Shown one piece after another: positions 1 through 37,167 of a stretch of 37,167 bases of DNA. Location: positions 1 through 37,167 of the forward strand of contig CANKEI010000003.1 of the NCBI GenBank assembly GCA_947481115.1. The letters run 5' to 3'. Numbering within the stretch: the stretch's first letter is position 1; the number at the start of each line of letters is the position of its first letter. Position numbers and translations under genes: made by a program. The notes under the pieces are model-generated. The model did no database searches, had not been told where the DNA came from, and worked only from the letters and a program-made list of their open reading frames with translations. Source of the DNA: a bacterium (GTDB lineage: Bacteria > Babelota > Babeliae > Babelales > JABDEC01).

Positions 1-297
1 GAAGAATATCTGGGCTTAGAAGTTGAAGCTGTGCATAAAATGTTGATACAAGCTATGAAGCTCGAGCCTGATAATATTTGGTATAAATCAGCTGATTATT
101 TATATGTAAATCGCAGAATTTTAAATCAAAGTCCTGCTGCTCTGGAATATGCTGAACAAGCCTTAAGTCATAATTCAGAATTAGATAGTAAGTTAAATTG
201 GCATTGTGCATTTAATAAATATTTGAGTGAAGAAATTATTAAATGGGCCCAAGATGTCGTGGCTTGGAATTCTAAAGCGCAGCAATGGCAGGCTTAA
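1..297 (+). CDS. 3' end of a CDS truncated by the window start; TPR-like hypothetical protein
   Basis: Frame 1 is open from base 1 (EEYLGLEVEAVHKMLIQAMKLEPDNIWYKSADYLY...) to the stop at 295-297; the alpha-helical A/Y/L pattern resembles TPR. Confidence 0.55.
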   Translation, partial: EEYLGLEVEAVHKMLIQAMKLEPDNIWYKSADYLYVNRRILNQSPAALEYAEQALSHNSELDSKLNWHCAFNKYLSEEIIKWAQDVVAWNSKAQQWQA

Positions 298-344
298 TCG
301 AGAAATTTTCAAGACTTCGATTCATATCTTATCAGAGCTAATAT

Positions 345-500
345 TAGACTTCTTCCGTAATTCACAGTTTTTCTCGCAACATCCCCCCTCGACTGACGCT
401 CGGGGTGAGCGGGGTTCGGGACGACCGTGTCCGGCATAGCCTCTGGCGACGCCTGGAGCGGGCGAAAGTAAGTTTACAAGATAGTTACGGAAGAGCTCTA
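345..500 (-). repeat. Full-length copy (C1) of palindromic MITE/RPE-like element, family A
   Basis: Left end tagacttcttccgtaa, right end ttacggaagagctcta (imperfect 16-bp TIR, 14/16); core cccctcgactgacgctcggggtgagcggggttcgggacgaccgtgtccggcatagcctctggcgacgcctggagcggg is shared with 22716-22874 in reverse orientation. Confidence 0.85.
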
Positions 501-711
501 ATAAACAATGGGATCAGGCCATTACTACCTAGAGTATTGGTTAGGGTGATTTTAAAATAAGCTAGGCGCTTTTTAGCACTAAAATTTGACAAATATGTGT
601 TGCAGATTAACTTTTCTATATAGCATGTGCTTGATGGCAAAAAACTTTTTCCCTCTACATATAGGCTAGTACAGACGATTAACAAATTTCGCGCGTGAGT
701 CGAAGACAACT

Positions 712-2832
712 ATGGATACCTCAGGTTTCAAAATAAAGTCCCCAATTATCATATTTTTATTGTTATGTGGCGGGTTAAATACTGCTGATAACTTATACGC
801 TAAGCCGGATCAGGTTGGGACTAATAATAGTGGCAATGGTGTGATTAACACTAATGCTAGCGATATTAGCTTAGTTGGTAGTAATACTGGAATAGTAACT
901 AGTAAAGTAAAATTAGATAATGTTGACGAACTAATTGCTGCCGAGAATCTCACTGAATCTGTGCATATCCAAGCCGCTAAAGCAACCGAAAAACAAAGAG
1001 AGATTTTTGGTTGCCGGTGGGACGATAATGAATTTGAAGTGGGTTTGAAAAATCGCGTAGAAATTTTTTACAGTAAAAACTGTGCGTTGTTTAGCGGTAG
1101 CCCATTAGATCAAGTATTATGGGCCCAAGGGATTTGGGATTTAAAAGCTAAAGCTAAAATTGGCAAAACCTTAGAATCTTATTTAGTGTTGCGTAATAAG
1201 AGTCGCTGGGGTAGTCCAGACTCGATTGCTACCACTTCCACTACGCCAATTAAGTTGGCAGATGCAACATTTGGTGATCATGGCCATTATATTAGTAAAC
1301 AGATCTTCTGGTTACGTGAAGGTTGGGTCGATATTAATTTAAATAATACTATTGGGGTGAACACTGATGGTATACAGCATTTTAAAGCTGGTTTATTCCC
1401 ATTTGAATTAGGGCGCGGTATTGCGCTTGGTTCGGCTTATGCTTCATCTGCAGGTTTACTTGGTTTCTATGCTGATAGTACCGTTGATCAAAATGCGCCA
1501 GGGTTTTTATTATATGGTGATTTAGCTAAAGACAAAGTTTTCTATGATATGTACCTCGGAATTTTACGCAATTGGACTGATAACTTTGGACGTATAAACG
1601 AAAAACTTTATACTAACGAGTTAAATCCAGAATGGAATGGTTCGCGCGGATTTGGGCATGTAAATTTTGTTTATGCGATGCGAGTAAAATGGTACCCGAT
1701 GAGTGTTAAGCAGGGCGATCATAGTACATTGGTAATCGAACCATATTTCTTATTTAATCGTAATCCCGAAGTATCGATTGAATTTCCAGCAGACAGTGCC
1801 AGCAATTTAATTACCCCGGGCTTGATGGTTGACTATGAAGGTGAAAAATTCCAATGGGGTTGTGAGTTTGCTGCCAACTTTGGTCATCAGACTGTGCATG
1901 GTTGGGACAGTAACCAAATAGAGATAAAAGCAGATAGTAATGGAAATTTAGTGGAACAATACACTAAAGTTTATAGCAACAGTAATTTAACTACCAATGC
2001 ATTAGTTAGTAGCACCAATAAAGCGATTGTGAAAAAATATGCTGGTAATGATCCAGATTTAAATGGTCAACAGATCAATAATACTGGGTTATATAATGGC
2101 GCAACTAGATTTAATCCAAAATACCATAATATTTATAAAGGTTTTATGTTGGTAGCTGATCTAAGTTGGCTAATTACCAAGGCGTTAAAACTTTCTGGAA
2201 CTGTCGGCTGGGCCACCGGCGATGAAAATCCGAATCGTGATTTAACAGGTCTTGGCGATAGCAATGTTGATGGCGACTATCAGGGCTTTATTGGTTTACA
2301 AGAAGTTTATTCTGGTAAACGTGTAATTTCACTATTTGTAATTGGGCCAAACTCAATTGCTCGACCATTATCATCTGTTTCTGATCCAAGTGTCACTGGT
2401 GTTTATCCATCTAAAGTAACTGGCTTTAATAATATTTTATATTGTGGTGGCGCCTTAAATTTCGATCGAAAATTCTGCTCTAAAGCCGTGAATTGGAATT
2501 TGGGATTATTGAGTTATTGGCAAGATTATGCTACTAAGAAATTTAGTATTCCGTTAAAACATTCAATTGATGTGCCTGCTAGCAGGCATCTTGGTACAGA
2601 GTTTAACGCTACAATAACAATGCAATTTGTGAAAAACCTAAAAGGATTCTTGGTTGGTGGATTCTTTGTACCAGGTCAACATTTTAAAGATATTAGAGGT
2701 AAAGCGCTAAGCAAAGATGACTTAGCGGCATTGGAGCAATTAGATGATGACGGTTTTAGTATCTCAGGAACACCACTCTTGAATACTAAAACAGCATTTG
2801 TTTTAAACTGGGGTATCGAATATGCCTTCTAA
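712..2832 (+). CDS. Putative outer-membrane beta-barrel (porin/alginate-export-like) protein
   Basis: 706-aa ORF with N-terminal hydrophobic signal, alternating aromatic/polar beta-strand pattern, and C-terminal ...LNWGIEYAF ending in Phe, typical of OMPs. Confidence 0.7.
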   Translation: MDTSGFKIKSPIIIFLLLCGGLNTADNLYAKPDQVGTNNSGNGVINTNASDISLVGSNTGIVTSKVKLDNVDELIAAENLTESVHIQAAKATEKQREIFGCRWDDNEFEVGLKNRVEIFYSKNCALFSGSPLDQVLWAQGIWDLKAKAKIGKTLESYLVLRNKSRWGSPDSIATTSTTPIKLADATFGDHGHYISKQIFWLREGWVDINLNNTIGVNTDGIQHFKAGLFPFELGRGIALGSAYASSAGLLGFYADSTVDQNAPGFLLYGDLAKDKVFYDMYLGILRNWTDNFGRINEKLYTNELNPEWNGSRGFGHVNFVYAMRVKWYPMSVKQGDHSTLVIEPYFLFNRNPEVSIEFPADSASNLITPGLMVDYEGEKFQWGCEFAANFGHQTVHGWDSNQIEIKADSNGNLVEQYTKVYSNSNLTTNALVSSTNKAIVKKYAGNDPDLNGQQINNTGLYNGATRFNPKYHNIYKGFMLVADLSWLITKALKLSGTVGWATGDENPNRDLTGLGDSNVDGDYQGFIGLQEVYSGKRVISLFVIGPNSIARPLSSVSDPSVTGVYPSKVTGFNNILYCGGALNFDRKFCSKAVNWNLGLLSYWQDYATKKFSIPLKHSIDVPASRHLGTEFNATITMQFVKNLKGFLVGGFFVPGQHFKDIRGKALSKDDLAALEQLDDDGFSISGTPLLNTKTAFVLNWGIEYAF

Positions 2833-4594
2833 ACGAACAGTTGTTTGTGGAGCAATAAATAGTGCAGCATTGGGCCAGTCAGTCGTAGTAACTGGTTGGG
2901 TACATCGTCGTCGTGATCATGGCGGTTTAATCTTTATCGATTTGCGTGATCGCAGTGGGATTGTACAACTAGTGTTTAATCCTGACTTTGATCAGGTGGC
3001 GCATAAGTTGGCCCAAGATTTACGTTCTGAGTATGTAATCTTAGCCAAAGGTGTAGTAGCTGCTCGTTCAGCTGAAACCATTAACAAAAACATGGCTACG
3101 GGTGAGATCGAAATTCAGATTAAAGAACTAGAAGTATTAAATAAGTGTAAAAATCTACCGTTTGCTTTAGAAGATGCCCATAAAGTAGATGAAGAGTTAC
3201 GCTTAAAATATAGGTATTTAGATTTACGCAGACCAGAAGTTACGGAAAAATTTTTATTCCGCAATAAAGTAGTTTTTGCAATGCGTGAATATATGCATAA
3301 TAGTGGTTTTTGCGAAGTTGAAACACCTATATTAACTAAAAATACGCCTGAAGGCGCACGTGAATTTTTAGTACCATCGCGAGTACATTGGGGTAAGTTT
3401 TACGCCTTGCCGCAATCACCACAATTATATAAACAGTTGTTAATGGCTGGCGGCTTAGAGCGTTATTATCAAATTGCTCGCTGTTTTAGAGACGAAGATT
3501 TACGAGCTGATCGGCAACCAGAATTTACCCAACTTGATATCGAGATGTCGTTTATTGACGAAGAAGATATCATGAGCATTATCGAGGGTTTGGTAAAAGC
3601 CATCTTCGAAGCGGCATTTAAGCAAAAATTAAATTTGCCGTTCCCGCGCATGACTTACGACCAAGCGTTTTCGCAGTACGGCTCTGATAAGCCTGATTTA
3701 CGTTTTGATCTAAAAATTCATGAACTATCTAAGATCTTTGCTGAAACGGAAATTAAATTTTTACAGGCAGCACTAAGTTTACCAGAAGGTAAAATTGGCG
3801 CGCTTTGTGTGCCTGATTACCAATTTAGCCGATCTGAGCTAGATCAGTTAGTTAATCAAGCAATTGAAATGGGTGCTGGCGGTTTACTCTGGATTAGATT
3901 TGATGAAAATGGTTTACCAGAATCGCCCGTAGCTAAATTTTTACCAAATAATTTTTTAGCTCAGGTGCAAACTCTAGTCCCAGGTGCAACTAAAAGTTCG
4001 ACACTGTTTTTATTAGCAGGTGATTATCAAGATATGTGGACCTACTTAGGTCGTTTACGCAATATTCTAGGTAAAAAACTAAACTTAATTAACCCGGACG
4101 AGTTTAATTTTTCCTGGGTCACGCAATTTCCATTATTCGAGTTTGATCGTGATACTAAAACTTGGAACTCGGTGCATCATCCATTTACATCACCAGAATT
4201 GGGTTGGGAAACTAAAGAGCTTAAAGATATCAAGGCTCGCGCTTATGATTTAGTTTTAAATGGCGTAGAGCTAGGTGGTGGCTCAATTAGAATTTACGAC
4301 GCTGATATGCAAGCTCGCGTATTTGAATTACTGGGTGTTGATCCTGACACTATGCAACGTAAGTTTGGTTTCTTACTCGAAGCTTTACGCTTGGGGTTCC
4401 CACCATTAGGTGGCATAGCTCTAGGAATCGATCGCCTTATTATGTTGTTAACCAAATCACAGTCGATTCGTGATGTAATCGCTTTCCCAAAAACAGCGCG
4501 TGGGTACGACCCATTAATGGATTCACCAACCGAAGCTGACCCAGGTCGCTTAGATGAATGCGGGATTCGCATTATGGAACGTACTGAAGAGTAA
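2822..4594 (+). CDS. aspS: Aspartyl-tRNA synthetase
   Basis: GWVHRRRDHGGLIFIDLRDRSGIVQLVFNP, YRYLDLRRP, VETPILTKNTPEGAREFLVPSR, YQIARCFRDEDLRADRQPEFTQLDIEMSF, GGIALGIDRLIMLLT motifs. Confidence 0.98.
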   Translation: MPSKRTVVCGAINSAALGQSVVVTGWVHRRRDHGGLIFIDLRDRSGIVQLVFNPDFDQVAHKLAQDLRSEYVILAKGVVAARSAETINKNMATGEIEIQIKELEVLNKCKNLPFALEDAHKVDEELRLKYRYLDLRRPEVTEKFLFRNKVVFAMREYMHNSGFCEVETPILTKNTPEGAREFLVPSRVHWGKFYALPQSPQLYKQLLMAGGLERYYQIARCFRDEDLRADRQPEFTQLDIEMSFIDEEDIMSIIEGLVKAIFEAAFKQKLNLPFPRMTYDQAFSQYGSDKPDLRFDLKIHELSKIFAETEIKFLQAALSLPEGKIGALCVPDYQFSRSELDQLVNQAIEMGAGGLLWIRFDENGLPESPVAKFLPNNFLAQVQTLVPGATKSSTLFLLAGDYQDMWTYLGRLRNILGKKLNLINPDEFNFSWVTQFPLFEFDRDTKTWNSVHHPFTSPELGWETKELKDIKARAYDLVLNGVELGGGSIRIYDADMQARVFELLGVDPDTMQRKFGFLLEALRLGFPPLGGIALGIDRLIMLLTKSQSIRDVIAFPKTARGYDPLMDSPTEADPGRLDECGIRIMERTEE

Positions 4595-4620
4595 GTAAAA
4601 GTATTGATTTAAAATTAATT

Positions 4621-4665
4621 CAGAGGCCCGTTGGAATAAAATTCCGATAGGTCTCTGGCTTTTAT
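4621..4665 (+). terminator. Probable rho-independent terminator downstream of aspS
   Basis: cagaggcccgttGGAATaaaATTCCgataggtctctggcttttat: imperfect stem (cagaggccc/ggtctctg) followed by a short T run. Confidence 0.65.
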
Positions 4666-4746
4666 AGCAGCTTTATTTAACTTTTTCAGACTTAAACTTT
4701 ATTTTCTCAGACTTAATATGTTTAGCTATAGGTTGTTTATCCGCAA

Positions 4747-4902
4747 TATCTCTTCCCGCGTTGCTCTTTCAGCTATGCAGGACACGCGATCTACTTGGGC
4801 TATGCCCGGCAAAGCGTTAGCGAAGACGGGACGAGCGGTAGAAAGGTTTCAATAAATACCCACTCCGTTCATCCCGAGCGCAGTCGAGGGAAGGGTATTA
4901 TG
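4747..4902. repeat. Divergent/composite palindromic element in the aspS-enolase intergenic region
   Basis: Contains gctatgcaggacacgcg, gctatgcccggcaaagcgttagcgaagacgggacgagcgg, and ccgttcatcccgagcgcagtcgagggaaggg, related to the family A/B cores. Confidence 0.6.
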
Positions 4903-4931
4903 GGTAAGTTTTAAAATCTGAGAGTAGCTAA

Positions 4932-6278
4932 ATGAAAATTGTAAATTTAGTGGGACGAGAAGTTTTAGATGCTAATGGCTGGCCAACCATCGCTTGTGAC
5001 GTCACACTAGATGATGGCACAGTAATCAGTTCAGTAGCACCAACTAGTGTCTCTAAAGGGCCACATGAAGCTGTCGAACTACGTGATGGCGATGCTCGTT
5101 TATTAGGTTTAGGCGTGCAAAAATCTATCGATATTATTCATGATAAAATTTTTCCTATTGTGATGGGCTGTGCGCCAGATGGGGTGCATACTGACCTAAA
5201 ATTAATCGAACTAGATGGCACTAGTAATAAAGCCAATTTTGGTGCAAACACTATGTTAGCTGTTAGTCAGGCAATTTTTAGAGCGCAGGCTGTAGCTGAA
5301 AATATGCAATTATTTGAGCTGATTGCATTAGTTTGTGACCATGCTCAAGTGACTCTGCCTATTCCCATGATTACTTTAATCGAAAACAGCTCGCAAGTTT
5401 TTAACTCCCAAATTATAGGTCCAAGTTCTAAAACAGCTGCTTTAAATAAAGCTACACTATTTCGGGAATATTTAGCTATCCCGTATGGCGCTAAAAGTGC
5501 GCGCGTAGCACTAGAGCGCTCAGTGATGTTAGCACATAAACTCAAAGAAATTTTAATTAAAAATTATAATTTAAACTCAGCTGATATTAATGGTCCTAAT
5601 AATACTAATCTAAAATTTTCAGAATTTACCTTTGGTCCAGAAGGGGGTTTACAGGCAAATTTTGAGTCACCTACTGCGCCATTAGATTATATTATGTTAG
5701 CGCTAAAACAGTTTTCACTCGCAGATGATCCGCTATTCGTTTTAGGTTTAGATGTGAACGCTAGTGATTTTTATGACCGTAGCGCTAATTTATATCAGTT
5801 GAATGGGCATGATTATACTAACGATAAATTAATCGAGCTATATGCCAAAATTTGTCAAAATTACCCGATCTATGCGATCGAAGATGGCATGTCTATTAGC
5901 GATGCCACTGGTTGGCAATTATTAAACGTGGCACTTGGTCAACAAATTCATATTGTATCGGATGAATTGTTAGCGACTAATCCCGAACGAATCGCCTATG
6001 CTGCGGAACAACAGATGGTAGGAGCGGTGGTGATTAAGCCAGCCCAGATTGGGACCGTAACTGAGGCCATTCAGGCCATTAAGCTGTGCCAGGAATCCGA
6101 TCTAATGACGATTATAGCCCATTATGGTGGCGACTCTATGGATACGTTTATAGTTGACCTAGGGGTTGGGACTAATGCTACTCATCTTAAAATGGGTGGT
6201 CTACATGGTGGCAATCAAATTGCCAAGTATAATAGATTGTTGGAAATCGAAGATATTTTGATAAATTTACAGCTATAA
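4932..6278 (+). CDS. eno: Divergent enolase (phosphopyruvate hydratase superfamily)
   Basis: ELRDGDARLLGLGVQKS, LDGTSNKANFGANTMLAVSQA, FGPEGGLQANF, LGLDVNASDFY, YPIYAIEDGMSISDATGW, VVIKPAQIGTVTEAIQAI, LKMGGLHGGNQIAKYNRLLEIED. Confidence 0.85.
   Translation: MKIVNLVGREVLDANGWPTIACDVTLDDGTVISSVAPTSVSKGPHEAVELRDGDARLLGLGVQKSIDIIHDKIFPIVMGCAPDGVHTDLKLIELDGTSNKANFGANTMLAVSQAIFRAQAVAENMQLFELIALVCDHAQVTLPIPMITLIENSSQVFNSQIIGPSSKTAALNKATLFREYLAIPYGAKSARVALERSVMLAHKLKEILIKNYNLNSADINGPNNTNLKFSEFTFGPEGGLQANFESPTAPLDYIMLALKQFSLADDPLFVLGLDVNASDFYDRSANLYQLNGHDYTNDKLIELYAKICQNYPIYAIEDGMSISDATGWQLLNVALGQQIHIVSDELLATNPERIAYAAEQQMVGAVVIKPAQIGTVTEAIQAIKLCQESDLMTIIAHYGGDSMDTFIVDLGVGTNATHLKMGGLHGGNQIAKYNRLLEIEDILINLQL
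6216..6262 (+). repeat. Direct repeat copy A (enolase 3' end)
   Basis: caaattgccaagtataatagattgttggaaatcgaagatattttgat; 45/47 identical to 7161-7207. Confidence 0.95.
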
Positions 6279-6348
6279 TATAATTATTATTAAGCTACAG
6301 AGTATTTTATATTTAGTTTTATAGTCAGTATACTAGCGAGTTAAGATT

Positions 6349-7140
6349 ATGACCAAGTCTATCGAAGTACATGAATATGCTGATTTTTTAAAAGAGCTTA
6401 AAAATCGTATTCAAATGGCTCAGTCTACGGCTTTGCGAGCCGTAAATAAAGAATTAATGATGTTATATTGGGATATTGGTCGACAGATAGTTGAGCAGCA
6501 AAGTATCGACCAATGGGGTGACTCTGTGATCGAGGGACTAGCGATAGATCTGCAAAAAGCTTTTCCTGGCATAAAAGGGTTTTCGGCTAGAAATTTATGG
6601 AATATGCGCGATTTATACCTGTCTTATTGCAAAAATCTAAAACTGCAGCCGCTGGTTGCAGAAATTAGCTGGACACATAATCTTTATATTTTAAACAAAT
6701 GTAAAGATGTGTTAGAGCGTGAATTCTATATTCGCATGGTTCGCAAGCACAAATGGAGTAAAACTGAGCTGGCTAACCGTATTGAAAATCAAACATATGA
6801 AAAAATTATGCTTGGGCAAACTAATTTTGATACAGCTTTGCCAGCAGAGATGCATAACAAAGCACAGTTAATCGTTAAAGATGAGTATACTTTTGATTTT
6901 TTAGAATTAGATGATGATTTTAGTGAGCGGCAACTTGAAAACGGCTTAATAGCCAAGATCAGTGACTTTTTAGATGAGATGGGTGGCATTTTTGCTTATT
7001 TAGGTCGACAATTTAGATTAGAAGTGGATGGTAAAGAGTATTTTATTGATATTTTACTTTACCATCGCCATTTGCGCTGCTTGATTGCTGTTGAGCTTAA
7101 AATTGGTGAATTTATCAGTACTATCAATATGGCTTTCTAG
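6349..7140 (+). pseudogene. C-terminally truncated YhcG/DUF1016-type PD-(D/E)XK nuclease
   Basis: N-terminal DUF1016 region (ALRAVNKELMMLYWDIGRQIVEQQ...WGDSVIEGLAIDLQKAFPG-KGFSARNLWNMRDLY) and nuclease core (FRLEVDGKEYFIDILLYHRHLRCLIAVELKIGEF), then an abrupt switch to ISTINMAF*, a tail shared with the OMP ORF ending at 8923. Confidence 0.8.
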
Positions 7141-7158
7141 ACTCTATAGGTTTGGGGT
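7118..7158 (+). repeat. Copy of the OMP 3'-end segment fused to the truncated YhcG gene
   Basis: gtactatcaatatggctttctaga (24 nt exact) plus an imperfect ctctatagg-tttg continuation; second copy at 8901-8941. Confidence 0.85.
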
Positions 7159-7160
7159 TT

Positions 7161-7207
7161 CAGATTGCTAAGTATAATAGATTGTTGGAAATCGAAGATA
7201 TTTTGAT
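7161..7207 (+). repeat. Direct repeat copy B of the enolase 3' end
   Basis: cagattgctaagtataatagattgttggaaatcgaagatattttgat; 45/47 identical to 6216-6262. Confidence 0.95.
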
Positions 7208-7267
7208 TTAATTTATTTTAATGTTAATGTCATAATATGTTTAAATTAGCATAATTTATGAGATATT

Positions 7268-7629
7268 GTGACGCTAAAAGAAATAATTTGGATTAGTTCT
7301 AGCAAAAAAGATTTATTAAGTTTGCCAGAAAATGTGATGGATTTTATGGGTTACGGATTGTTTTTAGCTCAAAAAGGGCAACAGCATGGTGCAGCCAAAG
7401 TCTTAAAGGGTTTTGGTAGCGCGGGGTTATTGAAATTATTGATTCAGATGCATCTGGAACATATCGGGTTGTTTATACGGTTCAAATGACAGAAGTGATA
7501 TTTGTCTTACATTCATTTCAGAAGAAATCTAAGCAGGGGATTAAGACGCCACAAAAAGACATAGATTTAATTCATAGTCGCTTAAAATTAGCAATAGAGA
7601 TATATAAAGTGCGATTCAAGAAAAAGTGA
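7268..7629 (+). pseudogene. RelE/HigB-like (Gp49/DUF891-type) toxin with a frameshift
   Basis: First frame KEIIWISSSKKDLLSLPENVMDFMGYGLFLAQKGQQHGAAKVLKGFGSAG; a shift at the G-run at 7423-7426 continues as VIEIIDSDASGTYRVVYTVQMTEVIFVLHSFQKKSKQGIKTPQKDIDLIHSRLKLAIEIYKVRFKKK*, the classic family C-terminus. Confidence 0.85.
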
Positions 7630-7635
7630 AAAATT

Positions 7636-8049
7636 ATGAAAGATAAAAATTATTCGATTAGTTCAGGCAATATTTTTGCTGATTTAGGACTCTCTAACCC
7701 TGAAGAGCGGCTAGCTAAAGCCGAGTTAGCATATCAAATTAATTATCTCATTAAGCAACGGAAGCTAACACAAATAGCAGCAGCTAAACTGCTTGGAGTA
7801 GATCAACCAAAAATATCGGCACTCAATAGCGGAAAATTAACTGGATTTTCCTTAGAGCGACTATTCTCTTTTTTAAATATTTTGGGACAAACTGTTACTA
7901 TCAAAATTGCTAAAACAAAGACTAAAAGTAAACCTGGAATTTGTGTAAGTCTGCCTAAGCAAACATTGTTGTTGTCAGTAGTTAAACCTAAAAAAATAGT
8001 TAAAAGTATCTCGGCTGGCGCAAAGATTAAGTCTAAAATTAGAAAATAG
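7636..8049 (+). CDS. HigA-like XRE-family antitoxin with an additional basic C-terminal tail
   Basis: NIFADLGLSNPEERLAKAELAYQINYLIKQRKLTQIAAAKLLGVDQPKISALNSGKLTGFSLERLFSFLNILGQTVTI; located 6 nt after the toxin end. Confidence 0.88.
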   Translation: MKDKNYSISSGNIFADLGLSNPEERLAKAELAYQINYLIKQRKLTQIAAAKLLGVDQPKISALNSGKLTGFSLERLFSFLNILGQTVTIKIAKTKTKSKPGICVSLPKQTLLLSVVKPKKIVKSISAGAKIKSKIRK

Positions 8050-8140
8050 AGCTCTTACGTAACTATCTTGAAATAAAATTTTTTCCTGCTCCAGGCGTCG
8101 CCAGAGGCTATGCCGGACACGGTCGTCCAGACGTGTAGCC
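8047..8140 (+). repeat. Partial family A element (C2), left portion only
   Basis: tagagctcttacgtaactatcttgaaataaaattttttcctgctccaggcgtcgccagaggctatgccggacacggtcgtcc matches 22716 onward; right half absent. Confidence 0.85.
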
Positions 8141-8152
8141 CGGAGAAGTTTT

Positions 8153-8923
8153 GTGGATCGACACATTGTGCGTGAGAGTTTGAATGTTGATGTTTTTGAT
8201 AAACATAAGACATCTGGTTTAATGTTAAATTTAAATTACACACCTGCCAAATCTTGGTGGAGCGAAATTTCAACTGGCCTAGAGCATGAAAATTTAACTA
8301 CTACGGGTACTTTTGTAGCTAAGGCGTCGGCTACTGGCCTGGATGATATTATTATGCAGGCTGGGCACGATGTGTTTTTGTCTAATCGTACCCAATTTGT
8401 GCTTTATGCTTGTGGTGGCTTGCCAACTAAGCGCAAAGTCATTGAGGCTGAAAAATTTGATACATTAGTTGGCACTAGGTTTTTTAGTGCTGGGGCTGGA
8501 ACGGAATTATCGCATGATTTTATTGGTGCACCAGAAGAATCGTTGATCGGGATCTTTCAAGGACGGTTGATCCATTTTTTTAGCCGTGAATGGTGTCCTA
8601 TTCTGCCAGCAGGGGCAGATATACAGCCAGGTAATATGACAGATTTTTTACTATCTTTGCTATACCACAAATCACAAAACACTTATGAAAGTGGGTATAA
8701 TTTAACTATTTTTTCTAACCAAGCAATATGTTTGCGTCCTGGTTATATTGCTGGAGATGATATTTTTCGCAATAGTATTTTTTTTCACTTTAATCATAGC
8801 TGTAGCCATTTTCCTGCTACGGAGCATCCGGTAGTGGTTGGGTTCGGGATTGGTGGCAGTTGGGCCAAAACTGATCGTATTCGGATTTTTTCGGTTCGTG
8901 GTACTATCAATATGGCTTTCTAG
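8153..8923 (+). pseudogene. 5'-truncated outer-membrane beta-barrel gene
   Basis: 256-aa ORF lacks a signal peptide, starts immediately after a half element, beta-rich sequence ending ...RIRIFSVRGTINMAF*. Confidence 0.6.
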
Positions 8924-9093
8924 ATCCTATAGATTTGAGATCAAGGGGTTTTAATTAAGCGATTATAAATCAGCCATAGATAGCTTAAATAACACGTTTT
9001 AATCAAAATTCTTGAATTCTGGTTCCAGTTTAAGTTACCCTGATAGCAATAATTAAGTATCTATTAATGGGGTTTCTATGGGGGGGGGTTATT

Positions 9094-9372
9094 ATGAGCG
9101 CTAAGCGATTTAAAGGTTATTTTCTGGGTTTAATCTTACTCATAGGTGCAGCGAGTTTTAATCTGTCATATGGAGTACTTTGTAATTGGCGAGATAGTAA
9201 TTGTCGTTTAACAAACAATAATGGCAATAGTAAAATCTGCGATAGCATTCAGGATATTAAAGATATTGATGGCAAGCGGATTGCTACAGTAAGATATCCC
9301 TGTCGAGATCGTCACGAGGATGGTACTTTTAAATATTATTGTTGCTTTGATACAACTCAAGAACTCATGTAA
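9094..9372 (+). CDS. Small secreted Cys-rich hypothetical protein
   Basis: MSAKRFKGYFLGLILLIGAASFNLSYG signal peptide followed by six to seven Cys (CNWRDSNC...C...PCRDR...YYCCFD); the longer ORF call starts at 9067. Confidence 0.55.
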   Translation: MSAKRFKGYFLGLILLIGAASFNLSYGVLCNWRDSNCRLTNNNGNSKICDSIQDIKDIDGKRIATVRYPCRDRHEDGTFKYYCCFDTTQELM

Positions 9373-9399
9373 TTAAATGGTTAGTAATAAAATCAAGAT

Positions 9400-11726
9400 T
9401 TAGTGCTGCGATTGATGCACAAATTGATTGATTACTTTTAAGTTTTCATGACCAATCTTAGGGAAAAAGAAACGGGTAATTGGGTCACGCACATTGTCGA
9501 AAACCTGGCCATTTTCGATGGTCTCTTTGGCGGCTTGTCCTAATCTATTGCCAGTAAAGTCACCAATGCTGTTTTTGCGTGGATAAATTAATTTCGGTGC
9601 GATAAATACTACTAATGTGCGCTTAATATTGTCTTGGCTGCGATTTTTGAAAAAATTACCGATGATCGGGATTTTGGATAAAATTGGCGTTTCGGTTTGT
9701 GAATCAGTATCATCACGCCTGGTCAAACCACCTAGTACCAAAACATCATTATTCTTAATATTGGTATTAGTTGTGATTTCGCGATTATTAATTACGTTTC
9801 CAAGTGAACCTAATTCAGGATTAAAGTCTTGTACTTCTACTTTAATGCCAAGGTTAATATTAGAACCATCGGCACTTATATTAGGAAAAATGGTTGCTCT
9901 TAAACGTGCCCGATATTTTATATTTTTACGCACAAAAGTACCATTTTCTGGTACCACATCGCCCGCTCTTAATTTATTATCTTCCACAGATACCATGGCT
10001 TGTTTGTGATTCTGGGTGACTATGAACGGCTGTGATAAAATTTTATATGATTTCATTTTATTTAATAAGTCAAGCACATAGGCAATTCCATTGCCATCAT
10101 TAAAAGACATTACCGCAGCGCCATTTTGAATATAGTTAACTAACGAGTCTCCAAAGGGGTCAACACCAGTTAATAAATCAGCATCTAGGGCGCGACCCAT
10201 ATCAATTTTGCTGGTGGGAGGGATGGGAGTTGAAGGAGTAACTGGCGGGATATAATTTAAAATTGGCGCGCCGAGTTGTGCTGATTGCCAAGACAATTTT
10301 GGTGACATATTGTTTTGGTGTAGTCCCCGGGCTTGTGCAGCTAGGGATTGTAATTCATCTAGTTGTAGATCTGCAATAATTATCTCAAGAGCTACTTGTA
10401 ATTGCGGTTGGTCCATTTCCTCGATAATTTTTTCTAGGACTTTCCAATCATCGTGATAAGCCGAAACAATTAAATTGTTGCTATAACTATATGATTCTTG
10501 AAATTCAGCCCCAGGTTTTTCGTCTTTAAAAGTGTCGTTTTTTTTGCCACCACTTTCTTTTTTAACTTGTGGGGCACTAACAGACTCTTCAGATAGCACA
10601 ATCACATCTTTAAAACTATCTGTAGGATTATTAGTACCGGCGGTAGGACTACTAGTTTGTTGGTTGCGTTTACCACGGACTAAATTTTGTAAGACTGGGG
10701 CGAAGTTTTTGGCATCTAAGTATTGCAGTGGCTTGATATGAATAATTGAGCGACCGGAGTCTACAGATTGATCTAAATTTTCGACAATTAAATCTTTTAG
10801 TTTTCGGACAGAAGCGGCGTCGCCCATTAAAACCAGCGAGTTAGTGCGACCAACTGAGATAGCTCGCACGTTTTGTAAATACTTAGTACCAGATTTTTTA
10901 TTGCCAGCTGGCTTATAACCATAACCCAGGTTATCGTCAGATTGCTCTTTAAGTAATTCTTCGATCATCTTTTCGATCCGATAAGCATCGGTGTGATTTA
11001 AAGCTAGGATCGCGACCGTTTCTTTAAAGCCAGAGTTATCTAGCCATTGTACAATTTCCAGGGCTTGGCGTAAACAGTTTGCCCGGTTAGCTAAAATTAA
11101 ACTATTAGTTGGTGGATCAAATTGGATGGTAATTTCTTGGCCACTAGTGCTAGCACTAGGTGCTGCTGGGGCATAGGGATTAGCACCATAATTATCGCTA
11201 GTGCTGGCGCCAGCACTGACACCGCCAGGTAAGATCGAACTTAAGATCCCGCCGAGTTCTTTTTGTGCTTCTTGATCGTTAGTTAAATTAATATTCTTAA
11301 AATAATAAATATATCTAATGGGTTCGTCGTTATTGGGTAATTTATCAAAATCAGTATCGATGTATAATTTTAAATTTTTACCAACAAATTTGCGATTACG
11401 TACTACTTCATAAAAATGTTCATTCGGAACTAAGCTATAACCGGCAATTTCTAAGAAATTTAGCGCTAAGTTCCAGGCACTGTGAATGCTTAATTTTTTA
11501 TTATGCGTATAAGTAATCTTAGTTTTAATAGTATCTGGTGCTTGCGGAAATAAAATATTAGTCTTTTTGCCAGTAGCACTAGTTTTAAGTTCAGCTAACT
11601 TATTAATAATATCGACTAGATCTTCGTTTTCGTAATCAAAAAGTACGAGATCTTTAGCTTTAATTTTTTTGCTGGTAATAGTAGCTGGAGCAGTATAGAG
11701 ATTAGTGTTAGTTGTAACTAGTATCA
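9400..11726 (-). CDS. Secretin (GspD/PilQ family), second copy
   Basis: NREITTNTNIKNNDVLVLGGLTRRDDTDSQTETPILSKIPIIGNFFKNRSQDNIKRTLVVFIAPKLI secretin signature; start placed at the Met at 11726 (MILVTTNTNLYTAPA) because the longer ORF (to 12063) runs through repeat elements. Confidence 0.85.
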
Positions 11727-11745
11727 TTAGACATAATTTTGAAAT

Positions 11746-11880
11746 TATGGTTCGATACGTCCCGATGGGGCATCCACCACGAACGGGCCAAAAAGTATTC
11801 TTTTTAGCTAGGTTCAGTAACCAATCTTCCACCACATTCCTCGACTGCGCTACGCTTCGCTCGGGACGAGCGGGATAAAA
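11746..11880. repeat. Composite element: half family B (tatggttcgata...) plus family A-like core
   Basis: tatggttcgatacgtcccgatggggcatccaccacgaacgggcc (cf. 31728) and cctcgactgcgctacgcttcgctcgggacgagcggg. Confidence 0.7.
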
Positions 11881-11934
11881 CTTTTGTGATAATTTTATTC
11901 GAGAAAAATTTATTAATTCTAAAATATTTATTGT

Positions 11935-12030
11935 TAGACTTTTTCCGTAATTCACAGTCTGATCTCGCAACATCCCCCCCTCGACTGACGCTCGGGGTGA
12001 GCGGGGTTCGGGACGAGCGTGATAAAGTCT
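11935..12030 (-). repeat. Partial family A element (C3)
   Basis: tagactttttccgtaattcacagtctgatctcgcaacatccccccctcgactgacgctcggggtgagcggggttcgggacgagcgtg. Confidence 0.85.
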
Positions 12031-12084
12031 TTTTGATAAAGAGTCCAACTCGAGTTTTACCATTTCAGTTCTCTATTTTTAATT

Positions 12085-12672
12085 TTAACCAGCCTGGTTA
12101 ATTTCAGTATGATTCTTAAGCGTCGCAATTGTTAATAACAAACTAACAGTTGGTGGAGTGTCTGGGTTAGATTCTAACTCTAAATTCTTAATATACACGC
12201 GTTTATTTTTTTCTAGCTCTTCTAGTAATTGTGTGACTTGCCACATATTTAGATCATCTAGTTTAATTTCTAAGATTAACTCTGAATAGCCCTTACTTTT
12301 TAACATGGCGGGCTCATTAGTAGTTAAGCGCGGCTTTTCTTGTAGTTTATTAGTTAAATTTAACTGCTCTGCAATGGTTTCAAAATAGTGCATAATTAAA
12401 AAGTTTTTGTCTTGCTGAATTAATTCATCGACCAAATTTTGTTGTTCACGAATAGTAAGCTCTTTACTGAGTAATTCTTGTACTTGAACACGCTTAGTAT
12501 TTAAAGTTCTAATATTTTTAATCATAGCTGCGGTGCGATAATTATAATAAAAAATTAAGCCACCGCAGAGTACCGAAAACGTACCTATGTAAACTAAAAT
12601 ATAGTTTCTAAACATGCTGCTATTTTGAGTAGCTAAAAAACTTTCAATGCGGGCGAGTAAGCGGTTAATCAT
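12085..12672 (-). CDS. GspM/PilO-like type II secretion/type IV pilus inner-membrane protein
   Basis: 195 aa, single N-terminal TM (NYILVYIGTFSVLCGGLIFYYNY), coiled-coil region; 4-bp overlap with the GspL/PilM-like gene. Confidence 0.55.
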   Translation of the reverse strand: MINRLLARIESFLATQNSSMFRNYILVYIGTFSVLCGGLIFYYNYRTAAMIKNIRTLNTKRVQVQELLSKELTIREQQNLVDELIQQDKNFLIMHYFETIAEQLNLTNKLQEKPRLTTNEPAMLKSKGYSELILEIKLDDLNMWQVTQLLEELEKNKRVYIKNLELESNPDTPPTVSLLLTIATLKNHTEINQAG

Positions 12673-14450
12673 AGTAATTGCTCCCCATTCTTAAGATTTA
12701 AGATAATCTCAAAATCGATATCTTGTGGTTCTTTAGATAATTCAAATAAGTTTGAATTTCTTAATTCAAAAGTTAGTTTATTGAGGGCCGCATAGTCTGC
12801 TTTTTGGCCCTGACCAGTGGTAATTTTACCTTGGAGTGTCATTTGGGTGTCTGCAATAGTTAGTAATTCTAGTTTTAGACCAAGTTCTTCAGGCTTAATA
12901 ATTTTACTTAACTCTTGTAGATATTCTAAGATTGAAACCCGAGTTTGCCGAGAGAAAGCAAACCAAATTTTAGACTCATGTTCGATTTTGCCTTCGGCAG
13001 ATCTAATAGCTAGCGGCAAAGTTTTCTTTTCTTTAGCATTTAAATTAAAGGTTTTGCTCAGACGATTAAGCGTTTCTAGTTCAGCTTTCTGTAATTTGCC
13101 ATCTAAGTTGCTAAGTTCCCAAAAAATATGGCCACTAATTGCACCCAAGATGATTAAGCTAAAGATTAAGCCAACTGCGATTTGATGCTTTAATAATCCG
13201 CTACTGGTGCGCCCATATTCTAAATTACTATGATCCTGGACAATGCTATTATACGCCCCCGCGATGGGACCATAATCGCTGGAGCTCAATTTGAGATTTG
13301 TTTTAAAAACTTTATTGTCTAATAATTTAGTTAGTTCTAAATTATAACACTTGATTTTGAAAGTTTGATTAATTAACTCTGATAGACCTGCAATAACTTG
13401 TTCGCTTTGTAACAATATAATTTGTTTGAGCTCAAGTTTGGCGTCAGAATTAATACCTGGGTGCTGGGCTTGTAGATTAACAGCAAAAGATTCTAACGTA
13501 GCTGAGATTAAATTAAAATATTCGCCCAAGACCGCTTTTAGCTGAGTGGTATGCGATTGATCAATCGCATGCGATAAATTAACGCGATTAATTAGTTCTA
13601 ATGCTTCGGGATAGCTAATTTTAGCCCGTTGCGAGAATTGCCGAGCTAGGTAATTAAATCCGCGTGGGATCACGCGCGAAAGCTGCAACTTGTTTTGATC
13701 TAAATAAATTATGGTAGTTGTGCTATCACCTAAATTCAAAACAATCTGCGCAGTTTGCTTTTTGCTTGTATTGGTCAGACTAACTTGATCGAAACTAGAT
13801 TTGTTTGCTGGTGTACTAGCTGGGGCAGTATTAACTTGATTGTGTGTCTGGCTGTGTGCCTGGTTATATGTTTGATTATATGATGTATGATAATCTGGAA
13901 TCTTTTGAAACAGCGCATAACTATCAAATAGCTCTACAGTAAATTGGTCAACACCTTTGAGGCCAGCTTTTTTAAATAAATCTTGGTAATACTCTAAATC
14001 TTTTTTCTGAACAATCGCTGCTAGTATTTGTGAGCTTTTTTTGCTTAAATCTTGACTGGTAATAATAAAACTAACGACGGCTTTATCGATTGCAAATGGT
14101 AGGTTAGCTTCAACTTCAAATTTAAGCACCTGATTGATTTTTTGCGCATCTAAGAATGGTAACTCAAGTTCTTTAAAGATCGTGTGCGTGCTGGGCACGG
14201 TAAAAGTAATTAAGCTAGATTTGTTTTTTTTGATAATTTTTTTAATAGCAGCTGAGACTAATTGTTCATAAGTTAAGCCAGAATCAAATTCCAGCTCTTC
14301 ACGATAAATTTCTTGAATCGTTACAGTGTTGCCCGCAGCTAAAATTTGACAAGCAGTGACATGATTACGATTGAGCGAAAAGCTTAAAATTTTTTGTGAA
14401 ATCAAATAGTAGTTGTTAATTACATTCGGAATAAACAGGTTTTGGATCAT
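12669..14450 (-). CDS. GspL/PilM(-PilN)-like actin-fold secretion/pilus assembly protein
   Basis: LITFTVPSTHTIFKELELPFLDAQKINQVLKFEVEANLPF, IVLNLGDSTTTIIYLDQNKLQLSRVIPRG (PilM-like), then TM IAVGLIFSLIILGAISGHIFW and a periplasmic domain. Confidence 0.75.
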   Translation of the reverse strand: MIQNLFIPNVINNYYLISQKILSFSLNRNHVTACQILAAGNTVTIQEIYREELEFDSGLTYEQLVSAAIKKIIKKNKSSLITFTVPSTHTIFKELELPFLDAQKINQVLKFEVEANLPFAIDKAVVSFIITSQDLSKKSSQILAAIVQKKDLEYYQDLFKKAGLKGVDQFTVELFDSYALFQKIPDYHTSYNQTYNQAHSQTHNQVNTAPASTPANKSSFDQVSLTNTSKKQTAQIVLNLGDSTTTIIYLDQNKLQLSRVIPRGFNYLARQFSQRAKISYPEALELINRVNLSHAIDQSHTTQLKAVLGEYFNLISATLESFAVNLQAQHPGINSDAKLELKQIILLQSEQVIAGLSELINQTFKIKCYNLELTKLLDNKVFKTNLKLSSSDYGPIAGAYNSIVQDHSNLEYGRTSSGLLKHQIAVGLIFSLIILGAISGHIFWELSNLDGKLQKAELETLNRLSKTFNLNAKEKKTLPLAIRSAEGKIEHESKIWFAFSRQTRVSILEYLQELSKIIKPEELGLKLELLTIADTQMTLQGKITTGQGQKADYAALNKLTFELRNSNLFELSKEPQDIDFEIILNLKNGEQLL

Positions 14451-17356
14451 GTGTTAAGCTCCTGGTCTAACTCCTGAGCTGTTTTTTTAGAATTTTGCTT
14501 GCCACTACTATTACTATTATTATCTTCTTGTTCACTATAATGGCTAGGAACACTTGCGAGTAGGGCTGATTTGCGACGTGGTAATACGGTTGTAGATGTA
14601 TCGGCTAGTTGTGCGGTTGATGTACCAACTGGTGCTAAACACATAGCGCCTGGTGTACCTTGGCGGCGATCGACAAACTTTTGTACTTCATCAGTTTCTT
14701 CGTGGCGATAATCTTTAAAGAACCATTTTACAATTGGATCACGACTCTTTGTTTTAGAATTTATTTCACCGAGTGCTTGTTGTAAATCTTCAGATTTGCT
14801 TAGTGTATAACTGCATGTTTGATCTTGGTCATTAGTGATAATTCTGGGCGTAATAAAGATTAATAGCGTGTCTTTAATATTTTCAGAAGTGCGATTTCTA
14901 AATAAGTTACCGATAATGGGAATTTTACTTAAAATTGGTACATTAGTTTCAGTGTTAGTAGTTGTGCGTTTAATTAAACCGCCCAATGCTAATACTTCAC
15001 CGTTGGCTACATTAGTACAAGTTTGCACCTCTTTAATTGATGTATTACCAGAATCTATATTGTCTGGATCATCACCTTTAACTGAGAAATTTTCAATTTT
15101 TATAGCTACTTCTAAATTGATTAAACCATCACTATTAATTTGAGGAATAATATTTAGCTCTAAGTTGGCCGACATTTCTTGAATGGCATTTAAGGTATTT
15201 CCAGTTGCTACTACAGTACCAGATGAAACGCGTCGAGTTTGTCCAACTACCACGCGGGCGGGATATTTATTAGTAGTGATCACAAATGGTGAAGCAATTA
15301 CATTGGTACGCGTATATCTATTTAAAACCCCAATCATAGCCCAGGCGCTATTTTTACCTAGTGAAATCAAGGTGGAGCCGGCCGTACTAGTTTGCGCCAA
15401 GGTTAATAAATTACCAATTAAGCTGCCAGTGGTCGGATCAGTGACTACTGCGCCGCCGTTAGTGGGATTGTTAAACCAACCACTTGTAGCAGCGTTCACA
15501 TTGCGATTTTGAGCACTGTTGATTTGAGAGTACAAACCTTTGAGGTCATCAGTTTGCAATGTCACAATAATTGCTTCGATAGCTACCTGGGGTTGTTTTT
15601 TATCCAGCTGTTTAATCACATCTAGGACTAATTTATAATCTTCTGGTTCGCCGCGAATGACTAAATTATTACCTTGAACTTCGGGTTCAAAATGTAAATT
15701 ACCAAATAAGCGATCTTGGCCATGCAACCGCGCTTGACCGGCACCTAAGTTAGCACCAGCTACGCCTGGTGTGGCGTTAGCACCAAATTGGGTCACTTGA
15801 TTTAATAGTTCCGCCATCTGTTTAGCTGGGGTATGATTTAGTGGCACCACCCAAAAATTGGTGCGTCGTCTTTGCAGATCAGTGTCAAACTCCTGCACAA
15901 TTTGTTCAACTGTAGCAATTGCTGTGCGAGAACCTAAAATCAAAAGTGTATTAGAGCGTGATTCTACGATTACGCGTGCTTCTTTGAGTGACGAACTGAG
16001 CTTATTACTTTTAGCAAATGGACTTTGATAACCATATTTATCAGCGCTAGTATCTTTGCCGCCTGCTAGTTTTTTAATTAAATCAGCAATTTCAGCTGCA
16101 TCGGCTTGCTTAAGTTTAATAATCGAGAGCATCTCGGGGGTATTAGCGCCGTCGAGTTCACGCACAATCTCCATCAGTGACTTAATATTATAAGCCGTGT
16201 CAGTGAAAATTAGCGCGCGTAGATTTGCGAAGCTGCTAATTTTAGCGTTCTTACTTTTGATTTTATCCAGCACTTCGAGCATTTGCGCGGGCGTGCTATT
16301 TTTTAAGAAATAAATATATCTAATTACACCACTCTCAGTGATTTTATTCGCATCGACATTAATAAATACGGGTACTACTTCTTGCATAGCTGTACCCAAT
16401 GCTGTAATACGGTAAATTGGTTCACTGACACCAGTGACACGCACGCGGGCATACCCAGCTACTTTTAAGAACTGGTCAGTTAGGTGCCATAATTCACTTT
16501 TAGTTAATGGTTGATTAGTTGCAAATGAGATCTTGCTATTTTCTAGGCCAGTTTTACTAGTAGAATTACTATTGCCTGCGCCAGTACTAGCACCATCTTC
16601 TTTGGGGCTATTGCTATAAGCATCTGGTTCTTTAGTGTCTTTAGATTTAGGTTCTTTAGTTGGCTTAATATCTTCATCGAAAACAAAACTGATTTTAAAG
16701 ATTAGTTCTACTTTTTTGAGAAAATTTAACAAACTAGCGTTCTCAAAATTTAATGAGATGTCAGCGCTAAATGGGGTATCTTGATTTAGATCTAAGTCTG
16801 AACTTAATTCCGGTCCGGTATTATTTGGGTTAATAGAATTATTATTAATAGCCAGACTATTTTTGGTGTCAAGTGTCTTAGTATCATGCGAATCTAGTAG
16901 TTTTGGTTTAGTTTTAGCGCGCGAGTTACTATTATTATTATCAACTAAGTTTTTACGAGCATGATTGTAGGGATTATTTTTAGCAGCCTGTGCGTCTAGT
17001 CCCACTAATTCTTCGGGCGTAGCTGGAAAATTAAACTCTTGAAAATCTGGTGTATTTTTAGTTGGTTTTAAAATCGGTGCTAAATCTAAATCTATATTGC
17101 GAGTGTTAGTTGCAAACTTTGTTCCAGAGACTATTGCTGAGTTAGTTTTATTTATCTCACCAGGGTTATTATTTGCACCAGCTTGTTCAGACACATTAGT
17201 ATCAGCAGTCTGGGCAACTGGCCTAGTTTTTTTAATACGCGCTGTAAGTGTATTGGTACTAATTAAAGTTAATAGTAGTAATAATACCAATAATACGTTC
17301 GTGGTGAGTTTTTTCGACTTCAGAAGAAAGAGTATCGAACCATTATGCATGTGCAC
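14447..17356 (-). CDS. gspD: Type II secretion secretin GspD-like
   Basis: 969 aa, signal peptide, N1/N2-type modules (LKQADAAEIADLIKKL, VVPLNHTPAKQMAELLNQV, VAIEAIIVTLQ), VANGEVLALGGLIKRTTTNTETNVPILSKIPIIGNLFRNRTSENIKDTLLIFITPRII. Confidence 0.92.
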   Translation of the reverse strand: MHMHNGSILFLLKSKKLTTNVLLVLLLLLTLISTNTLTARIKKTRPVAQTADTNVSEQAGANNNPGEINKTNSAIVSGTKFATNTRNIDLDLAPILKPTKNTPDFQEFNFPATPEELVGLDAQAAKNNPYNHARKNLVDNNNSNSRAKTKPKLLDSHDTKTLDTKNSLAINNNSINPNNTGPELSSDLDLNQDTPFSADISLNFENASLLNFLKKVELIFKISFVFDEDIKPTKEPKSKDTKEPDAYSNSPKEDGASTGAGNSNSTSKTGLENSKISFATNQPLTKSELWHLTDQFLKVAGYARVRVTGVSEPIYRITALGTAMQEVVPVFINVDANKITESGVIRYIYFLKNSTPAQMLEVLDKIKSKNAKISSFANLRALIFTDTAYNIKSLMEIVRELDGANTPEMLSIIKLKQADAAEIADLIKKLAGGKDTSADKYGYQSPFAKSNKLSSSLKEARVIVESRSNTLLILGSRTAIATVEQIVQEFDTDLQRRRTNFWVVPLNHTPAKQMAELLNQVTQFGANATPGVAGANLGAGQARLHGQDRLFGNLHFEPEVQGNNLVIRGEPEDYKLVLDVIKQLDKKQPQVAIEAIIVTLQTDDLKGLYSQINSAQNRNVNAATSGWFNNPTNGGAVVTDPTTGSLIGNLLTLAQTSTAGSTLISLGKNSAWAMIGVLNRYTRTNVIASPFVITTNKYPARVVVGQTRRVSSGTVVATGNTLNAIQEMSANLELNIIPQINSDGLINLEVAIKIENFSVKGDDPDNIDSGNTSIKEVQTCTNVANGEVLALGGLIKRTTTNTETNVPILSKIPIIGNLFRNRTSENIKDTLLIFITPRIITNDQDQTCSYTLSKSEDLQQALGEINSKTKSRDPIVKWFFKDYRHEETDEVQKFVDRRQGTPGAMCLAPVGTSTAQLADTSTTVLPRRKSALLASVPSHYSEQEDNNSNSSGKQNSKKTAQELDQELNT

Positions 17357-18611
17357 CTCCCTGAGCCTTTAACATCCGCTGACGATCTTGTTGTTGTATT
17401 TTTTCGAGTGTGTTTGGTTTATTTTGTGAAACAACTGGCACTGGAACTTGGGCTTCGCGTTTAAGATCGTTAATCTTTAAATCTTTCGGATGATCAGGTA
17501 ATACAAATTCAGCTTCGGAAATTTCTTGCGCACTACGCGTGGTACTTGGCGCTGGAACTAAGCGATTACGTAAGCTAATTTCTGGCTCTTCGTCAGTGAT
17601 ATTATAAGTCAGCTTAATTGGTTGATTGTGTCGCAAAATCTCGATTGTAAAATTAGTTAAATTATTAGAGTTACTAGAATTATTAGTATCAGTTTTATCC
17701 CGTTTATTAGTATCAGTTTTATCCCTTTCGTCCCGAGTGTAATCGAGGGATGTGACGGGTACAGAATTATTGCTGTTAGTAGTTAGCTTTTGGTAAATTT
17801 CAAATCTGTCTTTAGTGCTCTTAGTCGGAATATCCGCAATTGCTAAAATTATATCACCAGTTTCAAAACCAAGCGTGTTGCCCAGTGTTTTATAGCCAGC
17901 TTGACCAATGCGACAGCCTAGATTTTCACCATCTTGGAAAGCGGTTGTCAGGTCTAATAATTCAATTAGATTACCCAAATTTCGCACATGCTCAGTAAAC
18001 TGGTCTAGATCGATGGCAATTTGATGATATCCAGTAGTCTGAATAAACTTGCTCCAGTTAATATCAGTTTTTTCCATGTCGCTTTTAGCTTCACGTTGAT
18101 ATAAATATAAAGTTTCTTGTTGGCCATTGTTGCGCAATAATTCGACTTTATGTTTAGTAATATTAATAATCTGGGCATCTTGGACACGATCGCCAATGCG
18201 ATAGTTGGTTTCTTCTTTAGTAGTTTGATCTACGATAATGGCAACATTTTCTTGATTATTACCAAAGGTCATGATGCCAGTTAAATTAATATTTAGCGGT
18301 TCTAAGAACGGCGCGGCAAATGGCGCTAGCCCTTCTGGTTGACTCAATTCTGGTGCCAAGGGAAAATTATCTGATTCAACTGAAAATTCTTCGGTTAGTT
18401 CAGCAGGTTGTGATTTGGTGCCAAAAAGATCGTTTAAGTAAATTAAACTGTAATCTTGGACGTCAGAATGGATCACCTGGGATTGCGGAAGTGCAACCAG
18501 CGTAATCGATTTTATATTAGGCATTTTGACTGGCATAAATAAAATGAAATATGTGGAAGCCAAAAGCTCTAACAGTAAGATACTGTTTACAATCCAAAAG
18601 GGCTGCCGCAT
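17343..18611 (-). CDS. gspC: GspC-like protein with PDZ domain
   Basis: N-terminal TM (PFWIVNSILLLELLASTYFILFMP), HR-like domain (LTGIMTFGNNQENVAIIVDQTTKEETNYRIGDRVQDAQIINITKHKVELLRNNGQQETLYL), PDZ-like (LGFETGDIILAIADIPTKS); upstream of a secretin. Confidence 0.8.
   Translation of the reverse strand: MRQPFWIVNSILLLELLASTYFILFMPVKMPNIKSITLVALPQSQVIHSDVQDYSLIYLNDLFGTKSQPAELTEEFSVESDNFPLAPELSQPEGLAPFAAPFLEPLNINLTGIMTFGNNQENVAIIVDQTTKEETNYRIGDRVQDAQIINITKHKVELLRNNGQQETLYLYQREAKSDMEKTDINWSKFIQTTGYHQIAIDLDQFTEHVRNLGNLIELLDLTTAFQDGENLGCRIGQAGYKTLGNTLGFETGDIILAIADIPTKSTKDRFEIYQKLTTNSNNSVPVTSLDYTRDERDKTDTNKRDKTDTNNSSNSNNLTNFTIEILRHNQPIKLTYNITDEEPEISLRNRLVPAPSTTRSAQEISEAEFVLPDHPKDLKINDLKREAQVPVPVVSQNKPNTLEKIQQQDRQRMLKAQGGAHA
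17681..17765 (-). repeat. Family A core remnant and 21-bp direct duplication inside the GspC-like CDS
   Basis: tattagtatcagttttatccc at 17681-17701 and 17705-17725, followed by tttcgtcccgagtgtaatcgagggatgtgacgggt; encodes VTSLDYTRDERDKTDTNKRDKTDTN. Confidence 0.75.
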
Positions 18612-18677
18612 GCACACATTCCTTTGTTTTAGCTGATTCTCGAACAATACTCTGACGGATCTGATTTTTTGTCAAGC

Positions 18678-19727
18678 TTATGGCGTGACAATTTGTTCCA
18701 ATAGATCTGCAATAATATTATCAGTTGAAATTTGATTGGCTTGTGCTTCATAACTACGCGCAATTCTGTGGCGCAAGCAAGCCGGAGCGACTGCTTTAAT
18801 ATCATCAGGAATCACAAACTGGCGTTGGTGCATCAGTGCATAAGCTTTAGCGCTGTGATAAATTGCTAAACTGGCGCGTGGCGAAGCACCAAGTGCGATA
18901 TAGCCGGCGATAGTCAATTTAAATTTAGCGGGATTGCGCGTGGCTTGTACAATTTTTACAATATATTCGATAATTTTTTCATCGACATAAACTTGGTCGA
19001 CTAGCTCTTGAAGTAAAGTTAATTGGGGCTTAGAAATAATCGCATGGGTCTGAATCACTTGCTGTGACCTAGTAATAATCTGTTTTTCAACTTCACTATT
19101 GGGATATGGGACCAATAATTTAAACATAAAGCGATCTAGTTGTGCTTCTGGTAATAAATAAGTTCCCGATTGTTCAATTGGATTTTGGGTAGCAAAAACT
19201 AAAAACGGTAAATCTAATTTAAAACTCTCATTTCCAATGGTCACCTGTTGTTCTTGCATACACTCTAGTAAAGCAGATTGTACTTTAGCGGGGGCGCGAT
19301 TAATTTCGTCTGCTAGCACAATATTAGTAAACACTGGACCAGGTTTAATCACAAATTCTAGAGTTTTGGGATTATAAATCGAAGTGCCAATTAAATCACT
19401 GGGTAATAAATCTGGGGTAAACTGAATGCGTTTAAAATTCAGGCCTAACGCTTGGGCAACAGTTTTAACTAAAGTAGTTTTGGCAACACCCGGCATGCCT
19501 TCTAGTAACACGTGTCCGCGGCAAGCGATCGCGATTAGCATTAAATCGATTAGTTCTTGATTGCCTGCGATTACTTGGGAAATTTCAGTGCGCAGTGTAG
19601 CTAAAATTTGGGCAGCTTGCACTAAATTTTGGTTGTTTTGCGAATTATGGGTTGGCGACTGATTTAGTAGGGGTTGTGTAGCTTGGTCTTGTTCTGGTTT
19701 TAAATTTGCTTCTGGGTTATGGTTCAT
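18678..19727 (-). CDS. MoxR-family AAA+ ATPase
   Basis: VLLEGMPGVAKTTLVKTVAQALGLNFKRIQFTPDLLPSDLIGTSIYN, PGPVFTNIVLADEINRAPAKVQSALLECMQEQQVTIG, VFATQNPIEQSGTYLLPEAQLDRFMFKL, GASPRASLAI; start chosen at MNHNPEANLK (19727), the ORF upstream of it is repeat-derived. Confidence 0.93.
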   Translation of the reverse strand: MNHNPEANLKPEQDQATQPLLNQSPTHNSQNNQNLVQAAQILATLRTEISQVIAGNQELIDLMLIAIACRGHVLLEGMPGVAKTTLVKTVAQALGLNFKRIQFTPDLLPSDLIGTSIYNPKTLEFVIKPGPVFTNIVLADEINRAPAKVQSALLECMQEQQVTIGNESFKLDLPFLVFATQNPIEQSGTYLLPEAQLDRFMFKLLVPYPNSEVEKQIITRSQQVIQTHAIISKPQLTLLQELVDQVYVDEKIIEYIVKIVQATRNPAKFKLTIAGYIALGASPRASLAIYHSAKAYALMHQRQFVIPDDIKAVAPACLRHRIARSYEAQANQISTDNIIADLLEQIVTP

Positions 19728-19835
19728 AAAATTATTACTCGTAATTTTTGGGTTTACAAATTTAACTGTTTTTAAATTTAACCAAATTAATAGTTTTGTG
19801 CTAGAATGTCGCATGATGATTTTTAGGAGTCTTTT

Positions 19836-19895
19836 TCTCGCAACATCCCCCCCTCGACTGACGCTCAGGGTGAGCAGGGTTCGGGACGAGCGGGC
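19836..19895 (-). repeat. Partial family A core (C4) in the moxR/OMP divergent intergenic region
   Basis: ctcgcaacatccccccctcgactgacgctcagggtgagcagggttcgggacgagcggg. Confidence 0.85.
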
Positions 19896-19965
19896 GGGAC
19901 TATATGGATTTATGCGCCTGGTGAAGCAGTGTGTGTTTAGGAGTGGTATGCAGCGCAACGGTTAT

Positions 19966-21528
19966 ATGAAAAATAATATTTTAAGCATTAAGTTTTTTAG
20001 AAATTTTTTTTGCTTTTTAAATCTAATTTTGGTTTCTAATTTAATTTTAGCCGACGATAATACTAATCAAGTTAAAATTTCTAGTCGGGCTTGTCTCTGG
20101 CCGCGGATGCCATTTTATCCAACTACACCAGAAACTTTACCGCTCAATCGGACATTATTAGAGCCATATCAACAGGATCAGTTTTACCAAGTTTATTTTA
20201 CGCCCTACTTCTCTCAAACGGGTCATCATGATGATCTGGGTAGCTACTTTTTGCCTAACGGTAAATCATCTATGATTTGTGGCGAATTTGGTTGTACGGC
20301 CGCTTATAATGGCACTTTAGATGTGTTAGCAAATTACTTTAATGTATTTACTAATGCTATTCCTATTACTGGTGATCCAATTAGTTTACAAGATTATAGG
20401 TTTGAAAGTTTGGTTAAATTTAAACCAAAGCAAACTATGGTCGGGACAGCATTAACTTATCATCAGCATTTATCGGAATATTTAGACGAAGGTTTTTGGT
20501 GGGAATTTATTATTCCCTTATTAAATGTCACGAATGATTTACAAGTCTCAGAAGATTTTATTAACACCGGCACTGGGCCAACACCCGATGGTTATTACAA
20601 CAATATGATCGAAGCATTTCAGCAGCCAGGTTGGTACTATGGTAAAATCGATGACTCTGCTCGTTCAGCTTTTGGAATTGCCGATATTCAAGTTAAACTG
20701 GGTTACACATATAACAAAACTGAAACACATGCGTTTTCAACTTATTGGGGCATAATTTTACCAACTGGTAATACACCAGATGCCGAGTGGATGTTTGAAC
20801 CAGTGGTTGGTAATAACGGTCATATGGGTTTATATTCGGCTGCTTCACTTTTTTTTAGAGTCTGGCATTCCGAAGAGATGGGTTTATATTGGACGCTCGA
20901 TACGGCCGGAATTTTCTTTGGGGAAAATAAACAAATGCGGTCCTTTGATCTTAAGGGCAAACCATGGTCACGTTACATGTCAGTTTATGCTGATTATGGT
21001 GCAACTAGTGTGACGCCTGGTATTAATATTTTTACGCAATCGATGAATGTCACACCTGGGGCACAGCGCGATCTTAATCTGGGTTTCTTATTTAAGAATG
21101 GCGGCTTTAGAGGTGAATTTGGTTATCACGTATTTTGCCGCGCACAAGAAATAGTTAAGCTTGCTGGCCGTTGGGATAGTAATGCTGGTATCGCGGCGAT
21201 CTACGATAGCAATATCGGCAATATGATCGCTGGCGGGGCTACTCGTGATCAAGCGACAATTAATACTTATGGCAATATTACTAATGATCAAATTAACGCT
21301 AGTAGTACTACCGCGAAATTTTTAGCAATCTCCGAAGATCAAATTGATTTAAACTCTGCGGCGATGGCGGGCACTTTTTTAAATACTTTTTATGTGACAC
21401 TAAATTATTATTGGGCTGATCGACCACATCCAGTTTATTTAGCTGGTGGTGGTTCGTTTGACATGAAGACTGATAATACGGCGCCAGCAAAATGGGCAGC
21501 TTGGTTTAATTTAGGCTTAGAATTTTAA
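19966..21528 (+). CDS. Putative outer-membrane beta-barrel protein
   Basis: Signal-like MKNNILSIKFFRNFFCFLNLILVSNLILA, beta-rich, C-terminal AWFNLGLEF*; the 19798 ORF start lies in repeat-derived sequence. Confidence 0.7.
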   Translation: MKNNILSIKFFRNFFCFLNLILVSNLILADDNTNQVKISSRACLWPRMPFYPTTPETLPLNRTLLEPYQQDQFYQVYFTPYFSQTGHHDDLGSYFLPNGKSSMICGEFGCTAAYNGTLDVLANYFNVFTNAIPITGDPISLQDYRFESLVKFKPKQTMVGTALTYHQHLSEYLDEGFWWEFIIPLLNVTNDLQVSEDFINTGTGPTPDGYYNNMIEAFQQPGWYYGKIDDSARSAFGIADIQVKLGYTYNKTETHAFSTYWGIILPTGNTPDAEWMFEPVVGNNGHMGLYSAASLFFRVWHSEEMGLYWTLDTAGIFFGENKQMRSFDLKGKPWSRYMSVYADYGATSVTPGINIFTQSMNVTPGAQRDLNLGFLFKNGGFRGEFGYHVFCRAQEIVKLAGRWDSNAGIAAIYDSNIGNMIAGGATRDQATINTYGNITNDQINASSTTAKFLAISEDQIDLNSAAMAGTFLNTFYVTLNYYWADRPHPVYLAGGGSFDMKTDNTAPAKWAAWFNLGLEF

Positions 21529-21534
21529 AACTTT

Positions 21535-21569
21535 ACCACTGGCCCCTAATGAGTTTAGGGGCCAGTGGT
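21535..21569. terminator. Strong perfect hairpin after the OMP gene, possible terminator
   Basis: accactggcccctaa-tgagt-ttaggggccagtggt: 15-bp perfect stem, 5-nt loop; no clear U tract. Confidence 0.55.
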
Positions 21570-21624
21570 TAGCACAAAACAATTAGTGTGCATTAAAGAT
21601 CAATTAATAAATGGTATCAAAATT

Positions 21625-22656
21625 ATGACACAAGCAATTTTAGTGACGGGCGGAGCCGGGTACATTGGTTCACACACTGCTTTATATTTAACTCAACAGG
21701 GTTATAAAGTAATTATTTTAGACGACTATTCTCAGCAACAAGATTTTGCGCCAACTTGGCCTGAAAAAATTATTCAAGCTGATTTTGCGGATGAGCAGGT
21801 GTTACACAAAATTTTTACTAGCTATAAAATTTTAGCGATCATGCATTTCGCTGGCTTTACTGAAGTTGGCCTATCTGTTACTAGCCCGTTAGATTTTTAT
21901 GAAAACAACGTCGCTAAGACTATTAAATTAATTAAAATAGCGCTGGCGCACGGAATCAATAAAATTATCTTCTCTTCTAGCTGCGCAGTTTACGGGGTGC
22001 CAGAATTTTTGCCATTAACTGAAGAGCACCCGTGCCATCCCATTAGTCCCTATGGGAAGACTAAATTGATGGTCGAAAGGATTTTGCAAGATTGTGCACT
22101 AGCTTATAATTTACAATTCGTGATCTTAAGATACTTTAATGCAGTTGGAGCGTTACCAGAATATAATTTATTTGAGCAGCATACGCCCGAGACCCATTTG
22201 ATCCCATTGTTGTTTCGTGCAGTTATTAATCAAGCGGATAATAGTTTGGCGAGTTATAAGCAGGCGAGTACTAATCAAGCTAGTTATGGTCAGGCTAGCT
22301 TTAAGATTTTTGGACATGATTATAATACGGTTGATGGCAGTTGCGTACGGGATTATTTACACGTGTGGGATCTAGCATCCGCGCACTACTTAGCCTTCGA
22401 GCACCTGCAAAATAATTTACCGAGTGACATTTTTAATTTGGGCACTGGATATGGGTATTCTGTGTTGCAGATTGTGCAAGCGGTCGAACGGGTTACTGGT
22501 GTTAGTTTAAAATTAGAATTAGTTGGTAGAAGAGCAGGGGATCCGGCGGTGTTGGTGGCTGATGCCAGTCGCGCCCGAGATATTTTAAAATGGGCCCCGC
22601 AAATTTTGGATTTGGATTTTATGTTAAGGTCGGTGTGGGTGAGGTATATGGCTTAG
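21625..22656 (+). CDS. galE: UDP-glucose 4-epimerase
   Basis: AILVTGGAGYIGSHTALYL, IIFSSSCAVYG, YGKTKLMVERIL, LRYFNAVGA, DGSCVRDYLHVWDLASAH, FNLGTGYGYSVLQ. Confidence 0.95.
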   Translation: MTQAILVTGGAGYIGSHTALYLTQQGYKVIILDDYSQQQDFAPTWPEKIIQADFADEQVLHKIFTSYKILAIMHFAGFTEVGLSVTSPLDFYENNVAKTIKLIKIALAHGINKIIFSSSCAVYGVPEFLPLTEEHPCHPISPYGKTKLMVERILQDCALAYNLQFVILRYFNAVGALPEYNLFEQHTPETHLIPLLFRAVINQADNSLASYKQASTNQASYGQASFKIFGHDYNTVDGSCVRDYLHVWDLASAHYLAFEHLQNNLPSDIFNLGTGYGYSVLQIVQAVERVTGVSLKLELVGRRAGDPAVLVADASRARDILKWAPQILDLDFMLRSVWVRYMA

Positions 22657-22715
22657 AGGGCGACAGAAAATTTCCATCGCCCACCAGTTTTTTAAATTGC
22701 ATTAAGTGTCAAAAT

Positions 22716-22874
22716 TAGAGCTCTTCCGTAACTATCTTGAAATAAAATTTTTTCCCGCTCCAGGCGTCGCCAGAGGCTATGCCGGACACGCTCGTCCCGA
22801 ACCCCACTCACCCCGAGCGTCAGTCGAGGGGGGGGATGTTGCGAGTAGAAACTGTGAATTACGGAAGAAGTCTA
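22716..22874 (+). repeat. Full-length copy (C5) of palindromic MITE/RPE-like element, family A
   Basis: tagagctcttccgtaactatcttg...ctccaggcgtcgccagaggctatgccggacacgctcgtcccgaaccccactcaccccgagcgtcagtcgagggggggg...gaattacggaagaagtcta; inverse of 345-500. Confidence 0.9.
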
Positions 22875-25800
22875 TTAAAATTTTATGTCTCTTAAAATGT
22901 CTTCGATAGCGGAGTCTACTTTTCCTTCGAAGGCTTTTGCAATTTGCGCCATTGCCTCTTCCGCAGTCACTTCTCTGCCAGAAGCTTCGACCATGGCACT
23001 ACTGAGCTTTGTTTTTAATTCATCCGTCATTTCATTAACCTTCTGACCATACGTTATACCTTTTATTCTACCAAGTCTAATTTCATCAACAAGGTTTTCT
23101 ACTGCGTTAGCTTTGGATCCAGCAGCGCGATCTGTTGCTGTAGGCCCACCTTCTACTTCTTTTGCACGTGTACCGGCCTCAACTTTTTGACCCGCTCTCG
23201 TTCCTTTATCTGTAGAAATAGCTTCTGCTGTTCCGCTTCTATTAGCAGACTCATTCCCTTCAGCCTTTTCCTTAGCCTCAGCAACTTTCTTTTTATCCGC
23301 CGCCTTCTCTTTAAAGTATTTATATGTTGCAAAGCCCGCTCCTAAGAGGATTTGTAGTATGAACAAGCCCATCGCATACTCCGTAATATCCTGTGACCAG
23401 CTGCCGGTTCCTGGAGGAGGTTGCGGGGGAGTGGCTGTTTGGAAGTAACCTTGAACAGTGGAGTAGATTTGATAATCAGCCAATAACGCGAAGTAAGCAT
23501 CCATTGCTGGGACACTATATGGCGTATCACATTGCCAGTTACTAGTTATGTTGCCTGCGGCGTCTTTGGTTTGTACAACGCTACCAGCACACCAATTACT
23601 GACTATCGGCGATGGTGTTGTTTGATTAATTGAACCACTGAGCACAGCTGTTTTGTATTCTGTATAGTCAATTGCAATTTGGGGAAAATGAATCCCGGAA
23701 TATTGTCCTGGTAAGTCTTTAAAAGTAGTTTGACTGGGGCTCTCTGTGTTAGCAAGTAATGTGTTATTAGCATAAGCAACAGATAACTCCTTAGCTAGGT
23801 CGACATCATACATTGACCATGGCCCTACGATTAGTGGTGAAGGCATAGGATTTGGGAAGTTGAAGCTGACTTGGGTACCTAAAATTGGTACGCCATTTCC
23901 GCCGGTTGCGCCACTTAAGTAAGATGCTGGTGATGCAGTCTCAGCTTTACCATTGATCATTTCAATCAAAATTAAGGGCAATTCGGTAATTGGGAAATTA
24001 TTTATTGCATATAGCAACAATGGCATACTGCTGTTTTGATTAGTCATAGCAGCACTAGAACTATCTTGAAGTGCTGTGATCATATTTTGGAAAGCTGAGA
24101 ATAGGGCGCCTTGAATAATGCCATTGTCATTAGTATTATACAGACTTGCTAAAAGTGTAGTTAGGTCTGTAGTAAGCGTAGCAGCCGCACTGGCACCAGT
24201 ATTAATATCGCTAACTACAGCATTATAAAATTTAGGCATGTCAGTAGGAGAAGGATTGCCATTTTGAACGGCCATTTCACTTAATAAAGCTAGCATGTCA
24301 GCATTTAAGGTAGTGGTACCGCTAGCGCCAAGATCTAAATTTATATCTGTAATTAACTGTAATAATTCTGTGTTAAGATCAGTCATAGTAGATGGGAAAG
24401 TAGCATCAAGCAAGGCTTTCGTATCATTAGTCAAAGTTGTGCCAATTGCCATATCTAAATCAGCTACAACCGCTAAGGCTTCAGTATTAATTGCAAGATG
24501 ATTAGTTACAGCAGTAGGTGTGAGTTGTTGTAAAAGTTTGCTTAAATCAGCAAAAAGTATGGCCGAAGTGGCACCACTAGCAATATCTTCAATAATAGTA
24601 TTATAGGCGGCGCTAAGTTCAGCAGATACTGTAGCGTTACCATAAATATCTGTTAATAGTTTAGTTAAAGCGGCTGCAGTGGTATTAGCGGGGTTAGCAG
24701 CAGCAGCTGCTACAGCAGTATAGGCAGTAGTAATATTTTGGATTGCTTGTGTGATATCAACACTTAAGAGAGCATTTAGGTCAGTATTTAATTGTGTGGA
24801 TGTTTGCTCACTTAAAACATCTAAGATTAATGTTTGTAGAGCTGTTGCCAGCTGCGCTGGTTGAGTAGCGCCAAAGATATCAGTCATCAATCTATTCATA
24901 TCACCAGTTTGTGCAGTTTGCCCTAAATCAGACACTAGCTGATTGAAATCTGTTTTAATCTGGTCCGCACTGGCTGCAAGCGCTAAATGCGCTAAATATG
25001 TAAATAGATTCAATAAGTCAGTATTTAAAGCTTTAGCAGTAGCTGTGTAAGCATTGATATCGGTCACCATTTTATTATAAGGGGTAGCGATGTCTTCAGA
25101 TGGATTAAAGTTTGTAAATAGATTTAACAGATCAGCATATAATGCTGCTGAACCTGGATTAGCACTTTGTGCATCAGTGATTAATTGTTGGATGGCCGAA
25201 ATCATAGTGCCAGTTTGGGTAACTGTAGTTAGTTTGTTGATGAAGGTGGTTGTAGCGGGGATAGTGATACCAGTTATTAGGGTAGTATAAGCCAGCTCAA
25301 TGTTGTCTAAGGCGCTATTATTTGGGATTGGATTAAATAAGTAAGTCAACATGACCGGTAAGTATTTGTTTAAATTAATCAGGTTGTTAGTTTGGACGGC
25401 ATAAATTACATTTTCGATTTTATTTTCTACCATAGCTAATTGTCTGTCCGAAGGTGTGCCTGGAATTTTATTATTAGCGGCATTAGGATTATTATAATAT
25501 AGCGCTAAGTTGGCAGTGGCGATTGCAGCACTTTCCAATGTTTGTTGATAAATAGTTGCAATTTTGATCTGATTAGTTGGATTAAAATTATTTAGAATAT
25601 TAACTAAATCAGTATTTAAAGTTGCGCTTACGGGCTTTGTTGCCAGAGCATCTTTAGCCAGCTGTATAATAGCATTGGTTAAATCTAGGGTTAACTGATG
25701 ATTAGTGGTTAATGATCCCATTAATGTGGCGGCTAAGGCTGCTATTTCGGTGGGAGTTTCTCCAGATGTATTAATGCCAGCGACAAGTTTTCCGTAAGCA

Positions 25801-28800
25801 GTACTTACAGTAGTAAGTTCAGCAAGAGTGGCTAACGGATTAAATAAATAGGCCAGCATCTTCGGCAGGTATGGATAATTTAAGCTACCATAATTTTGAC
25901 CATTAATGTCATTAATTACTTGCGCTAAGTTGGTTTGAAGATTGATTAATTGTGCTGCTGTGAGGCCGGCATAAGGAGCCAAATTTTGCGTGGCGATTGC
26001 AGCGCCATTAACTAATTGAGCGTAGGTATTTTCGATAGCGACCTGGTTGGTAGGATTAAAATTAGCCAATAAATTTGCTAAGTCGGTATTTAAAGTTGCG
26101 CTTACGGGCTTTGTTGCCAGAGCATCAGTAGCGAGCTGTTGGATTGCTGTCATTAATGTAACTGGCTCTGTAGCGGTTGTAAGCGTGAGCATTAAACTAG
26201 CTAAGTCAGTTTGAATTTGTGCCGGAATATTATTTTTAATACTAGCAGTTAAGTTAGTATAAGCTGTTTGTGTCGCAGTTATATTAGCAGTAGTTGCTAA
26301 AGGATTAAACAAATAGCTCAAGCATGTTGGTATATCTGTATTTAAACCGGCAAAGCTTGGTGGTAAGTTAATACTATTAATTAACGCATCTAAGTTTGTT
26401 TCCATATTAGTTAATTGTGCGGCTGTAAGATTTTTATATGGAACTAGATTAGTGCTAGCAACAGCTGCGCTGTCAGCTAAAGATTGATAGGCGCTAGTAA
26501 TAGCATTTTGGTTAGTTGAATTAAAACTAGTCAGTATATTGTTTAAATCAGTATTTAAAGTTGCTGCGATTGGAGTAACTTGAGTGGTATCGATGATTAA
26601 TTGTTTAAGCGCTGAACTTAAAATATTTAATTCGGTGTTAGCGGTTAATTTTGCTAACAAGCTAACCATTAAGCTAGCAGCACTTGATCCATTAATACCG
26701 GCAACTAAACTAGTATAAGCTGTTTGTACGTTAGTGATTTCAGCGGCAGTTGCTAATGGATTAAATAAATAAGTTAAGAAATTTGGAATATCAGTGCTTA
26801 ATTGTGTAAAGCCATTAGTGTTAATATGGTTAATCAGATTACTTAAACTAGTTTCTAAATTAGTTAATTGTATTGGCGTGATTAAGGCTTTGGTGGCTAC
26901 ATTAGTATATGGGGCAATATTAGCAGTAGTTGTAGCAACACTGCTAGTTAAAAGCTGATAATAGTTAGCAATTACGCTAGCATTGGTAGGATTAAAGTTA
27001 ACTAAAAGATTATCAAGATCGGTGTTTAATGTAGTGGCTACCAAAGTAGTTCCTACAGCATCAGTAATTAATTGTTGTATAGCGGTTACTAACGCAGCTG
27101 GTATTTCAGCGCTAGTAACATTTGTGGTCGCAAGTAATGCTGCGATTAGTGCTGTAGTTAAGGTTGGAATGCTAGAATTGTTAGCTTTAATAGCATTTGC
27201 TAGATTGCTATATGCTGTTTCAACTATGGCTAAATTAGCTGGTGTAACTTGGGGGTTAAATAAGTAGGCTAATAAGGTGGGCAGAGTTGTATTTAGATTT
27301 GTAATCGGACTACTATTAATACTGCTAATTAAAGCTGCTAAGCTAGTAGTTAGAGAATTTAATTGCGCGGTTATATATGCCGTCATTTGTTCTGGCCATC
27401 TTTGTCCTTTAGGCACAGTGCTTAGAGCACTAAATAAGCTAATGAATAATTGCTGTTGGATTAACGGTACCGTGCTTTGTGGTACGATAGTTGTGAGCTC
27501 TGTAATAAAATCTGCTAATAATATTGGAGATAAGGCGCCTGTTTGCGGCAGAATAGTAGTCATAGCAGTAAATAGATTTTCCATGGTGGCTTGTTGACCA
27601 CTGGTTGGAATAGTAGTTAAGGCCGTGAACAAATCTCCTAAGGTAATGTTATCGCTGAGTGTGGTTATAGCTTTAAAGACAGCATCTAGGTCATCTTTTT
27701 GGCTAACATTAGGCACTGACTGAATGTCGGTAATTAATGCTTGATAAAGCGGCGCTACAGTATTATCAGCTTTAGTATCAGTTTCACCAAAAGCAAGATG
27801 AATCAAGTTGAGTGTGTCGGCTGCAAGATTGGCAGATTTACTGTTAACGTCAGTCAAGACAGTTTGGTATTGTGCATTAAGATCAACTTTAGCCTGTTGA
27901 AAAGGAATATTCAGAATAGCCGCAATGTCAGTATTTAAAGTGGCGCTATTAGCGGGAGTCTGAATATCATTAATTAAGCTATAATAAGCTTGACAAGGTA
28001 GTGGTCCAGTAAATGTGGTAGCCGGTGCTACTGGTGCAACGCAGGCGGTCGTGGTTGTTTGATAAATATCATTTAATACTGCACTCAATTGCTTGGCAAT
28101 ATAAGAACTAGAATATTTATTCTGGATATCTCCAACCAGAGTATTATAATCGCTTGCAAGATTGCTTTGTTGAAAAGTCTGATTTCCTTGTGGAATATCA
28201 TTGATATATAATTGCATAGCTTGGATTAAAGTTAGCAGATCAACATTAAGCGTAGTAGTTTTAACGGTGATGCTTTGGGAATCAATAATAAGCTGTTGAT
28301 AAGCATTTTGTAGGTTAGTTAACTGTGGACTACTTGTATCGCCAGTGAAAACCATGGCCCATAATGTAGCAAAAGCGGCCGTAAGTTTAGTATTATTTCT
28401 TAGATTATTAATCAGTGCTTGATAATCAGCCATAACTGTAGCGATATTGGCCCCTGTATTGTTTTGAGTAGCAGTTTGTTGTAAAAACGTTCCAAAATCT
28501 GTTTCTGTTTTTGTTCCTTTTGCTGTTTGAATATCTGTATAAAACTGGTACAGTGCTGTGGCTGCATTAGGAGTGGCAGAAGGAAACGTAATGCAATTGA
28601 GAGTGGTTGGGCAATAAATGGAGTTTAATAAGGCTGGAAAATCTGTTTTTTGCAACTGAATACTATCTGCCAAATCAGTTGTTAATTTATTATAGGCTGT
28701 GGAAATAGCTTGATAAGCTGGCAGCGGGGTTGAAGAACAACTAGCGTCAGTAGTGTCAGTGCAAATCTCTGGTTCCTTAGTAGTTGGATTTATCTTCAGC

Positions 28801-31499
28801 ATAGAAATGGCCTTACCCCATGGTGCTGGCAATAGTCTCTCATAATACGTTTTTTGTCCATCCATATCACCGTTTTTAACGGCAGTAAAATAAGCTTGAT
28901 AGTTAGGATTAATATAATTTCCATTAGCATCTTTACCATTTATAATTGGGTCTAGTGGACTACTTTGGTTAGACAAAATTAACATTAATTCTTCTTGTAA
29001 TTCAGCTAAATAAGCCTGGAGAGTAGTTGGCTCAGCACCTTTTAAGGCTTCACCAATAGTTGTAGACGGACCTATTTTAGTGATCGGTTCGCAATTTATT
29101 ACGGTTTTATCATTGCTCCTACAGTTGACTAAATTGCCGTTTTTATCACAGCAAGTGTTCCCGGTATATTTTAATTTATTAACATAATCAGTGGCGGCTT
29201 TGATCGTCAATAAATCACCAATCGCACTAGCATACGTTTGCCCAACGGTTAAATCATGGTTAAATATTTCATTGAAAGCGGTGATAGTTGTATTATATAT
29301 ATTGGCACAAATCAAATTATATAATGCGCCATTGGTAGGATCAGAATTAAAAAGACCTGGGGATCCTTGAGGCTGACAGGTACCAGTAGCGGCGCCAGTA
29401 GGTATGTCACAATAACTGTTTTGGCAGGTATAAGATAAGCCTAACTCTTTTGGGTAGATAACACTACAGTTTTCATTAGTTTTACATTGCAAGACGCATT
29501 GCCCATTTAAACAGATTAGGTCGGATGCATTATATGGCGTAGTCGGGTCAGTTGAAACTGTGCAGTCTGATGTTTGTCCGCAAGCACCGCCAAAGCAAGC
29601 AGGTTGTCCATATAAACCATCTGCAATTATGCAATTGAGACTTTCGGCTGTTCCCGTACAGGCATTGCTAGGTACGGAATAGATACAGGTGTTGATATTT
29701 GTGCCACAGGCTGCGGCATTTTCACAACAAACTGTACCATTGCAACACATAGTTCCATCAGCCGTATTCGTTGTTGTATTTAAGCATGATGCACCAATAC
29801 AGGAACCGACAATTTGGGTAAGGTTAAAATTAGTACCACTTGTAGAGCAGGTGATATAGTCATTGGTGTTGTCAGGGCACGAAATACCCAAGCTTAAATT
29901 ACTTTCAGAGAATAAACAGGTTATCCCTATAGTTACCGGTGGATTAGCGATATTGCCAGAACCTGTAGTCTCACTAGCATTAGATGGATTAATCATGAAA
30001 CCATAAATTGGACCACCATTCGATGTAGCATCGCTTGGTTGGCCAGAACCTTGAACTAAGGCATAGTTATAATCATAGGTGCCAGGCGTAGTTCCGCCAA
30101 TTACAAGACCAGGCCAAGTTGGATTTAAATATAGTTCTGATTCTTCAATAGCATTTAGTAGAGCTTGCGTATTGACACTTTCATCTGGATTAGTTTCGCT
30201 ACAGATCACACTAAATTGATTAAATAAACCATCTTGAGGGTTACTAATAATCTGGCAACTTAGAGTGCCGCTAATATCACAGCAGGCTGGTGGAGTCCCT
30301 CCTGTGACAGCGCATGTGCTTATACTGCCAGCGCAATTAGGCGCAATTTGGACATTCACTTTGATTTCTTGAGTTAATGCATAAATGGTAGGTACATTTG
30401 CAGCTGTAATAAGGGAAACATTATTTGAATTTAAATAGTTAATGCCACCAGTGCCAGCAGGCGGAGGAGCTTCTGTAGCACTAATATATTGATAGTAATC
30501 TGCACTATAGTTAGCATTTTTGATTAAGATGGATGGAATAGCGGTGAATGGTGTAGTATTACTGTTTAATGTATAAGTATCGAGCCCAAGGCCATGACAA
30601 GTATCAGTTTGCATACAATTAAGTACTGGTAATGGGTTATTGGGAGGTATAATCCAATTACCGTTACCATCCTTGTTTTTAGGATAATTTGTTGGAACCA
30701 GTGTGCAAACAGTTGTTTTACCATCTTCCGGCCATAATTGACAGGTTAAGCCACCTGTTAAGCCGCAGTTAGTAGCATCCATAGTACCAAGTGCAGTAGA
30801 GCAATTTGCGCCAGCATTGTTTAGGACGCATACGCCAGAATTTTGATCACATGCCAGATCTGGATTAGGGGTTATTTTATCATTTTGCAAGCAATCTTTG
30901 CTAGTTTGGCAAGCTGCGCCAATATTTGTGGCACAAATGCCTTCCGTACAATATAGATCATAATCTGATTTGCCATACGGCATATTAATGCAATCAGAAT
31001 TGGAAGCACATTTTTGCGCGACAGTCTGATAGGCTTGATTAATAATGCCTGCGGTGGTCGCAGATCCTTGATAAACACTGGTGCCAAGCATGTTAGCTTC
31101 AGCCAAAGCAATTTGGTCAAGTGTCCAGTTAATGGCACTCATAAAGCTAGTCGCTTTATCAACCACAAGTTGAAAATTAGTGCCATAGTTAGTGAGCGCA
31201 TCTACTATTTTATTATTTAATAAATCTGAAACGGATATCTGATCAAATGCTTCAAAAGCATCTACGTCAGTTTCATATTGTGGTAAACCGCAGCTTTGTT
31301 GGCAATTTACTATAGAGGCATTATCTTTATGGGCACATTGACAATAGGTGTTTTTACAATAGTTAATATCAAATGCGCCGCCAACAGGGCAGGAAGGGGG
31401 TGTTTGAGCAAATAGCTCTACAGGTACACCAGTTAATACTAGTGCTATGGTCAGTAAGCGACAAAGCTTTTTACTAATGGTTCGTATAAACTTATTCAT
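22875..31499 (-). CDS. Giant secreted/membrane-anchored repeat protein (2874 aa)
   Basis: Signal peptide (MNKFIRTISKKLCRLLTIALVLTGVPVELFAQ), Cys-rich N-terminal part, degenerate helical repeats (LNTDL..LL..FNPTN, YLFNPLAT..., AIQQLI.DA), C-terminal TM (EYAMGLFILQILLGAGFATYKYF) and charged tail. Confidence 0.85.
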   Translation of the reverse strand: MNKFIRTISKKLCRLLTIALVLTGVPVELFAQTPPSCPVGGAFDINYCKNTYCQCAHKDNASIVNCQQSCGLPQYETDVDAFEAFDQISVSDLLNNKIVDALTNYGTNFQLVVDKATSFMSAINWTLDQIALAEANMLGTSVYQGSATTAGIINQAYQTVAQKCASNSDCINMPYGKSDYDLYCTEGICATNIGAACQTSKDCLQNDKITPNPDLACDQNSGVCVLNNAGANCSTALGTMDATNCGLTGGLTCQLWPEDGKTTVCTLVPTNYPKNKDGNGNWIIPPNNPLPVLNCMQTDTCHGLGLDTYTLNSNTTPFTAIPSILIKNANYSADYYQYISATEAPPPAGTGGINYLNSNNVSLITAANVPTIYALTQEIKVNVQIAPNCAGSISTCAVTGGTPPACCDISGTLSCQIISNPQDGLFNQFSVICSETNPDESVNTQALLNAIEESELYLNPTWPGLVIGGTTPGTYDYNYALVQGSGQPSDATSNGGPIYGFMINPSNASETTGSGNIANPPVTIGITCLFSESNLSLGISCPDNTNDYITCSTSGTNFNLTQIVGSCIGASCLNTTTNTADGTMCCNGTVCCENAAACGTNINTCIYSVPSNACTGTAESLNCIIADGLYGQPACFGGACGQTSDCTVSTDPTTPYNASDLICLNGQCVLQCKTNENCSVIYPKELGLSYTCQNSYCDIPTGAATGTCQPQGSPGLFNSDPTNGALYNLICANIYNTTITAFNEIFNHDLTVGQTYASAIGDLLTIKAATDYVNKLKYTGNTCCDKNGNLVNCRSNDKTVINCEPITKIGPSTTIGEALKGAEPTTLQAYLAELQEELMLILSNQSSPLDPIINGKDANGNYINPNYQAYFTAVKNGDMDGQKTYYERLLPAPWGKAISMLKINPTTKEPEICTDTTDASCSSTPLPAYQAISTAYNKLTTDLADSIQLQKTDFPALLNSIYCPTTLNCITFPSATPNAATALYQFYTDIQTAKGTKTETDFGTFLQQTATQNNTGANIATVMADYQALINNLRNNTKLTAAFATLWAMVFTGDTSSPQLTNLQNAYQQLIIDSQSITVKTTTLNVDLLTLIQAMQLYINDIPQGNQTFQQSNLASDYNTLVGDIQNKYSSSYIAKQLSAVLNDIYQTTTTACVAPVAPATTFTGPLPCQAYYSLINDIQTPANSATLNTDIAAILNIPFQQAKVDLNAQYQTVLTDVNSKSANLAADTLNLIHLAFGETDTKADNTVAPLYQALITDIQSVPNVSQKDDLDAVFKAITTLSDNITLGDLFTALTTIPTSGQQATMENLFTAMTTILPQTGALSPILLADFITELTTIVPQSTVPLIQQQLFISLFSALSTVPKGQRWPEQMTAYITAQLNSLTTSLAALISSINSSPITNLNTTLPTLLAYLFNPQVTPANLAIVETAYSNLANAIKANNSSIPTLTTALIAALLATTNVTSAEIPAALVTAIQQLITDAVGTTLVATTLNTDLDNLLVNFNPTNASVIANYYQLLTSSVATTTANIAPYTNVATKALITPIQLTNLETSLSNLINHINTNGFTQLSTDIPNFLTYLFNPLATAAEITNVQTAYTSLVAGINGSSAASLMVSLLAKLTANTELNILSSALKQLIIDTTQVTPIAATLNTDLNNILTSFNSTNQNAITSAYQSLADSAAVASTNLVPYKNLTAAQLTNMETNLDALINSINLPPSFAGLNTDIPTCLSYLFNPLATTANITATQTAYTNLTASIKNNIPAQIQTDLASLMLTLTTATEPVTLMTAIQQLATDALATKPVSATLNTDLANLLANFNPTNQVAIENTYAQLVNGAAIATQNLAPYAGLTAAQLINLQTNLAQVINDINGQNYGSLNYPYLPKMLAYLFNPLATLAELTTVSTAYGKLVAGINTSGETPTEIAALAATLMGSLTTNHQLTLDLTNAIIQLAKDALATKPVSATLNTDLVNILNNFNPTNQIKIATIYQQTLESAAIATANLALYYNNPNAANNKIPGTPSDRQLAMVENKIENVIYAVQTNNLINLNKYLPVMLTYLFNPIPNNSALDNIELAYTTLITGITIPATTTFINKLTTVTQTGTMISAIQQLITDAQSANPGSAALYADLLNLFTNFNPSEDIATPYNKMVTDINAYTATAKALNTDLLNLFTYLAHLALAASADQIKTDFNQLVSDLGQTAQTGDMNRLMTDIFGATQPAQLATALQTLILDVLSEQTSTQLNTDLNALLSVDITQAIQNITTAYTAVAAAAANPANTTAAALTKLLTDIYGNATVSAELSAAYNTIIEDIASGATSAILFADLSKLLQQLTPTAVTNHLAINTEALAVVADLDMAIGTTLTNDTKALLDATFPSTMTDLNTELLQLITDINLDLGASGTTTLNADMLALLSEMAVQNGNPSPTDMPKFYNAVVSDINTGASAAATLTTDLTTLLASLYNTNDNGIIQGALFSAFQNMITALQDSSSAAMTNQNSSMPLLLYAINNFPITELPLILIEMINGKAETASPASYLSGATGGNGVPILGTQVSFNFPNPMPSPLIVGPWSMYDVDLAKELSVAYANNTLLANTESPSQTTFKDLPGQYSGIHFPQIAIDYTEYKTAVLSGSINQTTPSPIVSNWCAGSVVQTKDAAGNITSNWQCDTPYSVPAMDAYFALLADYQIYSTVQGYFQTATPPQPPPGTGSWSQDITEYAMGLFILQILLGAGFATYKYFKEKAADKKKVAEAKEKAEGNESANRSGTAEAISTDKGTRAGQKVEAGTRAKEVEGGPTATDRAAGSKANAVENLVDEIRLGRIKGITYGQKVNEMTDELKTKLSSAMVEASGREVTAEEAMAQIAKAFEGKVDSAIEDILRDIKF
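25100..27600 (-). repeat. Degenerate internal coding repeats of the giant ORF, about 455-507 nt per unit
   Basis: YLFNP codon blocks (ggattaaayaartar on +) at about 25330, 25837, 26302, 26758 and 27253. Confidence 0.8.
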
Positions 31500-31727
31500 A
31501 AATATCTGTCCCCAAAATCTTTTGGTTTCCCCAAAAAATTAATTTAATATTTTTGATATTAACAATTAATTTAATTCTTAATAATTACACTTAGGTTAAG
31601 AATAATTAAACTAGTGATTGAGATACAAGAGTATGGGGATAATTATTGGATTAACTGTTATGTTAGGGCCTAAACTTGAAAAATTTAGTTTAAGTTGTGT
31701 GGACGATTTATGTGTTTATAGATTATT

Positions 31728-31824
31728 TATGGTTCGATATGCCCTAATGGGCTACTCGCCACGAACGTGCCCAGCGACTGTACCCGTCATATCTTTTTGG
31801 ATATGACGGGTGTATCGAACCATA
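31728..31824. repeat. Family B palindromic element with 12-bp TIRs and internal hairpin
   Basis: tatggttcgata ... tatcgaaccata ends; internal acccgtcatatc-tttttg-gatatgacgggt perfect 12-bp stem. Confidence 0.85.
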
Positions 31825-31843
31825 TCAACTAGTTTCATTTCTA

Positions 31844-34183
31844 TTAAGCTGCGCTGACTAAGACATGATCTAAGACTTCGTTAGCAGTGTGTACCCAGAT
31901 CAGTTCTAGGTCGCCCACAATATCTTTAAGCTTAGATAGTTCATTTTGATTCTTAAATGGTAAAATTACGGACTTTAAGCCGTTACGCCTAGCAGCTAGT
32001 ACTTTTTCTTTCACGCCGCCGATCGGCATCACTTCGCCTTGCAAATTTAGTTCGCCAGTCATAGCATAACTAGCTTTAATCGGACGTTTGGTGAAGGCTG
32101 ATAAAATGGCTGACAAGATGGTAATTCCCGCTGAAGGGCCATCTTTAGGCACTGCACCAGCTGGTACGTGAATATGTAGATCGGTAGTATCGAACAATTC
32201 ATGCGCGATCTTAAATTCAGCAGCATGGGCCCGCGCGTAGCTTAAAGCAGCCTGCGCAGATTCTTTCATGACGTCGCCTAATTGACCAGTTAAAGTTAAC
32301 TTACCTTTGCCTGGCATTAAGACCGCTTCGATTTTAATTATATCGCCGCCATAACTGGTCCAAGCTAGCCCATTACAGATCCCAATCGAGTTCTCACGAC
32401 TAAGTGTATCTTCGATAAAGATCTTGGGCCCCAGGAATTCCATAATATTAGCACAGGTAAATTCTGGAATCGTAGTTTGTTCTACAAATTGTCTAGTTGC
32501 TTTAGAACACAGTTTCTTGATGGTACGCTCGAGTTGTCGTACACCAGCTTCACGGGTATAAGAACTGATAATATCAGCTAGTAATAGATCTGAAAGTGGG
32601 ACATGGTGATGCTCTAAGCCCGCTTCTTTTAGTGCACGAGGTACAATATAGTTACGGGCAATCTGGAGTTTTTCTTCTTGGGTGTAGCCCGAGACATGAA
32701 TGATTTCCATGCGATCGCGTAATGGTTCAGAGATCGTATCTAAGCTATTAGCCGTAGCAATGAAAATCGCTTTCGAGAGATCAAATGGGACGCCTAAATA
32801 ATTATCGTAGAAAGTTTTGTTTTGATGTGGATCTAGCACTTCTAGCATGGCCGCTGATGGGTCACCTCTAAAGTCTGTGCCGATCTTGTCGATTTCATCG
32901 ATAATAATTACCGGATTATTACTTTTAGCTTTACGGATGCCCTGAATGAATCGGCCTGGCATCGCGCCCACATAAGTCCGTCGATGGCCACGAATTTCAG
33001 CTTCATCACGGATGCCACCAAGTGATATGCGTACGTAATTACGGTCTAAACACTTAGCGATCGATTTGCCTAATGAAGTCTTACCAGTACCTGGCGGTCC
33101 GGCAAAACATAAAATTGGTGCCGCGGAATCTTGTTTGAGATTACAGACTGAGATAAAATCTAAAATTCTTTCTTTGACTTCTTCGAGACCATAGTGATCT
33201 TCATCTAAGATCTTGCGCGCATGTTTTAAATCTAAAATATCAGTCGTAGCTTCGGTCCATGGTAAAGAAAAAATCCAGTCCAGATAGTTACGTGTGACGG
33301 TAGCCTCCATGGAATCGGGGGCAGTTTTTTCTAAACGATTTAATTGACGATTAATCTCTTCACGAACTTCAACAGAAACTGGCAAGGTAGCTAATTTATC
33401 ACGCATGATTTCTAGATCATCACAATCATCTTCGCCGAGCTCTTTCTTGATCGCTTTAAGTTGTTCCCGTAAATAATATTCTTTTTGCGATTGGTTCATG
33501 GCTTCGCGGGCATTATTGCGAATTTGCTCTTGCACTTCTGAAACTTGTACTTCACCTTGTAATAACTTATAAATGGTTTTTAAAAATAGACAGGTGTCAT
33601 TAATTTCTAATAATTCTTGCAGTTTTTCTACTTTAAGATTTAAGTGTGACAAAATAAAATCAGCTATTTTATCTGGATCTTCCATCTTAGAAATAATTAT
33701 ATGAAAGTCGGGACTGAAACTATAACCATTCGCATTGATGCGTTCACTAAAAGCTTTAATATCTTTAATGCAGTCGGCAATGGCAGATTTATTATCATTA
33801 ATGGGTGTGATCTTACTAATTTTAGCAACTAAAAAGCTGTCGTCAGCTTGTAATTTATCGACCGTAGCTTTGCAGATACCCTGAACTAAAATTTTGATGC
33901 CCCCATTTGGTAACTTTACTACCCGCATAATTGTAGAAACGGTACCCGTACTATATAGATCTTTGGTACCAATCGCCTCCTGTTCTTCGGATTTCATCCG
34001 TGTGCCTAATAATAAAACCAGCTTCGAGCCATTTAAAGCTTGCTCAATGCCATTAATGATTTTTTCATCGACCACTAGTAGTGGTACGATCATATGCGGG
34101 AAAACAATCGTGTCCATGGTAGGCACAACGGGTATGATTTCCGGTATTGAAGATAAAGAATCTCTGTCATTGCTTGTATCCAC
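31844..34183 (-). CDS. lon: ATP-dependent protease Lon
   Basis: LCFAGPPGTGKTSLGKSIAKCLDRNYVRISLGGIRDEAEIRGHRRTYVGAMPGRFIQGIRKA, PKDGPSAGITILSAILSAFT catalytic Ser region, GGVKEKVLAARRNG. Confidence 0.98.
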   Translation of the reverse strand: MDTSNDRDSLSSIPEIIPVVPTMDTIVFPHMIVPLLVVDEKIINGIEQALNGSKLVLLLGTRMKSEEQEAIGTKDLYSTGTVSTIMRVVKLPNGGIKILVQGICKATVDKLQADDSFLVAKISKITPINDNKSAIADCIKDIKAFSERINANGYSFSPDFHIIISKMEDPDKIADFILSHLNLKVEKLQELLEINDTCLFLKTIYKLLQGEVQVSEVQEQIRNNAREAMNQSQKEYYLREQLKAIKKELGEDDCDDLEIMRDKLATLPVSVEVREEINRQLNRLEKTAPDSMEATVTRNYLDWIFSLPWTEATTDILDLKHARKILDEDHYGLEEVKERILDFISVCNLKQDSAAPILCFAGPPGTGKTSLGKSIAKCLDRNYVRISLGGIRDEAEIRGHRRTYVGAMPGRFIQGIRKAKSNNPVIIIDEIDKIGTDFRGDPSAAMLEVLDPHQNKTFYDNYLGVPFDLSKAIFIATANSLDTISEPLRDRMEIIHVSGYTQEEKLQIARNYIVPRALKEAGLEHHHVPLSDLLLADIISSYTREAGVRQLERTIKKLCSKATRQFVEQTTIPEFTCANIMEFLGPKIFIEDTLSRENSIGICNGLAWTSYGGDIIKIEAVLMPGKGKLTLTGQLGDVMKESAQAALSYARAHAAEFKIAHELFDTTDLHIHVPAGAVPKDGPSAGITILSAILSAFTKRPIKASYAMTGELNLQGEVMPIGGVKEKVLAARRNGLKSVILPFKNQNELSKLKDIVGDLELIWVHTANEVLDHVLVSAA

Positions 34184-34311
34184 AATGCCCCCCTATGTTT
34201 TGGCGATTGACAATACTCCAGCAGTTTAGAATGCTGGTTATCTAAAAAACAATATTTTGGTATTCTGAGTAGTCGAAACTCAGTTGGGCTAGTTAACTTT
34301 GTGAGTAATTT

Positions 34312-36413
<2,102 letters not shown>

Positions 36414-36442
36414 AATAGAGTTATAAAAAAACAAAGTCCTAA

Positions 36443-36515
36443 TTTCCCGCTCCAGGCGTCGCCAGAGGCTATGCCGGACACGGTCGTCCCGAGCGAAGTC
36501 GAGGGATGCTGCGGG
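36443..36515 (+). repeat. Partial family A element (C6) between atpD and atpC
   Basis: tttcccgctccaggcgtcgccagaggctatgccggacacggtcgtcccgagcgaagtcgagggatgctgcggg. Confidence 0.85.
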
Positions 36516-36560
36516 TATGATTTCGAGAACAAACTATATATTGTGAAAGAAATTATATCT

Positions 36561-36806
36561 ATGAAACTACAGTTAATTTCGCTGGATCAACCAGTGTATG
36601 AATATGAAATTAGTTGGCTAGAATTAGATACAACTACCGGTAATTATGTAATTCAGCCGGGTCATGCACCCATGATTTTAATTTTAACACCAGACTCTAA
36701 AGTAACTTGTTGTTTAGTTAGAAACGGCGAACAAAAATTGTTTATAATTCGAGATGGGATAGTGCATATTAAACGAGATGGTATAATCTTGAGTTACAAT
36801 AGTTAA
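36561..36806 (+). CDS. atpC: ATP synthase epsilon subunit, short form
   Basis: MKLQLISLDQPVYEYEISWLELDTTTGNYVIQPGHAPMILILTPDSKVTCCLVRNGEQKLFIIRDGIVHIKRDGIILSYNS; follows atpD; the longer ORF start (36471) lies in the repeat. Confidence 0.8.
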   Translation: MKLQLISLDQPVYEYEISWLELDTTTGNYVIQPGHAPMILILTPDSKVTCCLVRNGEQKLFIIRDGIVHIKRDGIILSYNS

Positions 36807-36887
36807 ATTAAATAATATTAGACACAATCCTAAAAGCAGCAATCAAGGGGCTAATATTAGAAGAAGCAGTCACCTTAAGCAATAATA

Positions 36888-37167
36888 TTATCTTGAGTTA
36901 TTTTTTTTAAGCGCTTGAATCTGTTCAATACTTAAACCAGTTGTCTGTACAATTGTCGCAATATCTAAAACATCTAATAGCCGTTTTGCAATTTCAAGCG
37001 CTTTTTTTTGTTCACCCTTAGCCAACCCCTTAACCTCACCCTTAGCTTCAGCAGTTTCAATTTGGCTGATTTGGGATCGTAAAGCATCTAAATATTTTTC
37101 GTATTGCAGCATTTCTTGATTAGACCAATTACTTTGGGCTAGCAGACCAAAAGCATCCGTAAAATTA
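36888..37167 (-). CDS. C-terminal part of an Rpn-family (PD-(D/E)XK recombination-promoting nuclease/putative transposase) protein, continuing beyond the window
   Basis: Reading frame open to window end: NFTDAFGLLAQSNWSNQEMLQYEKYLDALRSQISQIETAEAKGEVKGLAKGEQKKALEIAKRLLDVLDIATIVQTTGLSIEQIQALKK, the characteristic Rpn/PDDEXK C-terminal tail. Confidence 0.75.
   Translation of the reverse strand, partial: NFTDAFGLLAQSNWSNQEMLQYEKYLDALRSQISQIETAEAKGEVKGLAKGEQKKALEIAKRLLDVLDIATIVQTTGLSIEQIQALKKNNSR

Follow-up and report, generated by a model that had tools for sequence, protein, structure and literature searches.

A giant exported repeat protein of a Dependentiae genome, predicted to be membrane anchored, and the lineage-restricted cysteine module in its head

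Dependentiae are inhabitants of protist cells and have a very small toolkit; the protein described here, for which no relative was found, takes up about 1% of the reduced genome of one of them. The window, a stretch of 37,167 nucleotides, is the entire contig 3 of a Ca. Dependentiae genome (882 kb, 75% complete, 70 contigs), whose Lon has its best named match, at 63%, in a Candidatus Dependentiae MAG. A sequence-only reading had described an uninterrupted ORF of 8.6 kb. We find the same ORF, of 2,874 aa, at positions 22875-31499 and can assign it to the minus strand, as we do all parts of the gene given below. It runs from an ATG start to a TAA stop without an internal stop, and a GGGGA is sited ~10 nt upstream of the ATG. 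With 2,874 codons the giant is the longest ORF of the genome; the next frames are of 2,006 aa and then 1,230 aa.

The protein begins with a Sec signal peptide, aa 1-31 (31407-31499), which was recognized by direct reading and hydropathy and had been noted earlier. Its sequence, MNKFIRTISKKLCRLLTIALVLTGVPVELFAQ, has a hydrophobic core at residues 12-30 by inspection and a predicted end at ..VELFA-Q, and the lipobox Cys is absent. The Cys-rich head that follows, aa 32-970 (28590-31406), holds 58 of the 64 Cys of the protein, while only 3 (1153, 1169, and 1726) lie between residues 970 and 2636, so that both the Cys-rich head and the nearly Cys-free body of the sequence-only reading are borne out. 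When an HMM is trained solely on the genome's other proteins, it locates three copies of a module of the form GxxCxxxxDC..C..C in the head: module 1 at aa 162-189 (30933-31016; 6.2 bits), module 2 at aa 194-224 (30828-30920; 14.1 bits), and module 3 at aa 637-668 (29496-29591; 11.4 bits). All three also match a profile that includes the giant's own modules.

The start of the helical body, aa 931-2476 (24072-28709), takes in the final Cys of the head. What had been described as Asn/Thr/Leu/Ala-rich repeats can be refined to helix hairpins of ~38 aa, with the form LNTDLxxLLxxFNPxx..IxxxYxxLxxxI, nested in superunits of ~155 aa, the best preserved of which (four full and one partial) span aa 1398-2148 (25056-27308). 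The repeat profile, made from 14 seeds, gives 30 positive-scoring copies, and 8 non-seed copies score above 5 bits versus 0.24 in composition-matched shuffles. An AlphaFold2 model of one superunit, computed with nine paralogous rows, is all-helical with a mean pLDDT of 68, which supports the helical nature proposed for the body. The model of two superunits (three rows) was discarded at a pLDDT of 38, and the solenoid geometry is for this reason only a candidate. In TPR solenoids each hairpin adds about 1 nm. By analogy, our guess is that 30-40 hairpins at ~1 nm each might reach 30-40 nm, beyond a typical periplasm.

A non-repetitive juxtamembrane region without a homologue, aa 2477-2707 (23379-24071), contains 2 Cys (2637 and 2657) and leads into the predicted transmembrane helix, aa 2708-2726 (23322-23378). 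On an insertion-energy scale, applied in a simplified form, this segment is the top-scoring membrane segment of the giant. By Kyte-Doolittle alone it is not unique, since two other segments share its value near 1.56; what sets it apart is its insertion energy together with the charge asymmetry, K+R being 0 in the 15 residues before it and 6 in the 15 after. Given this asymmetry, the Lys/Glu/Ala-rich charged tail, aa 2727-2874 (22878-23321), should be cytoplasmic, and the transmembrane score and the K/R distribution thus support the orientation suggested previously, with the bulk of the protein outside the cytoplasm and the tail inside. The single C-terminal transmembrane segment of the sequence-only reading stands; the length given for the tail, roughly 170 aa, does not, as the tail measures 148 aa.

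The earlier statement that the giant belongs to no known family is supported by searches of several kinds. The best Pfam match, with an E of 0.067, falls short at 13 bits of the cut-off of 27, NCBIfam gave none, the best PHROGs match was at 0.0089 without any stretch passing by itself, and PDB sequences gave no match. A Foldseek search of the one-superunit model (pLDDT 68) against PDB and BFVD returned nothing at E<=0.001. The two-helix repeat of ~38 aa is like that of TPR and other helix-hairpin solenoids, but the giant is without a Pfam repeat match: there is no Pfam TPR match at E<=1, and TPR structures appear in the Foldseek search only at E about 4 or more. Autotransporter, two-partner, and RTX adhesins were rejected, as there is no Pfam match of any kind (beta-barrel, TPS, or RTX) and the modelled body is helical. 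The MYXO-CTERM and GlyGly-CTERM surface proteins are likewise exported and carry a C-terminal transmembrane segment followed by basic residues; however, their signals stop at the C-terminus, whereas the giant has 148 residues beyond its transmembrane segment, and membership was rejected.

Secreted ankyrin and ORFan proteins with a presumed role in host contact have been described in the Dependentiae Babela and Chromulinavorax (PMC6561590, PMC4378268). The giant has in common with these proteins the phylum, a signal peptide, the repeat build, and the presumed host contact, but it has no ankyrin signature and is built instead from ~38-aa hairpins with the LNTDLxxLL motif, together with a Cys head and a transmembrane anchor. 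The Giant1-5 proteins of Apilactobacillus (PMC12863079) are, like the giant, thousands of residues long, exported, and lineage-restricted; they come from another phylum with another envelope and are likened here by description, not by sequence. Within the phylum, another Dependentiae genome (G026) encodes a signal-peptide ORF of 2,504 aa (L228 5189-12703) that is unrelated to the giant, so that this genome is not the only one in the phylum with a giant exported ORF. Within the searches made, the family is new, while the kind of protein, a giant exported membrane-anchored repeat protein, is already known.

Size-variable orthologues, which the sequence-only reading had proposed to look for, were not found in 48 relatives with the full protein or in about 100 with the repeat, the head, or the C-terminus. 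Specifically, a search with the whole giant in 48 further genomes of its order gave no match, nor did one with the repeat profile in 101 other genomes of the phylum; the head and the C-terminus had none in 94 other Dependentiae, with weak, short matches at E 0.03-0.15. GTDB contigs and IMG/VR gave no homologue of the giant, and phmmer and BLAST found no clear relative of it in its own genome.

A long repeat ORF that stands alone might be an artefact of assembly. This was rejected because the superunits are too diverged (identity only ~40-50% at the protein and ~55% at the DNA level), no tandem DNA array was found in the superunit region, and the flanks are in the order typical of Dependentiae. 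It might also be a repeat ORFan, neutral or expanded by slippage, that does nothing important, as repeats expand easily and no orthologue was found. The differences between the giant's own repeat copies make this very improbable: synonymous differences between superunits are saturated (pS 0.64-0.83) while nonsynonymous ones are restrained (pN 0.33-0.41), and conservation is highest at the second codon position; the 8.6 kb also stay open in a reduced genome. This pattern of differences indicates, independently of any orthologue, that the giant is a real gene whose protein sequence is under selection.

The head module connects the giant with other proteins of its genome. It is also found in ORFs of contigs C1, C2, C13, C15, and C21, and several other ORFs of the genome combine a signal peptide with many Cys; the giant has both the signal peptide and the module. 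With the HMM made from the other proteins, the giant's head scores 14.1 and 11.4 bits, whereas the highest value among 500 shuffled heads is 10.9; its summed module score is 34.6 bits versus at most 16.6 in the shuffled heads. The seeds were proteins of the same genome other than the giant, chosen by eye for the CxxxxDC pattern, and the test therefore shows a shared pattern and spacing only, which may reflect either a common origin or convergence. A profile to which the giant's three modules were added matches 14 sites of the genome on 6 contigs (E 2e-6 to 6e-4), while in 94 other Dependentiae no match is better than 0.03; since the 14 sites are largely its seeds, it is the lack of matches elsewhere that is informative.

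Some of the other Cys-rich proteins resemble the giant in layout. Contig 13 (L149) carries three tandem Cys-rich, single-TM, long-tailed ORFs at 14220-16538 (772 aa), 17468-19117 (549 aa), and 19303-19998, the third being incomplete with its 5' part outside the stretch read; the middle one has no match in 94 other Dependentiae. An ORF of contig 21 (L157 3-2726), a 907-aa fragment whose 5' end is lost at the contig end, has 62 Cys with knottin-like CC spacing, a transmembrane segment, a tail of ~370 aa, and a weak ankyrin match below the cut-off. All four have a Cys ectodomain, one transmembrane segment that is preceded by 0-1 K/R and followed by a larger number, and a tail of ~115-370 aa. Outside the module, neither the heads nor the tails can be aligned with those of the giant (pairwise z -1 to 4.2), so that neither homology of the tails nor common descent of the whole proteins is supported. 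By its module the giant is the extreme member of a lineage-restricted Cys-module secretome. The module marks off a limited group of exported, lineage-specific proteins, and it is this group, rather than the giant alone, that provides a testable list for host contact. The genome also encodes DsbD and an exported PDI-like protein that contains an APWCGHC site and two stretches resembling thioredoxin; the pair would serve well for disulfides of exported proteins.

From its topology and its shared module, the giant looks like a binding protein that is anchored in the membrane, extracytoplasmic, and presumably borne on a helical stalk. We give a probability of about 0.5 to the reading that it crosses the inner membrane once and carries a disulfide-knotted head on such a stalk, serving in host contact or envelope bridging. 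In this mechanism, as we infer it, Sec would export the protein and the signal peptide would be removed, leaving the N-terminus outside, and helix 2708-2726 would stop transfer so that the 148-aa tail remains cytoplasmic. The ectodomain of ~2,660 aa would then consist of a disulfide-knotted, membrane-distal head on an elongated helix-hairpin solenoid, the disulfides being formed and maintained by the exported PDI-like and DsbD proteins. Its likeliest job would be to display the head where bacterium and host meet or across the envelope, in company with the other lineage-restricted Cys-module proteins that may bind host or envelope partners. Host contact is favoured by the lifestyle (PMC6561590, PMC4378268) and by the lineage restriction. 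The sequence-only reading had likewise suggested a periplasm-spanning or surface fibre with a part in host interaction; nothing computed places the giant beyond the outer membrane, and surface exposure would need an unexplained extra step, because with an inner-membrane anchor and nothing more the protein would stay periplasmic.

That same anchor fits without any further export step if the giant is a periplasmic scaffold or tether, a helical rod from the inner membrane to the peptidoglycan or the outer membrane with an envelope role and no host contact. We regard this as possible though on balance unlikely, as Pfam and NCBIfam revealed no peptidoglycan- or outer-membrane-binding domain, and a lineage-only distribution with modules in shorter proteins fits a variable interaction role better. 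A speculative and rather improbable reading is that the lineage has a home-grown receptor-like set (Cys-knot ectodomain, single transmembrane segment, and cytoplasmic tail) in which the giant would be a long-reach host sensor or adhesin signalling inward via its tail.

The giant lies between galE and lon, with a T2SS block, moxR, and galE on one side and lon and the ATP synthase genes on the other, in Dependentiae order. Two other genomes (G002 and G008) have T2SS genes, moxR, an outer-membrane-like ORF, and galE, then a small ORF, a sugar-kinase-like gene, and lon; no homologue of this kinase was found in the searched part of the giant's genome, and the giant could have arrived by insertion or by replacement. 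Nothing about the giant can be learned from the sister species (G001), whose lon is 95% identical, because its contig stops 65 bp past lon, with unrelated sequence there, and galE is unassembled. In the one T2SS block of the window (9400-17356) there are two distinct secretin genes of GspD type.

The T2SS genes of the window, together with GspE- and pseudopilin-like genes in other parts of the genome, could speak for a released effector, exported by the T2SS or, given the vesicle release described for C. destructans (PMC6561590), in vesicles, and acting in the host with its hydrophobic segment entering a host membrane. However, the relatives have the T2SS-moxR-galE-lon neighbourhood without the giant; the neighbourhood is ancestral, so that T2SS adjacency is uninformative, and we rejected it as functional evidence. 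No defining sequence signal is known for T2SS substrates, and an internal stop-transfer transmembrane segment is not a known feature of them; the latter counts against release. We consider this reading improbable.

The gene is bordered on both sides by dispersed repeats. Directly after it lies a REP-like element (22739-22835, minus strand) with 39 matches genome-wide; other copies in the window are at 383-462, 8070-8131, 11974-12021, 19847-19892, and 36443-36492. Three copies overlap the 5' ends of ORFs, namely a secretin gene (9400-12063), moxR (18678-19958) with an overlapping ORF (19798-21528), and atpC (36471-36806), so the listed starts of these ORFs are probably too far upstream. The spacer between lon and the giant contains a palindromic element of 114 nt (31721-31834, minus strand) that folds strongly into a cloverleaf-like form (z -8). 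Its ends, ATGGTTCGATA, occur 7 times in the window at up to one mismatch versus 0.6 expected, and partial copies are present elsewhere.
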